Under the pieces are notes generated by a model, which worked only from the letters and a program-made list of their open reading frames with translations, was not told the origin of the DNA and ran no database searches. Positions 1 through 64,000 of a DNA stretch of 64,000 nucleotides are shown here, piece by piece. The stretch covers positions 186,001 to 250,000 of the forward strand of contig NC_015681.1 in assembly GCF_000217795.1 (NCBI RefSeq), given 5' to 3'. Position 1 is the first letter of the stretch, and each line of letters starts with the position of its first letter. A program made the translations under genes and the position numbers. The stretch comes from Thermodesulfatator indicus DSM 15286. GTDB lineage: Bacteria; Desulfobacterota; Thermodesulfobacteria; Thermodesulfobacteriales; Thermodesulfatatoraceae.

Positions 1-884
1 CCGACAAAGACATTCGCCCCTTCGACTTCCGTAACTATACCGTATCGGCCCGGCTTAAAATGCCAGGCCTTGAGGTGGTAAATGACTACTTTGCCCGAGG
101 TTTTAGAGGCACTCTTTCTTCTCTTTTACGCGAAGTAGTAGACATTATTGCTTTACCTATAAAACTTGAGCGCTTTAAAGACTTTTTAAATCGCATCCCA
201 GTTCCAGCTTCACTTCATATCTTCAAACTCGAGCCTTTACGTGGATACTGCCTGCTAAACTTTGAAAGCCGTCTGGTTTTTACTTTTGTAGAACGCTTTC
301 TCGGGGGAAGCGGGCGTCGCATGCTACGGGTTGAAGGCCGCGAGTTTACCATCATTGAACAGCGTCTCATCAAACGGGTAGTTGAGGCCGCCCTTAGTGA
401 ACTTGAAAAGGCCTGGCGAGGGATTCATCCTGTAAAACCTCAATATGTACGCAGTGAAATTAATCCTCAGTTCGCCAGAGTCCTTCAACCTGATGAAACT
501 GTAGTGGTATGCACCTTTAATTTGGAACTTGAAGACCTTAAAGGCGAACTCCTTCTCTGCTACGGCCTGGGCACTTTGCAGCCAGTTAAAGCCAAACTTT
601 ACTCGCCGTTTCAAAGCGAGGAAGACGCCGACCCTTACTGGCGCGAACAGCTTGAAGAAATCATTCGCTCAGTAGTAGTTGATATTTTAGTGCCTTTAGG
701 AAGTGCTGAAGTCTCTGGGAAAGACGTCCTTGAATTAAGTGTAGGAGACATAATTGAGCTTGATGCCAAGATAGACCAGCCTTTGCCGGTCTATGTAGAG
801 GGTATCCAGAAAATGCTCGGAGAGCTTGGTATTTACCGGGGTCGCAAAGCAATAAGGGTAATTGAATTCTTAAAAGAGGAGTAA
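1..884 (+). CDS. fliM: Flagellar motor switch protein FliM (5' end outside the window)
   Basis: FliM forms the middle of the cytoplasmic C-ring, binds phosphorylated CheY and sets the direction of flagellar rotation. The frame is open from base 3 to the left edge, so the true start lies upstream; the ATG at 60 is internal. The first visible residues, DKDIRPFDF, match the conserved stretch before the FliM middle domain. A CheC-like middle domain fills the centre, and the C-terminal SpoA domain (about the last 80 residues: SVGDIIELDAKIDQPLPVYV) is complete. The CheY-binding N-terminal peptide is not visible. The gene is followed 3 bases later by fliN, starting the export-gate operon. The identity is clear from sequence and order. 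Confidence 0.95.
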   Translation, partial: DKDIRPFDFRNYTVSARLKMPGLEVVNDYFARGFRGTLSSLLREVVDIIALPIKLERFKDFLNRIPVPASLHIFKLEPLRGYCLLNFESRLVFTFVERFLGGSGRRMLRVEGREFTIIEQRLIKRVVEAALSELEKAWRGIHPVKPQYVRSEINPQFARVLQPDETVVVCTFNLELEDLKGELLLCYGLGTLQPVKAKLYSPFQSEEDADPYWREQLEEIIRSVVVDILVPLGSAEVSGKDVLELSVGDIIELDAKIDQPLPVYVEGIQKMLGELGIYRGRKAIRVIEFLKEE

Positions 885-887
885 ACC

Positions 888-1466
888 ATGTCTGACGAAC
901 TACGCCAAGACGATATTGATGCTCTTTTGAATCAAGAAGAACCTAAAGAAGAACCTAAAGAAGAAACTCCACAGGCTGAAACCCAGGCCGAAGACAAAGC
1001 TGGGCAAGAAGCAACGCAGCCGGATCTTGGCGATGCAGAGGCTGATCTTCTGGCTCAGTGGGAAGAGGCCTTGCAAGAAGCCAAAGAGACGGGAAGTACT
1101 TCATCTGAAGCCGAAGATACACAAAAGTCGGCTAAAGAACAACCAGAGGCCTCTCAGCCGGACTTTGAAGAATTTAAACCAGGAGGCAATGAAACCGAAG
1201 GCCACCCAAACCTTGAGTTTATCTTAGATATTCCTCTTGAGATATCTGTAGAAATCGGCCGTACCAAAATGATTATTAATGACCTTCTCAAGCTATCACA
1301 GGGGTCAATCATTGAGCTAAACAAACTGGCCGGAGAACCGGCTGAGATTTACGTGAACAAACGGCTTATGGCCAGAGGCGAGGTGGTAGTGGTAAATGAC
1401 CGCTTTGCCGTAAGGCTTACAGAAATAATTTCTCCTCAAGAAAGGGTAAGGCAGCTGGGCTCATGA
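888..1466 (+). CDS. fliN: Flagellar motor switch protein FliN with long acidic N-terminus
   Basis: FliN forms the base of the C-ring and helps deliver export substrates. The C-terminal 80 or so residues are a textbook SpoA/FliN domain (ILDIPLEISVEIGRTKMIIN, then GSIIELNKLAGEPAEIYVN). The first 105 or so residues are an acidic, Glu/Gln/Pro-rich, probably disordered extension with two adjacent EEPKEEPKEE-type repeats. It makes the protein 192 residues, longer than a minimal FliN of about 130. The first residues, MSDELRQDDIDALL, resemble the CheY-binding peptide that begins FliM/FliN proteins, so the extension may tether CheY; that is inference. The gene overlaps fliO by four bases. Confidence 0.95.
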   Translation: MSDELRQDDIDALLNQEEPKEEPKEETPQAETQAEDKAGQEATQPDLGDAEADLLAQWEEALQEAKETGSTSSEAEDTQKSAKEQPEASQPDFEEFKPGGNETEGHPNLEFILDIPLEISVEIGRTKMIINDLLKLSQGSIIELNKLAGEPAEIYVNKRLMARGEVVVVNDRFAVRLTEIISPQERVRQLGS

Positions 1467-1732
1467 ACGAGTTAACGCTTTATTTGCAAGTGCTGGGAGT
1501 AACCTTTATCCTTTGTGCCCTTTTGGTGGTGGGGTTATGGGGTCTTAAACGGCTCAAACTCACCAAAGGTGAATTAGCAGGAGAAATAAAACTTCTAGCT
1601 TATCGACCATTAAATCCCAAAGCTCAATTAGCTCTTATTGAAGTATTTGGAGAGAAAATGCTTATTGGCCTGGGTGAAAATGGGCCTAAACTCATTCGCC
1701 GCTGGAAAAAAGATGAAAAGACTGACGCTTAG
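1463..1732 (+). CDS. fliO: Flagellar biosynthesis protein FliO
   Basis: FliO is a small membrane protein that helps assemble the FliP ring of the flagellar export gate. The protein has 89 residues: a short periplasmic N-terminus, one membrane helix at about residues 9-29 (VTFILCALLVVGLWGL) and a basic cytoplasmic tail. The tail carries the weakly conserved pattern expected of FliO. The family is too divergent for a confident call on sequence alone; the position between fliN and fliP decides it. The start overlaps the end of fliN, and the 3' end overlaps the start of fliP by 20 bases. Confidence 0.85.
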   Translation: MNELTLYLQVLGVTFILCALLVVGLWGLKRLKLTKGELAGEIKLLAYRPLNPKAQLALIEVFGEKMLIGLGENGPKLIRRWKKDEKTDA

Positions 1733-2456
1733 TTTAACAACTACAGTTTTTCTGTTGGCTCCGAAAATAGCTTCAGCTATTACTTTGCCTACAGTGCGCT
1801 TTGGCCTGGAACAAACCAAGGGGCCTGAACAGATGGCCACCGTGCTCCAGATCTTACTCCTTCTCACTGTTCTTTCGGTGGCTCCGGCCCTACTTCTTAT
1901 GGTTACTTCTTTTACGCGCTTGGTTATTGTCTTTTCCCTCTTACGCCACGCGCTTGGCACACAACAAACTCCACCTAACCAGGTGCTTATTGCTCTTGCC
2001 CTTTTTCTTACTTTTTTCATTATGAAGCCCGTCTTTAGTCAGGCCTACAATCAGGCCATTTCCCCCTACCTTGCTGGGGAAATAGGGGACCAGGAGTTTT
2101 TCAGGGACGTGGTAAAGCCCTTTCGGGAATTTATGTTCAAAAATACCCGAAAAAAAGACCTAGCCTTGATGATAAGGCTCTCTGGGGCCCCTAAACCTGA
2201 AAACAAAGAAGACGTGAGCACTTTGACCCTTATCCCGGCCTTTATGATTAGCGAGCTGCGCACGGCCTTTGAAATCGGCTTTTTGCTCTACATCCCGTTT
2301 TTGATTATCGACATGGTAGTGGCAAGCGTTCTCCTTTCTATGGGTATGATGATGCTTCCGCCGGTGATGATTTCCTTGCCTATCAAGGTGCTTCTTTTTG
2401 TACTGGTTGACGGCTGGCATTTATTGGTGGGTTCTTTGGTGAAAAGCTTTGGCTAG
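1713..2456 (+). CDS. fliP: Flagellar export gate protein FliP
   Basis: FliP forms the pentameric core of the type III export channel in the basal body. I start the gene at ATG 1713, giving 247 residues, because this start gives a cleavable signal peptide (MKRLTLSLTTTVFLLAPKIA, then SA), as is usual for FliP. The open frame extends to 1638, but that longer form would add residues inside fliO with no family counterpart. Conserved stretches include LLTVLSVAPALLLMVTSFTR and RHALGTQQTPPNQVLIALAL, followed by the C-terminal membrane pair (GMMMLPPVMISLPIKVLLFV). FliQ follows after a strong ribosome site. Confidence 0.95.
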   Translation: MKRLTLSLTTTVFLLAPKIASAITLPTVRFGLEQTKGPEQMATVLQILLLLTVLSVAPALLLMVTSFTRLVIVFSLLRHALGTQQTPPNQVLIALALFLTFFIMKPVFSQAYNQAISPYLAGEIGDQEFFRDVVKPFREFMFKNTRKKDLALMIRLSGAPKPENKEDVSTLTLIPAFMISELRTAFEIGFLLYIPFLIIDMVVASVLLSMGMMMLPPVMISLPIKVLLFVLVDGWHLLVGSLVKSFG

Positions 2457-2465
2457 GAGGAAAAG

Positions 2466-2735
2466 ATGACAGAGACAACTGTAGTAGGGCTTGCCAGGCA
2501 GGCAATAGAACTAACGCTTCTCATTTCTATGCCCATGCTCCTGGCCGGATTAGTAGTGGGGCTTCTTATTAGCATATTTCAGGCAGTGACCCAGATTCAG
2601 GAGATGACGCTCACTTTTGTACCCAAGATTGTGGCGGTGTTGCTGGCCCTTTTAGTGGCTTTTCCCTGGATTATGCGCAAAATGCTCACTTTTACCGAAC
2701 AAATAATTCTCGGTATCCCGGGGTATATTAAATGA
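2466..2735 (+). CDS. fliQ: Flagellar export gate protein FliQ
   Basis: FliQ wraps the outside of the FliP/FliR export channel. The 89-residue protein consists of two membrane helices (residues about 16-38 and 50-72) separated by the conserved loop SIFQAVTQIQEMTLTFVPKI, the family signature. An AGGAGG-type ribosome site sits just before the ATG. The gene overlaps fliR by four bases (ATGA), implying coupled translation. Confidence 0.95.
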   Translation: MTETTVVGLARQAIELTLLISMPMLLAGLVVGLLISIFQAVTQIQEMTLTFVPKIVAVLLALLVAFPWIMRKMLTFTEQIILGIPGYIK

Positions 2736-3520
2736 ACTTTTTCGATTTTTACGCAGAGCTCGCTAAGTATGCCGTGGCCTTTGCCCTTATTTTGGTAAGG
2801 GTAGGCTTCTTTGTAGCTTTCTTGCCGGTTTTCGGAAGCAGGATTATCCCCTTGCAAATAAAGGTCGCGTTAGTAATAGCTCTATCTCTTGTTTTTACTC
2901 CTTTTTGGGCCGGAAGGGTTATCATGCCGGCCTCTCCTTGGGAATTTGGACTTCTGGCCTTAAACGAAGCAGCTCTAGGTATATGTCTTGTTTTTCTAGT
3001 AAGGCTTATCTTTGCCGGAGTACAATTTGGAGGGCAACTTTTAGGGTTTCAAATGGGCTTTGGTGTAGCCAATGTGCTTGATCCAGCTACCGGGCTTCAG
3101 GCCCCGGTGCTTTCCCAGTTCGCCTATTTGATAGCCCTTTTACTCTTCCTGGTACTAAACCTGCATCACTATTTTTTACTGTCCCTGGGAGAAAGCCTTA
3201 AACTTCTTCCGCCGGCCACAATAAAAACACCCGTAGAAATTTTCGAAATCCTTGTACTTAAAGGAAAAGAAATTTTTATCTTGGGGATAAAGATTATGGC
3301 CCCGGCTATGGCCATCTTATTTTTGATTCAGATAGCCATGGGCATTGTGGCCCGTTTTGTTCCCCAGATAAACATCTTAATCATGAGCTTTCCTTTAACC
3401 ATTGCGGTGGGGTTGTTCTTTTTTGGGCTTACTCTTCAGATTTTTAGCGTGGTGCTTGCGCCTTCCTGGCGCGAGGCAGTGGGCTTTTTGCCCCAAATTA
3501 TTAAGACTTTTGGGAAATAG
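2732..3520 (+). CDS. fliR: Flagellar export gate protein FliR
   Basis: FliR contributes one subunit to the tip of the FliP5-FliR1 export gate. It has 262 residues, the usual length, with about six hydrophobic segments. The conserved central stretch GGQLLGFQMGFGVANVLDPA and the C-terminal FVPQINILIMSFPLTIAVGL are diagnostic. It starts inside the end of fliQ, and flhB starts two bases after its stop, so fliQ-fliR-flhB are one translationally coupled block. Confidence 0.95.
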   Translation: MNFFDFYAELAKYAVAFALILVRVGFFVAFLPVFGSRIIPLQIKVALVIALSLVFTPFWAGRVIMPASPWEFGLLALNEAALGICLVFLVRLIFAGVQFGGQLLGFQMGFGVANVLDPATGLQAPVLSQFAYLIALLLFLVLNLHHYFLLSLGESLKLLPPATIKTPVEIFEILVLKGKEIFILGIKIMAPAMAILFLIQIAMGIVARFVPQINILIMSFPLTIAVGLFFFGLTLQIFSVVLAPSWREAVGFLPQIIKTFGK

Positions 3521-3522
3521 AG

Positions 3523-4587
3523 ATGCCAGACGAGAGCCTTCAGGAAAAGACAGAAGAGCCTACGCCGAGGCGACGTGAAGAAGCCAGGCGTCGTGGGCAG
3601 GTGGCCAAAAGCCGTGAAATAACGGCTGTGGCCGTTCTCTCTGGCAGTATGCTTGTCTTTACTATGGCAGGAACATATATGGTTAGCCAAATTCTAGTTA
3701 TTTATCGAGAGTTTTTTATTTTTTCAAAGCCCCTTATTGATGTTAATCGGGCCTATGAACTGCTCGTAGTTTCTATAAAACTAGGGGGCAAAGTCCTTAT
3801 GCCCCTTTTGATTATCTTACTTCTGGTTTCTTTTCTTTCAGCTTACCTCCAGGTAGGGAGTGTGGCCGCCTGGGAGGCCTTGAAGCCAAAAGGTGAAAGA
3901 ATCGACCCTATAAAAGGTTTTAAACGCTTGTTTTCCTTACCCGCTCTTTTCGAATTTCTTAAATCCCTTATCAAACTTATCATTATAAGCTTGGTGGCCT
4001 ACTTAGTTCTAATGTCAGAAAAAGACATAGTTCTTTATCTGGCTGAGGAAGGACCTGCTGAAATCGGAAAAAATATTTATATCCTGGCACGTAGTTTAGT
4101 TTTTAAGACCCTTATGGCCCTAGCGGTACTCGCTATACTTGATTTCCTCTTTCAACGCTGGGAAACCAACCGCCAGCTCCGTATGACCAAACAGGAATTA
4201 AAAGAAGAACTTAAACAAACCGAAGGTGACCCGTGGGTCAAAAGCAAGATCCGTCAAATCCAGCGCACCATGGCCCAGCGTCGCATGATGGCTGAAGTTC
4301 CCAAGGCGGACGTGGTTATCACCAACCCTGTTCACTACGCCGTAGCTCTTAAGTATCAAGCTGGCGAAATGCCAGCGCCTCAGGTTCTGGCTAAAGGTGA
4401 AGGCCTGGTGGCTCAGCGAATCAAAGAAGTAGCCGAAGAGGCAGGAGTTCCGATAGTGGAAAATCCGCCGCTGGCTCAGGCCCTTTATAAAGAGGTTGAA
4501 ATTGGAGAATACGTCCCTGCCGAGCTTTATCAGGCGGTGGCTGAAGTATTGGCTTATGTCTATCGCTTAAAGGGGAAGGTTAGCTAA
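3523..4587 (+). CDS. flhB: Flagellar export switch protein FlhB, NPVH variant
   Basis: FlhB is the substrate-specificity switch: it cleaves itself in its cytoplasmic domain and moves export from rod/hook to filament subunits. The 354-residue protein has the usual N-terminus (QEKTEEPTPRRREEARRRGQ), four membrane segments up to about residue 210 and a soluble C-domain. The autocleavage motif, normally NPTH, reads N268-P269-V270-H271 here (ITNPVHYAVALKY). The cleaving Asn-Pro pair and His are kept and the Thr is replaced by Val. The reading frame around it is clean, so this is not a sequencing slip of the obvious kind. FlhA begins on the stop codon. Confidence 0.95.
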   Translation: MPDESLQEKTEEPTPRRREEARRRGQVAKSREITAVAVLSGSMLVFTMAGTYMVSQILVIYREFFIFSKPLIDVNRAYELLVVSIKLGGKVLMPLLIILLLVSFLSAYLQVGSVAAWEALKPKGERIDPIKGFKRLFSLPALFEFLKSLIKLIIISLVAYLVLMSEKDIVLYLAEEGPAEIGKNIYILARSLVFKTLMALAVLAILDFLFQRWETNRQLRMTKQELKEELKQTEGDPWVKSKIRQIQRTMAQRRMMAEVPKADVVITNPVHYAVALKYQAGEMPAPQVLAKGEGLVAQRIKEVAEEAGVPIVENPPLAQALYKEVEIGEYVPAELYQAVAEVLAYVYRLKGKVS

Positions 4588-6668
4588 TGGCTGAAAAAGC
4601 ACTTCCTTTAAACAGAAACTTTTCTTTAGACGCTTCGAACCTGGCGGTGGCGGCAGGAGTAGTAGGGATACTCACTATAATGGTCTTTCCACTACCGCGT
4701 TATCTCTTAGACTTTTTGCTATCTCTTAGTTTTAGCCTGGCTTTGCTTATTTTACTCATGTCCATGTACATTAAAAAACCGCTTGATTTTTCGGCCTTCC
4801 CTGCCCTGCTCCTGGTAACTACTCTTTTCAGGCTGTCGCTAAACGTAGCCAGCACTCGACTAATTCTCCTTCACGGTCATGAAGGCCCTGCCGCCGCAGG
4901 AAACGTAATCAAAAGCTTCGGCCAATTCGTAGTTGGCGGAAATTACGTAGTGGGAGCTATTGTTTTTGCCATTCTGGTCATCATCAACTTTGTGGTTATT
5001 ACTAAAGGTGCTGGACGTATAGCTGAAGTAGCGGCTCGTTTCACCCTTGACGCCATGCCTGGCAAACAGATGGCCATAGATGCCGACCTAAATGCCGGTC
5101 TTATAGACGAAGCTGAGGCCAAAAGACGCCGTGAAGAAATTGCCAAAGAAGCCGAGTTCTACGGGGCCATGGACGGTGCCAGTAAATTTGTACGCGGTGA
5201 GGCCATAGCCGGGCTCATCATTATGACCATCAACGTCCTGGGAGGCCTGATAATCGGGGTGGTGCAAAAAGGGCTTTCTCTGGGAGAAGCTGCCCAGAGC
5301 TATACCCTGCTTACCATTGGAGACGGCCTGGTCTCCCAGATTCCGGCGCTAATTGTTTCTACCTCTGCTGGTATCATTATTAGCCGAGCGGCAGCTGAAG
5401 CCAGTATGGGTAAGGACTTTGCCCGGCAATTTGCCACTCGCCCAGAAGCCATGGCTCTCGCTTCGGCCATTATTTTTGTATTCGGCATGCTTCCTGGTCT
5501 TCCCACCATGCCTTTTACCGTACTCTCGCTGGTTATGCTTGCTCTGGCCTATGCTGCTTATCGTACTCAGAAGGAGCTACCTGCTGAAGAAAAGGAAGAA
5601 GCGGCCAAAACCGAAGAAGAACAGGCTCCCGAAGTAGTAGAAGAACTCCTAGTAGTAGATGTACTTGAACTCGAAGTCGGTTACGCATTAATTCCGCTGG
5701 TTGACGAAACCCAGGGGGGAGACCTTCTTGAACGGATTCGCAACATGCGACGGCAATTTGCCCTGGAAATGGGGCTCATTGTGCCACCGCTTCATGTGCG
5801 CGATAACCTACAACTAAAACCCGGAGAGTACGTAATACTCATCAAAGGGGTAGAAGTAGCCCGGGCTGAACTTATGCCAGGCCACGTGCTGGCCATGGAC
5901 CCTGGAGAGGTGAAAAAACAGATTGAAGGCATACCTACTCAGGAACCAGCTTTTGGGCTCCCGGCTATCTGGATACCTGAAGAGAAAAAAGATGAAGCGG
6001 AACTTGCCGGTTACACCGTAGTAGACCTTTCAACGGTTATCGTGACCCATCTGGCTGAGGTTATCAAAAATAACGCTGAAGAGCTCCTGGGCCGGCAGGA
6101 AGTGCAAAAGCTCTTAGATGCACTTGCCAAACGTTATCCCAAAGCCGTAGAAGAATGCCTAAATGCCGTTAACCTCGGCGTGGTACAAAAAGTTCTTCAT
6201 AACTTAGTGCACGAGCGCGTTTCCATAAGAGACCTTCTTACCATTGTGGAAACCATCGCTGATTACGGGCAGAGTATAAAAGACCCTGACCTTTTAACCG
6301 AATATGTAAGACAGAGACTTGCTCGAGTAATTGTTAAACCCTACCTCGCTGAAGACGGAAAACTTCATGTAGCCGCAGTTGCCGAAGATATAGAAGAGGC
6401 CATCAAGCGTTCTCTTCAGCGCACTGAGCAAGGAACATTTCTAACTCTTGATCCCAAAGTGGGAAGTCGTATCGTAGCGGCTTGCACCCAGGCGGCGGAA
6501 AGGCTCGTCATGGCAGGCTATACACCGGTGTTTTTAACCGGGCCTGTTTCAAGGCGTCACTTGCGCAGATTGATAGAACGTTCTCTTCCGCAAGCTGCGG
6601 TTATTTCTCAAGCAGAAATTCCTTCACAAATCCAGGTTGAAATACATGAAACAGTGAGGCTTGCCTGA
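4587..6668 (+). CDS. flhA: Flagellar export protein FlhA
   Basis: FlhA forms the nonameric export ring that receives chaperone-substrate complexes and uses the proton motive force. The 693-residue protein matches the family length. The membrane half (residues about 20-320) contains the FHIPEP signature region (RFTLDAMPGKQMAIDADLNA), followed by an acidic linker rich in Glu/Lys near 330-350. The C-terminal cytosolic domain carries GDLLERIRNMRRQFALEMG and SVRDL-like elements. The start codon overlaps the flhB stop and the end overlaps flhF by one base. Confidence 0.97.
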   Translation: MAEKALPLNRNFSLDASNLAVAAGVVGILTIMVFPLPRYLLDFLLSLSFSLALLILLMSMYIKKPLDFSAFPALLLVTTLFRLSLNVASTRLILLHGHEGPAAAGNVIKSFGQFVVGGNYVVGAIVFAILVIINFVVITKGAGRIAEVAARFTLDAMPGKQMAIDADLNAGLIDEAEAKRRREEIAKEAEFYGAMDGASKFVRGEAIAGLIIMTINVLGGLIIGVVQKGLSLGEAAQSYTLLTIGDGLVSQIPALIVSTSAGIIISRAAAEASMGKDFARQFATRPEAMALASAIIFVFGMLPGLPTMPFTVLSLVMLALAYAAYRTQKELPAEEKEEAAKTEEEQAPEVVEELLVVDVLELEVGYALIPLVDETQGGDLLERIRNMRRQFALEMGLIVPPLHVRDNLQLKPGEYVILIKGVEVARAELMPGHVLAMDPGEVKKQIEGIPTQEPAFGLPAIWIPEEKKDEAELAGYTVVDLSTVIVTHLAEVIKNNAEELLGRQEVQKLLDALAKRYPKAVEECLNAVNLGVVQKVLHNLVHERVSIRDLLTIVETIADYGQSIKDPDLLTEYVRQRLARVIVKPYLAEDGKLHVAAVAEDIEEAIKRSLQRTEQGTFLTLDPKVGSRIVAACTQAAERLVMAGYTPVFLTGPVSRRHLRRLIERSLPQAAVISQAEIPSQIQVEIHETVRLA

Positions 6669-7678
6669 TGAAGGTACAAAAGTTCCGTGCCAAAACATCA
6701 ATGGAAGCCCTGGCTAAGGTCAAAGAGGCCTTAGGAGAAGAGGCAGTAATTCTTTCCACCAGAAGGGTGAGAGAAAACGGTCGCTGGCTTTATGAGATTA
6801 CCGCAGCCATCGATTTTGAACCTGAAGAACAAGAAGTTAAAACTTCTTCTGAAAAAGAAAACATCTCTTTTTTAATGAAAGAAATTACTTCTTTAAAAGA
6901 GATGATCCTAGGGCTTGAATCAAGCCTTAAACCCCGTTCTACCTGGGCAGATCTATTTATTGAACAAGGGGTCCCCGCTAAAGTAATAAAACTTCTTTCA
7001 GGAAATGGTAATGGTAACAAAGAATTATTCCTCAAAAATGTAGCGGCTAGAGTTAAAGAACGCGTTGGGCCTACCAAACTTTCAAAGTTTTTATTTTTTA
7101 TAGGTCAAGCAGGAGTAGGAAAAACCACCTCAGTGATAAAGCTTGCTGCCAGGCTTTCAGCCGCTGGTCATAGAGTAGCTATTGTTTCTCTTGATATCGT
7201 ACGCGTTGGGGCAAGGGAACAAATAAGCCGTTTTGCTGAACTTTTAGAATTGCCTCTATATTTTTCTCATCCTGAAGACTTTCCTGTGGAGGCCGAAAAC
7301 TTTGAAAAGTTTGACTACGTGTTAATTGATACTCCAGCCCTGGGAGCAGGATTCCCTGAGTTTAAGCTCAAAAATTTTTTGAGCACTAAAAACGTGTCTT
7401 TTCACTTGGTGATAAGGGCCTCAGATGTAGCGCTAATGCTTCCATCACTTTTTAGGCGCCTTAAAGGATTTCCTATTACTTCGCTTATTTTGACTCACGT
7501 AGAGAGTCTCCCTTCAGGAGGAATACTTTTTGGACTTTTTCTACCTGAAACACCGCCGGTTAGCTTTATTTCCACCGGAGAGCAGGTACCAGAAGATTTT
7601 GAAAGAATAACTCCTAAACGTTTATTTGGTTTGCTTATGAGGAATTTAGAATTGGAGGAAAGACATGCCAGGTTATAA
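6668..7678 (+). CDS. flhF: Flagellar SRP-type GTPase FlhF
   Basis: FlhF is an SRP54/FtsY-like GTPase that places the flagellum at the pole together with FlhG. The 336-residue protein begins with the basic B-region (MKVQKFRAKTSMEALAKVKE), has a short N-domain and then the G-domain with P-loop GQAGVGKT at residues 146-153. The DTPA-type G3 motif follows (YVLIDTPALGAG). The segment after the switch is somewhat degenerate compared with well-studied FlhF proteins: the TQKD-like G4 motif reads THVESLPSGG. The neighbours flhA and flhG and the 14-base overlap with flhG fix the assignment. Confidence 0.93.
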   Translation: MKVQKFRAKTSMEALAKVKEALGEEAVILSTRRVRENGRWLYEITAAIDFEPEEQEVKTSSEKENISFLMKEITSLKEMILGLESSLKPRSTWADLFIEQGVPAKVIKLLSGNGNGNKELFLKNVAARVKERVGPTKLSKFLFFIGQAGVGKTTSVIKLAARLSAAGHRVAIVSLDIVRVGAREQISRFAELLELPLYFSHPEDFPVEAENFEKFDYVLIDTPALGAGFPEFKLKNFLSTKNVSFHLVIRASDVALMLPSLFRRLKGFPITSLILTHVESLPSGGILFGLFLPETPPVSFISTGEQVPEDFERITPKRLFGLLMRNLELEERHARL

Positions 7679-8498
7679 TTCTTTAGGATTGGAGAACTGT
7701 CCCAAGGTATTTACTATTTCTAGCGGTAAGGGTGGAGTGGGGAAAACCACTTTTGCTCTCAATATTTCTTACGCTTTATGTGAAAGAAACGAAGTTTTAC
7801 TTTTTGATGCTGATCTGGGGTTAGCAAACGTTGATGTTCTTTTGGGGTTAAGCCCTAAATTTCATATAGGTGATGTCCTGGCTGGACGTTGTCAACTGGA
7901 AGAAGTAGTTTTAACTGGACCAAGAGGGTTAAAAATCCTTCCGGCAAGTTCCGGGATAGTAAAATTGACTAATCTTTCTGAATCCCAAAAGATGATGCTC
8001 TTGGATTCTTTTGATCGCCTAACAACTGGACTTGACTATGTCTTTCTGGATACAGCTGCTGGAATCTCAGAAAACGTACTTTACTTTAATCTGGCTTCAC
8101 ATGAGCGTATTCTTATTTGTACCCCTGAGCCCACAGCATTAACCGATGTTTACGCCTTAATTAAAGTTCTTTTTAAATACCATTATATCAAGCGTTTCCA
8201 TCTGGTAGTGAACATGATAAAGCGACCTTCACAGGCCCTTGAGATATACCGCCAACTTTTGCGGGTAGTGGAAAAATTTTTAGGAAGTATTTCCCTGAAC
8301 TTCCTGGGAGGTATCCCCGCAGATAGGCGAGTTTCTGAGGCTATAAGGGCCCAAGTGCCTTTACTGGAATTATTCCCCAACTCTCCAGCAAGCCAGGCTA
8401 TTAGAGAAATAGCGCTTGAGATTGCCAATATGAAGACCGATAAGCTGGAAGGGGGACTTCAATTTTTCGGGCGAAAAATCATGGGGGTTTGCGCATGA
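7665..8498 (+). CDS. flhG: Flagellar number regulator FlhG (MinD/FleN family ATPase)
   Basis: FlhG is a MinD-like ATPase that limits flagellar number by acting on FlhF and, in many species, on the master regulator. The 277-residue protein has the deviant Walker A motif KGGVGKT at residues 22-28, then DADLGLANVDVLLGL. The second conserved Asp lies in YVFLDTAAGI. A weak amphipathic C-terminal helix (about residues 255-270) could serve as the membrane anchor. The gene overlaps flhF upstream, and its stop shares the ATGA junction with fliA. Confidence 0.93.
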   Translation: MPGYNSLGLENCPKVFTISSGKGGVGKTTFALNISYALCERNEVLLFDADLGLANVDVLLGLSPKFHIGDVLAGRCQLEEVVLTGPRGLKILPASSGIVKLTNLSESQKMMLLDSFDRLTTGLDYVFLDTAAGISENVLYFNLASHERILICTPEPTALTDVYALIKVLFKYHYIKRFHLVVNMIKRPSQALEIYRQLLRVVEKFLGSISLNFLGGIPADRRVSEAIRAQVPLLELFPNSPASQAIREIALEIANMKTDKLEGGLQFFGRKIMGVCA

Positions 8499-9298
8499 AA
8501 TCCTCAAACTTAATGACCAAAGAAATAGAAAACCAATTGAAACAGGAGTTCCCTAAAAACATGGACCTCAAACGCCGTAATGAGCTGATCATTAAATATG
8601 CTCCTCTTATAAAGTTCATAGCCGGAAGGCTGGCTATGCGGCTCCCACCAAACGTGGATATAAATGACCTTATAAGCGCAGGCATAATGGGTTTAATTGA
8701 CGCCATCAATCGTTTTGATCCGGAAAGGAAGATTCAGTTCAAGACTTTTGCTGAATTTCGGATCCGGGGGGCCATGCTTGATGAGTTGCGCTCCCTTGAC
8801 TGGGTGCCACGTTCTATCAGGAAAAAAGCCAACATGATAGAAAAGGCCTACCAAGAGCTTGAGCAAAGTCTGGGACGCCCTGCTGAAGACGAAGAAGTGG
8901 CTGAAGCTTTAGGAATAAGTATTGATGAGTTTCATAAGATGCTTGAAGAAACAAAAAATGTTTCCTTTATAGATATCGAAACTATTAAAAGAAAACTCCC
9001 GGACTTAAATGAAGAAGATATTTTCGATTTAATAGAAGACCCTGACCAACCTGACCCCTTTGAAGAGTGTGGTTTAAAAGAAATAAGAGATCTTCTGGCC
9101 AAATATATTGATGAGCTACCGGAAAAAGAAAAATTAGTCTTAAGCCTTTATTACTACGAAGGTCTTACTATGAGAGAAATTGGAGAAATCCTTGGTTATA
9201 CCGAAAGTCGTATTTCTCAGCTCCACAGTAAAGCTTTGAAACGTTTGAGAGCTAAGCTTAAAGGGCGCGTGGGGAAAGAATTTTTTGAAGAACTTTAG
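8495..9298 (+). CDS. fliA: Flagellar sigma factor FliA (sigma-28)
   Basis: FliA directs transcription of late flagellar and chemotaxis genes. ATG 8495 overlaps the flhG stop (ATGA) and has a GGGGG tract eight bases upstream, so I prefer it to the TTG at 8489; the protein is then 267 residues. Region 2 (LIKYAPLIKFIAGRLAMRLP, then NDLISAGIMGLIDAINRFDP), region 3 and region 4 with the helix-turn-helix GLTMREIGEILGYTESRISQ are all present. An anti-sigma factor FlgM gene is not in the window. The sigma-28-like site in front of cheY could be its own target. Confidence 0.96.
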   Translation: MKSSNLMTKEIENQLKQEFPKNMDLKRRNELIIKYAPLIKFIAGRLAMRLPPNVDINDLISAGIMGLIDAINRFDPERKIQFKTFAEFRIRGAMLDELRSLDWVPRSIRKKANMIEKAYQELEQSLGRPAEDEEVAEALGISIDEFHKMLEETKNVSFIDIETIKRKLPDLNEEDIFDLIEDPDQPDPFEECGLKEIRDLLAKYIDELPEKEKLVLSLYYYEGLTMREIGEILGYTESRISQLHSKALKRLRAKLKGRVGKEFFEEL

Positions 9299-9322
9299 GA
9301 AAATCGGGACGCTGGCCGATAA
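9296..9322 (+). promoter_or_regulatory. Possible sigma-28 (FliA) promoter for cheY
   Basis: The octamer GCCGATAA at 9315-9322 is an exact match to the sigma-28 minus-10 element. The minus-35 region at the expected 15-base spacing (TAGG at 9296-9299) matches TAAA poorly. The site lies just after fliA and 35 bases before the cheY start, so it could drive the cheY-fliL distal segment separately from the upstream operon. Confidence 0.5.
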
Positions 9323-9356
9323 GTAACAAAGAATCAAATTTAAGGAGGTTGATTTT

Positions 9357-9734
9357 ATGGATACCAACATGAAAGTACTAGTGGTAGATGATTTTGCTAC
9401 CATGCGCCGCATTATCAAAAACATTTTGCTTCAACTCGGTTTTAAGAATATCATTGAAGCAGATGACGGAACCACAGCCTGGGAGATCCTTAACAAAGGA
9501 GAAAAGGTGGATCTTATAATATCTGACTGGAATATGCCCAAAATGACCGGTATTGAACTACTAAAAAAAGTAAGAAGTGATGATCGCTTTAAAGACATAC
9601 CTTTCTTGATGGTTACCGCCGAGGCCCAGAAGGAAAATATTATTGAGGCGGTTAAATACAAAGTAAGTCAATATATCGTTAAGCCGTTTACACCTGAGAC
9701 TTTGCAAGAAAAACTGAAAAAAATCTTTAACTAA
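9357..9734 (+). CDS. cheY: Chemotaxis response regulator CheY
   Basis: CheY is the single-domain response regulator that, when phosphorylated, binds the flagellar switch. The 125-residue protein keeps every key residue at the numbering of the E. coli protein: acidic pair D11-D12, phosphorylated D57 (SDWNMPKMTG), T87, Y106 and K109. The strong TAAGGAGG ribosome site fixes the start. It is placed between fliA and a FliL-like gene rather than in a che cluster, as in many Desulfobacterota-type flagellar operons. Its stop overlaps the next start. Confidence 0.96.
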   Translation: MDTNMKVLVVDDFATMRRIIKNILLQLGFKNIIEADDGTTAWEILNKGEKVDLIISDWNMPKMTGIELLKKVRSDDRFKDIPFLMVTAEAQKENIIEAVKYKVSQYIVKPFTPETLQEKLKKIFN

Positions 9735-10558
9735 TGGCTGAAGAACAAAAAGATTTAGAAAACAAGACACCTGAAGACCAAGATGACCCCTTAGCCGAAC
9801 TTTTAGTAGAAGACGATGAGGGAGAGCAAGAAGCTCCCTCATCGGAAAAGCCTTCAGAAGAAGCCCAGGAATCGAAAGAAGAGCCAAAAAAAGAAAAACC
9901 TTCTCCGCCAGAGGAAGACCCTCTGGCTAGTCTTCTCGACGAAGAATTGCTAGAGGAAGAAAGTGAAGAAACTTCTGACACCAAAGAGGATTTACCAAAA
10001 GACGAGGACGAGGACGAAGACAAAAACGAAGTCGAAGAAGAATCAACTTCTAGCTCAGGTATAGTTTGGTTAGTACTTGCCATTTTGACCCCAGCTCTCA
10101 TATTTTCAGCTGGAGTTTTTACCTTTTTTAAACTTTACCGAAAGCCTATAGCCACTATTTCTCAGGAAAAACCAATTAAAACCGAAGCACCTCTTCCTAA
10201 AAAAACCGAACCTGAAGCACCGCTGGTATCCTCCCCTATTGCGGTTGAAACTCGAAAGATGCTCCTCTTAAAAAATTTTCTCATCCCCTACCGCAAAACA
10301 ACCGGAGAAAACGTCTTTGTTAAAGCTAAAGTTATACTCTATTTTGCTAACAAAAGAGATTATGAGATTGCCAAACGAAACGAACTACTTTTTAGAGAAC
10401 ATCTTTACAGACTCTTACGAAATGTCCCCCTTTATGTATGGGAAAACCCAAGGGGTGAAGAAACTATCCGAAAAGAGTTTTTAGATTATTTGACAAAGAA
10501 AAAAATTGCTGATGTAGTACCAGTAGATGCCAAAATAACTGGCTACATTTTAAAATAA
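9734..10558 (+). CDS. fliL: FliL-like flagellar stator-associated membrane protein
   Basis: The 274-residue protein has three parts. Residues 1-105 are very acidic and disordered (runs of Glu/Asp, with the duplicated phrase DDPLAELL / EDPLASLL). A membrane helix spans about 109-133. A periplasmic domain covers about 165-274. That last domain (FLIPYR...VFVKAKVILYFANKRD...IRKEFLDYLTKKKIADV) has the spacing of FliL, whose family wraps the motor stators. The acidic cytoplasmic extension is unusual, since FliL proteins usually have a short N-terminus. The name rests on domain pattern plus operon position; similarity is distant. Confidence 0.7.
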   Translation: MAEEQKDLENKTPEDQDDPLAELLVEDDEGEQEAPSSEKPSEEAQESKEEPKKEKPSPPEEDPLASLLDEELLEEESEETSDTKEDLPKDEDEDEDKNEVEEESTSSSGIVWLVLAILTPALIFSAGVFTFFKLYRKPIATISQEKPIKTEAPLPKKTEPEAPLVSSPIAVETRKMLLLKNFLIPYRKTTGENVFVKAKVILYFANKRDYEIAKRNELLFREHLYRLLRNVPLYVWENPRGEETIRKEFLDYLTKKKIADVVPVDAKITGYILK

Positions 10559-10561
10559 ATT

Positions 10562-10741
10562 ATGCCTGATGAATTGAAAGGGGTTTTTTCTATAACTTCT
10601 GTGGTTATGCGGGTTGACGAGGCGTCTAAGCGTTTGCCTGACCGTGAAAAAAGAACTTTTAAAAAAAATAAAAAGGAAGAAAAGAAAGAGTTTAAAAATT
10701 CGAAACAACTTAAAGGAAAGATTATTAACATTCGTATATAA
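10562..10741 (+). CDS. Small basic protein in flagellar operon (59 residues)
   Basis: I do not recognise this protein. An ATG frame of 59 codons fills the gap between the fliL-like gene (ends 10558) and the DUF2802-like gene (starts 10744), with no intergenic space to spare. That tight fit argues for a real gene. It begins MPDELKGVFSITSVVMRVDE and ends in a strongly basic Lys/Arg-rich tail (KRTFKKNKKEEKKEFKNSK) finishing INIRI. No membrane helix or signal peptide is visible, and no clear ribosome site precedes it; it may be translated by coupling. A role in flagellar assembly or RNA/lipid binding is only a guess from context. Confidence 0.6.
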   Translation: MPDELKGVFSITSVVMRVDEASKRLPDREKRTFKKNKKEEKKEFKNSKQLKGKIINIRI

Positions 10742-10743
10742 AC

Positions 10744-11130
10744 ATGTTTGATATAACGCTTTTTTTCTTATTTCAGGCCATCTTCGATTTAATTCTTTTG
10801 TTGTTGCTTTTTCTGCTTTATCTACAACTAAGGCGCCTGGGCCGTATTCCCCTTGATGAAGTAGAGAAACGATTAAAAGCAGCTAATGAACTATGTGAGA
10901 AACTTTCGGAAAACCTGGCTCAGAAAAAAGAACTTTCAGAAAAAATTATAACTGCTCTTGAAACAGGTGCTGATGCCTGGGAATCCACACGGAAGGATGC
11001 CCAAGATATAAAAAGCAAGGTTTATGAAATGGCTAAAAAAGGTCTTGATGTTTCTGAAATCGCCAAAAAAACCGGACTTCAGGAGGGCGAGGTAAATCTT
11101 ATTTTAGCCGTTAAAAAAGACAAAGTTTAA
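10744..11130 (+). CDS. DUF2802-like single-pass membrane protein of flagellar operon
   Basis: The 128-residue protein has one N-terminal membrane helix (about residues 5-27, Leu/Phe-rich) and a coiled coil to about residue 75. The C-terminus is helix-turn-helix-like (VYEMAKKGLDVSEIAKKTGL, then EGEVNLILAV). This layout matches the DUF2802 proteins often found in flagellar operons of Proteobacteria and relatives, whose function is unknown. It sits two bases before the FliK-like gene. Confidence 0.7.
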   Translation: MFDITLFFLFQAIFDLILLLLLFLLYLQLRRLGRIPLDEVEKRLKAANELCEKLSENLAQKKELSEKIITALETGADAWESTRKDAQDIKSKVYEMAKKGLDVSEIAKKTGLQEGEVNLILAVKKDKV

Positions 11131-11132
11131 CC

Positions 11133-11945
11133 ATGATCACTCCACCGGTTAGATTTTCAGCACCATTAAGTTTACGACAATTACCCGAAGGTTTTATTGA
11201 ACAATTAAAACCTGGCCAAGTAATTACCGCTAAAATAGAAACCATAGAGGGACGACTGCTAAGCCTTTTTATTGGCAAGGAAAAGATAGAAGCTCTACTT
11301 TCAGAGCAGGTACCTTTACATCTTTTAAAACCGGGACAGGAAATAAAATTAAAGGTAACTTCTTTAGGGCCTCCCTTAGTCCTTTCTCTTCTTTTTGAAA
11401 AGGCCCCTGTCAAAGAAAACTTTTTGCCTGTCCTGGGCAGGCTCCTTCAAGGTTTAAGAAAAAAGATTTCTGACGACGAACACCTGCCTCTGCCTAAAGA
11501 AAAAATATTAGAAAGTCTTTTTTTAAATTTAATCAAAAAACACGGTAACGATGATAAAGGCCTCCAAAAACTAAGCCACCAAGAAATTCGCGACTTTTTG
11601 ATTAACCATTGGCAAGAAGGACAGTTTTTAATTCCTTTTATTGTGGGGGATCAGGTTTCCTGGGGGTATCTAACTGAAGAGGAAGATACCCCAAAAAGAA
11701 AAAAAGAACGAGTCTTTGTATTAGTGATATTTCTTTCTCGTTTAGGCCTTATGGAAGCCAGGTTTTGGAAGCATCAGGGAGGCATTAATATCGAACTTAG
11801 TTTCGCCAGAGAAGAAGCCTTTAAAGAGGCTCAAAAGGCCCTTTCCAGCTTAAGCAAAATGTTTTCAGGTTTTGAGAAGCAAGTTATCATAAAGAATAAT
11901 AGACTTTCAGCTCCACCTGGGCAAATTTTAAGGCTAGATGTTTAA
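11133..11945 (+). CDS. fliK: FliK-like flagellar hook-length control protein
   Basis: The 270-residue protein has an N-terminal beta domain (LKPGQVITAKIETIEGRLLS, then LHLLKPGQEIKLKVTSLGPP) and a C-terminal domain. The C-terminal part, with FLSRLGLMEARFWKHQG, resembles the Flg_hook domain that contacts FlhB to end hook growth. The central region is short, so hook length may be set differently from the long FliK proteins of Salmonella. The call rests on both domain halves and the flagellar context. The end overlaps the HEPN gene. Confidence 0.7.
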   Translation: MITPPVRFSAPLSLRQLPEGFIEQLKPGQVITAKIETIEGRLLSLFIGKEKIEALLSEQVPLHLLKPGQEIKLKVTSLGPPLVLSLLFEKAPVKENFLPVLGRLLQGLRKKISDDEHLPLPKEKILESLFLNLIKKHGNDDKGLQKLSHQEIRDFLINHWQEGQFLIPFIVGDQVSWGYLTEEEDTPKRKKERVFVLVIFLSRLGLMEARFWKHQGGINIELSFAREEAFKEAQKALSSLSKMFSGFEKQVIIKNNRLSAPPGQILRLDV

Positions 11946-12369
11946 ATTTTTAAAACGCAAAGGGAAAGAACCTGTTTTAGAATCTCAGAAACCTTCCTCA
12001 TGGTTAGAAAGCTCCTACAAAGATCTAAAACGCGCTGAAGAGCTCCTTGAAAAGGATCCTGATCTTTCTGCTCATCTTGCCTGGCAAGCAGCTCGTAAGG
12101 CTTTAAAAGCTTTAGAACGTAAGGCAGGGAAAAGAGTCTCCGCTTCTTCTCTTGAAGAACTTTTTTTTAAGTTTCCAGAAGGACAAAATGCCCCTAGAAC
12201 AGTAAGAGAAGCGGTAAAATTTTTAGATTTATTTAAGCGATTAGCTAAACATGAAGATATATTCCAAGAGGTTTCCATGGGCCTTGGCCCTTTAACCCCT
12301 TATGATGCTAAACGAGTAATCGATGCTGCTCGGCTAGTTATTAATCACCTGGAACACCGGCTTAGATGA
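11938..12369 (+). CDS. HEPN-domain protein at the end of the flagellar operon
   Basis: The 143-residue protein is all-helical. Residues about 20-60 (WLESSYKDLKRAEELLEKDP, then HLAWQAARKALKALERKAG) fit the first helices of a HEPN domain, and the last helix ends VINHLEHRLR. The R-x4-6-H ribonuclease signature is not evident, so it is more likely a nucleotide- or protein-binding HEPN than a toxin nuclease. It overlaps the fliK-like gene by eight bases and is convergent with the Rrf2 gene, so it ends the operon. No partner MNT nucleotidyltransferase is next to it. Confidence 0.65.
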   Translation: MFKFLKRKGKEPVLESQKPSSWLESSYKDLKRAEELLEKDPDLSAHLAWQAARKALKALERKAGKRVSASSLEELFFKFPEGQNAPRTVREAVKFLDLFKRLAKHEDIFQEVSMGLGPLTPYDAKRVIDAARLVINHLEHRLR

Positions 12370-12388
12370 ATTCAGCTTAAACCCCAAG

Positions 12389-12835
12389 TTAATCTTTTAA
12401 AGGACATTCTGGACTTGGTTGAGACTCATCTTCCATTTTTTTTAGTAAGTCTGCCAGGGTAATCCCCTTTAAACACTCTTCAATATTTTTGGTAAGAAGA
12501 GCCCACACATCGCGGGTAGGACAGGTATCACTGTGCTCACAAAGTTCTGGTTTTATAACGCAGGGAGTTAAAGCCTTAATTCCTTCAAGAACAGAAACTA
12601 CATCCCAGACGGTAATTTCTTCAGGCGGGCGAGAAAGAATATGCCCCCCTTTTGGCCCCCTGATACTTTTAATAAGCCCGGCTTTTTTTAGAGGGATAAT
12701 AAGCTGTTCAAGATATTTTACAGATAGATTTTGCCTCTTAGAAATCTCCCCTATTTGAAGGGGCCCCTGGTGGTAATGCTTGGCTAACTCAAGCATCATA
12801 CGTGTTCCGTATCTACTCCTAGTGGTTATTTTCAT
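12389..12835 (-). CDS. Rrf2-family transcription regulator with three-cysteine cluster site
   Basis: The ATG at 12835 is chosen because AAGGAGT lies just upstream and the family begins MKITTRSRYG; the longer frame to 12880 runs into the mobile repeat. The 148-residue protein has an N-terminal winged helix (ISKRQNLSVKYLEQLIIPLK) and the wing GPKGGHILSRPPEEI. The cysteines C92, C99 and C105 match the three-cysteine loop of IscR/NsrR-type members that hold an iron-sulfur cluster. It could sense iron-sulfur status, nitric oxide or redox state; the sequence does not say which. It is a lone gene, convergent with the flagellar operon. Confidence 0.85.
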   Translation of the reverse strand: MKITTRSRYGTRMMLELAKHYHQGPLQIGEISKRQNLSVKYLEQLIIPLKKAGLIKSIRGPKGGHILSRPPEEITVWDVVSVLEGIKALTPCVIKPELCEHSDTCPTRDVWALLTKNIEECLKGITLADLLKKMEDESQPSPECPLKD

Positions 12836-12866
12836 GGTACACTCCTTTTTAGGATAAATAATATAT

Positions 12867-13143
12867 TGAGACTTTTGCAAAATTCAAAAAAACAGAGAAT
12901 AGATCACCACGGCGACACCGGCACCTAGCGACAGAGATTGCTTCGGCTGCTAACGCAGCCTCGCAATGACTCGCTCCCGTTGTCACGGCTAGGAGCCGAT
13001 AGGGAGATCCCTTTGCTGCACTCGGGACAGGTAAAGCAGTCCTTAGTATATTTTCAGTAGCCATCAGCCATCCAACATGTAGTCACTGCGAGCCCGTATG
13101 GGCGAAGCAGTCTTTTAAATAAGAATATTTTGCAAAAGTCTCA
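12867..13143. mobile_element. MITE-like element with 17-bp perfect terminal inverted repeats
   Basis: TGAGACTTTTGCAAAAT at 12867-12883 is the exact reverse complement of 13127-13143, and the 277-bp interval has no plausible gene. The interior is made of REP-like hairpin modules (GCTTCGGCTGC...GCAGCCTCGCAATGAC type) related to those elsewhere in the window. The ends resemble those of some IS4/IS5-group elements, from memory. A clear target duplication is not visible (flanks TAT and TAC). It separates the Rrf2 gene from the histidine kinase gene and may carry promoters or terminators for both. Confidence 0.7.
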
Positions 13144-13246
13144 TACTTTTGATAGAAAATATAATATATTTGGAAAGTCAACAATAATTTTTAAGAATTA
13201 CTTATTCCTAATTGGAATTTTTTTGATTTTTAATTAAATTTTTAGT

Positions 13247-14602
13247 ATGGATACCGGTTTGGAAACCATAAAAGAGCGTCTTCTAGCCAAAAGGAAACAA
13301 TACGATGAATACGCCTTTACCAAAGAGCAGCTTTACGCCCTCTGGGCGTTTTTTGATTTAGCCCAGGAGTTTGCTTCTATTAAAAATTTTTACCGTCTTT
13401 GTGTCTTAATACCCAAAGATTTTTTCAATTGCGAAAGTTTTTTGTACTTAGTAAAAGAGGACAATTCAACAGAACTAATGGCCTCAAGTGAAAAAGGTCT
13501 TTTTGATCCCCCCAAAAAAGTAAATATCCCTTTAACCAAAAAATATTTAAAAGATAACAGTCGTCATTTTTTTCCTTTTATAGGCAACCGCAAACTTTTA
13601 AACCTTATCCCTGTTAACCATAAAGAAAAAGACTTACTGGGGATTCTTGAAATTATAGCAGATAGTCTTTCACCACAAGAAGTATTTTTTTTCCAGAAAT
13701 ATGCCAATCGCATCGGCTACAGTTTGCATATAAAGCTTGTTATAGATCAAATATTAGAGCACATCAGATTTGTAAATGATCTGGTAGCTGACATTGAACA
13801 TAATATTATTATTCCCAATATGTATTATCGCTATCTTTACAAACAATTACATAAAAAAATAGATCAATTAAACCAACTTATCTCAAATTTAAGCAAAGAA
13901 GAGTCATTTAATCTGAAAAAATTCAGAAAAGATTTAGAAGTCCTTTATGAAGAATTGCTTAGTAGTTACCAACAAATAGAAAAACATTATGAAAACAACA
14001 GTCTTTTCCTGGAAAGCCTTTTAAGGCAGGAACACTTCAAAGAAGGCCGCTTTGTTTTGAGACGCAAACCATGCCGTTTTGCTAAGGAAGTAATAGAAAC
14101 ACAGCTTGAACGTTATCGCAAACGTTTCGAACAAGCAGGAATAACTATAGATAATCGTTTGGGAGGAGTACCAGAAGATGAAGAATTCATTATAGCCGTT
14201 GACGTGGGGCTCCTATCGCAGGTTTATGCCAATCTTTTTAGCAATACCCTGAAATATGCTCAGGAAGTCACCGATGAAAAAGGAAAAAAAGTAAAATTTA
14301 TTTCTTTCGGACGAGAGATAATATCAGATTATTTTGGCCCCGGGCGTGATGGTATTAAGTTCAACGTGTTTAGCACCGGCCCTCACCTAAGTCCAGAAGA
14401 AGCTAAAAAACTTTTTGAAGAAGGTTGGCGCGGGAAAAACACCAACGGCAAACCAGGCTCTGGAAGGGGGCTTTATTTTGTAAGAAAAATTATTGAACTC
14501 CACGGAGGCGTAGTTGGCTACGAACCCACCCCCATGGGCAACAATTTTTATTTTATTCTTCCCTTAAAGGCCGTACGTCACACAAATGGTGAATTAAATT
14601 AG
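13247..14602 (+). CDS. Cytosolic sensor histidine kinase with N-terminal GAF-like domain
   Basis: The 451-residue protein lacks membrane helices. Residues about 25-160 look like a GAF-type sensor fold. The dimerisation segment holds H185 in the H-box-like EHNIIIPN (His-x4-Pro). The ATPase domain has the N-box (VYANLFSNTLKYA, about residues 326-338), a G1-like STGPHLSPEEAKKLF and the G2 box GSGRGLYFVRKIIELHGG. This is a complete kinase of divergent type. No response regulator is adjacent, so it is an orphan whose partner lies elsewhere. The start follows a very A+T-rich upstream region; the ribosome site is weak. Confidence 0.8.
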   Translation: MDTGLETIKERLLAKRKQYDEYAFTKEQLYALWAFFDLAQEFASIKNFYRLCVLIPKDFFNCESFLYLVKEDNSTELMASSEKGLFDPPKKVNIPLTKKYLKDNSRHFFPFIGNRKLLNLIPVNHKEKDLLGILEIIADSLSPQEVFFFQKYANRIGYSLHIKLVIDQILEHIRFVNDLVADIEHNIIIPNMYYRYLYKQLHKKIDQLNQLISNLSKEESFNLKKFRKDLEVLYEELLSSYQQIEKHYENNSLFLESLLRQEHFKEGRFVLRRKPCRFAKEVIETQLERYRKRFEQAGITIDNRLGGVPEDEEFIIAVDVGLLSQVYANLFSNTLKYAQEVTDEKGKKVKFISFGREIISDYFGPGRDGIKFNVFSTGPHLSPEEAKKLFEEGWRGKNTNGKPGSGRGLYFVRKIIELHGGVVGYEPTPMGNNFYFILPLKAVRHTNGELN

Positions 14603-14779
14603 GGGCTTGGGCAAAAAGCCCTGCGGGCTTTCCTTAGGGATTCTACCCCTGAAACCCCCAAAAAAATCTGGAGGCTTGGGGGACCCCCCAAGGCCATGCC
14701 TTACAATGCTTAAACGGAAATCAGGGATTGACTGTTATTTAAGTGAGATTATTCTCCAGATAGATAAAGGGGGGCTATC
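14603..14779. other. Non-coding gap with two strong hairpins
   Basis: Between the kinase and slyD, AGCCC/GGGCT pairs around TGC near 14617-14632, and CTTGGGGG faces CCCCCAAG near 14675-14695. The first may work as the kinase terminator, although no long T-run follows. The frame at 14607 is Gly/Pro/Lys-rich with no family character, so I do not call it a gene. Part of this block may be a decayed repeat. Confidence 0.45.
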
Positions 14780-15256
14780 TTGGACAAAAAAGACGCTTTG
14801 GTAATAGAGCCTGGGGATGAAATTCTCATACGCTATCGAGTCTTAGCCAATAAAGAAGTTGTTGACACTTCTCAAGAACCAATTGTACTCAGAGTGGGAG
14901 AAGGAAAATTTATGCCCATAGTGGAAAATGCCCTTGTAGGGCATAAAACCGGGGAACGAGTTATTGTGTTAGTTTCTCCTGAAGAACATTATGGAAAATA
15001 CGACCCCAAAAAAATCCAGGTGGTCCCCTCTGAAAAAATACCTGAAGGAACAAATCCTGGTTCAATAGTAAAAATACAAGACGAATACGGCGTAGTGCAT
15101 CCTGCCATTCTAAAAAAAGTTGAAGAAGGCTTGGCCGTAGTGGATTTTAATCATCCCTTAGCTGGTAAGACCCTTCGTTTTGAGGTAGACATTTTAGGCA
15201 TAAAGAAAAAGGACTCTTCCTCGGAAGATCAGGAAGAAGCAAGGGGGGAGCAATGA
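14780..15256 (+). CDS. slyD: SlyD-like FKBP-type peptidyl-prolyl isomerase
   Basis: This protein catalyses cis-trans isomerisation of prolyl bonds and acts as a folding helper. The 158-residue protein has the FKBP/IF-domain layout of SlyD: DEILIRYRVLANKEVVDTS, then PIVENALVGHKTGERVIVLV, the insert-in-flap domain (about residues 75-125) and the closing NHPLAGKTLRFEVDILG. A TTG codon at 14780 seems to be the start, with GGGGGG about eight bases before it. The C-terminal tail is acidic (SSSEDQEEARGE) instead of the His-rich metal-binding tail of E. coli SlyD. It overlaps apgM by four bases. Confidence 0.85.
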   Translation: MDKKDALVIEPGDEILIRYRVLANKEVVDTSQEPIVLRVGEGKFMPIVENALVGHKTGERVIVLVSPEEHYGKYDPKKIQVVPSEKIPEGTNPGSIVKIQDEYGVVHPAILKKVEEGLAVVDFNHPLAGKTLRFEVDILGIKKKDSSSEDQEEARGEQ

Positions 15257-16479
15257 AATATATAGTACTTCTTGGCGATGGCATGGGAGACTTCCCTTTA
15301 AAAGAACTCGAAGGGAAAACGCCTCTTGAAGCGGCCTTGACCCCTGGTATGGATTTTATAGCCCAGCACGGCGACCTTGGCCTGGTACAGACTGTTCCTC
15401 CAGGGATGGAGCCAGGAAGCGATGTTGCCAATATGTCCCTTATAGGCTATCGCCCTGAGTATCAATATACCGGCCGAGGGCCTATTGAGGCGGCAAGCCT
15501 TGGTTTGAGCTTGCGCCCTGAGGACGTAGCCTTTCGCTGCAATCTGGTTACCATAAAAAAAGTTGATGACCACTACATCATGTATGATTATAGCGCCGGC
15601 CATATCTCCACGGAAGAAGCCCATGTTCTTATCAAAGAGCTAAACGAACACCTTTCCAGTGATAAGCTTTTTTTGCATCCCGGCAAAAGTTATCGTCATA
15701 TTTTAGTCTGGCGGGGTGGCCCTGAGGGTATAAAGACGTATCCCCCCCACGATCTTTTAGGTAGAGATATATACGAAGCCTGGCTGGTTTATGAAAACGA
15801 GCCAATTTTGCGAGATTTTCTTTTAAAAGCCATGGCTTTTCTGGAAAAGCATCCCATTAATATAAAACGCAAAGAAGAAGGAAAGCCCCCGGCTAATGCC
15901 TTATGGCCCTGGGGCCAGGGTAGGATGCCTCGGCTAGAACCTTTTGAAGAAAAATGGGGGCTTAAAGGCGCAGTAGTAGCCGAAGTTGATTTGATAAAAG
16001 GCCTTGGTGTTCTAGCTGGGTTAAGAATTATAAATGTCCCCGGAGCCACAGGTTATCTTGACACCAATTACGAAGGCATGGCCATGGCCGCTATTGAAGC
16101 CTTAAAAGAAGACATAGACTTTGTATTTCTGCACATAGAGGCCCCTGATGAAGCCAGCCACGAAGGCTCTCTTGATTTGAAAATCAAAGCCATCCAGGAT
16201 TTTGATCGTTACGTAGTACGTACGGTGCTAGAAGAAGCAACCGCCCAAATAGGAGAATACCGACTCATGGTGGTCACTGACCACTATACACCTATATCTT
16301 TGCGCACCCATGCTTCAAGGCCGGTACCTTTTGCCATCTATGATTCTCGCCATCCACAGATAAAACGTAGCCAGGGTTACAACGAAAAAGACGCCTCAGA
16401 AACCGGCTTATTTTTTAAAACCGGCGAGAAACTTCTTAGCCTCTTTCTGGAAAGGGAACCGCGTCTTCCTGAGGAATAA
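15253..16479 (+). CDS. apgM: Cofactor-independent phosphoglycerate mutase, archaeal type (ApgM)
   Basis: ApgM interconverts 3- and 2-phosphoglycerate using two metal ions and a serine nucleophile. The 408-residue length and motifs fit the archaeal/thermophile branch of the alkaline phosphatase superfamily: GDGMGD at residues 8-13, PGSDVANMSLIGYRPEY (holding the nucleophile Ser), HIEAPDEASHEGSL and VVTDHYTPISLRTHA with metal ligands. Some bacterial members have been annotated as homoserine kinases, so that activity cannot be excluded. It is translationally coupled to slyD and nadB. Confidence 0.88.
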   Translation: MKYIVLLGDGMGDFPLKELEGKTPLEAALTPGMDFIAQHGDLGLVQTVPPGMEPGSDVANMSLIGYRPEYQYTGRGPIEAASLGLSLRPEDVAFRCNLVTIKKVDDHYIMYDYSAGHISTEEAHVLIKELNEHLSSDKLFLHPGKSYRHILVWRGGPEGIKTYPPHDLLGRDIYEAWLVYENEPILRDFLLKAMAFLEKHPINIKRKEEGKPPANALWPWGQGRMPRLEPFEEKWGLKGAVVAEVDLIKGLGVLAGLRIINVPGATGYLDTNYEGMAMAAIEALKEDIDFVFLHIEAPDEASHEGSLDLKIKAIQDFDRYVVRTVLEEATAQIGEYRLMVVTDHYTPISLRTHASRPVPFAIYDSRHPQIKRSQGYNEKDASETGLFFKTGEKLLSLFLEREPRLPEE

Positions 16480-18107
16480 TGGCTAAAAAAACAGATTTTC
16501 TAATAATCGGGTCAGGGATTGCTGGGTTTTCCCTGGCCCTTAAAGTAGCCAAACTGGGAAAAGTTACTATCGTAACCAAAAAGCGAGCCGTAGACGCTAA
16601 CACTACTCTAGCCCAGGGTGGTATTGCCTGTGTTCTGGCAGAAGATGACTCTTTCGAATTACATATTGCCGACACTTTGAAAGTAGGAGATGGCTTGGCC
16701 CAGGAAGATGTAGTCTCTTTGGTGGTGTGCCAGGCACCTGACCGGATTAAAGAACTTCTTGATTTAGGGGTCCCTTTTACCCGGGATACCAAAGACCCTT
16801 CAAAACTTCACCTAACTTTAGAAGGTGGGCATAGCAGGCGGCGCATTGTTCATGTAGAAGACCACACTGGCCGAGAAGTAGAACAAGTTTTACTCTCTTA
16901 CGCCCGCAAGCATCCTAACATTGAGATACTTGAAAACCATTTAGCGGTAGATCTCATTACCCTTTGTAAGGTTTACCGTGGCTGCCCGCGAGAGGTCTTA
17001 GGGCACGAGAGATGTCTTGGAGCCTATGTCTTAAACGCTCAAACAAACGAGATAGAAACATTTTTGGCCAAGGTTACAGTGCTGGCCACTGGAGGGGCAG
17101 GAAAGGTTTACCTTTATACCAGCAATGCCGACGTGGCCTCAGGAGACGGTATAGCACTGGCCTATAGAGCCGGTTGCCGGGTGGCTAACCTTGAATTTGT
17201 GCAATTTCATCCTACCTGTCTTTACCATCCTAAAGCCAAAAATTTTCTCATTTCAGAAGCGCTGCGCGGAGAGGGAGCCATTCTTCTAGATCCTTTCGGT
17301 AAACCTTTTATGCATAAATATGATCCAGAAAAAAAGGAACTCGCTCCCCGGGATATCGTCGCCCGAGCCATTGATTTTGAACTTAAAAAAACCGGAAAAG
17401 AATGTGTTTACTTAGATATCTCTCACAAACCGAAAGATTTCATAATCAAACGTTTCCCATATATTTACGAGACCTGTTTGAAATTAGGCATTGACATTAC
17501 CAGAGAACCCATTCCCGTAGTTCCGGCGGCCCATTATTTTTGTGGCGGTATCGTAACCGACCGCTTTGGCCTTACAGACATAAAGGGCCTTTACGCCCTG
17601 GGAGAGTGCACTTGCACGGGTTTTCACGGAGCTAACCGCCTGGCGTCTAACTCACTTTTAGAAGGCCTTGCCTTTGCCCATCAGGCGGCGGTTCACCTAA
17701 AAAAAGAGTGGCCTCTTTACCAAAAGTTTGAACCTCCAGCCGTGCCGGACTGGGATCCTGGAGGCGCGGTGGATATGGAAGAAAAGGTTCTTATTTCCCA
17801 CAATTGGGACGCCATAAGACGCCTTATGTGGAACTACGTAGGGATAGTGCGTACTGAACAGCGACTTCGGCTGGCCCAAAAAAGGCTCAACTCCATTCTT
17901 GAAGAAATAGAAGCCCACTACTGGGACTATATTCTAACTTCAGACTTTATTGAATTAAGAAATCTGGCCCACGTGGCCAAGCTAGTTATTGAGTGTGCTA
18001 TAAGACGCAAAGAAAGCCGGGGCACTCACTTTATGGTAGAGTATCCCCAAAAGAACGACGCTCTTTTTCGCAAAGATACTATCCTCTGGCGGGCCCGAGA
18101 ATCTTAA
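16479..18107 (+). CDS. nadB: L-aspartate oxidase NadB
   Basis: NadB oxidises L-aspartate to iminoaspartate, the first step of de novo NAD synthesis; in anaerobes it uses fumarate as electron acceptor. The 542-residue protein has the FAD-binding motif IIGSGIAGFSLALKVAKLG at the N-terminus, TTLAQGGIACVL, EGGHSRRRIVHVEDHTGRE, EALRGEGAILL and GECTCTGFHGANRLASNSLL. These separate NadB from succinate dehydrogenase/fumarate reductase flavoproteins. nadA and nadC are not nearby. It is the last gene of the slyD-apgM-nadB unit. Confidence 0.95.
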   Translation: MAKKTDFLIIGSGIAGFSLALKVAKLGKVTIVTKKRAVDANTTLAQGGIACVLAEDDSFELHIADTLKVGDGLAQEDVVSLVVCQAPDRIKELLDLGVPFTRDTKDPSKLHLTLEGGHSRRRIVHVEDHTGREVEQVLLSYARKHPNIEILENHLAVDLITLCKVYRGCPREVLGHERCLGAYVLNAQTNEIETFLAKVTVLATGGAGKVYLYTSNADVASGDGIALAYRAGCRVANLEFVQFHPTCLYHPKAKNFLISEALRGEGAILLDPFGKPFMHKYDPEKKELAPRDIVARAIDFELKKTGKECVYLDISHKPKDFIIKRFPYIYETCLKLGIDITREPIPVVPAAHYFCGGIVTDRFGLTDIKGLYALGECTCTGFHGANRLASNSLLEGLAFAHQAAVHLKKEWPLYQKFEPPAVPDWDPGGAVDMEEKVLISHNWDAIRRLMWNYVGIVRTEQRLRLAQKRLNSILEEIEAHYWDYILTSDFIELRNLAHVAKLVIECAIRRKESRGTHFMVEYPQKNDALFRKDTILWRARES

Positions 18108-18390
18108 ATCTCTTTATTTTTGATCACGGTAAACTTTTTGACCAGTCATTGCCAATCCTATAGAGTAGAACAATCTCCAGGAAAAACCCTAAGAATTTAA
18201 GCATTTCCGAATCCTGCCTGGCTTAAAACAAATTTTGTAATTTTTATCACTTTTCGCGTAAACTAAATTTACATTTTTGATTATTAATGTTTTGTTCGCC
18301 GCAAATATTTGTAACATTTTTGTATTTTTATAGAGCATACACAGAACTTTACTCCTTAAACTTCCTTGAAATTGTTAATGTTTCAGATTA

Positions 18391-18406
18391 TGGCATAACA
18401 GTTGCA
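18391..18406 (+). promoter_or_regulatory. Sigma-54 promoter of amtB-glnK
   Basis: TGGCATAACAGTTGCA has GG (18392-18393) and GC (18404-18405) exactly ten bases apart, the sigma-54 minus-24/minus-12 pattern. It lies 42 bases before the amtB start. The rest of the 340-base gap 18108-18447 is A+T-rich, and I saw no convincing NtrC-type palindrome in it. The usual reading is activation by an NtrC-like enhancer protein when nitrogen is short. Confidence 0.85.
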
Positions 18407-18447
18407 TTTTTAAAAATTAAAAGATTTTTTTAAAGGAGGTCAGGAGT

Positions 18448-19815
18448 ATGGGTAGATGGCGTTTTTTTCTGGTTTTATCTTTCTTTCTTTTTGTGTTGGC
18501 CACCGGGGTGGCCTTAGCAGGGGATCCCACTGGAGCAGCTACTCTTAAAGCTGATCCAGGGGCTCCGGTAGACTATGTATGGGTTCTCGTATGTGGTTTT
18601 CTGGTCATGTTTATGCAGGCAGGTTTTGCCTGTGTGGAAGCAGGTTTTTGTAGGTCTAAAAACACCACTAACCTTTTCACTAAAAACCTGTTGGACTTTG
18701 TAGCCGGCTCTCTAGCGTTTTGGGCTATTGGTTTTGCTATTCTTATGGGGAAAGACTGGCACGGTCTTATTGGCACTTCTGGGTTTTTCCTGGCCGGAGA
18801 CAACTATGATGTAGGAACTTATTTATCATTCTTTTGGCAGATGGTCTTTTGTGCTACCGCAGCTACAATAGTTTCAGGGGCTGTAGCTGAAAGAATCAAG
18901 TTTAAGGCCTACTTGCTTTACTCTATCGCTATTAGCGCGGTTATCTATCCTATTTACGCCCACTGGGTATGGGGTGGTGGATGGCTGGCTAATTTAAAGT
19001 TCGGTCTCGGGCACCTTGATTTTGCCGGTTCCGGTGTAGTTCACGCAGTGGGTGGAATCGTTGGCCTTGCTGGTGCCATAGTCCTCGGGCCTCGGTACGG
19101 CAAATTCGGCCGAGATGGCAAGCCGCGGGCTATTCCCGGCCATAACATTCCTCTTGCTGCCTTAGGTGTTTTTATACTCTGGTTTGGTTGGTACGGCTTT
19201 AACCCCGGTTCTACTTTTTCTGCTCACCATTTGCGCATTTCAGTAATAGCAGTCAATACTACCCTTGCGGCTTCGGCAGCCTCTCTTACTGCCTTACTCA
19301 TTGTTCTTTGGAAAACAAACAAATGGGACCTTGGTATGGCTTTAAACGGAGTCTTAGCCGGATTAGTCGCGATAACCGCTCCCTGTGCCTGGGTAGAATC
19401 CTGGGCCGCAGTAGTTATTGGCATTATTGCTGGTATTATTATGGTAGCAGGAGTTTATTTACTTGAAGCCTTGAAAATTGATGACCCGGTAGGTGCGGTA
19501 CCTGTACACGGTTTTAACGGCTTATGGGGACTTATTTCCGTAGGTATTTTTGCCGACGGCACTTACGGAAACTATTCAATTGATCCTCCTTTTGTTAAAG
19601 GACTTCTTTATGGTGGCGGTGTGGACCAGTTGATTGCCCAGATTATTGGTGCTGTAGTGCTCTTTATCTGGGCTTTCGGGGCTGGTTATATCCTTTTCAA
19701 AGTCCTTGATATTCTTATCGGTATCCGCATTGATCCCCGTGAAGAAATTCAAGGTGTGGACATTGTGGAACACGGAACCCCAGCTTATCCCGAATTTTAT
19801 GTAATTAGGAGGTAG
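18448..19815 (+). CDS. amtB: Ammonium transporter AmtB
   Basis: AmtB is a trimeric inner-membrane channel for ammonium. The 455-residue precursor has a signal peptide (MGRWRFFLVLSFFLFVLATG, cleaving after about VALA), then eleven membrane helices. Signature stretches are AGFACVEAGFCRSKNTTN, DFAGSGVVHAVGG with the first pore His, and VPVHGFNGLWG with the second. AAGGAGGT is the ribosome site. The pair with the PII gene five bases downstream is standard; PII plugs the channel when ammonium is plentiful. Confidence 0.97.
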   Translation: MGRWRFFLVLSFFLFVLATGVALAGDPTGAATLKADPGAPVDYVWVLVCGFLVMFMQAGFACVEAGFCRSKNTTNLFTKNLLDFVAGSLAFWAIGFAILMGKDWHGLIGTSGFFLAGDNYDVGTYLSFFWQMVFCATAATIVSGAVAERIKFKAYLLYSIAISAVIYPIYAHWVWGGGWLANLKFGLGHLDFAGSGVVHAVGGIVGLAGAIVLGPRYGKFGRDGKPRAIPGHNIPLAALGVFILWFGWYGFNPGSTFSAHHLRISVIAVNTTLAASAASLTALLIVLWKTNKWDLGMALNGVLAGLVAITAPCAWVESWAAVVIGIIAGIIMVAGVYLLEALKIDDPVGAVPVHGFNGLWGLISVGIFADGTYGNYSIDPPFVKGLLYGGGVDQLIAQIIGAVVLFIWAFGAGYILFKVLDILIGIRIDPREEIQGVDIVEHGTPAYPEFYVIRR

Positions 19816-19820
19816 TAATC

Positions 19821-20159
19821 ATGAAGGAAATAAGAGCCATAATCAGGCCAGAAAAATTACAAGACGTACTTGATGCCCTTGAAAAAGCCGGGCATCCGGG
19901 AGTCACCGTGGCCCAGGTAGAAGGCCACGGGCGCCAGGCGGGTCTGGTAGAGCAATTCCGCGGCCGCGAATTCAAAGTAGATTTGCTCCCTAAAATGGAA
20001 GTACGGGTAGTTTGTAAAGACAGTGATCTTGAAAGGCTTTTTAAAGTAATTGCTGACGCAGCCCGCACAGGAGAGATAGGAGACGGAAAGATTTTTGTCT
20101 ATGACGTTGTTGACGCCATGCGCATAAGAAGTGGCGAGCGCGGCGAAGCCGCCATTTAA
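19821..20159 (+). CDS. glnK: Nitrogen regulatory protein PII (GlnK/GlnB family), T-loop Tyr replaced
   Basis: PII senses ATP/ADP and 2-oxoglutarate and controls AmtB and nitrogen enzymes. The 112-residue length and the motifs MKEIRAIIRPEKLQDVLDAL, EVRVVCKDSDLERLFKVIAD and TGEIGDGKIFVYDV are standard. The T-loop reads GRQAGLVEQFRGREFKVDLL, so the residue at the position of uridylylated Tyr51 is Phe. GlnD-type uridylylation at that site is therefore not possible and control must be by ligand binding alone. It forms an operon with amtB and ends in a clear terminator. Confidence 0.95.
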   Translation: MKEIRAIIRPEKLQDVLDALEKAGHPGVTVAQVEGHGRQAGLVEQFRGREFKVDLLPKMEVRVVCKDSDLERLFKVIADAARTGEIGDGKIFVYDVVDAMRIRSGERGEAAI

Positions 20160-20186
20160 TCTAGCTAGCTATAATTGTTTTAAAAG

Positions 20187-20215
20187 GCCCTCTGGATAGC
20201 CAGGGGGCTTTTTTT
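20187..20215 (+). terminator. Terminator of amtB-glnK
   Basis: GCCCTCTGG pairs with CCAGGGGGC (one G-T pair) around a four-base loop, followed by seven T residues. It lies 28 bases after the glnK stop, a classic intrinsic terminator. Confidence 0.92.
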
Positions 20216-20520
20216 GTTGATTTGTAGGGTGAATGAGTTGAGGAGTTGATGAAACTGCTTCGTCTGTCCCGAGCGCACCGAAGGGATCTCCCTACGGCCT
20301 CCTCGCCGTGACAAGTGTGAAGCTCGCAGTGACATGTGAAGCTCCTCGCAGTGATAAGGGGGGCATTGCGAGCCACGACCCTCTATTTCGTCATTGCGAG
20401 CCATGAAGTGGCGAAGCAATCTCCCTTCCTTTACTGACGATTGCGATGAGCGCTGATAGCCGGCACCACTCAACTACTCAACTACTCAACCAATAACCAA
20501 CTATTAGAAAACCTTCTTGA
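20216..20520. repeat. REP-like palindromic repeat cluster
   Basis: No gene is supported here. The region holds several copies of modules such as CTGCTTCGTC...CCTCCTCGCCGTGAC, CTCGCAGTGA and GTCATTGCGAGCCA...GCGAAGCAATC, which pair as imperfect hairpins. It also has short direct repeats of CAACTACT near 20468-20490 that recur near 21877-21900. The same modules occur at about ten places in the window. Confidence 0.8.
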
Positions 20521-20625
20521 GGAGCCCTAAACCTTTAACCTGTACGGGCTACAGTGGCCAATGCTAGCGGGGACATTGCAGGCGACAAAAAAACAGTGAA
20601 GTAATAATTTAGCGCAAGGCTAAAA

Positions 20626-21006
20626 TTAAGCCGGATCACAGGTAATGGTATTAGTATCTGTATGGGCTGTACACTGCACAGCATGGCCTTTAACCTCAAA
20701 ATTAGTAGTGCTTAATGACGATAGATTTCCATTGTCATCTAATTCTATGGTAACTGTTTCAAGACCATTATCACCCTGCAACTTACAGGTATATTCCGTT
20801 TTAATCTTGTCAGCATACTGGGCCATAGCTTCCGATAAGCAAGCACTTAGAACTGCCTGAACATTAGCAGCAGCTACTTTTTTTACATATTTATTGTACT
20901 GAGGAATAGCGATAGCGGCCAAAATTGCGATAATAGCCACGACAATCAAAAGCTCAATTAAAGAGAAACCCATCTTTCTGTGGTCTTCCCTTCTTTCTCT
21001 AAGCAT
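20626..21006 (-). CDS. pilA: Type IV pilin-like protein (major pilin/PilA type), copy 1
   Basis: The 126-residue protein has a short basic leader, then the prepilin site [21 protein letters not shown]. The hydrophobic helix that follows packs pilus cores and anchors the subunit before assembly. The small globular part contains four cysteines (ACLSEAM, YTCKL, VQCTA, ITCDPA), enough for two disulfides. It could be a type IV pilus or type II secretion pseudopilin; no assembly genes are adjacent. AGAGGT precedes the ATG. It is a close paralogue of the next pilin, with near-identical C-termini. Confidence 0.85.
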   Translation of the reverse strand: MLRERREDHRKMGFSLIELLIVVAIIAILAAIAIPQYNKYVKKVAAANVQAVLSACLSEAMAQYADKIKTEYTCKLQGDNGLETVTIELDDNGNLSSLSTTNFEVKGHAVQCTAHTDTNTITCDPA

Positions 21007-21185
21007 TTTTAAACCTCTATTTAGGCTTGTTTTAGGCTGCTTCGCTTTACCCGGAGTGACCTGGATACTACTTCACCTCGTTTCGAAACGCAGCAAAGGA
21101 CTTTCTAAACAAGACCATTTTGGAAAATCTTGAGCCCTCTCTGCAAGTTTGCACTGGCCATACTGGCGGTAGCGTTAAGCAAACC

Positions 21186-21218
21186 AAAAAGGCCATCGCT
21201 AAATTAGCGACGGCCTTT
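21186..21218 (-). terminator. Terminator of pilin copy 2
   Basis: AAAGGCC...TCGCTAA pairs with TTAGCGA...GGCCTTT with one internal mismatch, and on the minus strand a T-run follows. It sits 23 bases after the copy 2 stop codon. The stretch 21007-21185 between the two pilins carries degenerate REP-like pieces only. Confidence 0.85.
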
Positions 21219-21241
21219 AAATAAGCAGACAAAAATTAATA

Positions 21242-21619
21242 TTAACTAGGCTCACAAGTAATAGTGTTAGTATCTGTATGGGCTGTACAAGTGACATTGT
21301 GGCCTTTAACGGTTAATGATGTATCAGAGATACTATCCAAATTACCATCAGCATTTAAAGTTATGGTAACAGGGGAAGGACTTGTATCTTGCAAATTACA
21401 GGTATAGGTGGTGGTCCCGTTATCTGCAAATTCGGCCATAGCCTGCGATAAGCATGCGCTTAGAGCTGCTTGAGCATTACCTGCAGCTGCCTTTCTTACA
21501 TACTTATTGTACTGCGGAATAGCAACAGCGGCTAAAATAGCGATAATGGCCACGACAATCAAAAGTTCAACCAAAGTAAAACCCTTCTTTCTATTGTCCT
21601 TTCTTCTTTCTCTAATCAT
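21242..21619 (-). CDS. pilA: Type IV pilin-like protein, copy 2
   Basis: ATG 21619 is preceded by AGGAGG seven bases upstream, which decides the start over the TTG at 21625; the protein is 125 residues. Prepilin cleavage at [23 protein letters not shown] is clear. The domain layout and the four cysteines match copy 1, and both end [12 protein letters not shown]. The central region ([16 protein letters not shown]) differs, as expected of a surface-exposed variable part. The pair looks like a gene duplication with later divergence, each gene with its own upstream region and probable terminator. Confidence 0.85.
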
Positions 21620-21649
21620 TTTCAAACCTCCTATTTTTTTATTTTTGTT

Positions 21650-22600
21650 TTTAGACTGCTTCGACCTCTAGCGAGGCCTCGTCCTCTTCTTTGTCATTGC
21701 GAGGCTGCGTCAGCAGCCGAAGCAATCCCTGTCCCGAGCGCTAGCGAAGGGATCCCCTGTATTCGGTAGAAACTGCTTCGTCGGCACTTCGTGCCTCCTC
21801 GCAGTGACAAGGGGGATAGCCCTTCGCCGTGACGGTAGGGACAGCCCCTCGCCGTGACATCCTTCACCACTCACCCACTCAACTACTCAACTACTCAACC
21901 AACCCTTATCCTGAGGTGGCCACCTCGTTTTCTTGTTAATTTTATTATGCAAGGTGTGTGCCATGTTTGATCTCCCTCGTTTTTGCTTTCTAAATAACTT
22001 TATCGGAGAGAGGTTGAGGGGGCTTTAAAATGCGTGGATGCGTTGAGGGGACTGATTCGTCGGCACTTCGTGCCTCCTCGCAGTGACAAAAATTGGCAGT
22101 TAAGTGAAAATTTTTGGCAGTGAGTAAGTTTAGTGGTTTAGTGGTTGAGTTGTCGAGTGGTTGGGAAAAGTTCTAAAGTGTAAGGCTGGGGTTTAGCCTG
22201 CCCTTATGTAGCCTACCTATTTTATTAAATGTTTTGCTAGAAAAATTTCTAGCGTCAAAGCCCTTTCTTCTTCAAAGTTCTGACTTATATTATAATTAAA
22301 ATGTTTTTGCAAAAGGCTTTACTTAAGAGACTGCTTCGCCCATACTGACAAAGGTAGTAGGGCTCGGGGTGACAAGGAAGAGAAAAAACTCGCAGTGACA
22401 AAGTAGTAGGGCTCGCGGTGACAAAGGTAATAAAGGCTTGCAGTGGTAACGTGGCAGTTATAGAGAGCCACGTCCCTCTATCTCGTCATTGCGAGCCACG
22501 AAGTGGCGAAGCAATCCTCGTCCCGAGCGGTAGCGAAGGGATCCCTGTTGTAAGGCACCAACAGCCGAAGTAACACTCTCGCGAGGGGCGAGGGCGGCGC
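21650..22600. repeat. Long REP-like repeat field upstream of hflX
   Basis: About 950 bases without a credible gene. At least three clusters (about 21655-21900, 22045-22090, 22330-22560) hold the same modules as elsewhere: GCTTCGTCGGCACTTCGTGC, CTCGCAGTGACAA, CATTGCGAGCCACGAAG and GTCCCGAGCG...GAAGGGAT. The parts between are A+T-rich, including TTTTGCAAAA motifs at 22307 and 22613 that resemble the ends of the MITE-like element at 12.9 kb. The hflX promoter must lie near its right edge. Confidence 0.75.
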
Positions 22601-22673
22601 CATGGTGCTATATTTTGCAAAAATTTCAATTAAATTTTAGAGCCGAGGAGGGCGTAAAACTCCCTAAAAATTT

Positions 22674-24353
22674 ATGAGCAAAACTTTATACGGAAACACC
22701 TCAGGTTTAAAACCAAGCCAGATTAAGCGCCTTGAAAGGCTTTATCGCCGGCGGGTAAGCCCATCACAAATCATTTCCCACGAACTAAGCAAAGAGCTCG
22801 CGGCCCTTTCCCACGAGCTTAATCGTCAGCTCGGTATTCTCATCAATCGCCGCGGGGAGATAGAATTCGTCATCGTAGGTGAGCACGGCCGCATCGTAAT
22901 TCCGGCCATAACCCGTTATCGTGAAAGTGCCGGAAGGCTAAGAGGCCTTCGTCTGATTCATACTCATCTTTCCCACGAAGGCCTTGACCAGGACGACCTC
23001 CTTGACCTGGCTTTCCTGCGTCTTGACCTGATCGGCGCCCTCATGGTGAAAGAAGACGGCTTCCCCGGGAAAATTTACCTGGCCCACCTTTTGCCGGCCG
23101 GAGAAAACGGAAGGCATTACGGCTATCTTCCTACGGTTTACCCGTGGGAACTTAAAGAAGATTTCCTCAAGCTAATAAGCTCCCTTGAGGACGAGCTTGA
23201 AAGGCAGCGGCCGGCCAAAGAAGTGGCTGACGCCTGCGACCGGGCCATTCTCATAAGTGTTACCACACGCTCAAGGGCTGAGGCCGAAGAGAGCCTGGCT
23301 GAGCTCAAGGAGCTCGCCAGAAGCGCCGGAGTTACCGTGCTTGACACCATTATCCAGCGGCGCCACAAAGTTGACCCGCGTTATCTCATGGGTAAAGGTA
23401 AGCTTTCAGAGCTTATCATCAGGGCCATGCAGGTCTCCGCTAACCTTTTGATTTTTGACCAGGAGCTTACCCCTTCTCAGATGCGCTCCATCACCGAAGT
23501 TACCGAAATGCGCGTGATTGACCGCACCCAGCTCATCCTTGACATCTTTGCCCAGAGGGCCAAGAGCCGCGAAGGGAAAATCCAGGTAGAAATGGCCCAG
23601 CTGCGCTATCTTTTGCCACGCCTGCGCAGCCGTGACGACGCCTTCTCAAGGCTCACGGGTGGCATTGGCGGGCGAGGCCCGGGGGAAACCAAGCTTGAGA
23701 TTGACCGCCGCCGTATTAAAGACCGCATTGCCAGGCTTGAACGTGAGCTGAAAAACATATCCTCGCAGCGCAAACTGCGCCGCAAACGCCGCCAAAGAGA
23801 AGGCCTTCCGGTGGTGGCCATTGTGGGCTACACCAACGCCGGTAAAACTACCTTTTTGAATCAGCTCACCAAAAGCGACCTTCTGGCTGAAGATAAACTT
23901 TTTGCCACCCTTGACCCGGCCAGCCGCCGCGTGCGCCTGCCAGACGGCTCTTTGGCCATTTTTACGGACACCGTTGGTTTTATAAAAGACCTGCCGAAAG
24001 ACCTTGAGCGGGCCTTCCGGGCCACGCTTGAAGAGCTTTACGAGGCAGACCTTTTGCTACACCTGGTTGACGCCTCAAACCCCTACTTTGAAGAACACAT
24101 CCAGGCCGTAGAAAAAATCCTTGAAGAGATGAATCTTGAACACCTACCAAGGATTCTCGTTTTAAATAAAATAGATCTCCTTGATGAGCTTGAAGTGGAG
24201 GTTCTAAAAAGGCGATACCAGGCTGAAGCGATATCCGCTCTTGATAAAGAGACTTTTGCTCCTTTGCTTGAAAAAATAAACTTTATGCTACTTCCGCAAA
24301 AGAAAAACACCGAAAGAGAAATAGAGTATCAATTTGAATTGCTTTCAAATTAA
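22674..24353 (+). CDS. hflX: Ribosome-associated GTPase HflX
   Basis: HflX splits or rescues stalled ribosomes, notably after heat stress. The 559-residue protein has the HflX-specific GTP-binding N-domain and the glycine-rich linker (LTGGIGGRGPGETKLEIDRR). A coiled coil follows, then the G-domain with G1 GYTNAGKTT, G3 DTVGFIKDLP and G4 NKID. An extra N-terminal region of about 190 residues precedes the usual HflX start, as in several thermophiles. The ribosome site is not obvious; AGGAGGG about 20 bases upstream can pair with CTCCC closer to the start and could hide it. Confidence 0.93.
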   Translation: MSKTLYGNTSGLKPSQIKRLERLYRRRVSPSQIISHELSKELAALSHELNRQLGILINRRGEIEFVIVGEHGRIVIPAITRYRESAGRLRGLRLIHTHLSHEGLDQDDLLDLAFLRLDLIGALMVKEDGFPGKIYLAHLLPAGENGRHYGYLPTVYPWELKEDFLKLISSLEDELERQRPAKEVADACDRAILISVTTRSRAEAEESLAELKELARSAGVTVLDTIIQRRHKVDPRYLMGKGKLSELIIRAMQVSANLLIFDQELTPSQMRSITEVTEMRVIDRTQLILDIFAQRAKSREGKIQVEMAQLRYLLPRLRSRDDAFSRLTGGIGGRGPGETKLEIDRRRIKDRIARLERELKNISSQRKLRRKRRQREGLPVVAIVGYTNAGKTTFLNQLTKSDLLAEDKLFATLDPASRRVRLPDGSLAIFTDTVGFIKDLPKDLERAFRATLEELYEADLLLHLVDASNPYFEEHIQAVEKILEEMNLEHLPRILVLNKIDLLDELEVEVLKRRYQAEAISALDKETFAPLLEKINFMLLPQKKNTEREIEYQFELLSN

Positions 24354-24489
24354 ACAGTTCGGCGATTTGGACGTGCTGAAAATGATCATAATTTAGGACA
24401 AATCACCGGCGACACTAGCGTAACTGCGAAAAGCCTAAGCAGTCTCTTCTCACTTAACTTAATGTCAGCTTTCGGAAGCAGGCAACTGC

Positions 24490-25419
24490 TTAATTAAAAA
24501 CCCTTAGCATCTTAACCTGGCCAGGGGCGTTTAAATCCTCGGGGTATTCAGCCACGGCCACTAAGTCTCCCTTAGGAGTTATCAGACGTAGCCAGGGAAT
24601 CCTCGGTTTTTGAGGCACTTTCTGCAAGCGTATCATGTTGACCAAAGAAGCCACGGTAAGAGGCCTTCCCTGGCGAATCTTCTTGGCCAGTTCCTCTCCC
24701 ACTGTAACCGCGGGAATAAAGGAAAGGGCCTCAGCCGGAGAAATTATATGTTTTTCAACTGAGCCTTCTTTAATTTTTATGTCAAGCTCTTCAAGGGTAA
24801 GGGCCTGCTCTAAAGAAAAAGGCCCTTTCTTTAGTCTTCTTAATTCCTTAAGCACTGCGCCACAGCCCAATTTTTGGCCTACTTCGTGTACCAAGGAGCG
24901 AATATAGGTTCCTTTGCCGCAGTAAACCCTGAAACGCACCAGAGGAGGAGCGTATTCCAAGGCCTCAAAGGCAAGGATTTCTACTTTTTTAGGCGGTTTT
25001 TCTACTTTTAAGCCCTCGCGCGCATATTTATAAAGGGGCCTTCCGTGGAGCTTGGCCGCGGAAAAGGCCGGTGGAGCCTGAGAAAGAACACCTACGAATT
25101 CATCAAAAACCCGCTGCAACTCTGCAAGCGAAAGATTAGAAGGCACTTCGTGGCGGGCCACCACCTCACCGGTGGCGTCGTAAGTGTCAGTCTCTAAACC
25201 AAGCTCCATTACGCCTTCATACTCTTTATCGCCGTCCAAAATGAACTGGGCAATCTTTGTGCCTTTGCCAATACAAATGGGCAAAACTCCGGTAGCAAAA
25301 GGGTCAAGGGTGCCGCCGTGGCCAGCCTTGCGCACTTTTAGCTTTTTCTTAACCTCTTCCACCACTTTGGTAGAACTCATTCCTTCGGGTTTATCAATTA
25401 TCAACACGCCGTCTTTCAT
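24490..25419 (-). CDS. truB: tRNA pseudouridine-55 synthase TruB
   Basis: TruB converts U55 in the T-loop of tRNAs to pseudouridine. The 309-residue protein has GVLIIDKPEGMSSTKVVEEV, the catalytic Asp motif GHGGTLDPFATGVLPICIG and YIRSLVHEVGQKLG, followed by a C-terminal PUA-like domain. It is the last gene of the rimP-nusA-infB operon and overlaps nrnA by four bases. The 136 bases to hflX downstream (24354-24489) show no clear terminator; only an AAGCAG/CTGCTT hairpin without a T-run is seen. Confidence 0.95.
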   Translation of the reverse strand: MKDGVLIIDKPEGMSSTKVVEEVKKKLKVRKAGHGGTLDPFATGVLPICIGKGTKIAQFILDGDKEYEGVMELGLETDTYDATGEVVARHEVPSNLSLAELQRVFDEFVGVLSQAPPAFSAAKLHGRPLYKYAREGLKVEKPPKKVEILAFEALEYAPPLVRFRVYCGKGTYIRSLVHEVGQKLGCGAVLKELRRLKKGPFSLEQALTLEELDIKIKEGSVEKHIISPAEALSFIPAVTVGEELAKKIRQGRPLTVASLVNMIRLQKVPQKPRIPWLRLITPKGDLVAVAEYPEDLNAPGQVKMLRVFN

Positions 25420-26375
25420 AGAAAAAAGGCCTCCAGTTCTTTGGCTAGCAATTTGTATAAGTCTTCAATCTTTCCCTTGAATCGAAAACCTGCGGCAAAA
25501 CGATGGCCACCTCCACCAAAACGAGCGGCTAACTCCGCCACGTTTATACGCCCACGGCTGCGCAGACTAACCGTAACTTCTCCTGGTTGGTATTCTTTGA
25601 TGAGGGCACTTACTTCCACTCCGCGAATAGTCCTAAACATGGTGGCAAAGTCGTCAGAATCGGCCTTTTTGGCCTGGCAGGAAAGGTAATCATCGTTTGA
25701 AAGATAAGAAAGAGCCACCCGCCCAGAGGCCTTTAATTCTAGACGAGAAAGGGCCTGTTTTAAAAGACAAAACCGCGAGAGCGGAAAATTTTCGGTAAGG
25801 CGCTGAGCTACTTCAGCGGGATTGACCCCAGCTTCTATCAGCTTCTTGGCCATAGAAAAAGTCTCGGCATTGGTTTGCTGATAACGAAAACCTCCGGTAT
25901 CAGAAAAAATAGCCACGTAAAGATTGGTGGCTATTTCCTGGTCAAGTGAAACACCCATCAGGCCAAGGAGTTTGAAAACTATGGCGGCTGTGGCAAAAGT
26001 TATCTCTACATAGCGCCTGGTGCCCAGGGTACCGCTGATTTCGTGGTGATCCAGGACGATTACTTCAGAAAGCCCTGCTACCCAGGCACCGGACTCATCA
26101 CCCACGCGGCTGGCCTCACCACAATCAAGCACAATGGCCGTCCAGTGGTTCCCCTTTGGCAATTCGTAGCGTATAAGCTCTTTTCCCGGAAGCCAGTCCA
26201 AAAAATCAGGTATCGGATCATCAAGATAGGGCCAGACGGTTTTGCCTTGAGCCTTCAAGGCTAAAGTTAACGCCAGAAGAGAACCAATCCCGTCGCCATC
26301 AGGATTAACGTGGGTGGCGAGAAAAAAGTGGTCTTTTTCGGTTAAAAGGTTCGCTATCTCGTGAAGACTACTCAT
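25416..26375 (-). CDS. nrnA: DHH-family oligoribonuclease / pAp phosphatase NrnA
   Basis: NrnA degrades very short RNAs and may also hydrolyse 3'-phosphoadenosine 5'-phosphate. ATG 26375 is chosen since MSSLHEIANLL is the family start; the longer frame to 26480 runs inside rbfA. The 319-residue protein has THVNPDGDGIGS, the Asp motif VLDCGE, the DHH motif VLDHHE and a DHHA1 domain ending GGGGHRFAAGFR. It follows rbfA with an eight-base overlap, the usual Firmicutes/Desulfobacterota order rbfA-nrnA-truB. Confidence 0.93.
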   Translation of the reverse strand: MSSLHEIANLLTEKDHFFLATHVNPDGDGIGSLLALTLALKAQGKTVWPYLDDPIPDFLDWLPGKELIRYELPKGNHWTAIVLDCGEASRVGDESGAWVAGLSEVIVLDHHEISGTLGTRRYVEITFATAAIVFKLLGLMGVSLDQEIATNLYVAIFSDTGGFRYQQTNAETFSMAKKLIEAGVNPAEVAQRLTENFPLSRFCLLKQALSRLELKASGRVALSYLSNDDYLSCQAKKADSDDFATMFRTIRGVEVSALIKEYQPGEVTVSLRSRGRINVAELAARFGGGGHRFAAGFRFKGKIEDLYKLLAKELEAFFL

Positions 26376-26715
26376 GACGAATGCGGGCAAAGAGCTCTTC
26401 AAGGCGAGCCTCTTCTTCGGTGCGCTTGTCAGGGATAAAATCAATCTCTGGCACAAACTTGGTATAAAGGCGCTTGGCAATAAGCCGTCTTATATAAGAA
26501 GAGGCCCTTTTAAAGCCCTGAGCCACCAGAGCTTCGGCCTCTTCTCCTCCGTGGACCTGGTAATACACCCTGGCGTGTTTTAAATCCGGCGAGACCTCTA
26601 CCCGCGAGATGGTTATCATCTCTTTAAAGGCCGGGTCACTAATTTCTTCCCGAATAATCTGAGAAATCTCTTCCTGTATGAAGTCCGCCATACGGCGGTC
26701 TCGATGTCCTTTCAT
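26368..26715 (-). CDS. rbfA: Ribosome-binding factor A RbfA
   Basis: RbfA is a KH-like protein needed for maturation of the 30S subunit. The 115-residue protein shows RRMADFIQEEISQIIREEIS, VSPDLKHARVYYQVHG and the C-terminal IDFIPDKRTEEEARLEELFA, all family marks. It follows the ylxP gene by two bases and overlaps nrnA. Confidence 0.95.
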   Translation of the reverse strand: MKGHRDRRMADFIQEEISQIIREEISDPAFKEMITISRVEVSPDLKHARVYYQVHGGEEAEALVAQGFKRASSYIRRLIAKRLYTKFVPEIDFIPDKRTEEEARLEELFARIRHE

Positions 26716-26717
26716 GG

Positions 26718-27008
26718 CTACATGTTTATGATGTCAATCTCGGCCTGAATAATTTCAAGCTCGTCAAACTCTTCAATGTAATCAATAACTTTGTCAAGAA
26801 GGCTGTTAACCAGACGGCTATCAGGCCCTACGGCGGAAATCCCGATAACCGCCTTTTGCCATAAATCCTGGTCAGCCACTTCAGAGACCGCCAGGTTTTT
26901 GAAACGCCCGTTCATTCGCTGAATAAGCTTCTTAACCACCTGACGCTTCCCTTTAAGGGAGCGCGTCTCAGGGATGTGCAAAGAAACCTTAACTACCCCT
27001 ACAACCAT
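26718..27008 (-). CDS. ylxP: YlxP-like protein (DUF503)
   Basis: A 96-residue protein of the DUF503/YlxP family, regularly found between infB and rbfA. Marks are SLHIPETRSLKGKRQVVKKL and NLAVSEVADQDLWQKAVIGI. The molecular function is not established; location implies a role near ribosome assembly. Confidence 0.9.
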   Translation of the reverse strand: MVVGVVKVSLHIPETRSLKGKRQVVKKLIQRMNGRFKNLAVSEVADQDLWQKAVIGISAVGPDSRLVNSLLDKVIDYIEEFDELEIIQAEIDIINM

Positions 27009-27014
27009 AACTCC

Positions 27015-29759
27015 TTAAAGCTCTCGTTTTATTTCTACCAGCTCAAAGGCCTCAATTAAGTCTCCTACTTTTATGTCATTAAAGTTTTCAAGGCCAACGC
27101 CACATTCATAGCCAGCTACCACTTCTTTTACGTCTTCCTTGAAGCGTTTGAGAGAGGCAATCTTACCGGTATAAATCACCACGTTATCGCGAAGGAGCCG
27201 CACCTTGGCTCCTCTTTCAAGCTTGCCTTCCTTCACGTAACAGCCAGCCACCGTTCCCACCTTGGGCACTTTGAAGGTGGCCCTAACTTCAGCCACACCC
27301 ATGATGCGTTCTTCAATCTCGGGCTCCAGAAGACCACTCATGGCCTTCTTCACGTCTTCAATGAGCTTATAGATGACATCATAGAAACGAATTTCTACTT
27401 TCTCTTGCTCAGCTAAGCGCTTGGCCTGAGAAGTAGGCCGCACATTAAAGCCGATAACAATGGCGTCTGAGGCTGAGGCTAGCATGATATCACTTTCGGT
27501 AATAGCGCCGATTCCGGAACGAATAATGTTTACCCGCACTTCATCAGTAGCCAGTTTCTGAAGGGAGTCTTGTAAGGCCTCAAGGGTTCCCTGAACATCG
27601 GCCTTAAGCACCACTTTGAGCTCTTTGATTTCACCTTCTTTGAGTTTTTCAAAGAGCTTTTCAAGAGACATCTTGGTCTCTTTGGCCGCTTCGGCCTCAC
27701 GTTGTTTACGGGCCCGGTATTCAGCCACCTTGCGAGCCTTTTGCTCGTCAGGCATGACGATAAAGTCATCTCCCGCCTGTGGCACCTCGTGAAAGCCTAG
27801 TATCTCTACCGGTGAAGCCGGGCCGGCCTCTTTCAGGCGACGGCCACGCTCGTCAAGCATAGCTCTTACCCGGCCGTAGGTAATCCCCGCCACAAACGGA
27901 TCTCCTTCTTTCAAAGTGCCTTCCTGTATGATCACCGTGGCTACCGGGCCGCGGCCTTTATCCAGGCGAGACTCAACAATACGGCCTCTAGCCGGGCGAT
28001 CCGGCGCCGCCTTAAGCTCAAGCATCTCGGCCTGAAGGAGAACTAACTCAAGGAGGTCGTCAATGCCTATCTTCTTTTTGGCCGAGATTTCCGCATAAAG
28101 AGTGTCTCCACCCCAGTCTTCAGGCACGAGACCAAGTTCAGCTAACTCACTTTTTACCCTCTCGGGGTTAGCTTCAGGTTTGTCAATCTTGTTTATGGCC
28201 ACCACAATGGGTACCCCAGCGGCCCTGGCGTGGTCTATGGCCTCTTTGGTCTGATCCATAACCCCGTCATCTGCCGCCACTACCAGAATAACTATATCCG
28301 TAACCTGGGCACCACGGGCCCTCATGTGGGTAAAGGCCTCGTGCCCGGGAGTGTCAATAAAAGTAATCTCCTGGCCATTTTTTAACTTAACTTTATAAGC
28401 ACCGATGTGCTGGGTGATACCTCCGGCTTCCCTTGAAACCACGTCAGTTTCTCTTATGGCGTCAAGCAGAGTGGTTTTACCGTGGTCAACGTGCCCCATT
28501 ACCGTAACCACTGGTGGACGGGGCTTTAGCTCATCTGGGGAAGGCGGAGTATATTCAAGTAGCTGTTCTTCTTCAATGGCCGCCTGTTCTACTTCATAGC
28601 CGAATTCTGCCGCCACAATAGCGGCGGTTTCCGGATCAATAGACTGGTTGATGGTGACCATGGTGCCAAGTTCCATAAACTTCTTGATAATGTCAGAAGC
28701 CTTGACCCCCATGGCCTTGGCGAGCTCGCCCACCTGAATAGACTCGTAAACTTTAATTTTCTTTTCTTTTGGCGGAGCTGTTGGCGGACGTTCTGGTTCT
28801 TTCTTTTCTTCTTTTTTAGCAGCTTTTTCTTTCTCCGTGGCCCTGGCTAATTCTTCTTCTTTGGCGAGCAACTCTTCTGTGGGGGCCTCAAGCTCGCGCA
28901 TGAGCTCAAGCTCTTCAAGTATCTCTTCACGTTCACTCTTTGGCCTGGCCCCGGCGGCCTTCTTTTTGGCCTTTTTACGAAACTCGTCAAGTTCAACAAC
29001 GTGCTTTTTTCTCTTCTTCTTTTTCTTTTCAGGCTCTTTTTGTGGTTCAGGTGGTGGAGCCGCTGCTTCTTTCTTTGGCCGGCGCTCAAACTCCGTAACT
29101 ACCCTGCGGCCTTTTTTAGGTTTGGCCGGCCGCTCCGGCTTACTCGGACGCTCAGGTTTAGCCTTTTTAGGCTCAATTACCTCTCTTTTAACCACGCCCA
29201 CGGTGCGGGCTACCACTTTGGGGCCTCTGACTTTGGGTCTTTCTTCGGAAATTTCTTTTTTGGCTTCTTGGGACCGGGCTTCTTCAGGGGGCAACTTTTC
29301 CGCCGAAATTTCTTCGGTAGGTTCTTCAGGCTTGGTTTCTTTAGCCACAAATTCTTCAGGAGTAGCCTTTTGGGGCTCTTCTTTGGGGGTTTCAGCTACT
29401 TCTTTTTCTGGTTCTTCTTTTTTGGGCGGCTTTTTGATGACAAGCTTAATCTTTAATTTCTTCTTTTGTTGTGCTTCTGCTGTTTCGGTTGCTTCCTCAG
29501 CTTTTTCTGTTTCTTCTTTGGGCTCTTCACGATGACGCCTTACCACTACCTTTTTAGGTGCTGGCGCCTCTTTTTTCTCTTCGGTCTTTACGCTATTTTT
29601 AATGAAAGCAAGTTCTTGACGCACAGCCGCAGCTTCCTCTTCACTCAAGGTACTTGAATGACTTTTAACATCGTATCCCATTTTGCGGATTCGCTCGTAT
29701 AAGTCTTTGGCTTGTATGCCTAACTCTCTTGCTAAGTCGTAAATTCTAACTTTACTCAT
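27015..29759 (-). CDS. infB: Translation initiation factor IF-2
   Basis: IF-2 is the GTPase that brings initiator tRNA to the 30S subunit. The 914-residue protein starts with an IF2_N domain ([20 protein letters not shown]), then a charged Lys/Glu/Pro-rich linker (about 55-330) and a second IF2_N-like module (about 335-395). The G-domain has G1 GHVDHGKTT near residue 422, G3 [10 protein letters not shown] and G4 NKID. Domains II, III and IV complete the factor. The long Ser-rich frame on the opposite strand over the linker is a mirror of the Lys/Glu bias and not a gene. It overlaps ylxR by eight bases. Confidence 0.97.
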
Positions 29760-30057
29760 GCTCTCTTGTTGCCCCCTTCAAAATTACCAGTATTTCGTCA
29801 ATAGTTTTGGGTGTTATTTCTTTGGCCTTACCCTTAAAGGCCCAGCGCAAACGCTTCTCACCATGCTTAGTCAAAAGCTTGGCCACACAAGCGTCACTTG
29901 GACATACATAAGCCCCCCGGCCTGGCCTCTTAGCCTTAACATCAAGCACCACGCGACCTCTCTCATCAAGGGCCAGGCGCAAGAGCTTATGTTTGGCCGT
30001 CTTTTTTTTACAAATAATACAAGATCTTTGCGGAACATGCCGCTTTTTTTCTACCAT
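29752..30057 (-). CDS. ylxR: YlxR-type RNA-binding protein (DUF448)
   Basis: The 101-residue basic protein carries [20 protein letters not shown] and the PGRGAYVC motif of the YlxR family, a small RNA-binding fold always found between nusA and infB. YlxR has been linked to RNase P control in Bacillus. The cysteine pair CIIC and C-x-C-like remnants may bind a metal. Confidence 0.93.
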
Positions 30058-30059
30058 GT

Positions 30060-31346
30060 TTAGTTTTCTTCTTTTTCAGTTTCCGCCTCTTCCGCCTGAA
30101 CAGTTTCGCCCTTTTCTTCTACATATTTTTTAGCAGCTTCAATCAAGGCTTGAGCTTCAGTATCTTTTATCTTAGCTATATCTCCCACTTCCTCTACCGA
30201 AGCTTGAGCCAGCTCTACTGGAGACTTTATGCCCTTATCGTAAAGCTTGGCTGCAATTTCTTCAGTCATCCCTTCAAGTTTAAGTAGCTCCTGAAAACCC
30301 GGGTCCTGACGCCGCATGTACTGAGTTTCACTCATGACGTCTATACGCCAGCCAAGAAGCTTTGAGGCCAGACGCACGTTTTGACCCTGCTTGCCTATGG
30401 CGAGAGATAGCTGGTCATCGGGCACGATAACTTCAAGGGTTTTATTGTCTTCGTCAACAATAACTCTGGTGCACTCAGCCGGTGCCAGGGCATTATAGAC
30501 TAGACGAGCCGGATCCGGGCTCCAGGGAACAATGTCAATCTTTTCCCCCTTAAGCTCCTGGACCACCGCCTGAACCCTTGAACCCTTAAGGCCGACACAG
30601 GCGCCTACCGGATCCACATCAGGATCAGTGGAAGTTACCGTCATTTTGGCGCGGCTTCCAGGCTCTCTAGCCACGGAAATGATTTTTACGATACCTTCCT
30701 GAATTTCAGGTACCTCAAGCTCAAATAGCTTTCGGAGAAAATCGGGATGCGTGCGCGAAAGTACTATCTGGGGCTCACGCCCGGACTTATTAACTTCTAT
30801 TATGAGGGCCCTTATCCGGTCGCCACGCTTGTATTTTTCATTGGGGATTTGCTCGGTAACTGGCAAGATAGCTTCAGCCCGGCCCAGTTGTACAATGATA
30901 TTACCTCTGTCAAAACGGTGCACAAAGCCGCTAACAATCTGGCCTACTTTGTCTTTAAATTCCTGATAAATGAGTTCTCTTTCCGCCCCACGGACTTTTT
31001 GGGTAAGAATCTGTTTGGCAAGTTGAGCAGCGATACGCCCCATATCCCGAATATCAACCACAGTGCCTACTTCATCTCCCACCTGGACATCAGGGTCAAG
31101 CTCACGGGCTTCCTCAAGAGAAATCTCTGTTTCAGGGTCTTCTACTTTTTCCACTACTTTGCGGAAACGATAAACTTCTATTTCACCTGTCTCTTCGTTG
31201 TATTGAGCGTCTATAATAGCTTTAGGGCCAAATTTTTTACGCGCGGCAGCCTTCATGCCCTCTTCAAGGGCCTCTATGATAACCTCTCGCGGAATACCTT
31301 TTTCTTTACTAAACAAATCTATGAGTTTTCTTATTTCTCCAGCCAT
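30060..31346 (-). CDS. nusA: Transcription termination/antitermination factor NusA
   Basis: NusA binds RNA polymerase and modulates pausing, termination and antitermination. ATG 31346 is preceded by GGGGAG at good spacing, so I use it over the TTG at 31370; the protein is 428 residues. N-terminal domain, S1 domain (GQIVSGFVHRFDRGNIIVQL), KH1 and KH2 (GACVGLKGSRVQAVVQELKG; LAIGKQGQNVRLASKLLGW) are present, followed by a helix-hairpin-helix region and an acidic tail. The neighbour hairpin before rimP may be its regulatory target. Confidence 0.96.
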   Translation of the reverse strand: MAGEIRKLIDLFSKEKGIPREVIIEALEEGMKAAARKKFGPKAIIDAQYNEETGEIEVYRFRKVVEKVEDPETEISLEEARELDPDVQVGDEVGTVVDIRDMGRIAAQLAKQILTQKVRGAERELIYQEFKDKVGQIVSGFVHRFDRGNIIVQLGRAEAILPVTEQIPNEKYKRGDRIRALIIEVNKSGREPQIVLSRTHPDFLRKLFELEVPEIQEGIVKIISVAREPGSRAKMTVTSTDPDVDPVGACVGLKGSRVQAVVQELKGEKIDIVPWSPDPARLVYNALAPAECTRVIVDEDNKTLEVIVPDDQLSLAIGKQGQNVRLASKLLGWRIDVMSETQYMRRQDPGFQELLKLEGMTEEIAAKLYDKGIKSPVELAQASVEEVGDIAKIKDTEAQALIEAAKKYVEEKGETVQAEEAETEKEEN

Positions 31347-31359
31347 TTTTCTCCCCTCA

Positions 31360-31827
31360 TCAAACGTCAAACTCGTATTTGATGTTTGCCTTCTTTATCT
31401 TCCCGTAGGGAAGACGCCAGACCTTGCCGTCTATTTCAACCAGAACGTCCTCTCCCTCATAGCCACGCAAAAGACCGGTAAAATTCTTGCGCCCTTCAAT
31501 GGGCTCTGACATCTGTATTTTTACTTTATCTCCCGCAAAACGAGAAAAATCTTCTTTCTTTTTAAGAGGCCTATCAACCCCAGGGGACGAGACTTCTAGG
31601 TGATAAGCGTGATGGATAAAGTCTTTGGCATCCAGTAAGTCGCTTAAAATCTCGCTAACGCGCACACAATCCCCCAGGTTTACGCCCCCAGGCCGGTCAA
31701 TATATAGCCTTAAAACCCAGCCCTGGCGCTCACGCTGGAACTCTACATCAACCAGCTCAAGGCCGAGACTCAGAATCACAGGCTCAGCCAATTCCCAAAC
31801 TTTTTTAATAATTTCTTCCCTTTCCAT
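31360..31827 (-). CDS. rimP: Ribosome maturation factor RimP
   Basis: RimP is needed for 30S assembly. ATG 31827 with GGGG just upstream gives 155 residues starting MEREEIIKKVWELAEPVILS, a family-like start; the frame to 31863 would pass through the terminator hairpin. VSSPGVDRPLKKKEDFSRFA is the diagnostic motif. It opens the protein-coding part of the operon, only 12 bases after a terminator-like hairpin that follows tRNA-Gly. Confidence 0.94.
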   Translation of the reverse strand: MEREEIIKKVWELAEPVILSLGLELVDVEFQRERQGWVLRLYIDRPGGVNLGDCVRVSEILSDLLDAKDFIHHAYHLEVSSPGVDRPLKKKEDFSRFAGDKVKIQMSEPIEGRKNFTGLLRGYEGEDVLVEIDGKVWRLPYGKIKKANIKYEFDV

Positions 31828-31838
31828 ATCCCCATAAC

Positions 31839-31868
31839 AAAAAAGTGGGCACTTAGGGCCCACTTTTT
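31839..31868 (-). terminator. Terminator-like hairpin between tRNA-Gly and rimP
   Basis: AAAAAGTGGGC and GCCCACTTTTT form a stem around a short loop, with T-runs in both directions. On the minus strand it follows the tRNA by about 40 bases and ends 12 bases before the rimP ATG. There is no room for a promoter after it, so rimP-nusA-infB must be read through this hairpin, either as an attenuator or as a processing site. Confidence 0.85.
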
Positions 31869-31907
31869 GAAGAAACCCTTATTTTTAGCCCATAGGGGCT
31901 CAATTTC

Positions 31908-31983
31908 TGGAGCGGGCAACGGGATTCGAACCCGCGACCCTCAGCTTGGGAAGCTGATGCTCTACCAACTGAGCTATACCCGC
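31908..31983 (-). tRNA. tRNA-Gly (anticodon CCC)
   Basis: The minus strand folds as a full tRNA. The acceptor GCGGGTA pairs with TGCCCGC (one G-T pair), the D-arm is GCTC...GAGC, the anticodon stem TCAGC/GCTGA holds loop TTCCCAA, and the T-arm is GCGGG TTCGAAT CCCGT. The 3' CCA is encoded. Loop positions 34-36 read CCC, decoding GGG (Gly). Length is 76 nt with CCA. Confidence 0.95.
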
Positions 31984-32001
31984 TCCGATTACGTAAATTT
32001 A

Positions 32002-32030
32002 ATATTAGAAAGGCAACTAACGAGTGTCAA
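32002..32030 (-). promoter_or_regulatory. Strong sigma-70-type promoter of tRNA-Gly (and rimP operon)
   Basis: On the minus strand TTGACA (32025-32030) and TAATAT (32002-32007) are separated by exactly 17 bases, near consensus. The transcription start would be just before the tRNA. No other promoter is visible before rimP, so it probably also serves nusA-infB. Confidence 0.85.
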
Positions 32031-32039
32031 GTGCCTGGA

Positions 32040-32124
32040 GGGACAGGCAAAAATTTAGCTTCCGCAGAAACATACCGATATAAGGTGGAAACATACCGAG
32101 ATATAAGGGACAGGCAAAAAATTT
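32040..32124 (+). repeat. GGGACAGGC tags flanking the RAYT gene
   Basis: GGGACAGGCAAAAATTT (32040-32056) and GGGACAGGCAAAAAATTT (32107-32124) frame two direct copies of AAACATACCGA-ATATAAG. The same tag returns twice inside the transposase gene (32705, 32835) and once upstream of cas1 (about 50882). It is a likely recognition or remnant sequence of the REP-type transposase. Confidence 0.6.
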
Positions 32125-32147
32125 AAAAAAATTTTAAGGAGGACCGT

Positions 32148-33005
32148 ATGCCACGTATTCCTCGTTTTTTCATGAATGATCCACGAGCCGCTTATCATGT
32201 AATTTCACGTACCGCCCTGCCCGGCCACGATGTCCTCGGCGATGATGAAAAAGATTACTTGCTCAACCTCATCCGCTGGCTCTCGCAAGTCTATTTTGTA
32301 GAAGTTTATGGCTTTGCCATTATGGGTAATCACTTCCATCTCCTCTGCCGTATGCTCCCCGAAGACCAGTTCTCCGACGCAGAAGTAAAACGCCGTATTC
32401 GCCTCTACTACGGCGAGAAACGCAAAATTTTCTTCTACAAAGAAATGCTCAAAAAATGGAGGCAAAGGCTTGGCAATCTTTCTCGATACGTCCAGGACAT
32501 CAAGCAACGCTTTTCACGCTGGTATAACAAGCGCGTTGACCGCAAAGGCTATTTCTGGGCGGACAGATTCAAGTCCGTAATCATTGAAACCGGCGAGGCC
32601 TTACTGAATTGCCTGGCTTATATAGAGCTAAACCCGGTGCGGGCAGGAATCGTAGAAAAGCCGGAAGACTACCGCTGGTGTTCGCTGGGATACAGAGCAA
32701 GAAGAGGGACAGGCAAAACTTTTCTGTCGCTTGACTCAGGCCTTCCGCGGTATGAGGGAAAAAGCGAGAAAGAGAGATTTGAACTTTTGCAGGAGTTTGT
32801 TTATGGCAAGGGCGGGCTTGGCGAGCCAAAAAGGGGGACAGGCGAAATTTTTAGACAAAAAGTCGGGTATTTTACAGAAAGTCTGGCTATCGGAAGCAAA
32901 GGTTTTGTAGAAAGTGCGGCCGCAAGGTTAAAGAGATTTCTTGGGCTCAAAAGAGAGAAAAGAGGCAAAAAGATAAAAAGTTTGGCAGATATAGCTTTTA
33001 TATGA
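32148..33005 (+). CDS. REP-associated tyrosine transposase (RAYT, Y1/HUH family)
   Basis: The 285-residue protein is a single-strand DNA transposase of the TnpA-REP group. It starts PRIPRFFMNDPRAAYHVISR and has the HUH motif H62-F63-H64 (MGNHFHLLCRM). The catalytic Tyr is probably in RFSRWYNKR, followed by KGYFWADRFKSV and NCLAYIELNPVRAGIVEKPE. The C-terminus is Lys/Arg-rich. AAGGAGGACC is the ribosome site. Such proteins are domesticated and move or maintain REP palindromes; this window has many REP-like repeats. Twice the DNA tag GGGACAGGC falls in frame and gives RGTGKTF and RGTGEIF. Confidence 0.9.
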   Translation: MPRIPRFFMNDPRAAYHVISRTALPGHDVLGDDEKDYLLNLIRWLSQVYFVEVYGFAIMGNHFHLLCRMLPEDQFSDAEVKRRIRLYYGEKRKIFFYKEMLKKWRQRLGNLSRYVQDIKQRFSRWYNKRVDRKGYFWADRFKSVIIETGEALLNCLAYIELNPVRAGIVEKPEDYRWCSLGYRARRGTGKTFLSLDSGLPRYEGKSEKERFELLQEFVYGKGGLGEPKRGTGEIFRQKVGYFTESLAIGSKGFVESAAARLKRFLGLKREKRGKKIKSLADIAFI

Positions 33006-33154
33006 ATCCTATAAACGGTTTTAAAAAAATCAAAATTTTGTGGGTTAAAACTATAAATAATGGCAAAAAATGGCGATTTTTAAGGCAAATTTTTCCATGA
33101 CAATAAATTATTATTAGATTATTCTTAAAAAATTTTCATGGAATTGAGGGTGGG

Positions 33155-33973
33155 ATGCGCATAAGCATAGTTTTTAAAGGCCCAAAAGAAGGGCTAACTC
33201 TACCGGTTCATTATAATCATCTAGTTCAGGCCTTTATTTACCGCTCTCTTGACGCCACTTTGGCTAGCTTCTACCACGAAAGAGGCTTTGCCTACGGCAA
33301 AAGGCGTTTTAAGCTTTTCACATTCTCGCGCCTCCTCGGAAAAGAAAGAAAATTTAACCCTGAAAAAAGAGAAATAACTTTTCATGGGCGCGTTAAGCTT
33401 AAAATTAGCGCAGTTGACGACCGACTTCTTGAGTCCTTTGCTACTCATCTTGTCCGTGAAGGCCAATTTCGGCTTGGGGAGAACTTGTGTGAAATAGAAG
33501 CGGTAGAAGTGGAAATGCCGGTATCTGCGAAAGGGCCGTTGATAGTACGGGCCCTTTCGCCCATCACCATTCACAGCACTTTATATACCCCAGAAGGCAA
33601 GAAAAAGACCTATTTTTATACACCCTTTGAAAGCGAATTTTCCGCGAAAATTTTTGAGAATCTAATGCGCAAAGCACGTGCTCTTTGGGGAGAAGAAGCT
33701 GAACTTCCGCCTTTAAATGGGGCTTACATAAGGCCTTTTCGGGTTTCAAAGAAAAACGAGGTCATTATTGGTTTCAAAAAACTCAGGGAATCCGAAGAAG
33801 AGGGAAAATATGAAAGATCAGAAACGCCTGGGAAATCCAGAAACTTTTGGATAAAAGGCTGGACAGGTCTTTACGAGCTCGCTCTGCCGGAGCCTTATTT
33901 TACCCTGGCCTACCATGCCGGCCTCGGCGCCAGAAACAGCCAAGGCTTCGGCATGATCGAGGTGGTGAAGTAA
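33155..33973 (+). CDS. cas6: CRISPR pre-crRNA endoribonuclease Cas6
   Basis: Cas6 cuts the CRISPR transcript within the repeat to give crRNAs. The 272-residue protein has two RAMP-like ferredoxin folds and ends with the family motif GLGARNSQGFGMIEVVK (G-x-G-x6-G-F-G). A possible general acid His is in NHLVQAFIYRSLD near residue 22. It is the only cas6 in the window and lies in front of the type III genes, 19 kb from the array, so it probably serves both effector modules. The 149-base gap before it is A+T-rich with CCATG/CATGG inverted repeats but no clear promoter. Confidence 0.9.
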   Translation: MRISIVFKGPKEGLTLPVHYNHLVQAFIYRSLDATLASFYHERGFAYGKRRFKLFTFSRLLGKERKFNPEKREITFHGRVKLKISAVDDRLLESFATHLVREGQFRLGENLCEIEAVEVEMPVSAKGPLIVRALSPITIHSTLYTPEGKKKTYFYTPFESEFSAKIFENLMRKARALWGEEAELPPLNGAYIRPFRVSKKNEVIIGFKKLRESEEEGKYERSETPGKSRNFWIKGWTGLYELALPEPYFTLAYHAGLGARNSQGFGMIEVVK

Positions 33974-33991
33974 CCCAATTGGGGAGGGAAG

Positions 33992-35062
33992 ATGGGAACA
34001 CTTGAGGTGAAAATAAAAACCCTTACGCCTCTCTGGACCGGTGGGGTGGATGGCACCATGGACCGCATCCACGAGACGGGCATACTAGGCTCTCTCCGCT
34101 GGTGGTACGAGGCCATTGTCCGCGGGCTTGGAGGAAGCGCGTGTGAGGGGGGGCCAGAAGGCAAAAAATGCGAATTGACTGGTGAAAAATTGCGAAAGTT
34201 TGAAAAAGCCCGCAGAGAAGGCAAGGATTGGTGGACAGCACTGGATGAAGTTGGAATATGCGATGTATGTAAGGTTTTTGGAACAACAGGATGGAAGAGG
34301 AGATTCCGATTAGAGGTAGCAGATGCCCTGATGCAATCGATCAGGATTGACAAGAAAGTTGCCCTTCAGGAACGTCAATATGTTGATAAAAACGGAAAAG
34401 AGAAAACACCCACCTGGTATTTTCCCAATTCACCACGCAGTGGCGAACTCACCGTCTGCATAGAAGACTTTCATCCTGCCTTCAATCCTCAAATCATTGC
34501 TGGATTGATCTGGTTTCTCAGTAATTGGACAGTGCTTGGGGCTCGTGCACAACTGGGTTTCGGTATTGTGCAAACGACTGAAAATATCAACATTAAACCG
34601 CTTTGCGAACAGCTAAAAAATATTTCAGGAAATAATGTATACTATCATTTACCTTCACTGCGCAATATTTTCCTTGCCAAAATCCATCCTCGAAACGGAA
34701 AATCATTCAAAGACAAGGACTCATTCATTCTCAAATATGATCTACGCAGGTTATTTGCGAATTATAAAGCAATAAGGCATTTCATTATGGGCACTATTAA
34801 GAACCAAAAACTTGCATCTAAAGTCAAAATATCAAGACCATATAATGGTGAGATTAGAGTATGGGGATGGATTCCAGAGAAATCTGATGTTTATGACAAA
34901 ACTTGGGATAGAGAGAAAATTTTGCGGGCCATCTATCAGCATTTGACCAGCCACTATAATTTAGTTGTTTGGCGTGAAATGAACTCATCTCGTGATACTG
35001 TTAGTCCGAACTTATCCAATGCAAAAATATTTTTAAAGTCTTTATTAAACTGTGGAGAGTAA
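33992..35062 (+). CDS. cmr1: Type III-B effector RAMP protein Cmr1
   Basis: Cmr1 is a Cas7-like RAMP at the head-side of the Cmr complex, close to the 3' end of the crRNA. The 356-residue protein has the Cmr1 opening KTLTPLWTGGVDGTMDRIHE and the signature TGILGSLRWWYEAIVRGLGG. A cysteine group that may bind zinc follows (C46, C55 and the CDVC pair). The second half is more A+T-rich and divergent. GGGAGGG precedes the ATG. It starts the cmr operon together with the next gene. Confidence 0.9.
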   Translation: MGTLEVKIKTLTPLWTGGVDGTMDRIHETGILGSLRWWYEAIVRGLGGSACEGGPEGKKCELTGEKLRKFEKARREGKDWWTALDEVGICDVCKVFGTTGWKRRFRLEVADALMQSIRIDKKVALQERQYVDKNGKEKTPTWYFPNSPRSGELTVCIEDFHPAFNPQIIAGLIWFLSNWTVLGARAQLGFGIVQTTENINIKPLCEQLKNISGNNVYYHLPSLRNIFLAKIHPRNGKSFKDKDSFILKYDLRRLFANYKAIRHFIMGTIKNQKLASKVKISRPYNGEIRVWGWIPEKSDVYDKTWDREKILRAIYQHLTSHYNLVVWREMNSSRDTVSPNLSNAKIFLKSLLNCGE

Positions 35063-35066
35063 GACA

Positions 35067-36287
35067 ATGAAGAGAGAATTTTGGGCAGAGTTTGATGTTT
35101 ACAGTTTGCCCCAGAACCAAAAACGAGGATTGATCGACTATTTTGCCCAGCAGTCCGAGGCTAGCCAGTCAGCGTCAGGTAGAGACTGGTTTCGTATCAA
35201 AGACCCAGCTGTCCAGCAGGCTTTGTTTGCTCAATTACTGGCTTCGGAAGATAAATGTACCAAACGCGATAAATGTAAGGATTATGCCAAAGGCACTGCC
35301 CTTCAGCATTGGTACTATGCCGGAAATTTGCAAAATCCACGGGGTGATTTTCAACGTTTTCTATGCCAACGTTTGCGCTGGATGGGGCATATTTTGAGCC
35401 TTGCCAACCATCACGATACGGTGAGTCCACTTTTTCCCGACCTCATACTCTTCCCTCCCGGTTCCTGGGCCGTTCAGATCCACTTCACCCTGCGTAAGCC
35501 TTATCTTAGCAAGGACGATGTGGACTTCTACATCCTCGACAACCCGGTGAAGAAGGAGTGGGTTTTCAAGGTGCCCTATGTAGCCCCTAGCCAATGGAAG
35601 GGTGCGCTGAGGTCAGCGATGATACGGGATTTGGCCTCAAAGTTGGAAAATGGTGAGATTACTGAAGAGCAATTTATAGTGGAGCGGCTCAGGCTTTACA
35701 GATTATTTGGTAATGAGAAAGATGGAACAGCAGAATTTCTGAACCGTATCCTTGCCCTTCATCGAGTTGGACCTAAGCCAAAGAATGAATCAGAAGAAAA
35801 AAACTGGCAGGAAAAATTTAGAAACGAAATCAAAAAAGTTGAGGAAGAATTCAAACAGCGACTAAAGGAAAAGAAATATTTAAGAAAAGTAGAAGGCTTC
35901 CAAGGCTGCCTTCACTTCTACCCCACCTTCTTCGACCGCATTGGACTTGAGATCATCAACCCCCACGATCGCGAGACGGGCGCGGGCAAAAATCCCATCT
36001 ACTTCGAGTGCGTGCCCGCGGGAACATCCGGCGTCTTTACGGTGCTCTATGTACCGCTGGACCGAGTGGGCAAGGGATCGCCGGAAGAGATTGAGCAAGA
36101 GGCCAAGGCCGACTTGGAGGCCGTGGCTAAGGGCATCCGCGCCATGCTCACCGAGTACGGCTTCGGGGCGAAGACCAGCAGCGGTTATGGAGTGGCAGAG
36201 GTCATCAAGGAGGAAAGCACGATAAAAGCCAAAGGTTTCTCAGAAGCAGAAGAGATTTTCTGGGAGGCATGGAATGGCAAAAGTTAA
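35067..36287 (+). CDS. cmr6: Cmr6-like RAMP protein of the type III module
   Basis: The 406-residue protein (ATG 35067 with GGAGAG upstream; the GTG at 35052 is less likely) has the RAMP core PYVAPSQWKGALRSAMIRDL and then FYPTFFDRIGLEIINPHDRE. This matches the Cmr6 pattern of a D-x-x-x-P-H segment followed by NPIYFECVPAG. It closes with the glycine loop YGFGAKTSSGYGVAEV. It is longer than typical Cmr6 (about 300) by an N-terminal domain with a Cys pair region (DKCTKRDKC). Similarity is distant, so 'Cmr6-like' is the safest name. Its end overlaps the antitoxin gene by 14 bases. Confidence 0.65.
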   Translation: MKREFWAEFDVYSLPQNQKRGLIDYFAQQSEASQSASGRDWFRIKDPAVQQALFAQLLASEDKCTKRDKCKDYAKGTALQHWYYAGNLQNPRGDFQRFLCQRLRWMGHILSLANHHDTVSPLFPDLILFPPGSWAVQIHFTLRKPYLSKDDVDFYILDNPVKKEWVFKVPYVAPSQWKGALRSAMIRDLASKLENGEITEEQFIVERLRLYRLFGNEKDGTAEFLNRILALHRVGPKPKNESEEKNWQEKFRNEIKKVEEEFKQRLKEKKYLRKVEGFQGCLHFYPTFFDRIGLEIINPHDRETGAGKNPIYFECVPAGTSGVFTVLYVPLDRVGKGSPEEIEQEAKADLEAVAKGIRAMLTEYGFGAKTSSGYGVAEVIKEESTIKAKGFSEAEEIFWEAWNGKS

Positions 36288-36510
36288 GCCTCCCCGCCAT
36301 ATTGTTTGGAGCACTGATACTCTGGATCTTTCCGATCCCTTCCAGCGGCACTGGTATATCCGCCAGGTGCTGCTTCATGGCCGGGCGGAGGACATTCGTA
36401 AACTTGATCTGGACGAAGTAGAACAATTGCTGGATTCATTGGACTTGCCGGAAGATATTGCTCGCCTTTGGAGGGCCTTTTTTAAGGCACGTCATGGTGT
36501 TGCAAGGTAA
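36274..36510 (+). CDS. Putative antitoxin (DUF6922-like) of an AbiE-type pair
   Basis: The 78-residue protein begins PPRHIVWSTDTLDLSDPFQR, then HWYIRQVLLHGRAEDIRKL. This resembles the small DUF6922-type proteins encoded just before AbiEii-like nucleotidyltransferases. It overlaps both its neighbours: 14 bases with the cmr6-like gene and 17 with the toxin gene, so it is translated as part of the CRISPR operon. No DNA-binding domain is obvious. The antitoxin role is inferred from the pairing. Confidence 0.65.
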   Translation: MAKVKPPRHIVWSTDTLDLSDPFQRHWYIRQVLLHGRAEDIRKLDLDEVEQLLDSLDLPEDIARLWRAFFKARHGVAR

Positions 36511-37171
36511 AGGAATTCTGAGCGAACTACAAAAGAAAGTACTGAACCTGCTCGGGCAACTGCCTGACATATCCCGGTTTTACCTGACCGGTGGCACAGC
36601 CTTGGCAGAATTTTACCTAGGACATCGTCTGTCCTTTGACTTGGATCTTTTCACCACAGAAGAAGGTCTCATTGTACCCTTTTCGCGCCAGATCGAGCGA
36701 ACACTTACCCATCATGGCTTGGGAGTTCAGGTAACCCGACGTTTTTCCACTTTTGTGGAAATGACAATCGTCGGGGACGGAGATTCTTTACGCCTGGACC
36801 TGGCCTTAGATACACCTGTTCGTTTTGCGACTTCACTGCCCTCGCCTTACGGTGTGCCCATTAACGTTTTTGAGGATCTGAAAGCCGAAAAAACCCTGGC
36901 GTATTATGGCCGGGCCGAACCTCGGGACGCTGTGGATCTGTACTTTTTACTCAAAGAGAATGAGCTTCAAGCGTTAATGCGGCTGGCTGCGGAAAAAGAT
37001 GCGGGTTTTGATGCTTACTGGTTTGCAGTTGCCCTACAGCGGGCCCAGAATTTTCCGGACGATCTGGAAAAATGGCCTGTTAAAATGCTTATACCCTTTG
37101 ATCCAAAAGATCTGAAAACCCAATTTCAACAGTTAGCATTAGCAATTTTGCATGAAATTACAGGGGGCTAA
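36494..37171 (+). CDS. AbiEii-like nucleotidyltransferase (toxin of TA pair) inside the cmr operon
   Basis: The 225-residue protein (ATG 36494) has the AbiEii/MNT core YLTGGTALAEFYLGHRLSFD, with the GG pair at residues 33-34 and metal-binding D49 and D51 in SFDLDLF, then a third Asp in LRLDLALD. The later helix KAEKTLAYYGRAEPRDAVDL is also family-typical. Related toxins add nucleotides to tRNA acceptor ends and give abortive infection. Both metal residues are intact, so it looks active. It starts inside the antitoxin gene and ends two bases before the Cas10/Csx11 gene. Confidence 0.85.
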   Translation: MVLQGKGILSELQKKVLNLLGQLPDISRFYLTGGTALAEFYLGHRLSFDLDLFTTEEGLIVPFSRQIERTLTHHGLGVQVTRRFSTFVEMTIVGDGDSLRLDLALDTPVRFATSLPSPYGVPINVFEDLKAEKTLAYYGRAEPRDAVDLYFLLKENELQALMRLAAEKDAGFDAYWFAVALQRAQNFPDDLEKWPVKMLIPFDPKDLKTQFQQLALAILHEITGG

Positions 37172-37172
37172 T

Positions 37173-40100
37173 ATGCATAACCTCAAAGTGCTTGCTGATA
37201 ACCGCGACGAAATTCTCAAAGCCGAATTTGTTATACTCCTGCATGATGTTGGCAAGTTGCATGTAGGGCATCAGTCAAAATATTTGCGAGATAAGCCAAG
37301 GTCTAATTACGCCCATACGCGTTTTGGCCCTGGTAGATCTAGTAGTTTTTTGCAACAATTCGCAAATAACTTCCCCTCAAACACTTCGATATCTGCTCAG
37401 CGTGTTATCCAAGACCACCACAAGCGAAGTAGTGGAAATTGCGGTGTCAACGACTTTGTGGTTTGCGTTGTGCAGCGAATTGATTGGTTAGATTCCGAAT
37501 ATGACCGTTCAGAAATCATTACTCATGGGCGGAACGCTTTTTCTGTTCAGCCTAAATCCTTGGGTTTTGGAGTGTTTTCGGTCTTTGGTTATCAGCGATT
37601 TCTTTATTGTTTGAATTCAAGTTGCTCGAATAGCAATATTAAACCCCTACCAGAAAACGCTCGAAACAAACAAGTTAATTGCTCTACCAATGGAGACTTT
37701 CTGACACGTTTAGTGTGTGCTCTAAAAGATATTGCATTTGCGAATTTTGTTGGGGAAAGAATGGGCCTTTTGGTTTTGCTTCAATCTTCGCTTGCTATGG
37801 CTGCCGGAGATACGAGGTATAGTGTAAACGATATTTCTCTATGGGAACATTCCTTGTCGGTAGGAGTGTTATTCAAAATTTTCTATGCGTGGATAAAGGG
37901 AAATGATATAAATCTAAGCTCCCCAATTAGTGCAATTAGTGTTACATCTCTTGAAGAAATTATTAAAAAGCACGCTCAATTTCGTTCGTGGTTCCGTCCT
38001 CAACTCCTTCCTCTCCGTATTGACGGCCTGGCCTACCTCGCGCAATCCAACAACGTCCCCGACCTGCTGGCACGTCGCGCTTTGTTACAGAAAGTCTACG
38101 ACGCCTGGCAGGACATCCTGGAATGGGAATTCCCCCTGGCCGGGGAAGTTTACCGGGATGAGAACGGGCCGGTGTTCCTGACCTTTTTGCGAGATCAGGA
38201 AGGAAAAAATGTAATACCTCTCCATCTGTTGAAGTTGCCCGAGGACAACAAGGACTTTATGTTGCTGGATGCCTATCAGCGAGCCAAGAACCTTGAAGAG
38301 TATCTGCGTCAGACCGTTATTCATTTCACACACGGAGATCTTACTCTTCCACCAGAGATAGAGCTATCTACCTACACCCAGAAACGGTCTGAGGATGGTA
38401 AATCGTTGGGGGATTTATTGCGTGAAGAACAGGAAGAAGGCCTGAGATATCAGCCTGATGTTGAGAAAATCGCTCAATCTTGGAACAACGAGGGAGAACT
38501 GCACGAAAAATGTTCTCTATGCGGTTTGAGGCCCTTGGGATTCGGGGCCAAAAACCAGAATAGACATAAAGCCATCTCCCGGGGCATGTGCGGCGTTTGC
38601 CTCGAGCGGCGAGAATCCCGTGCAAAACCGTGGGTGCAGGGGATTCACCTGGACACGCAAAAGCGTTTCCTGCAAGGACATCCCGAGACCGTCTGGCTGG
38701 ACGAAGTCGCGGATAAACACGGACGGATTGCCTTGATTGTGGGCTACTTCCCCTTGGAGAACTGGCTGGATGGTACGCTAGTGGAATCCTTAGCCATGTT
38801 CAAACGGCTTCAATCTGAATTTCCACCTATAAACCGCAAGATAGTCATCCACGAGGAAAACGGCCAACAAATTGATGTGGTCCTTGGCCCCAAACCCATT
38901 TCCTATTCCCGCATCCGTAGGATCTGGGAAACGACCCGCCGTTTCTGGCAAGACGTTGCGCCCACGGATCCACCTCCGAAAGCGCTCCAAGAATGGCTGG
39001 AGGACAATGAATATGGACTTTCTCTGGGAGACCTCTGGGAAAGTTCCCTTTCCTTGGAGGAATCCTTGGCAGGCCAGACCATTGGTGAACGCCGCCCTCG
39101 CATTTTCCTCAAAGGCGCGGTAGAACCAAAGGACCGCATTTTCCCCTACCACGCCTACGAACTCGAAATCCAGGGCCGCAAGGTAGCCGTGCTCTGGGTG
39201 CCGGAAAAAGACGGTGAGGTAGATATTCCGGAAAAATACCGCGGCGGCTTCTGGGTGATTGAGAACCTGGAGTATCTGGACAATGTGTATGGCCGTTCGT
39301 TCCAGAACCTTGTGCAAGATCTGGCAGGCCAGCCCTTGAAAGTGTACGAGCCAACTGAATACGGACGACCGGGCCAGGAACAGGCTACATTTACGATTGC
39401 GCGGGAAGACGGCGTCCAGGACTCCGCAAGCTCTTACACCCCCCTCATCCCCATCCTCGCGGAGCCCCGCACTTTCATGGCCCTGGTGCCTGCAGACAAG
39501 GCCTTCGAGGTGGTGAAGGCCATCAAGGCCAAATACGAGCGGGAGATGGGCAAAGTCAGAAATCGCCTGCCGTTACACATTGGCGTTGTGTATGCCTATC
39601 GCAAGATGCCCCTCAGGGCGATCATGGACGCGGGAAGGAGAATGTTGGCGCAACAAAGTAAACCGTTAGTGTGGAAGGTAATTTGTTCAGCCCGAAAATC
39701 AATAAATAAAGAGGATAAGCTACCTGAAAGATTTGACCAAGATAAAGATGGCCAATTTATAGAATGGTTGGAAATCTTGATAGAGGCAGACGATCGAAAA
39801 CTTACTTGGTATGTTCCAGCCCTAATGGGAGATGGTGAGACAGAAGACCATTGGTATCCTTATGTTTTTCTTGCCCAATGTGAAGAACCATCTGATAGAA
39901 ACCGTTATTACAAAGCCATAAATCCCTGGAATTCAGCCCATCCCTGGCTTGTTCATGTCGCAAAGCTTGAACCTGGAGACGAGATTTATTTCACCCCGGC
40001 CACCTTTGACTTTGAATTCCTTGAAACTAACGTAAGACGATTCGAAGTACATTACGATGAGAGAGGAAAGCGTTACAACTCCCTTACCAGACCATATCTT

Positions 40101-40454
40101 TTAGACGAAATTATTGAGCTTGAAAAAATTTGGAATTTTGTTGCAAGAGAAAAGAAAAATGGCAAATCAAGACTCAGTTCCTCTCAAATCTTTGCTATCA
40201 GAAATGCCATTGAAGCCAAACGAGAAGAATGGTTTGAGAATTTTCAAGATTCCATCAATGACGAAAGCTTTAAAGAATTTTGCAAAGCTTTGTTCATAAA
40301 TGCTCAATGGCAAGGAGATAAGCCAACGCTAAAAGAAATAAACTGGCTTACGGATATGGCTGTGCGTGGTTATTTCACCGATGCAATTTATCTTTTTCAC
40401 CACATAATGAAAGAGAAAATTGAAGATGTTTCACAGGAGGTCCGGCATGTATAA
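37173..40454 (+). CDS. csx11: Csx11-type Cas10 large subunit of the Cmr complex, GGDD absent
   Basis: The 1093-residue protein (ATG 37173, GGGGG upstream) is the large subunit. The HD nuclease motif is H24-D25 (VILLHDVGKLH), with later QDHHKRS and RIDWLDSEYDR. A zinc ribbon uses C447/C450 and C473/C476. The second palm domain reads ILAEPRTFMALVPADKAFEV, then KVRNRLPLHIGVVYAYRKMP. The place of the cyclase motif GGDD is taken by A763-E-P-R766. That pattern fits the Csx11 family. HD activity looks possible, cyclic oligoadenylate synthesis does not. The first 270 residues are coded by more A+T-rich, differently biased DNA than the middle. The end overlaps cmr4. Confidence 0.8.
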   Translation: MHNLKVLADNRDEILKAEFVILLHDVGKLHVGHQSKYLRDKPRSNYAHTRFGPGRSSSFLQQFANNFPSNTSISAQRVIQDHHKRSSGNCGVNDFVVCVVQRIDWLDSEYDRSEIITHGRNAFSVQPKSLGFGVFSVFGYQRFLYCLNSSCSNSNIKPLPENARNKQVNCSTNGDFLTRLVCALKDIAFANFVGERMGLLVLLQSSLAMAAGDTRYSVNDISLWEHSLSVGVLFKIFYAWIKGNDINLSSPISAISVTSLEEIIKKHAQFRSWFRPQLLPLRIDGLAYLAQSNNVPDLLARRALLQKVYDAWQDILEWEFPLAGEVYRDENGPVFLTFLRDQEGKNVIPLHLLKLPEDNKDFMLLDAYQRAKNLEEYLRQTVIHFTHGDLTLPPEIELSTYTQKRSEDGKSLGDLLREEQEEGLRYQPDVEKIAQSWNNEGELHEKCSLCGLRPLGFGAKNQNRHKAISRGMCGVCLERRESRAKPWVQGIHLDTQKRFLQGHPETVWLDEVADKHGRIALIVGYFPLENWLDGTLVESLAMFKRLQSEFPPINRKIVIHEENGQQIDVVLGPKPISYSRIRRIWETTRRFWQDVAPTDPPPKALQEWLEDNEYGLSLGDLWESSLSLEESLAGQTIGERRPRIFLKGAVEPKDRIFPYHAYELEIQGRKVAVLWVPEKDGEVDIPEKYRGGFWVIENLEYLDNVYGRSFQNLVQDLAGQPLKVYEPTEYGRPGQEQATFTIAREDGVQDSASSYTPLIPILAEPRTFMALVPADKAFEVVKAIKAKYEREMGKVRNRLPLHIGVVYAYRKMPLRAIMDAGRRMLAQQSKPLVWKVICSARKSINKEDKLPERFDQDKDGQFIEWLEILIEADDRKLTWYVPALMGDGETEDHWYPYVFLAQCEEPSDRNRYYKAINPWNSAHPWLVHVAKLEPGDEIYFTPATFDFEFLETNVRRFEVHYDERGKRYNSLTRPYLLDEIIELEKIWNFVAREKKNGKSRLSSSQIFAIRNAIEAKREEWFENFQDSINDESFKEFCKALFINAQWQGDKPTLKEINWLTDMAVRGYFTDAIYLFHHIMKEKIEDVSQEVRHV

Positions 40455-41559
40455 AACCCATCGCTTTTTGATTATGACAACTGATCCAGTGCATATAGGC
40501 ACTGGTGGTATGCGCCTTGGCCGGGTTGATAATACCATTGTAAGGGAGCCAGGGACCAGGCTTCCCAAGATTCCAGGAACGGCCCTTCATGGAGCCATCA
40601 GGGCTTATGCCGCCAGAAGATATGGAAAGCCCCAGTGCGCAGGGCAGGGCTCAACCGAAGGGAGAAAGCATTGCGGGCGCCCTACTTGCCCTATCTGCTA
40701 TACATTCGGCTCCATTCAAGGGGAGGCTGGCTCTTTTTCAGGCGTCGTTTCAATTTCCGACGCCAGAATTCTGTTATTTCCGGTTTATTCCATGGTCGGG
40801 CCGGTGTGGGTGAGTACAGTAGGCATTTTGAAGGAAGCAGGATTCGATGTTTCGAATCCATCTAACAATTCGGAAGTGAAAGAGGATGAATTCTATTCTA
40901 CGATGAAGATTGAAAAGCCGATAAGTCTCGGATGGCTAATGGTTGATCCACCCAAGGCAGTGGAAATTAATCCTCCAAAAGATTTAAAGCAATGGGAAAA
41001 TATTAAAAATCGCATTGTCCTTGTTTCTGACAAGCTCTTCTCTCAGATTGTAAATTCTAATCTTGAAGTAAGAACTTCCGTGGCCATAAATCCCGAAACC
41101 GGTGCCACTGAAGAAGGAGCCCTTTATACCTACGAAGCCATCCCACGGGCAACTTTTCTTTGGTTTGACGTGGTAGTGGATGACTTTAGGGGGACTTTTC
41201 CAACTGTTACGAAACTTTCAGAGTGGGAAAATATTCTCAAAAATGAAAAGGAGGAAGCAAAAAAAGGCCTTTTAAAAAAGTGGAAGCTCTTATCAGATAA
41301 AGAAGATAAAGAAGAAAAAGAAAAATTTCAAAAGGCTGTAAAAAAAGTTTTTGATTGGATTAATGAAGAAAGATTCAAAGATGTTAATCTAGAAAAATGG
41401 AAGTGGGATAATATTGAAGCAACACAAAATAATCAAAACATCTTACGAATAATAGTATCTGGCCTCGAATGGGCAGAGCATCTCGGTATTGGTGGTATGG
41501 GCACCAGAGGCTTTGGAAGAATTAAACAAGTTGTTGATCCTTGGGAGGTTCAATTATGA
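40447..41559 (+). CDS. cmr4: Type III-B backbone RAMP protein Cmr4 (target RNA nuclease)
   Basis: Cmr4 repeats along the crRNA and cuts target RNA every six bases. ATG 40447 with ACAGGAGGT upstream gives 370 residues. Marks are DPVHIGTGGMRLGRVDNTIV, IPGTALHGAIRAYAARRYG and the glycine loop GGMGTRGFGRIK. The catalytic Asp of the family corresponds to D28, which is present. Cysteines in CGRPTCPICYTFGS may hold zinc. A charged insertion (KEEAKKGLLKKWKLLSDKED) is present in the second half. It overlaps csx11 and cmr5. Confidence 0.9.
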   Translation: MYKTHRFLIMTTDPVHIGTGGMRLGRVDNTIVREPGTRLPKIPGTALHGAIRAYAARRYGKPQCAGQGSTEGRKHCGRPTCPICYTFGSIQGEAGSFSGVVSISDARILLFPVYSMVGPVWVSTVGILKEAGFDVSNPSNNSEVKEDEFYSTMKIEKPISLGWLMVDPPKAVEINPPKDLKQWENIKNRIVLVSDKLFSQIVNSNLEVRTSVAINPETGATEEGALYTYEAIPRATFLWFDVVVDDFRGTFPTVTKLSEWENILKNEKEEAKKGLLKKWKLLSDKEDKEEKEKFQKAVKKVFDWINEERFKDVNLEKWKWDNIEATQNNQNILRIIVSGLEWAEHLGIGGMGTRGFGRIKQVVDPWEVQL

Positions 41560-41969
41560 CTAAAACTAATCTTGATAAAGTAGCACAAGATCATGCTAGG
41601 AAGATGCTTGATGTAAGTGATAAGGAAACACTAGAAAGATTAGTTACCAAAGCTTTAGGCGTGCTCCAGAATCAGGGTGTATATGCCATGATGCTTTTTC
41701 TTTTTTCAAGAAGTTCAAAAGAAAAAGAAATAGCTCCTGTAATTCGTAATTCTCTTTATGATGCCTTAAAAAGGCTAGTAAATTTTAAAAATGAGACCAT
41801 TGTAGATAGCCCTAAAGAAGCTCTGGAATTTTATTCTCAAAAAGTAGTAGAAAACCTCGATACCCTCCTCCTCGTCCGTGACCTCTATGAGCAGACTTTG
41901 ATTTACGCTCGCTTTCATGCCAAAGCTGCCAAAGAAGAACAATCAGGTTCAACAGAGGAGGCGGCATGA
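41556..41969 (+). CDS. cmr5: Type III-B small subunit Cmr5
   Basis: Cmr5 forms the minor filament that binds the crRNA-target duplex. ATG 41556 (GGGAGG upstream, overlapping the cmr4 stop) gives 137 residues, nearly all helical. DLYEQTLIYARFHAKAAKEE and ALGVLQNQGVYAMMLFLFSR are typical. It overlaps the next RAMP gene by four bases. Confidence 0.8.
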   Translation: MTKTNLDKVAQDHARKMLDVSDKETLERLVTKALGVLQNQGVYAMMLFLFSRSSKEKEIAPVIRNSLYDALKRLVNFKNETIVDSPKEALEFYSQKVVENLDTLLLVRDLYEQTLIYARFHAKAAKEEQSGSTEEAA

Positions 41970-42919
41970 GTTTTAAGCATTACCGTGTGGTTTTGAAGCT
42001 CCTTTCGCCACTACATATCGGCAAAAGAAAATATAGGAATCTCATGGAAACCCGGGAATATGTACCTGGTCGGACACTTTGGGGTGCGCTAACGGCACGA
42101 ATTACAAGAGATCACTTTGGTGCTGATCTTAGCAAATATGAAGAAGTAGGTACTTTTTTCCATGAAAATTTTCGCTTTGGCTATCTCTGGCCTTCATTAG
42201 ATAAGAAGAATCCATATTTCCCGTGGGAAAAGAACGACTTTGATTATCTTTTTAAATTTGGTTATATGAGTCAGGCTGGAGATTACGAGAGAAAAGTAAG
42301 TGATGAAGGTCAGCTTCATGAAGTGGAATATATTGGGCCAAAAACACGAGATGATAGAGATGTTTATTTAGTTGGAGATCTGTGGGTCAAAGAAGATATA
42401 AACTCCTCAAACAAAGGTCCTTTTGAAGGAATACGTTTAGAGAAAAATGACTTGTTTTTTATTAAAACAAAAGAAGAACAAAAAGAAATCAGTTTAAAAA
42501 AGATATTCGGCAGCTTGCAGCTTGGTGGTGAAAAGGGCTATGGTTGGGGTCGGGTAAAACTAGAAAGCCTTACTCCCACAAATAGCAGAAAAGCCTTGGG
42601 TGGTATTGTTTTTGAGGTAGATGGAAAAGATGTGGTGCTTCAATTTGCCAAAAATCAATATTTGACAGCCCATGCCCTTGCCGCAGATTGGCAGCTTAAA
42701 GACGCTGAAAATAATAACGGTCAACACTTTATTAAAATCAAAGATGGATCTGTTGAAGGCCCAATTGAGCCCTTAACAGGCTACGTCCTTAAGCAAGATA
42801 ACTCTTGGGGAATTCCTAGCCCACCGATTTGTTTTCTTCCCGGCAGCAAGATAAAAGAAAATCTTAGCGTAAAAATTGCACATTTTGGAATACTAACCAA
42901 TGCTTCCGGCATTGGTTGA
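41966..42919 (+). CDS. cmr3: RAMP protein, Cmr3/Csx10-like (Cas5 group)
   Basis: The 317-residue protein has a RAMP opening (VVLKLLSPLHIGKRKYRNLM, then REYVPGRTLWGALTARITRD) and the glycine loop GGEKGYGWGRVKLES. The opening resembles Csx10/Cmr3-type Cas5-like subunits that hold the 5' handle of the crRNA. As Cmr1, 4, 5, 6-like and Cas10 are otherwise accounted for, it fills the Cmr3 role by elimination. The sequence match itself is weak. It ends the operon; 520 bases without a gene follow. Confidence 0.55.
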   Translation: MSFKHYRVVLKLLSPLHIGKRKYRNLMETREYVPGRTLWGALTARITRDHFGADLSKYEEVGTFFHENFRFGYLWPSLDKKNPYFPWEKNDFDYLFKFGYMSQAGDYERKVSDEGQLHEVEYIGPKTRDDRDVYLVGDLWVKEDINSSNKGPFEGIRLEKNDLFFIKTKEEQKEISLKKIFGSLQLGGEKGYGWGRVKLESLTPTNSRKALGGIVFEVDGKDVVLQFAKNQYLTAHALAADWQLKDAENNNGQHFIKIKDGSVEGPIEPLTGYVLKQDNSWGIPSPPICFLPGSKIKENLSVKIAHFGILTNASGIG

Positions 42920-43441
42920 GATAGGAAGGCGCTGAGGCAGCTAGACTCTATAATGGGAGGTCCACACAACTGTGAAAATTTAGATTAAGCTAAAACAAAC
43001 ACGAGGATAGACACCCCCAGCCAGATAGCTTGAAGTTTAATCCATTAAACTAAAATAGGATTTACAAGTGTAGTAGCGTAAACTTACTTTGCAAACACTC
43101 CAGCAAACAAAGATCGAAAGCCCATCTACTCTAACCATGCCGATGTAAGAACCTTCAAAAGGCGTCGGAAAAAACTTCGTCAAATTGAATTTTGAAAGTT
43201 CAATTTGATAAAAAGCCTTTCGGGACCCCGAAAGGCGTCCTGGTTTAGGGTGGGGACAAGAGTTATTTCAAGGAAAACATTCTGCTTCGCCCCTGTTACT
43301 CCTGATCCTGAATAATTAAAATATTCGCCCACGCGGTTCTAACGGAAGTAGTTGGAGCTCTGGAAGGGCAAATCCTTCCGGAAAGTCGCCAAGGTATTTG
43401 AAATTCGCAAAAAGCAAACAAAAACCTAGTAGGAGAGATGT
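42920..43441. other. Gene-free region with strong hairpins after the cmr operon
   Basis: About 520 bases lack a plausible gene on either strand. Visible structure: TCAAATTGAA (43180-43189) pairs with TTCAATTTGA (43199-43208); GCCTTTCGGG pairs with CCCGAAAGGC (43215-43236); GGAAGG pairs with CCTTCC near 43370. The middle two lie six bases apart and neither has a T-run, so they are not ordinary terminators. A small RNA or a leftover of a lost gene are both possible. Confidence 0.45.
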
Positions 43442-43990
43442 ATGCAGATAAAAGAAGTCTCCCAGTGTCTGGCGGATCCTGAAAGGATTAAGGTCATCGG
43501 CAAAGTGGATATTCCTGATTTGGAAACAATTATGTCCTATCTTGCCAGAATAATTCCAGGGGCTACTTATAGCGAAAACGACGGCTGGCTGGTCTTCAAA
43601 AAGGGCTTAAGTATCATCACCATTTACAAAGACTCTTTTGTGGCCATGACTTACATGGCTGACCGAGAAGAAGCCTTGAAAACACTTAAATACATTGAAG
43701 AGATGGCAAGAGTTGCGTCCGCTAATAAAGATAAAATTGACCTTTCTAAACCCTTGATAAACCAAAACCTTACGGCACTAGACATTTATAAACTTTTGCC
43801 TCAGACTAATTGCCAAGAATGCGGCGAAGCCACCTGCCTGGCCTTTGCCGTAAAAATTCTCAATTCAGAACGAGAAATTTCTCAATGCCGTCCACTTTTT
43901 AACGAAGAGCAATACCAAGAAGCTAAAGAAAAACTTCTGAGTTTGTTTACCCTGCCTGACAACGTCAATAGCGGCCCGCAAAGTCAATAG
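43442..43990 (+). CDS. Iron-sulfur protein with corrinoid-protein-type 4Fe-4S domain
   Basis: The 182-residue protein has an N-terminal domain of TBP-like look (residues about 1-95) and then a 4Fe-4S domain, LLPQTNCQECGEATCLAFAV, with the fourth cysteine in ISQCRPLF. This four-cysteine motif is the one at the N-terminus of the CdhD/AcsC corrinoid iron-sulfur protein of the acetyl-CoA pathway. Stand-alone members are common in anaerobes and their job is not settled. The gene is single, with GGAGAG upstream, and splits the two CRISPR modules. Confidence 0.8.
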   Translation: MQIKEVSQCLADPERIKVIGKVDIPDLETIMSYLARIIPGATYSENDGWLVFKKGLSIITIYKDSFVAMTYMADREEALKTLKYIEEMARVASANKDKIDLSKPLINQNLTALDIYKLLPQTNCQECGEATCLAFAVKILNSEREISQCRPLFNEEQYQEAKEKLLSLFTLPDNVNSGPQSQ

Positions 43991-44044
43991 TCACTGCGAA
44001 GCTACGCTAGCAACCGAAGAGGTTACTCAAAGCAACATATGAGG

Positions 44045-44337
44045 CATTAAATAGGCGACAATTGAGTCATTACAAGCGAAACGAAGCAATTCCTGTCGCG
44101 AGGTGACTTAGTTGTCGTGGCGATCACTATTTCTGAGACTGCTTCGTCGCGCTCGTGCGCTCCTCGCAGTGACAAATAGGCGGTCATTGCGAGCCACGAA
44201 GTGGCAAAGCAATCTCCCTGCTATCTGGTAGAGACTACCTCGTCGGCACTACATTTTTCCTCGTAAGACATGCGGGGTCACTTCGTCGGTACTTTGTGAT
44301 AGTGCTATGTCGTGTAAAAAAACTCGGCTTAATAGTA
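44045..44337. repeat. Composite REP-like element, long form
   Basis: It starts CATTAAATAGGCGACAATTG and ends GTCGTGTAAA...CTCGGCTTAATA, like the elements at 56.2, 58.4 and 60.4 kb. It holds two hairpin modules (GCTTCGTCGCGCTCGTGCGC; TTGCGAGCCACGAAGTGGC). The remaining 43991-44420 shows nothing else except the cas promoter region at its right edge. Confidence 0.75.
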
Positions 44338-44368
44338 GCTTCAGGAATCCCAATTTAAATTTTTTTAT

Positions 44369-44399
44369 TGACTTACCGATAAGGAAAATATAGTAAGTC
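44369..44399 (+). promoter_or_regulatory. Candidate promoter and operator of the type I-B cas operon
   Basis: TTGACT (44369-44374) could be a minus-35 and TATAGT (15 bases on) a minus-10. A perfect inverted repeat, GACTTAC (44370-44376) and GTAAGTC (44393-44399), brackets exactly this stretch, as expected for a dimeric repressor site. The cas8b start is 25 bases further. Confidence 0.5.
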
Positions 44400-44423
44400 C
44401 TCAAAGGGATGGAGTAATTTTAA

Positions 44424-45875
44424 ATGGCCTCAGTAAAAATAAGCCTTTCTCGTCAGAGGGGTAATTTCTGGATTGATAACGGCCTGGTCGTGCTCTATCG
44501 CCTCTTTGGTGAGGGGGAATTTGAGCACGAACAACTGCTTGAAGCCATTGTAGAAAAACTCGTGCAAGAGACCGAAAACGAAGGAGAATATGTCGATACA
44601 GAAACTGGTGCCATCAAAAAATACCCCAAAAAGAACTGGCTTTATCCGGCTAATCTGTTTATAAAGGCTACTCCCAAAGCCTCAAAAACAAAAATAGATG
44701 GCAAAACTTACTTCACTAGTCCACCGACCTACGACCTCAAGCTCTCTTTTAGCCGCAAAAAAGAGAGTTGCGATCTGTGTGGGGAAACAGCCCCGCTTAC
44801 CAAGGCCAAAATGTGGAACTATCCCTTTGTGGTAGAGCCCGGAAAGTTTGCCAATTTTTACCCGGGGCTGAAACGTGAACTCAAAATTTGCCCGACCTGT
44901 GCTGTAGCTGGCCTTGCCGCCTATCTTGGCTGGCTCTGGTGCGCTCAGGGGCGTGAGGCCCTGCACATCTTTTGTTTTCAAGGTGATCTCAAAGATCTTG
45001 AACGTTTGCAAAGAGAAATCTTCGATCACCTACGCTTGGGAAATAAAAAAAGAAATACTCCTTTGGCCTTTTACGGTCCTTATCTTCATGAAACAACGCT
45101 AGGTCTTCTTTTAAGGCTTTTTTCCTATGTAAGGCGAAACTCAGAAGAGGCAGAAAAGCTTAGTGATGAAGCCCTGGAACTGCTCACCAAGCTTTTTGGA
45201 GCTTCGGAAAACCCCCTCTCTCGTCCTTTAGTGCTTTATGTAGTTACCGGAAAACCTGGAAAAGCTTTTGATATGCAAGCCTTTAAGGAATTCAGCCACC
45301 TGGCCACCCTTTATCGCCTTTATGAGGCTTTCGTTGAAAGCCTTCCCTCGGAACGTCCTCAAGAAATACTGGAAGGTGTCTTCAGACAGTTTCAAAAAAA
45401 AGAGGGGCGCGGCTACAACACCATCTGGCGCGAAAAGATCGCCGCTGCGGTCTTGGAGTTTGGTGATCCTCTACCCTTTATAGAAGATTTTCTTTACGAA
45501 GGCTCTGAAAAAAGGCCCCTGGTTTTCAAGACTCTTGAGGTCTTTGAGGTCTATCTCAAGGAGGTTCTTAACATGGACGCACAATTACTAAAGGTAATTC
45601 GAGGTTTTGGGTATACCCTGGGCTCTCATGCCCAAAAAGAAAACGAAATGGGGCTGCTGTATGCCTTGCGAAACGCCAAAAATCTAGATGAATTTTTCCG
45701 AGTCTTAAACGACGTGCAATATCGTCTTGGTTTGACCGTACCTGAAGACATGCTTGCTGTAGAATCCGGAGAGCTCATAAAAGGTAGCCCCTGGAGACGG
45801 GTCAAAACATTGCTTTCGATATACGCCATGAATGCCTTTTTAAGAGGCCAAACCGAAACATCTAAGGAGGACTAA
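44424..45875 (+). CDS. cas8b: Type I-B Cascade large subunit Cas8b (Cst1, CXXC-CXXC type)
   Basis: Cas8 recognises the PAM and helps open target DNA. The 483-residue protein has the two zinc-binding pairs of the CXXC-CXXC (Cst1) group: C116/C119 in SCDLCGE and C156/C159 in ICPTCAVAGL. It begins SVKISLSRQRGNFWIDNGLV. The C-terminal helical part (LLYALRNAKNLDEFFRVLND) may supply the small-subunit function by an internal start, as in other I-B systems; this is not tested. It opens the operon cas8b-cas7-cas5-cas3. Confidence 0.85.
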   Translation: MASVKISLSRQRGNFWIDNGLVVLYRLFGEGEFEHEQLLEAIVEKLVQETENEGEYVDTETGAIKKYPKKNWLYPANLFIKATPKASKTKIDGKTYFTSPPTYDLKLSFSRKKESCDLCGETAPLTKAKMWNYPFVVEPGKFANFYPGLKRELKICPTCAVAGLAAYLGWLWCAQGREALHIFCFQGDLKDLERLQREIFDHLRLGNKKRNTPLAFYGPYLHETTLGLLLRLFSYVRRNSEEAEKLSDEALELLTKLFGASENPLSRPLVLYVVTGKPGKAFDMQAFKEFSHLATLYRLYEAFVESLPSERPQEILEGVFRQFQKKEGRGYNTIWREKIAAAVLEFGDPLPFIEDFLYEGSEKRPLVFKTLEVFEVYLKEVLNMDAQLLKVIRGFGYTLGSHAQKENEMGLLYALRNAKNLDEFFRVLNDVQYRLGLTVPEDMLAVESGELIKGSPWRRVKTLLSIYAMNAFLRGQTETSKED

Positions 45876-45876
45876 A

Positions 45877-46827
45877 ATGAGCAAGGCTATAAGCCTGGGA
45901 TATCTCTTCAAAGTCTCGGCAGGCAATGTAAACGCATCTCACACCGAAGGAAACGTTATGGTCACCAAAAAGGTAACTCTTCCCGATGGAAGCACCCTCC
46001 CTTATATCTCTGGCCAGGCCATAAGGCGCATGTTGAGGGATCGCCTTGAAGACCTGGGCTGGGCCCTTTCCGAACCCTTCTGTAAGGTCTCCGGCCAGGA
46101 AGTAACCCCGCCGGTAAGGCCCTGGGACTTCATTGACGAAGACCTCTTCGGTTATCTTGACCCTTCTGGAGGGAAGCGGCGTACCTCTCCGGTGCGGGTC
46201 TCAGCGGCGATAGGACTTTTTCCTTTCCAGGGAGACCGCGACTTAGGAACTCGCTCGTTCGAAAAATTCGGCCAGGCCATGAGCGAAGGCGGCAATATGT
46301 TTGAAACCGAGCTCTACGCCAATCTCTTTCGGGGAGCGATATTGATAGAACTCGACCGAGTGGGAAGCTTTACCACTCTCGAAATAAATACTGAGAGGAT
46401 TCCCGAAAATTTAATCAAAGAAGAAAATCTATTCTCACTTCATCCAACGGAAAAAAGAAATAGGCTCCAAACCCTACTCGAAGCTCTGAGCTTACTTTGG
46501 GGCGGTGGCCGTACAGCCAGAATGCTGGCTGATCTTTCGCCACGCTTCCTGGCATACGCGCGTCTTTCAGTAAAACACCCGGTTTTTCTCGAAAACATAG
46601 AGGTTGAATTTCAAAATGGAAAATACCGTCTTATGCTAGCCCCGCTAAAAAATGCCATGGAAAAATTTCAGGATCGGATGGAAAAAGCCATCTTCGGTCT
46701 TGAACCTGGCTTCTTTGTCAATGAAGAGGAAATACGCGACAACCTTTCAGCCTATGGTGACGTGGTAAGTCTCTCTGAAGCTATTGGTAAAGCTAAAAAA
46801 GACGTAGAGGAGCTATGGAAGGATTAG
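45877..46827 (+). CDS. cas7: Type I-B backbone protein Cas7 (Cst2/DevR family)
   Basis: Cas7 forms the helical backbone of Cascade along the crRNA spacer. The 316-residue protein has the family start GYLFKVSAGNVNASHTEGNV, PYISGQAIRRMLRDRLEDLG and NMFETELYANLFRGAILIEL. A GGAGG site precedes it in the cas8b end. It overlaps cas5 by 13 bases. Confidence 0.92.
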   Translation: MSKAISLGYLFKVSAGNVNASHTEGNVMVTKKVTLPDGSTLPYISGQAIRRMLRDRLEDLGWALSEPFCKVSGQEVTPPVRPWDFIDEDLFGYLDPSGGKRRTSPVRVSAAIGLFPFQGDRDLGTRSFEKFGQAMSEGGNMFETELYANLFRGAILIELDRVGSFTTLEINTERIPENLIKEENLFSLHPTEKRNRLQTLLEALSLLWGGGRTARMLADLSPRFLAYARLSVKHPVFLENIEVEFQNGKYRLMLAPLKNAMEKFQDRMEKAIFGLEPGFFVNEEEIRDNLSAYGDVVSLSEAIGKAKKDVEELWKD

Positions 46828-47540
46828 CTGTTACCGTAAGCGCTCCGGTGGCCTCTTTTCGGAGGCCACTTGATATAAATTTTCAGCGCACCCTGCTTCT
46901 GCCCCCGCCGACGACCTGCCTGGGAATCGCCGGGGCAGCCCTGGGGCTTTCTGAAGGCGAATTATGGCGGCGAGGGAGCCCTCTTTCCGATCTAAAGGTC
47001 TCTGTACTTCTTGAACCCTCTCCGGTGACTGGTGGAGACCCGGCGGTGACCCGCGATCTTTTGAAAGTATTAAAAATCAAAAATAAAAAGATTTCCGCCG
47101 AACGTTCCCCCTATTTTCGAGAGCTTCTCTTCTTCTCGCGTTATACCTTGCTATTTGCCGGAAAGGATGAGCTTCTTGACCGTCTCCGCAAGGCCTTTGC
47201 TGATCCGGCTTATCCCCTTTCCCTCGGACGGGAGGACGAACTCGCCAGGATTGAAGCCATAGAGGAGGCCGTATTTTCTCCCGGAGAACCTCTTCTTTTC
47301 GGGACCATGGTGCCAGGAGATCTTCGCGAGCTGGAGGTAAAAGTAAAGCTCGCCCCAGGTCTGCGTGTAGAACCACCGAGTGTCGAGGTCCTTCCCGCGG
47401 GCTTTGAGGTGGTCAAGGGAGTAAGACACCCTGTAGGGCGTAAACCCTTCACCATCATCCCTTTGAAGTGCCGGCTGGAGTTTCCGAAACTGGAGACTTT
47501 ATCCTTCCGTGGGCGCAACTTTGTATGGCTGAACTCTTAG
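46815..47540 (+). CDS. cas5: Type I-B Cascade subunit Cas5
   Basis: Cas5 caps the 5' handle of the crRNA. The 241-residue protein has the Cas5 N-terminal pattern APVASFRRPLDINFQRTLLL with PPTTCLGIAGAALGL (the S/R-x-PP-x-T-x-x-G-x-x-G core). Its tail is normal for the Cas5t/Cas5h branch. It overlaps cas7 and cas3, so translation is coupled. GC is higher than in the neighbouring intergenic DNA, as for the whole I-B operon. Confidence 0.92.
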   Translation: MEGLAVTVSAPVASFRRPLDINFQRTLLLPPPTTCLGIAGAALGLSEGELWRRGSPLSDLKVSVLLEPSPVTGGDPAVTRDLLKVLKIKNKKISAERSPYFRELLFFSRYTLLFAGKDELLDRLRKAFADPAYPLSLGREDELARIEAIEEAVFSPGEPLLFGTMVPGDLRELEVKVKLAPGLRVEPPSVEVLPAGFEVVKGVRHPVGRKPFTIIPLKCRLEFPKLETLSFRGRNFVWLNS

Positions 47541-49705
47541 CCAAACCGGATAAAACCCTCCGGGAACACCTTGAAAAAGTAGCAGAACTTGCCCGGGAAT
47601 TGGCTCTCCGGCTGGGTTTAAGAGAAGACTTGCTCAAGAGGAGCATTCTTGCGGCTCTATTTCATGATCTCGGCAAGGCTACAAGAGATTTTCAGCGCTA
47701 CATGCAGCTCTTGAAAGAGGGATGCGAAAAAGAGGCCCGGCATCTAAAGCCTAAAGTATTTCCTCACGCTCTAGCCTCTCTAAATTTTGTCTTCCTTGTT
47801 GAGGCCGAAATTTTTGGAGAGCCTTTCCTGGCCACCGGGGCGGTGCTGAGTCACCACTCTCCTCTTTCAGGAGATCTTTACCATACCTGGGAAGGGAAGC
47901 CGGTCTTCGAGAAAGGCTTAGAGGAGCTCATCACCCACCTGTTGGAGGCATGGAAGACGGTTTTGGGTGATATCCCGGGGCCAAATAACTTTGACACTAT
48001 ACGTAAGATTCCGCCTCTTGTCCTTCTTGAAAGAGCTCACGAAAGAGATGGCCGTAAGGTGAGTCTTCGGGGGCTTATCAAAGAGGCCCCGCGGTGGGAT
48101 TTCGCCCGGGTAAAAGCCGTGCTCCATCTTGCCGATTGGCTGGAATCTTCAGGAAAACAGAGTGTTGACGAGATTTTCCTCAAAGACGCCAGAAAGGCAG
48201 TAAAAGATCATTTTTCTCGGCGTAAACTTACACCTTACGAATTTCAGCGAAGAGCCGAAGAGTCTTCTCAAAATGGCCTGGCTCTCAGGGCACCTACAGG
48301 TTCTGGAAAAACAGAGGCCCTTCTGCTTTGGGCCGGAGGTGCCGAGCGCATTCTTTATCTTCTCCCCACCCAGGCCACGGTAAACGCCATGTTTCAGAGG
48401 CTGAAGGATATTTACGGGGCCAAGAAAGTGGGGATTGCTCACGGCCACGCCTCTTACATATTGCATCAGGAAAATGAAGAAGACTTTCTCTGGGAGAGGC
48501 TTTCCTCCTCAGTCTTTGCCAAACCGGTTACCGTAGCCACGCTGGATCAATTCCTCCTGGCCGGCCTTCAGGGAAGGCACTGGGAGGAAAGGCTTACACT
48601 AGCAGCTTCGGCGAATATCATATTTGACGAAATTCATTCTTACGAACCCTATACCTTGGGGCTCCTTGCGGAGGCACTTTCCGATTTCCCGGCCCAATCT
48701 CTCGCCTTTGCTAGTGCCACTTTGCCAAAGGCGCTACTTGAAATCTTTTCACCAGAAAACCTTCTTGAGGCGGAAGAGGAATTCTTTTCTCGAAAACGAC
48801 ATCGTCTGTCCCTTAGGCCTTTTCCCCTCAAAGAGGCCCTTCCTGAAATCATTGCTCTTGCTCAAGATGATCACCGAATTTTGGTAATTTTGAATACTGT
48901 TCGAGAAGCCCAAGAAATCTATCGGGAATTGCGTCAAAACTACTCCGACCAGGTCTACCTCTTTCATTCTCGTTTTGTGTTCAGGGACCGCCTGGAAAAA
49001 GAAAGACTGGTGCAGGAGCAAAGGCCGGGCACCATCCTTGTGGCCACACAGGTGGTAGAGGTAAGCCTTGATATTTCGTACGATGTGCTCTTTACGGAAC
49101 TTGCCCCGCTTGATGCCCTTGTCCAGCGTCTGGGGCGGGTAAACCGCCGGGGAGAAAGACCTCTTGCAGAAGTGAAGATCTTTACCCAAGTGGGAGAAGG
49201 CAGCCAGCGTGTTTATCCAGAAGGTGTCCTCAAAAATAGTCTTTCCCTTTTGAAAGATCTCCCCAAAAATCCTGCGGAGAGGGAATGGGTAGAGGCCGTA
49301 AGCCTGCTATACGAAGAGATTGTTCGGGAAGATTCGTTTCAGAGGGATTTTGATCTCGGGCGCAGGACTTTGCAAGAGGTTCGAGAAATACTCGGTTGCT
49401 ATACTATTGATCTTGCTGACGAGGAGCTACGGGCGCGCTTTGCTACCCGGAAGGGTACTCCCTCGGTGGAAGTATTGCCGGAAACCTTGCTTGAGGAGGC
49501 TCAAGCCTTCAAAGCTCAAGGGGAAGCCTGGCGCCTGGTAGAACTGCTGGTCCCGGTTCCCATCTGGTGGCTTCATGCCTTCAAAGGTTGGTTCTATCCT
49601 TCAGAAGATCTCGGATGTTTTGTAACCCGCCTTCCCTACAGCATCGAAGAGGGCCTTCTACCACCGAAAAAGGACGAGACGCCTGAAGAGTATGAATTCT
49701 GGTGA
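47525..49705 (+). CDS. cas3: CRISPR helicase-nuclease Cas3 with N-terminal HD domain
   Basis: Cas3 unwinds and degrades DNA marked by Cascade. ATG 47525 overlaps the cas5 end; the longer frame to 47468 is unlikely. The 726-residue protein has the HD nuclease (H47-D48 in ALFHDLGKATRDF, later LSHHSPLSG), Walker A APTGSGKT at residues 256-263, the DEIH box at 368-371, SATLP, and motif VI QRLGRVNRRGE at about 534. All catalytic elements are intact. The helicase is followed by the usual C-terminal region. The stop is followed by a 96-base gap. Confidence 0.95.
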   Translation: MAELLAKPDKTLREHLEKVAELARELALRLGLREDLLKRSILAALFHDLGKATRDFQRYMQLLKEGCEKEARHLKPKVFPHALASLNFVFLVEAEIFGEPFLATGAVLSHHSPLSGDLYHTWEGKPVFEKGLEELITHLLEAWKTVLGDIPGPNNFDTIRKIPPLVLLERAHERDGRKVSLRGLIKEAPRWDFARVKAVLHLADWLESSGKQSVDEIFLKDARKAVKDHFSRRKLTPYEFQRRAEESSQNGLALRAPTGSGKTEALLLWAGGAERILYLLPTQATVNAMFQRLKDIYGAKKVGIAHGHASYILHQENEEDFLWERLSSSVFAKPVTVATLDQFLLAGLQGRHWEERLTLAASANIIFDEIHSYEPYTLGLLAEALSDFPAQSLAFASATLPKALLEIFSPENLLEAEEEFFSRKRHRLSLRPFPLKEALPEIIALAQDDHRILVILNTVREAQEIYRELRQNYSDQVYLFHSRFVFRDRLEKERLVQEQRPGTILVATQVVEVSLDISYDVLFTELAPLDALVQRLGRVNRRGERPLAEVKIFTQVGEGSQRVYPEGVLKNSLSLLKDLPKNPAEREWVEAVSLLYEEIVREDSFQRDFDLGRRTLQEVREILGCYTIDLADEELRARFATRKGTPSVEVLPETLLEEAQAFKAQGEAWRLVELLVPVPIWWLHAFKGWFYPSEDLGCFVTRLPYSIEEGLLPPKKDETPEEYEFW

Positions 49706-49734
49706 TTCTTAAAAGTGGTTGTCTTTCGAGTTTT

Positions 49735-49758
49735 TCTTACTCAAATTTAAAGGTAAGA
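49735..49758 (+). promoter_or_regulatory. Inverted repeat upstream of the AbrB-like gene
   Basis: TCTTAC (49735-49740) and GTAAGA (49753-49758) are inverted around 12 bases, 44 bases before the AbrB-like start. The core CTTAC/GTAAG is shared with the operator-like repeat before cas8b, although the spacing there is 16. TTTAATAT at about 49780 could be a minus-10. Confidence 0.4.
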
Positions 49759-49801
49759 CATGAGTCAGAAGGTAAATCGAATTTAATATGGAGGCTCTAA
49801 A

Positions 49802-50035
49802 ATGCTCGTTACCGTTACTTCCAAGGGGCAGATAGTCATTCCTGCCCCGGTGCGGAAAAAATTGAACATCCAGAAAGGGGCTAAATTTGTCGTTTCCGTG
49901 GAAGAAGACAAAATAATACTAGAACCGGTGGAGAATGTTATCCGAAAAGGAAAGGGGCTGTTAAAAGACGGCGGCGGAGAAATTCTAAAATATCTCTTAG
50001 AGGAAAGAAAAAGAGAGGCTGAACGTTTTACATAA
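49802..50035 (+). CDS. AbrB/SpoVT-type antitoxin-like regulator between cas3 and cas4
   Basis: The 77-residue protein starts MLVTVTSKGQIVIPAPVRKK, the swapped-hairpin DNA-binding fold of AbrB/VapB/MazE proteins. The C-terminal half (about 45-77) is charged and could be a toxin-binding tail, yet no PIN or MazF toxin is adjacent: cas4 begins on its stop codon. Either the toxin was lost, or the protein now works as a regulator for cas4-cas1-cas2. A TGGAGGC ribosome site precedes it. Confidence 0.85.
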   Translation: MLVTVTSKGQIVIPAPVRKKLNIQKGAKFVVSVEEDKIILEPVENVIRKGKGLLKDGGGEILKYLLEERKREAERFT

Positions 50036-50532
50036 TGCCCAACCTGGCGCATCTCAACGGTACCATTTTCTATGCCTATCAGGTATGCCCGCGGGAGGCG
50101 TGGTTTTACTACCATCGTCTAAATCCCTCCCAGGAACACGACCTCCTTTTGCTTGGCCGGCTTGTACACGAGGGTTCGTACCAGCGGGCGCGGAAGGAAA
50201 TTTTCGTAGACCGGCTGCTCAAGATCGACCTCTTTCGCGATGAAATGATCGCCGAGGTCAAGAAATCTTCCCGCCACAAAGAGGCCGCAAAACTTCAGCT
50301 CGCTTTCTACCTCTACTACCTGAAACACGAAAAGGGGCTTATACTTTCAGGCTTATTGCTCTTCCCAAAAGAACGAAAAACAGAAAAGGTTGAGCTTAAG
50401 CCAGAGCTTGAGGCTGAGATTGAAAAGCTCCTCCAAGAAATGCTCCCAGTCCTTACAGCCGAAAAACCACCCCCACCGGTAAAGTCAAAATTCTGCCGGA
50501 CTTGTTCTTTTCAGGAAATGTGCTGGGGGTAA
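50035..50532 (+). CDS. cas4: CRISPR adaptation nuclease Cas4
   Basis: Cas4 trims prespacers and selects PAM ends for Cas1-Cas2. The 165-residue protein has the iron-sulfur cysteines C18 (YQVCPREAWF) and C154, C157, C163 (FCRTCSFQEMCWG). RecB-like nuclease motifs are GRLVHEGSY, then an Asp (KIDLF) and IAEVKKS with Glu and Lys; QLAFYLYYL is the QhXXY motif. Complete. It overlaps the AbrB-like gene by one base. Confidence 0.95.
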   Translation: MPNLAHLNGTIFYAYQVCPREAWFYYHRLNPSQEHDLLLLGRLVHEGSYQRARKEIFVDRLLKIDLFRDEMIAEVKKSSRHKEAAKLQLAFYLYYLKHEKGLILSGLLLFPKERKTEKVELKPELEAEIEKLLQEMLPVLTAEKPPPPVKSKFCRTCSFQEMCWG

Positions 50533-50646
50533 TTCATCTATAACTACGGCCAAAAGCGAAGAGGCAGTATCAATCTCTATCTTCTTAAAGTTCTTATCGC
50601 GTCAAAGGTTGCCTCCCTAGACAAGGTTTGCGATAAGCGAAAAGGC

Positions 50647-50673
50647 AAAAGGAGGTTTATTTCCTCCTTTTTT
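50647..50673 (+). terminator. Terminator after cas4
   Basis: AAAAGGAGG pairs with CCTCCTTTT around TTTATTT, followed by more T residues. It lies about 115 bases after the cas4 stop and separates cas1-cas2 into their own transcript. Confidence 0.88.
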
Positions 50674-50773
50674 GTTGCTCGCTTAAATTTATCAAAAAAG
50701 CCGGCTGTCAGAATAAGATTTTTTGAAGGCCTTAAGCCCGCGCGTATCAGCAAGTTTTATTTGGGTTTTAAAC

Positions 50774-50852
50774 TTGACCTCAAGTGCTAGCTGATAAATG
50801 AATAGTTAAAAACCTTAGGTCAAAAAATATCTATTTTGGACTTTAGGTCAAA
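50774..50852 (+). promoter_or_regulatory. Three TTAGGTCAA-type boxes upstream of cas1
   Basis: TTAGGTCAAA occurs at 50815-50824 and again at 50843-50852, a 28-base period. An inverted, one-mismatch copy (TTGACCTCAA) lies at 50774-50783. They are within 100-175 bases of the cas1 start. The rest of 50533-50947 holds the cas4 terminator and, at about 50882-50903, a GGGACAGGCA tag with a CAGGCA/TGCCTG hairpin. Confidence 0.5.
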
Positions 50853-50947
50853 TTTAGAGCATATATTTTGAACTTAAATTGGGGACAGGCAAATATGCCT
50901 GCCACTTTTGTGGTAACTTTGGTTAACTTGGGTTAAAAAAATAAGTT

Positions 50948-51940
50948 ATGAAGCGTTCTCTTTATATTTTCAACCCTGGCCATATTAAACGAGAAGGGAA
51001 TACCTTGGTTTTCATAAGCCGGGACGGAAAAAAGGCTCTGCCGATTGAAACCATAGATAGCCTATACGTCTTTGCCGAGGTAACTTTCAATAAAAAACTT
51101 TTAGAATTTCTGAGTCAGAAAAAAATTCCGGTCCATTTCTTCAACTACTTTGAGTATTACGTGGGCTCGTATTACCCGAGGGAATACATGAATTCCGGCC
51201 TGATTACCTTACGTCAGGCGGAGTATTACCTTAACCGAGAGTGGCGCCTTGGTCTGGCCCGGGCCTTTGTTTATGGTGCTCTGGCCAATATGCTCTTCAA
51301 CTTACGCACTTATTCTTCAAGAGGAAAAGAGCTTGCCAGCCGCATTGCCGATCTTGAAAAAATTATAGCGAGATTAAACGAAGCACAAAATTCAGCGGAA
51401 CTTATGGCTTTGGAGGGCCAGGCCCGCCAGAGTTATTATCAGGCTTTTGATGTAATTTTAGCTAACCCGGATTTTTCTTTTGAGGTAAGGACGCGCAGGC
51501 CACCTGCCAATCGCCTGAATGCTTTGATTTCCTTTGGCAACTCGCTTATTTATGTAACGGCTCTTTCGGAGATCTACCGCACCCATCTTGACCCCCGGAT
51601 TGGCTATCTCCACGAAACTAACCAGCGTTCTTTTACCTTGAACCTGGATCTAGCCGAAATTTTTAAACCTTTAATTGTTGACCGCGTAATCTTTAGCCTA
51701 ATCAACCGCAGTGAAATTAAGCCCGAAGATTTTACCGAGGAAATGGACGGTATTTATCTCAAAGATAAAGGAACTAAGAAATTCCTTGAAGCTTATGAGA
51801 AGCGTCTTTCAGAAACTATTATGCACAAGGGCCTTGGGCGCAAAGTTTCTTATCGGCGGCTCATCAGGCTTGAATGTTACAAACTTTATCGCCATTTTCT
51901 GGGAGATGAACTTTATAAGCCCTATGTGAGGACGCGCTGA
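50948..51940 (+). CDS. cas1: CRISPR adaptation integrase Cas1
   Basis: Cas1 joins new spacers to the leader end of the array. The 330-residue protein is of I-B type. The metal site is complete: E156 (ALEGQARQSYY), H222 (GYLHETNQRS) and D234 (TLNLDLAEIF). The start MKRSLYIFNPGHIKREGNTL is family-typical. It overlaps cas2 by one base. Confidence 0.97.
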   Translation: MKRSLYIFNPGHIKREGNTLVFISRDGKKALPIETIDSLYVFAEVTFNKKLLEFLSQKKIPVHFFNYFEYYVGSYYPREYMNSGLITLRQAEYYLNREWRLGLARAFVYGALANMLFNLRTYSSRGKELASRIADLEKIIARLNEAQNSAELMALEGQARQSYYQAFDVILANPDFSFEVRTRRPPANRLNALISFGNSLIYVTALSEIYRTHLDPRIGYLHETNQRSFTLNLDLAEIFKPLIVDRVIFSLINRSEIKPEDFTEEMDGIYLKDKGTKKFLEAYEKRLSETIMHKGLGRKVSYRRLIRLECYKLYRHFLGDELYKPYVRTR

Positions 51941-52206
51941 TGTTCGTAATTTTGGTTTACGATGCCGGCGAAAAGAGAGTGCAGAAGTTTCATAAGGCCT
52001 GTAAAAAATTTCTCCACTGGGTGCAGCTTTCCGTATTTGAGGGAGAATTAAGCAAGGCCCAGCTTGAACAGCTAAAATTTGAGCTAAAAGCCCTCATGAA
52101 ACCTGAAGAAGACTCGGTGATTATTTATACTTTCCGCACCCGGCACTACTTTTCGCGAGAGGTAATGGGTAAAAAGAAAGGAGACCCTGACAGCATTTTC
52201 GTTTAG
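51940..52206 (+). CDS. cas2: CRISPR adaptation protein Cas2
   Basis: Cas2 is the ferredoxin-fold dimer bridging two Cas1 dimers in the integrase complex. The 88-residue protein has ILVYDAGEKRVQKFHKACKK with conserved D8, and TFRTRHYFSREVMGKKKG near the C-terminus. It is the last cas gene before the leader and array, in the expected order and orientation. Confidence 0.95.
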   Translation: MFVILVYDAGEKRVQKFHKACKKFLHWVQLSVFEGELSKAQLEQLKFELKALMKPEEDSVIIYTFRTRHYFSREVMGKKKGDPDSIFV

Positions 52207-52339
52207 CCTCTCCAGCCGCCGGACGGCCGAGTATTTTTGCACTACTAGGGGTTAAGCGGCTAAAACGCAACTTTCGGAAGAATTGACTTTTCCTGAAACC
52301 CTTGGTATTTAAGTCTAAAATGCTCTTTGAACTGATTGG
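52207..52339 (+). promoter_or_regulatory. CRISPR leader
   Basis: The 133 bases between cas2 and the first repeat contain a promoter-like pair, TTGACT (52283-52288) and TATTTA (52306-52311), with 17-base spacing. Transcription would start just before the first repeat. A GCCG/CGGC hairpin near 52220 may end the cas2 transcript. The leader-proximal spacers are the newest, by the usual rule. Confidence 0.75.
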
Positions 52340-55300
52340 GTTCACAGCCTAACTAAAAGGAATGGAAACCTAACTCTACTTTCTTTTTCCCCTGCTGTTT
52401 TGTAGGTTCACAGCCTAACTAAAAGGAATGGAAACTTATTTTGTAACTTTTCTTGTATCTCATCCCAACCAGTTCACAGCCTAACTAAAAGGAATGGAAA
52501 CAAAATCCTTGATAAATTCCTGCTGCTATTCTTCTTAGGTTCACAGCCTAACTAAAAGGAATGGAAACAACAATTAAAAAATTCTCCTGCTCTTTCCCCT
52601 CCAGCGTTCACAGCCTAACTAAAAGGAATGGAAACGAAGGTTATAGAGCTTTGATTTCTTTAGTTAAACAGGGTTCACAGCCTAACTAAAAGGAATGGAA
52701 ACTTAGATTTAAAAATTAAGGTAGCAGTTAAAGAAGGAGTTCACAGCCTAACTAAAAGGAATGGAAACTGGGCAACAAATATTTATAAAATCACGCCCCA
52801 CATTGTTCACAGCCTAACTAAAAGGAATGGAAACATAGAATACAGCTAAGAAGAATAGCAGCAGGAATTTGTTCACAGCCTAACTAAAAGGAATGGAAAC
52901 GGGCTTTAAGAGAAGACTTTGGAAAAGTGGTTGGAGGTTCACAGCCTAACTAAAAGGAATGGAAACAAGTCTCAAATATTTAATGCAGTTAGCACAGTAT
53001 TTGGTTCACAGCCTAACTAAAAGGAATGGAAACTTCCCTTAGAGGGACAGGTTATGTGGTAATAAAATCCTGTTCACAGCCTAACTAAAAGGAATGGAAA
53101 CCTAACAAAATCTCTCCACTTTCTCATAAAAACCTCCGTTCACAGCCTAACTAAAAGGAATGGAAACATAGACATAAGTGCGTGGGGGACATACCCATTT
53201 GCGTGTTCACAGCCTAACTAAAAGGAATGGAAACGACTGATGGAACATACGGCCTCCATTCAAGCTCTCCCGTTCACAGCCTAACTAAAAGGAATGGAAA
53301 CGGGGGTGTGGGTGAGGAAAATAGAAAAAAGAGTACTGGTTCACAGCCTAACTAAAAGGAATGGAAACCAAGAACTTATACTTTTTAGGAAAATGTTTCT
53401 TAGCAGTTCACAGCCTAACTAAAAGGAATGGAAACTCATTATTGAGGCTGACACAGCACGATGCGAAAGCCCGTTCACAGCCTAACTAAAAGGAATGGAA
53501 ACTCTTCCTGCTTTTTGGTTTTTGGATATTTTTGGTTACCGTTCACAGCCTAACTAAAAGGAATGGAAACCGATTTCCGCGGCTCTAATACTCCATGGCG
53601 GAGCATGTTCACAGCCTAACTAAAAGGAATGGAAACGGTAGCGTTCAAGGGCTGTTGCGTCAAAGCCTTGCTCGTTCACAGCCTAACTAAAAGGAATGGA
53701 AACGTGCGTAACGCCTGAACATTTACCCTGGCATCTGCACAGTTCACAGCCTAACTAAAAGGAATGGAAACTTGATATTATTAGTGAAAATCCTTACTCA
53801 TTGACTCGTTCACAGCCTAACTAAAAGGAATGGAAACATATCCAATAGTTATTATTCCTATGACTTCATCTCACGTTCACAGCCTAACTAAAAGGAATGG
53901 AAACATGGCAAAATAACGGGCCGCCCTTTCTGCAGCCAGAGTGTTCACAGCCTAACTAAAAGGAATGGAAACTTACCTAACCTCTATAAATTTTAGCTTG
54001 AACGAAGTAGTTCACAGCCTAACTAAAAGGAATGGAAACATTAAACTAATTTGGTTAGCAAGAAAACACACCACAGTTCACAGCCTAACTAAAAGGAATG
54101 GAAACTAATCATATTCAGATAAGGCCTCTAACAAAGGAACTAGTTCACAGCCTAACTAAAAGGAATGGAAACTTTGGTGGCCGTCATACCCTCCGACTAT
54201 TTTCACTTTGTTCACAGCCTAACTAAAAGGAATGGAAACTAAAATGTTTTATCCCCTGCCTAATAGTTCCCTTGAGTTCACAGCCTAACTAAAAGGAATG
54301 GAAACAAGCTAAACTTCGGGACTTGTGAAATAGTCATATCGAGTTCACAGCCTAACTAAAAGGAATGGAAACTTTCTTCTATGCTCCGCATTATTTATCC
54401 TCCAATAAAGTTCACAGCCTAACTAAAAGGAATGGAAACTCGCCACCAGCCCGGATAATACGGGCATTCTTCTAGCGTTCACAGCCTAACTAAAAGGAAT
54501 GGAAACTCGCCACCAGCCCGGATAATACGGGCATTCTTCTAGCGTTCACAGCCTAACTAAAAGGAATGGAAACTTTTGCCATCGGTCAGGTGCCGGTGGC
54601 CGTCCAGGTAGTTCACAGCCTAACTAAAAGGAATGGAAACTAAACTCTGCTTTGGTTAACCCTAGGCCCGCCTTTACGTTCACAGCCTAACTAAAAGGAA
54701 TGGAAACTTACCAGACTTTTGGTTAATATTATTAAGCTCGTTCTGTTCACAGCCTAACTAAAAGGAATGGAAACAAAGATTGAGCATCAACAGCGTTAAT
54801 AATAATGTTGTGTTCACAGCCTAACTAAAAGGAATGGAAACCTTTATTGGTAAAATTATCAATTGTAGAGGAATTGAGTTCACAGCCTAACTAAAAGGAA
54901 TGGAAACGAAGGACAATGCAAATAATACTAACCGAGAAACCAAGGTTCACAGCCTAACTAAAAGGAATGGAAACCTAAACCTTCTGCACTTCTTTGAATT
55001 AAAGCCACTGGGTTCACAGCCTAACTAAAAGGAATGGAAACGATATGGTAATGGAGAAATGAAAACAACAGCGTATTTGTTCACAGCCTAACTAAAAGGA
55101 ATGGAAACAGCATTTTGGTGAGGAATTTGAGCGTTATATGGGAGTGTTCACAGCCTAACTAAAAGGAATGGAAACTTTTATTATTCATTTCCCCCTTTTT
55201 CTATGTATTCTTGTTCACAGCCTAACTAAAAGGAATGGAAACTTTTATTATTCATTTCCCCCTTTTTCTATGTATTCTTGTTCACAGCCTAACTAAAAGG

Positions 55301-56233
55301 AATGGAAACTAATCCCACCGGAGTGGTTCCGGTTCAGCAATGCATAGTTCACAGCCTAACTAAAAGGAATGGAAACGCGAAACGTCTGGCTTCAAGAGGG
55401 GACAACCTGATTCGGTTCACAGCCTAACTAAAAGGAATGGAAACTCGGCACCCACGAGGCAGGAATCTGGCGAAGAGTCGGGTTCACAGCCTAACTAAAA
55501 GGAATGGAAACAGCATTTTGGTGAGGAATTTGAGCGTTATATGGGAGTGTTCACAGCCTAACTAAAAGGAATGGAAACAAAAGCTTGAGGTAAAACTGGA
55601 AGAAGTCTTCCCTCAGGTTCACAGCCTAACTAAAAGGAATGGAAACAGTACTAACTAACTACTTTCTTAATACTTAACTAATAGTTCACAGCCTAACTAA
55701 AAGGAATGGAAACACCTCATTTCCGAGAGCCTTAGCAATGGCACTTTTACCGTTCACAGCCTAACTAAAAGGAATGGAAACACCTCATTTCCGAGAGCCT
55801 TAGCAATGGCACTTTTACCGTTCACAGCCTAACTAAAAGGAATGGAAACGGTAAAATTTCTTTGTTACGCATATTCACAATCCTCGTTCACAGCCTAACT
55901 AAAAGGAATGGAAACCTGGATCGGCCTATCGATGTAATTTTTGGTGCCTTAGTGTTCACAGCCTAACTAAAAGGAATGGAAACTCGTCCATGAGGGCTGG
56001 CACGACCGAAACGCTTCGAGGTTCACAGCCTAACTAAAAGGAATGGAAACTTTGAACGAGCTCATGCGGAGGTTCAAAGGGAAGGAGTTCACAGCCTAAC
56101 TAAAAGGAATGGAAACTTTGAACGAGCTCATGCGGAGGTTCAAAGGGAAGGAGTTCACAGCCTAACTAAAAGGAATGGAAACTGGCCTTACGATAACGGA
56201 AGGCGGCTCTGAGAGAGGGTTCACAGCCTAACT
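52340..56233 (+). CRISPR. CRISPR array, 58 complete 30-nt repeats and 58 spacers, ending in a split repeat
   Basis: The repeat is 30 nt, starts GTTCACAGCC and ends GGAATGGAAAC, the type I-B/III thermophile ending. I counted 58 complete repeats from 52340, then half a repeat at 56219-56233, with spacers of about 36-38 nt. Repeats are almost invariant. Four spacers are tandemly duplicated (54440/54508, 55176/55243, 55714/55782, 56051/56118 as starts), and one recurs apart (55109 and 55512). Spacers at 52502 and 52835 overlap on opposite strands. The reading direction from cas2 and the leader is plus. Confidence 0.97.
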
Positions 56234-56244
56234 ACTAAGGGGAG

Positions 56245-56409
56245 CACTAAATAGGCGACAATTGAGTCATTTTGCGAGCGAAGCGAAGCAATCCCTGAGA
56301 CTGCTTCGACCTCTAACGAGGCCTCGCAGTGACAGCGAAGGTTACTTTGCTTTAGCGATTATGTAAGCGGCGATACTTTGTCGTGTAAAACACACTCGGA
56401 TTAATATTA
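56245..56409. repeat. Short composite REP-like element (165 bp), copy A
   Basis: Starts CACTAAATAGGCGACAATTG and ends GATTAATATTA. It is 165 bp long and differs from the copy at 60383-60547 at only about five positions without gaps. Inside, TGCGAG...CGAAGCA can pair with TGCTTCG...CTCGCA. GGGAGCACT occurs at its left and right borders (56240 and 56412), perhaps marking its insertion. Confidence 0.8.
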
Positions 56410-56647
56410 CTGGGAGCACTTTTTAGGTGACACTCAGGCCTCATGATTACAAGCTTTTAGAAGCTGAAAATGTCATATATTTGATGACCCCATCCTGTGA
56501 AAACATCGACCAATAACCACCAACTCTAGTTCAAGAGAGATTCCTGTGCGTGGTCAAAGCCTACAATTTGTTGTGCCTGCTGGTGGTCGGTCAGGTTAAT
56601 ATCGCGCTCTTTGGCTTCAGTGGGGGCTACGACCTTACCTCGCTGTT

Positions 56648-57901
56648 TTATGCCGCTACCACTTTATACCCAAGTCTTTCTGCTTCTTCTTTTATTTTTG
56701 TCAATAATCTCTCCCTATTTATCTGCTTCAGATGATTTGCCCCTAATTCCCTGTATTCCTGACCCTCTTTGATGATAAAATACACCGCTTTCAATATCTT
56801 ATGCGCTATGGCCCCTATGGCTTTCTTAGGCCCTCGACGAGCACGAAGTTGCCTATATTTTGCCGCATAATATGTCCCTTTCTTCCTCGTGGCCGCCCAA
56901 GACACCTCTATCAAAACGCTTCTTAAAGGATGTTTCTTTACCGGGCTCTTGCCGCTAATCCTCTTTCCTCCACTTTCGTTATTCCCTGGACAAACTCCTG
57001 CCCAACTGGCTAGCGCCCTCTCATTTGGAAAACTTCTCAGATCCGGCCCTACTTCTGCCAAAATAGCTCGCGCTGAAACTTCACTTACTCCTGGTATCCC
57101 TTTTAATCTCTCTATTAAATCTTCATGGTGTCTCATTACTTCCTTGATCCTTATATCCATAATCCCTATCTCTTTTTCCAGAGTCTCTATTATGCTTAAG
57201 AGCGAATGCAAAAGAAAACGATGATGCTCTTCGAAAAAGCCACAAATAGAGCGATAGAGCTCTTCTACTTTCTTCTTAAGTTTCCCTTTAGCACAAGCCC
57301 TAACTTCTTCAAGGCTAGGCTTGGGGGTCTCTAAAAGTAATCTCATGATTTGACGACCTGTTTCCCCAAACAAATCTGAAACTACATTGTCTAGCTTAAT
57401 ATTTGCTGATTCAAAAAGCTTTTGAACTCTTTTCTTATAATCAGCAAGCGTTTTGACATGTTTCTGTCTAAGTCGTACTAGCTCTCTCCAGAAACGAACT
57501 TGTTTTGGGGGAATATAACTTGCCCGTAGCAGACCTACACGAAGTAATTCTGCTAACCAGCGGCTGTCTGAGACATCCGTCTTTCGTCCAGGGACATTTT
57601 TGATATGCCTGGCATTGACTAAGATCACTTCCACATAGCCTTCTAAAATATTGTGTATAGGCTGCCAGTAAACACCTGTGCTTTCCATGGCTACAATGGG
57701 ACAATCTTTTTCGATCAGCCATTCTCTCAGGGCTATAAGATCGTCGGTAAAAGTTTCAAATTCTCGAACTTCGACTTCTATAGAACCATCAGGAAGAGTC
57801 TTTAGGATACATGCTGAGACGAAACGCTTATGAACGTCAAGGCCACAACAAATGGGATGAATAATTCTTAAAACCTGGTTATTTTCTTTTTCAGGAGCCA
57901 T
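56648..57901 (-). CDS. IS110-family transposase (DEDD type)
   Basis: ATG 57901 has AAGGAGGT upstream and gives 417 residues. The RuvC-like domain has the four acids: CCGLDVHKRFVSACIL, VAMESTGVYW and RKTDVSDSRWLAEL. The C-terminal Transposase_20 region, with PGVSEVSARAILAEVGPDLR and the catalytic Ser region GNNESGGKRISG, is intact, so the element may be active. The longer non-coding side is downstream of the gene, as in the IS1111 subgroup, where the bridge RNA lies at that end; 56412-56647 is the place to look. Confidence 0.9.
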   Translation of the reverse strand: MAPEKENNQVLRIIHPICCGLDVHKRFVSACILKTLPDGSIEVEVREFETFTDDLIALREWLIEKDCPIVAMESTGVYWQPIHNILEGYVEVILVNARHIKNVPGRKTDVSDSRWLAELLRVGLLRASYIPPKQVRFWRELVRLRQKHVKTLADYKKRVQKLFESANIKLDNVVSDLFGETGRQIMRLLLETPKPSLEEVRACAKGKLKKKVEELYRSICGFFEEHHRFLLHSLLSIIETLEKEIGIMDIRIKEVMRHHEDLIERLKGIPGVSEVSARAILAEVGPDLRSFPNERALASWAGVCPGNNESGGKRISGKSPVKKHPLRSVLIEVSWAATRKKGTYYAAKYRQLRARRGPKKAIGAIAHKILKAVYFIIKEGQEYRELGANHLKQINRERLLTKIKEEAERLGYKVVAA

Positions 57902-58012
57902 GGGTATATACCTCCTTTTTAAAGACTTTTTGAAGCAACAAAATATCCATGGCTCCTCTCTTTTCAATGTTTTCATGCCTTCGTTGTGCCCCTTTGGGGC
58001 ATGGAGGTTAAT

Positions 58013-58027
58013 AAAAGGAATGGAAAC
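58013..58027 (+). CRISPR. Right half of the repeat split by the IS110 element
   Basis: AAAAGGAATGGAAAC is identical to the last 15 bases of the array repeat. Preceding bases GGTTAAT are close to the repeat's CCTAACT but not identical, so the IS boundary lies within a few bases of 58012. Confidence 0.8.
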
Positions 58028-58094
58028 TGCGTTCTGAAATTTCGCGTAGCGCCTCCTTAACACCCTTGTCATCCACTTTCATCTTGATGTCCAT
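58028..58094 (-). pseudogene. Start of a phage-like gene cut off by the repeat remnant
   Basis: On the minus strand, ATG 58094 (AGGATAAGGGG upstream) begins MDIKMKVDDKGVKEALREIS and runs straight into the half repeat at 58027, so only about 22 codons remain. The helix-rich start recalls HK97 gp10-type phage morphogenesis proteins; this is a weak similarity from memory. The fragment occupies the place where a spacer would be expected but is much longer than one. Confidence 0.4.
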
Positions 58095-58118
58095 CGTAAA
58101 ACCCCTTATCCTGAATTT

Positions 58119-58213
58119 GGGCCTATGGCAAAATCCCCCGGCGATATGCTGAGCGTGTCCCGGCACGCAAAAAGTTCCGTCGGCGGGGCGAGGGGGGTCC
58201 GCCGCATAGGCCC
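58119..58213 (-). ncRNA. Structured element A (about 95 nt, paired ends)
   Basis: The ends GGGCCTATG and CATAGGCCC are perfectly complementary. On the minus strand the inside has GGACCCCC, a GCGTG...CACGC hairpin and GCCGGGGGATTT, in the same order as in element B. Two copies with covarying ends suggest a conserved RNA (or single-strand DNA) fold. Rfam identity is unknown to me. Confidence 0.5.
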
Positions 58214-58266
58214 CAGGGGAGCCCGGGGACTCCCCGCTTACTTTCCTAAAGTTCATCCTTGAGCAC

Positions 58267-58296
58267 GTTCACATCCTAACTAAAAGAAATGGAAAC
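58267..58296 (+). CRISPR. Isolated relic repeat beyond the IS110 element
   Basis: All 30 bases are present, with two differences from the consensus (CACAT for CACAG and AAAGAAATGG for AAAGGAATGG). It lies 239 bases after the split repeat, far more than a normal spacer. It shows the array once extended at least this far. Confidence 0.9.
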
Positions 58297-58300
58297 AAGT

Positions 58301-58403
58301 TAGGCCCTGGCAACGCGGTAAATCCCCCGGCCGTGCTTCCACGCCTCGTTGAGGCGTGTCAGAGAGCTCAGGAGGAGGCATGGGGGTCCCTCCCCAGGGC
58401 CTA
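58301..58403 (-). ncRNA. Structured element B (about 103 nt, paired ends)
   Basis: TAGGCCCTGG and CCAGGGCCTA close the element. On the minus strand GGGACCCCC, ACACGCCT...AGGCGTG and GGCCGGGGGATTT follow, matching element A in order. It starts four bases after the relic repeat. The similarity is in short blocks with different loops, as for a folded RNA. Confidence 0.5.
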
Positions 58404-58432
58404 TTTATCTTTTCAAAACCTATAAATGGGGG

Positions 58433-58730
58433 CTTTAAATAGTGACAAAAACACAGTATCTTGCGAGCGAAGCAATCCCTGTCGCGAGGCGACTTATTCG
58501 CTGTGGCGATCTCTATTTCTGAGACTGCTTCGTCGTGCTCGTGCGCTCCTCGCAGTGACAAATGGGCTGTTATTGCGAGCCAAAGTGGAGAAGCAATCTC
58601 CATGCTCTTCGGTAAAGATTACCTCGTCGGCACTTCGTGCCTCCTCGTAATGCCCCAGTCAAGTCAATTAGCTACAGCTACTCCGTAACCTTGTGGACAC
58701 TGGGTCGTGTAAAAACGCTCGGATTAATAA
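58433..58730. repeat. Composite REP-like element, long form
   Basis: It opens CTTTAAATAGTGAC and closes GTCGTGTAAAAACGCTCGGA, then TTAATA. Inside are GCTTCGTCGTGCTCGTGCGC, CTCGCAGTGACAAATGGG and GGCACTTCGTGCCTCC modules, as in the copy at 44045. No gene is supported between 58028 and 58892. Confidence 0.75.
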
Positions 58731-58817
58731 CTACAAGAAACGCCCTTCGAAGATCTATTAGAACCTCTATTCACCAACTGACTAATTCTGGTCTAAGAGG
58801 TTTTTTATTAAAACTTA

Positions 58818-58845
58818 TTGACAAATAGCTAAATAGCTATATATT
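58818..58845 (+). promoter_or_regulatory. Promoter of the FmdE-like gene
   Basis: TTGACA (58818-58823) and TATATT (58840-58845) are 16 bases apart. The spacer contains two tandem copies of AAATAGCT, a possible operator. The gene starts about 48 bases downstream with a GGGGAGG ribosome site. Confidence 0.75.
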
Positions 58846-58892
58846 TGCACGCAATTGAGAATCTTTATTAATAGAATAGAGGGGAGGTTTAT

Positions 58893-59516
58893 ATGGCCTT
58901 AGAGATCAAAGATCCAGAGTTAGCCGAAATGTTTGCCCACGGTGTGTATTTTCACGGACACCTTTGTCCGGCCATGCCTATGGGGCTTCGGGCCGGACTT
59001 ATTGCGCGCAAACGCCTTGGAGTAGAAAGGGCCAAGAGTAAGGAGCTCATGTTACTTTCTGAGACCGGCACCGGCCATCTCATGCAGTGTTTCCTAGACG
59101 GGGTGATGATGGCCACGGGGTGTACCTACGGCAAAGGGAACTGTCAAAAACTCTATTACAACAAGATGGCCTTTGTTCTGATTGATGTAGTAGAAGAGAA
59201 GGCCGTGCGGGTGGCGGTGAGGGCAGAATTCATCAAACATGCCTTAGAGCATTCGCCTTTTATGAAGAAACGCCAAGAGGGTATCCCTCCGGAGATGATC
59301 GAACCAGAGATTGCCGAGGCCGCGGTGAATAAGGTCTTGACCATGCCTGAAGAGGAACTCTTTAACATTAGTGATGTTTATGATTATCACTATGTTTACG
59401 CCCAAGAGGGCCCTCCAGAATTTTGTACCTCCTGTGGTGAGGTAGTCTTTGGGAGCAAGGCCCGGGTCAAAAAGGGGAAGATCTACTGTATACCGTGTAG
59501 TGGCTACAAAGATTGA
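58893..59516 (+). CDS. FmdE-family protein (formylmethanofuran dehydrogenase subunit E-like)
   Basis: The 207-residue protein has the FmdE core (FAHGVYFHGHLCPAMPMGLR; GCTYGKGNCQKLYYNKMAFV), where the Cys/His cluster may bind metal. A C-terminal zinc ribbon follows (FCTSCGEVVFGSKARVKKGK, then CIPC). FmdE proteins accompany molybdenum/tungsten enzymes, but isolated bacterial members have no proven role; a part in metal or pterin handling is a guess. It is a single gene with its own promoter and terminator. Confidence 0.88.
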   Translation: MALEIKDPELAEMFAHGVYFHGHLCPAMPMGLRAGLIARKRLGVERAKSKELMLLSETGTGHLMQCFLDGVMMATGCTYGKGNCQKLYYNKMAFVLIDVVEEKAVRVAVRAEFIKHALEHSPFMKKRQEGIPPEMIEPEIAEAAVNKVLTMPEEELFNISDVYDYHYVYAQEGPPEFCTSCGEVVFGSKARVKKGKIYCIPCSGYKD

Positions 59517-59546
59517 TATACGAGGCTTTGAGGTAAGCGCATTCAA

Positions 59547-59582
59547 AGGGGACGGGCTAGAGCTTGTCCCCTCTAAATTTTT
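59547..59582 (+). terminator. Terminator after the FmdE-like gene
   Basis: AGGGGAC...GTCCCCT forms a long stem extended by GGGCT/AGCTT with two G-T pairs, followed by a T-rich tract. It ends 17 bases before the next start, so tauE must use read-through or a promoter that overlaps it. Confidence 0.8.
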
Positions 59583-59599
59583 GTACACATGAGGCAGAG

Positions 59600-60352
59600 A
59601 TGATCTACTTGGTCGTATCCCTCATCATTTTATTGGCAGCCTTTGTCTTTTCCATGTTGGGGCTTGGAGGGGCCTTACTCTACATCCCTATCTTCAAGTG
59701 GTTTGGCTTTGATTTTAAGAGCGTGGCCATCCCCACGGGACTCTTTCTAAACGGGGTTACGGCGCTTTCTGCGGCCCTTTACTATCTCCGCGCGGGTATG
59801 GTTGATGTACGTGGAAGCCTACCCATGGTGTTGGCCTCGTTTCTCGGGGCACCGGTGGGGGCCTATTTCACCCGTTTTGTCCCTACGGATACATTAGTTC
59901 TACTCTTTTCTTTCGCTATGGTAGTGGCTGGCATACGCATGCTCTTTGCCAGCGGCCAGGCCGAACCCACGGAATTAATGCCCTTTGCCAAACGGGCCCT
60001 TATCACCGGAGTAGCAAGCTTTTTTATCGGGTTTATCGCTGGCCTTTTGGGCATAGGAGGTGGTTTCCTCTTTGTCCCCTTGATGATTGCCGTGGGATAT
60101 CCCACCAAAAAGGCCGCAGCCACCTGTTCTTTTATTGTGGTCTTTTCTTCGTTTTCCGGTTTTTTGGCCCACGTAGCCGAAGGACATTTTGACCCCAAGC
60201 TCCTAGTGGCCACTACTTTAGCGGTGATTGTAGGGTCTCAACTAGGGGCCCGGGTCATGCGGGGCAAGATGAAACCCAAATGGATCAAACGCCTCTTTGG
60301 AGTGCTACTCATTGCCGTGGCCATAAAGCTTGCCTGGCGCGTATTAGGCTAA
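59600..60352 (+). CDS. TauE/SafE-family sulfite/organosulfonate exporter
   Basis: ATG 59600 with GAGGCAGAG upstream gives 250 residues. Eight membrane segments and the two repeat motifs FSMLGLGGALLYIPIFKW and AGLLGIGGGFLFVPLMIAV are the family marks. Substrates in relatives are sulfite, sulfoacetate or other small anions; in a sulfur-cycling anaerobe sulfite or sulfide export is plausible but not shown. Confidence 0.88.
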   Translation: MIYLVVSLIILLAAFVFSMLGLGGALLYIPIFKWFGFDFKSVAIPTGLFLNGVTALSAALYYLRAGMVDVRGSLPMVLASFLGAPVGAYFTRFVPTDTLVLLFSFAMVVAGIRMLFASGQAEPTELMPFAKRALITGVASFFIGFIAGLLGIGGGFLFVPLMIAVGYPTKKAAATCSFIVVFSSFSGFLAHVAEGHFDPKLLVATTLAVIVGSQLGARVMRGKMKPKWIKRLFGVLLIAVAIKLAWRVLG

Positions 60353-60382
60353 TGAACTTAAAGCCCAAATTATTAATGGGTT

Positions 60383-60547
60383 CACTAAATAGGCGACAAT
60401 TGAGTCGTTTTGCGAGCGAAGCGAAGCAATCCCTGAGACTGCTTCGACTTCTAACGAGGCCTCGCAGTGACAGCGAAGGTTACTTTGCTTTAGCGATTAT
60501 GTCAGCGGCGATACTTTGTCGTGTAAAACACGCTCGTATTAATATTA
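60383..60547. repeat. Short composite REP-like element (165 bp), copy B
   Basis: About 97 percent identical to 56245-56409 over the same length, without gaps. The near identity implies recent spread or gene conversion. It lies just after the tauE-like gene. The following 60548-60680 shows only A+T-rich DNA with a TTTTGCAAAA motif at 60660. Confidence 0.85.
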
Positions 60548-60682
60548 ACTTCACTCACTGAGTTAAAAAAGAAGAAAAAATTGAGGGCTAAATACTCTTG
60601 TAACCATGGACTTGAAGGTAACCCAATAGCAAAACGGCGATTTTGGGTAATATAAATGTTTTGCAAAACTTCCGCGAGTAAT

Positions 60683-60709
60683 AAAAAGAAAGGGGGCCAA
60701 TAAGCCCCC
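60683..60709 (-). terminator. Terminator of the cytochrome gene
   Basis: GGGGGC and GCCCCC pair around a six-base loop; on the minus strand TTTCTTTTT follows. It lies 19 bases past the cytochrome stop at 60728. Its presence supports the view that the reading frame down to 60728 is a real gene end. Confidence 0.88.
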
Positions 60710-60727
60710 ATTTCTTTAAGCCAAAAA

Positions 60728-61966
60728 TCAATTACGCCAGACCCACTCGGTTTTCAAATCTACTTTCTTTGTCTCTTTGTAAAAGAGGACTTCATAACCA
60801 TCAAATTCACCGTAAGGCAGATACCAAACCTTTACGTCTATTTCTAATTCGTCTGCCAATAGTTCACGTGTCTTCTTGCCGTTTTTAACTACATCTTTAT
60901 ACGGGAAGGGAATTTCGAAGGTCTCTTTTACTTTTCTCAAAGGTGGAAGGCTTGTATCTCTTAACAAGCCGCTCTTCTCGTAAGGACCTCGGCCCATTTC
61001 TTTACCTCTACCCAAACGTCCAGGGTGAGGCATATAAATTACTTGTTTTTTATAGATTTCTTTAGCATCTTTGCCCACAGTTTTAGCGGTCACTTCCAGG
61101 ACCACTCTGTTAGGAGTAGGTCAGCCATCAGGGATTACGTGGCCCGCTTTATTAAATATTTCCACGTTTACTACCGCCAAGGGAATAACTCCCTCTTTTT
61201 TATTTTTACGCCAGAAATAAGACATGGCATCCACATCTACATCCAGGGCCATTTTAATCATCGTTTCATCACGATAGGCCTGCATATCATGACCCAGGCC
61301 ACTTTTTTTCATGTGACAATCCTGGCAGCTTTCATGCCCCCCTTCAGGGATGTAGGCGTAAAGATAACTACCGTAAAGCGTGGCACACTGAGACGGATGC
61401 TCTAGCTCAAAATTTGGTCCTAAACCGTGACATTGGCCGCAGAAAATAGACTCACCAAGAGCCGGAGCCTTTTTTACCATAGGATATTCTTCAAATTCGT
61501 GTTCATATTCATCTTTACCATAAACAGCCTTGGGATCTACCGGACCATCAACCCAAGGATGAATAATGGCCTTTTTCTGATGACAAACGAGACAACCTAT
61601 GTTCAACGAGTTTAGCTTTTCTTCCATTTCGTCAGCCAGGTCGTCGTCCCCCTCTTGCAAAGCCTTTTTCCAGGTATAAAGGGTTTCTACTATTTCTCGA
61701 GCAACATCATCGGTGGCTTCGTCAAGCTGGGGCAAGTGACATTTGGCACAAATCATCAAATGCTTAACTTTAATGTCCTTGATGTCTTTTACACCAGAGT
61801 AGGGGAAACGTTTTAGCCCCTTTTCAATAGCGGTAATGATAGTAGGTGCGGTGCGTCCGGTGCCGTAAAGAGGACGAGCGTGAAGCGAATTTTCCCATTG
61901 CTCGTAAATTTCTTCATGACATTCCTGACATGATGATGAGTCGTATCTGGCTGCTAGTTCAGCCAT
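60728..61966 (-). CDS. Pentaheme cytochrome c with in-frame UGA (possible selenocysteine)
   Basis: Five CxxCH heme sites are present: CQECH, CAKCH, CLVCH, CGQCH and CQDCH. The frame from 61966 reaches GHVIPDG and then TGA at 61123-61121. In the same frame it continues PTPNRVVLEVTAKTV for 125 more residues, without another stop, to TAA-type termination at 60728 and a terminator. The downstream part is coherent (PPLRKVKETFEIPFPYKDVV; IDVKVWYLPYGEFDGYEVLF). It is therefore either a selenoprotein or a gene broken by a nonsense change. The signal peptide lies upstream in a shifted frame (see 61967-62069). The protein would act outside the cytoplasmic membrane in electron transfer, perhaps to nitrogen or sulfur oxides. 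No gene for selenocysteine insertion is in the window. Confidence 0.7.
61085..61106 (-). promoter_or_regulatory. SECIS-like hairpin after the in-frame UGA
   Basis: In the mRNA, AGUGGUC pairs with GACCGCU (one G-U pair) around the eight-base loop CUGGAAGU. The stem begins about 14 bases after the UGA and the loop about 21, within the distance expected for bacterial SECIS elements; the loop has a GG. An alternative hairpin (CUACUC/GAGUGG) closer to the UGA would compete. Small hairpins arise by chance, so this is support, not proof. Confidence 0.35.
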
Positions 61967-62069
61967 GGTTTTAGCTTTCTTCTTTTGGGCCGCTAAAACC
62001 TGGCCACTGCTAAAACAGCCTAAAAAGGTGAAAATGAAAAAATAAAGTGATTAATCTAACAATTTGCAT
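61967..62069 (-). other. Out-of-frame signal peptide of the cytochrome gene (one-base slip in a T-run)
   Basis: On the minus strand ATG 62069 starts MQIVRLITLFF and then loses frame at a run of six T (62037-62042). With five T the frame would run on as IFTFLGCFSSGQVLAAQKKK into the cytochrome. That gives a normal exported-protein leader with a lipobox-like LGC. This is a sequence error, a real lesion or a slippery phase-variable tract. If real, export of the cytochrome would need slippage. Confidence 0.7.
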
Positions 62070-62183
62070 AAGCCCCCTTCAATTTAATTAATCATTTCAT
62101 TCACCGAAACTAGCATAAAGAAAAAAAGGGGAGCAAGAGTCAGAAAAATAGGAATTTACCCATTTAGAAGTTTTTATCGGCTT

Positions 62184-63011
62184 TTATAGCATCAGAGAAT
62201 CGTCATCCAGCATTTTTTCCATTGTTTTTTGACTTCTTCTAAGACGTTCAATAGAAATAGCCAATTTGACAATCTCGTCTCGGGAATTTTCTTCAGCCAG
62301 GCCTTTTACTCCGAGATCAACATCAAGGTTGCCAAGGCTCATCTCATGTACTTTTTGGGTCAATTCAGAAAGGGGTTTAATCAACTCAAAACGAACTAAA
62401 ACATAAAGAATAAGAGTGACTAACAGAAAGACTGCTGGTGCGTATAAGGACATAGATTGTCCCAGCAAAGTCCAGAGATTTTGATCATAAAACTTGATAG
62501 ATATAGCCCCCGCAGCCTCACCTAAACGAAGAGAAGGGGCTCCTTTATTCGCTTGGTGACAGGAAACACAGGCTTTAGAAACAAGAACAGGTTTTTTATA
62601 AACAAACACACCATCTTTTAAAGACCAGGTTTCACTGGAAGGGGGAACAGATTTAAAGTCTAAGTTGATTTTAGCTTTAGGATCATTAATTAGTTTGGAC
62701 ACAAAATACATAAATTCCGGATCGTGTATTCGATAAAGATCTACTTGGGAACCATTAGGAGTAATACCATAAACCGTAGCTACAGCCTTTAAATCTTTTT
62801 TATCAGCAACCCAAAGACCTTTTAGCTCAGACGAAGCAGAAATAAGTGAATTGATCATATTAGCCATCACTCGCGAACTCATGAGAAGTTCTGTCTTTTG
62901 TAAACGGGTTAAGTTGTAATAAAGGCCAGCTGCTCCGAAGACAAAAACCATTATAAAAAAGAGCGCTACTTTATCAGCCAAGCTAAAACGCCTATCTTTG
63001 CGCATTATCAT
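62184..63011 (-). CDS. Membrane heme-sensor protein (DUF3365-like) with HAMP domain
   Basis: The 275-residue protein has a membrane helix (about 14-34), a periplasmic domain of the Tll0287/DUF3365 type with one heme site ACVSCH, a second helix (about 183-207) and a HAMP domain (VRFELIKPLSELTQKVHEMS). It ends after a short coiled coil without a kinase or methyl-accepting domain. It may signal to a partner protein, for example redox or gas input to the two small proteins behind it. ATG 63011 has GGAGG upstream and overlaps the preceding gene. Confidence 0.8.
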   Translation of the reverse strand: MIMRKDRRFSLADKVALFFIMVFVFGAAGLYYNLTRLQKTELLMSSRVMANMINSLISASSELKGLWVADKKDLKAVATVYGITPNGSQVDLYRIHDPEFMYFVSKLINDPKAKINLDFKSVPPSSETWSLKDGVFVYKKPVLVSKACVSCHQANKGAPSLRLGEAAGAISIKFYDQNLWTLLGQSMSLYAPAVFLLVTLILYVLVRFELIKPLSELTQKVHEMSLGNLDVDLGVKGLAEENSRDEIVKLAISIERLRRSQKTMEKMLDDDSLML

Positions 63012-63610
63012 TGCAACCTCCAGTTGCGAACAAGATCTTTGGTTTTATTAATGGCCTGCTGGGCCAAGTGACTTTCATCTATTTGTTCTTGAAGCGCTTT
63101 CAAAAACAAAGAAACATTAGCTAGGGGCAACCCTTTGTCTGTAGCTTCGGCTTTTTGGAGAGATTTCTTTACGATTAATTTGGCGGCTGGCCCGTAATGC
63201 TTGGCAAGGAGTTTGACTATTTCGTTGAAAAGAACAAGAGGAACAAGCTCCTGAACTTTGGGCGTCTGCTGCTTGTTAGCAAGCTTTTCAAGCTTAAGAC
63301 TTAAGGCGTTTAATGCTACACTGACCAGGGGCCCAGGAGTTGGCGTTTTAAGCACTAAAAGAACCTGATAATCTTTCACATTCTTGACCACTACTGAACC
63401 GGCTTCAAAAAGGGCCACTAGTTCCTGAGATGAAGAATCCTTTTTTTGGTCCAAAGCAGCAAAAATTTCCTCAAAAGATTGGAATAGTACGTCTTGAATC
63501 TCTGAGGAAAAAAATTCTGGCAAATAACTAAATACAGGCTGGCCTTCACGACTTACCAGTATGGCATTAACTTCGTCTAATTTGACCAGGCTGGTTAGCA
63601 AGTTCTTCAC
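63008..63610 (-). CDS. Roadblock/LC7-like protein
   Basis: The 200-residue protein begins with a Roadblock-like fold (LDEVNAILVSREGQPVFSYL). A helical C-terminal half (VPLVLFNEIVKLLAKHYGPA) resembles a domain seen at the end of some FrzS/two-component output proteins. Such proteins usually pair with small GTPases or act as regulatory scaffolds. It overlaps its neighbours on both sides by four bases. The name is tentative. Confidence 0.5.
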   Translation of the reverse strand: MKNLLTSLVKLDEVNAILVSREGQPVFSYLPEFFSSEIQDVLFQSFEEIFAALDQKKDSSSQELVALFEAGSVVVKNVKDYQVLLVLKTPTPGPLVSVALNALSLKLEKLANKQQTPKVQELVPLVLFNEIVKLLAKHYGPAAKLIVKKSLQKAEATDKGLPLANVSLFLKALQEQIDESHLAQQAINKTKDLVRNWRLQ

Positions 63611-64000
63611 TGGACTAACTCCTTACGCAACTCAATAAGTTTTTTGCTCCACCACAGGAGACCTTTTTTAAACGGAACCTTCAAAGCGATAATGTTTTCA
63701 TCGAGAGAGACAGCGCCAATAAGCTTGTTTTTTTTGGCTAGAGCAAATCCAGACAGTTCTCCTAAGCTTAGAAGGTTTCCTATTTCCTGAAGATGGAAAA
63801 CAGCATAAGAAACAATTCCAGCGAGTTCTTCACTTTTGCTTTCACCTCGCTCTTCTATTACTTCACCTTGTTTATCAAGCAAAATAAGATTATCTGCTTC
63901 GGAAAACTTTTTACTTACTCGCTCAAGCAAAGATGGTTTTAATTCTTCTCTTTCGGTAACTTCAGGAGGGTCAAACTCTAAGGCTTTTTCAAACAGATCC
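63607..64000 (-). CDS. Second Roadblock-like protein, start outside the window
   Basis: The frame is open to the right window edge (DLFEKALEFDPPEVTEREEL, then KPSLLERVSKKFSEADNLIL), so the TTG near 63930 is internal and the true start lies beyond 64000. The visible 130 residues contain a Roadblock-like fold (LILLDKQGEVIEERGES; NKLIGAVSLDENIIALKVPF). Its adjacent gene has the same fold, suggesting a heterodimer. Together with the heme-HAMP protein it forms a three-gene unit. Confidence 0.5.
   Translation of the reverse strand, partial: DLFEKALEFDPPEVTEREELKPSLLERVSKKFSEADNLILLDKQGEVIEERGESKSEELAGIVSYAVFHLQEIGNLLSLGELSGFALAKKNKLIGAVSLDENIIALKVPFKKGLLWWSKKLIELRKELVQ

Follow-up and report, generated by a model that had tools for sequence, protein, structure and literature searches.

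We think it reasonably probable, going by sequence comparison, that two small genes inside a type III-C CRISPR operon of Thermodesulfatator indicus DSM 15286 form a genuine, intact proteic toxin-antitoxin module, that this module is a hitchhiking addiction element which also stabilises the III-C locus, and that it belongs to one clade of Csx11 loci which is a hotspot for such modules. The window analysed is a stretch of 64,000 nucleotides from a genome of one contig (2,322,224 bases). The whole operon occupies 33155-42919 of the window and runs cas6, cmr1, cmr6, the genes for 78 and 224 residues, csx11, cmr4, cmr5, cmr3:

33155..33973, + strand, cas6: Pfam Cas_Cas6_C E=7e-31; PADLOC Cas6b
33992..35062, + strand, cmr1: PADLOC Cmr1 E=4e-25
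35052..36287, + strand, cmr6 (RAMP): PADLOC Cmr6 E=3e-96
36274..36510, + strand, putative antitoxin, 78 residues, helical, DUF6922-like family: ATG start; directly 5' of the toxin in six loci
36497..37171, + strand, AbiEii/DUF1814 nucleotidyltransferase toxin, 224 residues: GTG start; Pfam PF08843 E=4e-13
37173..40454, + strand, csx11 (Cas10c): ATG start; TIGR02682 E=1e-99; HD motif kept, GGDD replaced by AEPR
40420..41559, + strand, cmr4: PADLOC Cmr4 E=4e-47; start uncertain
41559..41969, + strand, cmr5: PADLOC Cmr5 E=1e-39; start uncertain
41966..42919, + strand, cmr3: PADLOC Cmr3 E=1e-91

The arrangement is the one that the original prediction described. All genes are on the plus strand and the pair is embedded without gaps between cmr6 and csx11. 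The 78-residue gene begins at 36274 and overlaps the end of cmr6 (36287) by 14 nt, which leaves no upstream gap for a promoter of its own. The toxin gene begins at a GTG (36497) within the antitoxin gene, with the same overlap of 14 nt, and a single base separates its stop (37171) from the csx11 ATG (37173). When the operon was scanned for promoters and terminators, sites were no more numerous than in shuffled sequence. The GC content of the pair is 0.48-0.51, the same as in cmr6 and csx11, so base composition is uninformative about a recent acquisition. Csx11 scores 335 bits against TIGR02682 (cut-off 249), cmr1, cmr3, cmr4, cmr5 and cmr6 accompany it and the GGDD motif is replaced; this is subtype III-C and rules out an assignment to III-B. 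Because this cyclase motif has been lost, Csx11 is unable to use cyclic-oligoadenylate effectors. The motif is absent from every Csx11 that we aligned, including those of clades without inserts, and III-C has been listed among the inactivated subtypes (PMC12669027).

The larger protein is a member of the AbiEii/DUF1814 family, since it matches PF08843 (E=4e-13) and has motifs I-IV. The family pattern is GGx~15DhD with an Arg, KxxAaxxR and RDxxD. The GG and D-x-D core noticed earlier is there, as G32 G33 and D48-x-D50, and the remaining motifs are intact as well: R44, K132-x6-R139 and RDxxD (143-147). Residues G32 G33 R44 D48 D50 K132 R139 D144 D147 are invariant among the relatives (A2), with a spacing of GGx14DLD, and the toxicity of AbiEii requires these conserved motif residues (Dy et al., PMC3985639). 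An AlphaFold model built from five sequences is of middling quality (pLDDT 68); its best Foldseek match is MenT1 (8an4, E=3.6e-5), and its 13 best structural matches are all of DUF1814 type (MenT3, JHP933, MenT1; Z 8.3-10.4), with MenT3 aligned over 192 residues at Z 10.4 and rmsd 5.6. The model thus suggests a toxin like that of MenAT1, a DUF1814 protein with the MenT fold. MenT toxins add nucleotides to the acceptor ends of tRNA (PMC10435456). One further, distant AbiEii pair lies elsewhere in the genome (L098). A viral origin was considered and rejected, as the toxin alignment and cmr6 found zero relatives among viral contigs; so was a plasmid origin, as plasmids yield merely distant AbiEii proteins (30-34%).

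The pair had been called AbiE-like, and this was right for the toxin and wrong for its partner. In AbiE (AbiEi-AbiEii, type IV; Dy 2014, PMC3985639) the toxin is likewise a DUF1814/PF08843 protein with motifs I-IV and the antitoxin gene likewise comes first in a bicistronic unit. However, AbiEi, which autoregulates a promoter of its own and does not bind the toxin, is a COG5340 protein with an N-terminal wHTH, and the 78-residue protein is modelled as helical, has neither feature, lacks a promoter region of its own and is encoded within a cas operon. It matches nothing in Pfam, NCBIfam or PADLOC. Its kinship with other small partners of AbiEii is clear (A1 vs A3, 97%). Its relatives approach DUF6922 (PF21956) at E=0.04-0.1, short of the Pfam cut-off; the window protein has no match and reaches only E=0.16 against a true DUF6922 protein in hhalign, so we do not name the pair after DUF6922, a family that no paper in our open-access literature search names. 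The partner of a more distant AbiEii toxin (L104) is a true DUF6922 protein (E=6e-12), and small partners of this type therefore seem to be general companions of AbiEii/DUF1814 toxins. The antitoxin family has a single copy in the genome.

The closest parallel is MenAT1 of M. tuberculosis, which also joins a short DUF1814 toxin (about 195-224 residues for the two systems) to a small helical antitoxin that has no DNA-binding domain; MenA1 has 68 residues and blocks the active site of its toxin (PMC10435456). The comparison with MenA1 is based on size and helicity: a PDB sequence search with the 78-residue protein did not match it and a fold search was likewise empty, and neither revealed homology to another solved antitoxin. 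MenAT1 also differs in lying outside CRISPR operons. The sequences place the toxin in the MenAT/AbiEii class and keep the antitoxin apart from AbiEi, which points to a small new family of antitoxins against toxins of this class.

A scan of genome contigs found four close relatives of the toxin (63-78%), and the WOR-3 phylum, searched separately, added a fifth (L093), whose toxin is 49% identical to that of L005. Their contexts are:

L005 (Hydrothermota MAG): cmr6, MNT-HEPN, the pair, csx11
L007 (WOR-3): HEPN, cmr6, PDDEXK_3, MNT-HEPN fragment, the pair, contig end
L008 (labelled Aquificota): type I-B, with cas6, MNT, the pair, remnants, cas8b, cas11b, cas7, cas5, cas3
L006 (WOR-3): non-CRISPR, with restriction/helicase genes, the pair, a pyruvate ferredoxin oxidoreductase subunit
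L093 (WOR-3 phylum): non-CRISPR, the pair alone amid housekeeping-type genes

The overlap of 14 nt is kept in all six pairs, the window included, and dN/dS is 0.05-0.15 for both proteins in comparisons with unsaturated dS, which indicates strong purifying selection. The pair is not there by chance, since close relatives of both proteins share the overlap and the selection on them is strong. The original prediction of something beyond chance insertion is borne out by another phylum, in which the pair recurs between cmr6 and csx11. Two of the six pairs lie at this junction (window, L005), one is 3' of cmr6 at a contig end, one is in a I-B operon and two are non-CRISPR. A pair that stood alone elsewhere and was absent from all related loci would have spoken against a tie to CRISPR. 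Stand-alone copies do exist (L006, L093), but the pair is present in III-C at L005, probably in III-C at L007, and in I-B at L008. In its own phylum none of the remaining Csx11 loci has it (17 genomes, of which one cannot be seen at the cmr6-csx11 junction).

Two of these neighbourhoods show further detail. The gap between cas6 and cas8b in the I-B locus (L008 8304-12251) is crowded with MNT, the AbiEii pair, a solo DUF6922-like gene, HEPN, MNT and remnants. Repeats of the form CACAGAGGCACAGGGAG are found at the end of cmr6 in L083 (5001-5101) and L007 (1948-2580); beside them is a GxxExxY/PDDEXK_3 gene in L007 and a short scar alone in L083.

Identity between L005 and L006 is 90% for the toxins but 39% for the N-termini of Csx11 from these genomes; the pair therefore moved independently of the cas genes. 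Decay takes the toxin first, in this pair and in other modules. L143 (genome G421) and L006 (genome G420) represent one non-CRISPR site in two genomes, and their flanks have 92-96% nucleotide identity; both genes are intact in L006, and in L143 the antitoxin is intact and the toxin is reduced to eight codons. The toxin has an internal deletion in L145, DUF6036 is truncated in L083, HEPN is truncated beside an intact MNT in L133 and L007, and L008 has a first MNT without HEPN as well as its solo DUF6922-like gene. A toxin retained without its partner was not seen among the loci compared; L144 was left out of this count because a contig end interrupts its toxin. Loss of the toxin first is the pattern expected of real toxins and antitoxins, and it is the main sign, drawn from sequence, that the 78-residue protein is probably an antitoxin. 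The orphan antitoxin gene of G421 (L143 9695-9925) shares its genome with a full pair beside cmr6 (L007), and it may free G421 from addiction to that cmr6-linked copy.

Our survey of Csx11 covered 395 genomes of the phylum of T. indicus and 147 of the WOR-3 phylum, and 31 loci were compared. In most of them cmr1, cmr6, csx11 and cmr4 directly adjoin. The inserts that interrupt them are AbiEii pairs, MNT-HEPN, DUF6036 nucleotidyltransferase pairs and an AbiL-like pair. MNT-HEPN (type VII toxin-antitoxin) occupies the same junctions as the AbiEii pair in sister III-C loci (L005, L129, L068, L007); it comprises different protein families and adjoins the pair without being a member of it. The inserts other than AbiEii pairs include:

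G007: MNT-HEPN at the cmr1-cmr6 junction
G419 (L005 and L133): in L133, MNT and a pair of a 75-residue protein and a DUF6036 nucleotidyltransferase at the csx11-cmr4 junction
G420 and G459: a small protein and a DUF6036 nucleotidyltransferase at the csx11-cmr4 junction, the enzyme truncated in G420
G461: an AbiL-like ATPase and partner at the cmr1-cmr6 junction; MNT-HEPN at the cmr6-csx11 junction
G458: restriction genes and a YgjP-like gene before csx11

The cmr1-cmr6 insert of G461 (L129 2303-4382) consists of an AriA/AbiLi-like ATPase with a partner of 298 residues. At G458 (L127 219-6753) type I restriction genes, a DarT/DarG-like fusion (410 residues) and a YgjP-like peptidase gene abut csx11, and cmr6 is not upstream.

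In a maximum-likelihood tree every insert-bearing locus belongs to a single clade of 12 members (support 100/100), and inserts occur in 0 of the 19 loci outside it. L005 and L133, two contigs of one genome, are taken as one locus, and two insert-free members of the clade (G463, G466) are visible only partly. Shuffling the labels on the tree gave equally few changes in 4 of 500 trials. We also counted by hand, with G458 and L007 excluded, how many of the visible junctions that join cmr1, cmr6, csx11 and cmr4 carry an insert. The hotspot group for this count is eight loci (a subclade supported at 98/100 minus G458, plus G461); inserts occupy 8 of its 17 junctions, compared with 0 of 61 in the other loci (Fisher p=1e-6, a value that ignores relatedness). 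The sequences argue that one Csx11 clade is a hotspot in which modules are gained repeatedly and then decay.

Such pairs recur in related operons, and elsewhere toxins are lost while antitoxins stay; this suggests that the pair is an addiction module which accompanies the immune system and maybe helps to keep it. If the proteins act as their MenT and AbiEii homologues do, the toxin would add nucleotides to RNA, probably at tRNA 3' ends, and so halt translation, and the 78-residue protein would bind and block it as MenA1 does. The module would have come into the III-C operon with its genes already overlapping, as a finished cassette that preserves translational coupling. Because it would share the transcript of the operon, deleting or silencing the operon would end the supply of antitoxin and penalise the cell. 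Such an element would protect itself and stabilise the CRISPR locus without being a subunit of the III-C complex. III-C can work without the pair, since sister Csx11 loci such as G420 and G466 have no pair at the cmr6-csx11 junction.

The earlier proposal of an addiction module that keeps the CRISPR locus in the genome fits the toxin-first decay and the turnover of modules, but a purely selfish hitchhiker would account just as well for the orphan antitoxins and for a pair that moves independently. The pair would then be real but would sit in a permissive overlapping operon through self-addiction, with CRISPR neither benefiting from it nor regulating it. The non-CRISPR members of the family (L006, L093), its patchy presence among sister Csx11 loci and the rapid turnover with decaying toxins agree with this. 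However, effector operons of two CRISPR types contain four of the six copies, and in one Csx11 clade modules of other families keep entering the same junctions, which is beyond random landing. We regard a purely neutral or selfish element as possible but doubtful.

It is less likely still that this III-C clade, incapable of cyclic-oligoadenylate signalling, employs interchangeable proteic modules whose translation is tied to that of its effector subunits and which serve as guards or as an abortive arm of last resort. Disruption of the operon or complex would then unbalance the antitoxin and release a tRNA-modifying toxin or an RNase. We also find it improbable that the pair itself is a dedicated abortive arm, an idea that the original prediction raised too, in which the antitoxin would hold the toxin until a phage or an anti-CRISPR disturbs III-C, replacing the lost signalling of Csx11. 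A Csx11 without the GGDD motif, the reported inactivation of III-C (PMC12669027), the stoichiometric coupling that overlapping genes provide and the precedent of CrePA, whose toxin is released when CRISPR is inhibited (PMC12737573), all favour such an arm; but GGDD is lost in all Csx11, also in insert-free clades, the modules belong to different families and often decay, and no CreA-like ectopic repeat was found. A role for the nucleotidyltransferase in III-C immunity itself, such as the modification of crRNA or target RNA, with the small protein as its subunit or scaffold and not its antitoxin, is very improbable, since although the recurrent AbiEii, MNT and DUF6036 enzymes of the clade all share the Pol-beta nucleotidyltransferase fold, the same pair occurs without CRISPR (L006, L093) and in I-B (L008), the partner is retained where the enzyme is deleted (L143) and related loci also host modules that are not nucleotidyltransferases.

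The 2012 proposal that immunity and toxins are coupled remarked that immunity loci showed no typical antitoxins (PMC3506569). The 2013 survey by Zhang (PMC3936711) found proteic pairs in cas loci of type I only, on the same strand and with the antitoxin first as here, and did not report AbiEii. What is new with respect to these surveys is complete protein pairs inside a III-C effector operon, at several junctions, from several families and in one Csx11 clade. Our open-access literature search found no paper combining Csx11 and type III-C, and others may have noted these pairs. Sister loci with and without modules provide a natural experiment on whether CRISPR loci are stabilised by toxin-antitoxin modules, and orphan antitoxins, which should release a genome from addiction, offer a further ready comparison.

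The CreTA and CrePA guards (PMC9458426, PMC12737573) are also toxin modules at CRISPR-cas loci that penalise the loss of CRISPR or act upon its inhibition, but they use a crRNA-like RNA antitoxin and repression by Cascade, whereas the window has a protein antitoxin and a type III-C host. No match of at least 19 of 30 positions to the array repeat was found outside the array, and the operon holds no match of at least 10 of 11 positions to the 3' part of that repeat. With no ectopic repeat found in these searches, we reject a CreTA/CrePA reading. The array itself is long (52340-58050, repeat GTTCACAGCCTAACTAAAAGGAATGGAAAC) and contains identical adjacent spacer pairs, for example at 54410/54477, 55146/55213, 55684/55752 and 56021/56087. 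By eye, a gene for a REP-associated Y1-type transposase lies immediately 5' of cas6 (32148-33005), and a second cas operon, of type I-B with a Cas8/Cst1-like and then a Cas7/DevR-like gene, follows the III-C operon (44424-46827).

Follow-up and report, generated by a model that had tools for sequence, protein, structure and literature searches.

Two structured elements among CRISPR repeats

The end of a CRISPR array in Thermodesulfatator indicus DSM 15286 holds two similar, apparently structured elements, and the question is what they are and which gene they belong with. The window, that is, the whole 64,000-nucleotide stretch of DNA analyzed here, contains the array, its outlying repeat copies, and the pieces between them (Table 1). 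The original prediction, made from the sequence, had placed two homologous elements on the minus strand, the first (e1) followed by a ribosome site and a phage-like gene start that is stopped by a CRISPR half repeat. It had read them as a phage or mobile-element RNA with a conserved fold, with the C4-type antisense RNA as a family to compare.

Table 1. Positions of the CRISPR repeats, phage-derived pieces, and RNA elements in the window
Feature	Position	Strand	Basis
CRISPR array, 58 full repeats, spacers of 36-38 nt	52340-56182	+	
Right half of array repeat interrupted by insertion	58012-58027	+	
gpG-type (virion morphogenesis) gene start, 22 codons, cut by repeat	58028-58094	-	Sequence; gene order as in G037
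e1, pseudoknot RNA of e1 type	58119-58213	-	Alignment and script reading of helices
e1 helix P1	58205-58213 with 58119-58127	-	
e1 helix P2	58193-58197 with 58135-58139	-	
e1 helix P3	58199-58204 with 58181-58186	-	
P0 hairpin (GGGGAG-loop-CTCCCC), immediately 5' of e1	58216-58235	-	Alignment A2 and R1 structure
Putative MuF (gpF) reading-frame end, VLKDEL-stop, abutting CRISPR repeat	58246-58266	-	Sequence; L020 comparison
CRISPR repeat copy, 28/30 (2 mismatches), between e2 and gpF end, abutting array region	58267-58296	+	
e2, pseudoknot RNA of e2 type	58301-58403	-	Close relative in G248 (L139:1382-1485)
e2 helix P1	58394-58403 with 58301-58310	-	
e2 helix P2	58382-58386 with 58324-58328	-	
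e2 helix P3	about 58389-58393 with 58374-58378	-	

Both elements were found where they had been placed, with the shared blocks in the same order. The pattern GGACCCCC-N30..60-GCCGGGGGATTT matched twice in the window, both times on the minus strand, and gave no match across 100 shuffled windows. The two blocks span exactly 70 nt in each copy (58131-58200 and 58320-58389). As had been noticed, the ends are perfectly complementary within a copy and differ between the copies: GGGCCTATG/CATAGGCCC in e1 and TAGGCCCTGG/CCAGGGCCTA in e2. Both elements are very G+C-rich. In single-sequence folding of the minus strand, e1 was weak (z -0.95) and e2 stronger (z -3.96); the structural evidence for both is comparative. 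No second full copy of the e1 block was present in the host genome.

Since the spacers of the array measure 36 to 38 nt, the 239-nt interval 58028-58266 is abnormal. It reads, in order, VLKDEL-stop, P0 hairpin, e1, ribosome site, and gpG start, the same layout as in genome G037 of the host's phylum. A gene for a MuF protein with a PBECR domain at locus L020 terminates GRVLKDEL-stop, and the short stretch at 58246-58266 is probably a homologue of such a gene end. The P0 hairpin recurs in L012 and L117, where the letters differ yet still pair (alignment A2). Downstream of e1, a ribosome-site-like stretch is followed by MDIKMKVDDKGVKEALREISER, and the reading frame ends at 58028 against the half repeat, as the original prediction had it. 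The short peptide of this gene start gave no database match. In G037, the element lies between a 389-amino-acid MuF gene, which matches Phage_Mu_F and PBECR3 in Pfam, and a gpG-type gene, which matches Phage_tail_S (PF05069); the phage origin proposed for the truncated gene start holds on this comparison.

A family of phage pseudoknot RNAs

The family comprises 17 members in 15 loci and ranges from Mu-like prophages of thermophiles to the Haemophilus phage SuMu, a Mannheimia phage, and Dulem virus 31. Scanning with the two-block pattern found L007 among viral contigs, G037 in the host's phylum, and L117 among genome contigs. The viral scans returned 4 and 8 stretches (the 8 include the 4), of which only L007 was accepted, and none of 8 further viral stretches from pattern scans was accepted; L117 was the only one accepted of 26 stretches from genome contigs. 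L005, which has a similar look, was left out of the count. Protein searches with gpG, MuF, and PBECR added L020, L023, L125, L128, SuMu, the Dulem virus, the Mannheimia phage, L174, and L175, each with the element behind the MuF reading frame.

A model (R1), built from e1, L012, and L117, added L139 (in G248) and L140 (in G107). It recovered L125 (4e-11), L020 (1.8e-15), L139, and L140, none of which had been used in building it. Over 395 genomes of the phylum, R1 gave strong matches in four (G000, G248, G037, and G107), and 11 other genomes matched at E 0.198 or worse, which was treated as noise; PF18812 alone was found in 3 of the 395. When e1 and e2 were compared with phages by blastn, matches had E values of 0.3 or worse. 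Because R1 missed the members of e2 type, layout and position are what unite the two types. A second model was dropped because the e2-type alignment (A9) misplaced P2. Under a stricter descriptor, 31 hits came from 1.09 Mb of loci, compared with 3 per shuffled set; many of the 31 were duplicates of a place already hit, and a few were doubtful.

The RNAs are about 80 to 120 nt long. Read from 5' to 3', P1 is followed by a short strand (the 5' strand) that ends in GG or GGN, then by P2 and a short loop; P3' and a variable region come next, and after them P2', then a strand that mostly starts with ATT, and finally P1'. The closing helix P1 and the helix P2 occur in each member, and most of the 17 also have P3. 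P3 forms when the 5' strand pairs with the stretch close behind P2, and it therefore crosses P2. P2 was exactly predicted by P2' in 12 of 13 cases, with the pairs CCCCC/GGGGG, CTCCC/GGGAG, CTCGA/TCGAG, CTGGA/TCCAG, and CCTCC/GGAGG. When P1 partners were swapped between members, the observed pairing total was reached in 0 of 300 swaps. The corresponding test of P3 gave 0/3000 for the 17 members and 1/3000 for 14 subtypes; an earlier one with 10 members gave 1/5000.

The helices covary between members, and the comparison indicates a pseudoknot inside a closing helix. By the same comparison, e1 and e2 are assigned to a conserved phage RNA family. The conserved fold with compensatory ends was thus correctly anticipated; the hairpin core stressed at that time is one helix of the fold, and the whole is a pseudoknot enclosed by P1. 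Members vary in quality: P3 is weak in G405, G117 has a GCAGGG/CCCTGC P3 with a 19-nt loop in a different register, the script chose an unusual P3 in a different register for G101, and P1 of G107 is short (5 bp). In single-sequence folding, several members fold no better than shuffles, with programs that cannot form a pseudoknot.

Other identities were considered. C4 is a small antisense RNA of P1/P7 phages. An Rfam search of the region (E up to 5) and of the relatives matched no phage RNA family and returned tRNA, CRISPR-DR2, and chance-level families, so C4 is unsupported. Of the first reading, the conserved phage-derived fold at the array end stands, and the C4 identity does not. Behind a Mu head gene lies another structured element, the Mu-gpT downstream element; that gene differs from MuF, and the present RNAs gave no Rfam match, if the gpT motif is in Rfam 15. 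The ends of a DNA transposon, named at the outset as the finding that would overturn an RNA, did not emerge: end sequences differ among most of the 17 members, whereas copies of a transposon would all share their terminal inverted repeats. Antisense mimicry of tRNA-Gln, suspected by eye in SuMu, was rejected because ARAGORN finds no tRNA in the elements and the sequence fits the family layout. Comparison with attC sites and with HDV-like or twister ribozymes was by eye. The strong gyrase site of Mu is annotated at 17879, between G and I, whereas the element follows F. In a literature search that covered subscription papers and preprints only thinly, no published account of the family was found.

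Association with MuF genes that end in a PBECR domain

The original prediction had pointed out the gene start downstream of e1. The constant partner proved to be the gene upstream, encoding a MuF minor-head protein with a PBECR-type (BECR-fold) RNase domain at its C-terminus. The element lies within 300 nt past the stop of 12 of 15 PBECR-bearing open reading frames (ORFs), as opposed to 0 of 49 MuF ORFs without PBECR (Fisher 1.4e-10), counted over the collected loci with MuF and PBECR profiles, of which A4, A6, and A8 were partly built from loci also in the count. Presence was scored with a relaxed descriptor (P1, P2, and flanks, with P3 optional). Leaving aside L007, L012, and L139, which had been found through the element, the proportion was 9 of 12. 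Twelve loci had been left out by hand before counting, namely ten that duplicated counted loci, L176 (a decayed PBECR fragment), and L177 (unrelated by its frame); among the downstream stretches, 8 duplicates and 1 that was cut were also left out, and L176 stood outside the element test. A later search made with proteins alone yielded two new MuF-PBECR loci, L174 and L175, and the element was in both. The RNA is thus associated with MuF-PBECR genes.

By the relaxed descriptor, three PBECR-bearing loci lack the element: L154, L171, and L135, the last a 98-amino-acid fragment. In L154, a Helicobacter pullorum prophage, what may be a diverged pseudoknot was seen by eye behind the MuF-PBECR gene (2255-2340), with GTGGG/CCCAC crossing TTGCC/GGCAA; it was not counted. 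The element also follows MuF in L020 and L023, whose gpG lies on the opposite strand, and in L007, where the next gene is gpI. In phage Mu, F and G overlap. The Mu PBECR is termed inactive in the treatment of the domain by Iyer 2017 (PMC5512222).

The MuF domain PF04233 is present in G037, L007, L125, L020, SuMu, Dulem, and L154. PBECR3 (PF18812) was above the cutoff in G037 and SuMu, and other loci were recognized by profiles built in this analysis. An AlphaFold model of the L020 domain, made from three sequences, had a mean pLDDT of 73.6. Its best VIA match was BrnT (Z 6.3, rmsd 3.4, 74 aligned), and the HigB and RelE toxins scored Z 4 to 5; this likeness of the model to RNase toxins is suggestive only, as a Z under 8 may reflect a common arrangement. 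A Foldseek comparison of the model with the PDB gave nothing at E 0.001. In the 150-nt gap downstream of MuF in the Mannheimia phage, no ORF is annotated; in SuMu, a 66-amino-acid ORF lies downstream of MuF and could be an immunity gene.

CRISPR repeats beside the phage pieces

The pieces that carry this RNA adjoin CRISPR repeats in two different hosts, which is a puzzle. All that is left of the module in the window is a pair of phage-derived fragments fused to CRISPR repeats. In G107, e1 and a five-codon gpG-like start are fused to a solitary repeat that is 1 base off the 60 array repeats, which sit on another contig. Just left of e1 in G107 are 13 nt of repeat (0 of 2,000 shuffles), and the full repeat is to its right. 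Thus, phage pieces with this RNA adjoin host-type repeats in two genomes. The proposed capture at the decayed array end is supported. Relative to e1, the repeat points one way in the window and the other way in G107. In G248, e2 and e1 form a tandem ordered and oriented as in the window, with no repeat separating them.

Several features of these sites were observed in passing. The G107 site (L156, G107:C29, 7881-8381) is an island of roughly 500 bp with an N-terminal piece of a head maturation protease (phrog_34096), e1, and the solitary repeat, upstream of an apparent mfd. The G248 site (L139, 1040-1700) is a decayed prophage beside a tRNA-Leu, in which a MuF-PBECR remnant lies on one side of the two tandem elements and a broken gpG-like start on the other. 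An insert of about 1.78 kb in the window (56219-58027) separates the two parts of an array repeat, at 56235 and 58012; it has a transposase-like ORF of 474 amino acids (56648-58072, minus strand), IS110-like by eye, and, close to its left end, a MITE-like stretch. Near-identical stretches (TAGGCGACAATTGAGTC..TTGCGAGCGAAGCGAAGCAATCCCTGAG..) at 56245-56370 and 60385-60500, with a diverged one near 58460, form a small genome repeat family. The same spacer occurs twice in adjacent array units at 54410-54543, 55146-55279, 55684-55819, and 56021-56152, a sign of array slippage or recombination.

The window intervals may be over-long spacers taken from MuF-PBECR phages, the 239-nt one holding the gpF end, e1, and the gpG start and a second one holding e2, as the oldest units of the array. 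We regard this as possible but somewhat doubtful. Repeats flank the 239-nt piece on either side, with phage DNA right up to each, and the G107 site likewise has a repeat piece on one side of e1 and a full repeat on the other. Yet every other spacer in the window is 36 to 38 nt long, the site and the array of G107 are on different contigs, and the e2-e1 arrangement shared with the repeat-free G248 resembles a single phage segment with an internal repeat. It is also possible that a phage-borne solitary repeat recombined with the array; both routes are possible, and neither accounts for everything. The idea that a reverse-transcriptase Cas1 had captured the RNA was rejected: the Cas1-like ORF of the window, so named from its sequence, has 330 amino acids and no fusion. 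Solitary repeat units and RNA anti-CRISPRs, as presented in Nature 2023 (PMC10651486), likewise place host-like repeats in phage-derived DNA, as in the window and G107. Unlike those, e1 and e2 are not themselves repeat mimics, and the two hosts carry the repeat in opposite orientations with respect to e1.

A possible role as partner of the PBECR RNase

The elements represent a real phage RNA family, whose function we infer from its company. Type III antitoxins are tandem repeats upstream of the toxin gene. As far as descriptions of type III toxin-antitoxin systems (ToxIN, CptIN, and TenpIN) and of AbiF with its RNA go, these systems have a predicted endoribonuclease beside a pseudoknotted RNA, sometimes in more than one copy, as here; in the present family, P2 and P3 cross and covary as in an H-type pseudoknot, with the helices taken from comparison. 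The type III systems differ in that the RNA here lies downstream of MuF, singly or, in G248, doubly rather than as a long tandem array upstream, and the candidate toxin, a PBECR domain, is part of a phage head protein. In Jamet 2017 (PMC5576092), MuF polymorphic toxins consist of a MuF domain with a C-terminal toxin domain, and their partner is encoded directly downstream. The proteins here share that plan, and the candidate for the downstream partner is an RNA, not a small ORF. What Iyer 2017 (PMC5512222) says of PBECR includes its fusion to MuF and suggested targets such as CRISPR RNAs; unlike the loci here, that description of the domain includes no RNA element.

The RNA is quite possibly a partner of the PBECR RNase, probably an immunity factor or antitoxin, acting much as type III antitoxins do without belonging to their family. 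In having a pseudoknot and lying next to a predicted endoribonuclease, the RNA recalls those antitoxins, so an RNA that blocks PBECR would be the most economical mechanism. The MuF head protein may enter the cell with the injected DNA, where its PBECR domain would cleave RNA. The RNA would be transcribed, bind the PBECR domain, and restrain the RNase in the producing cell and in the lysogen; it would thereby occupy the slot that a small immunity gene uses in other MuF toxins.

The main rival reading makes the RNA the PBECR domain's own target: MuF would bind or cut its own late mRNA, separating messages or autoregulating the MuF dose, with no immunity involved. The tight placement of the element, after the MuF stop and before the next head gene, suits this reading, as does RegB, a phage enzyme of the BECR fold that cuts phage mRNA, cited by Iyer 2017 (PMC5512222). 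We nevertheless consider it unlikely, as it leaves the e2-e1 tandems unaccounted for when taken alone and offers no reason why the sequences of P1 and P3 should be free and only the fold kept. Less probable still is a cis element that serves the late operon in general, as a terminator, a pause site, or a translation control, and is unrelated to the RNase. An intergenic position between head genes and the lack of any encoded protein would agree with it, but the sequence has no T run typical of intrinsic terminators, none of the 49 MuF ORFs without PBECR carries the element, and the element follows MuF even before gpI or an opposite-strand gene.

Returning to the RNA as a partner that restrains PBECR, we hold it possible, with less assurance, that the pseudoknot RNA holds a virion-borne MuF-PBECR RNase in check and so lets the producing cell and its lysogens survive, which would be a case of RNA immunity in a polymorphic toxin. 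A bolder extension is that the PBECR enzyme would act on CRISPR RNAs, and e1 beside host CRISPR repeats in two hosts would be a trace of that conflict. If the RNA does act in this way, the immunity of polymorphic toxins can be an RNA rather than a protein. A conserved pseudoknot RNA tied to one RNase domain is a candidate for what keeps MuF toxins harmless to their own lysogens.
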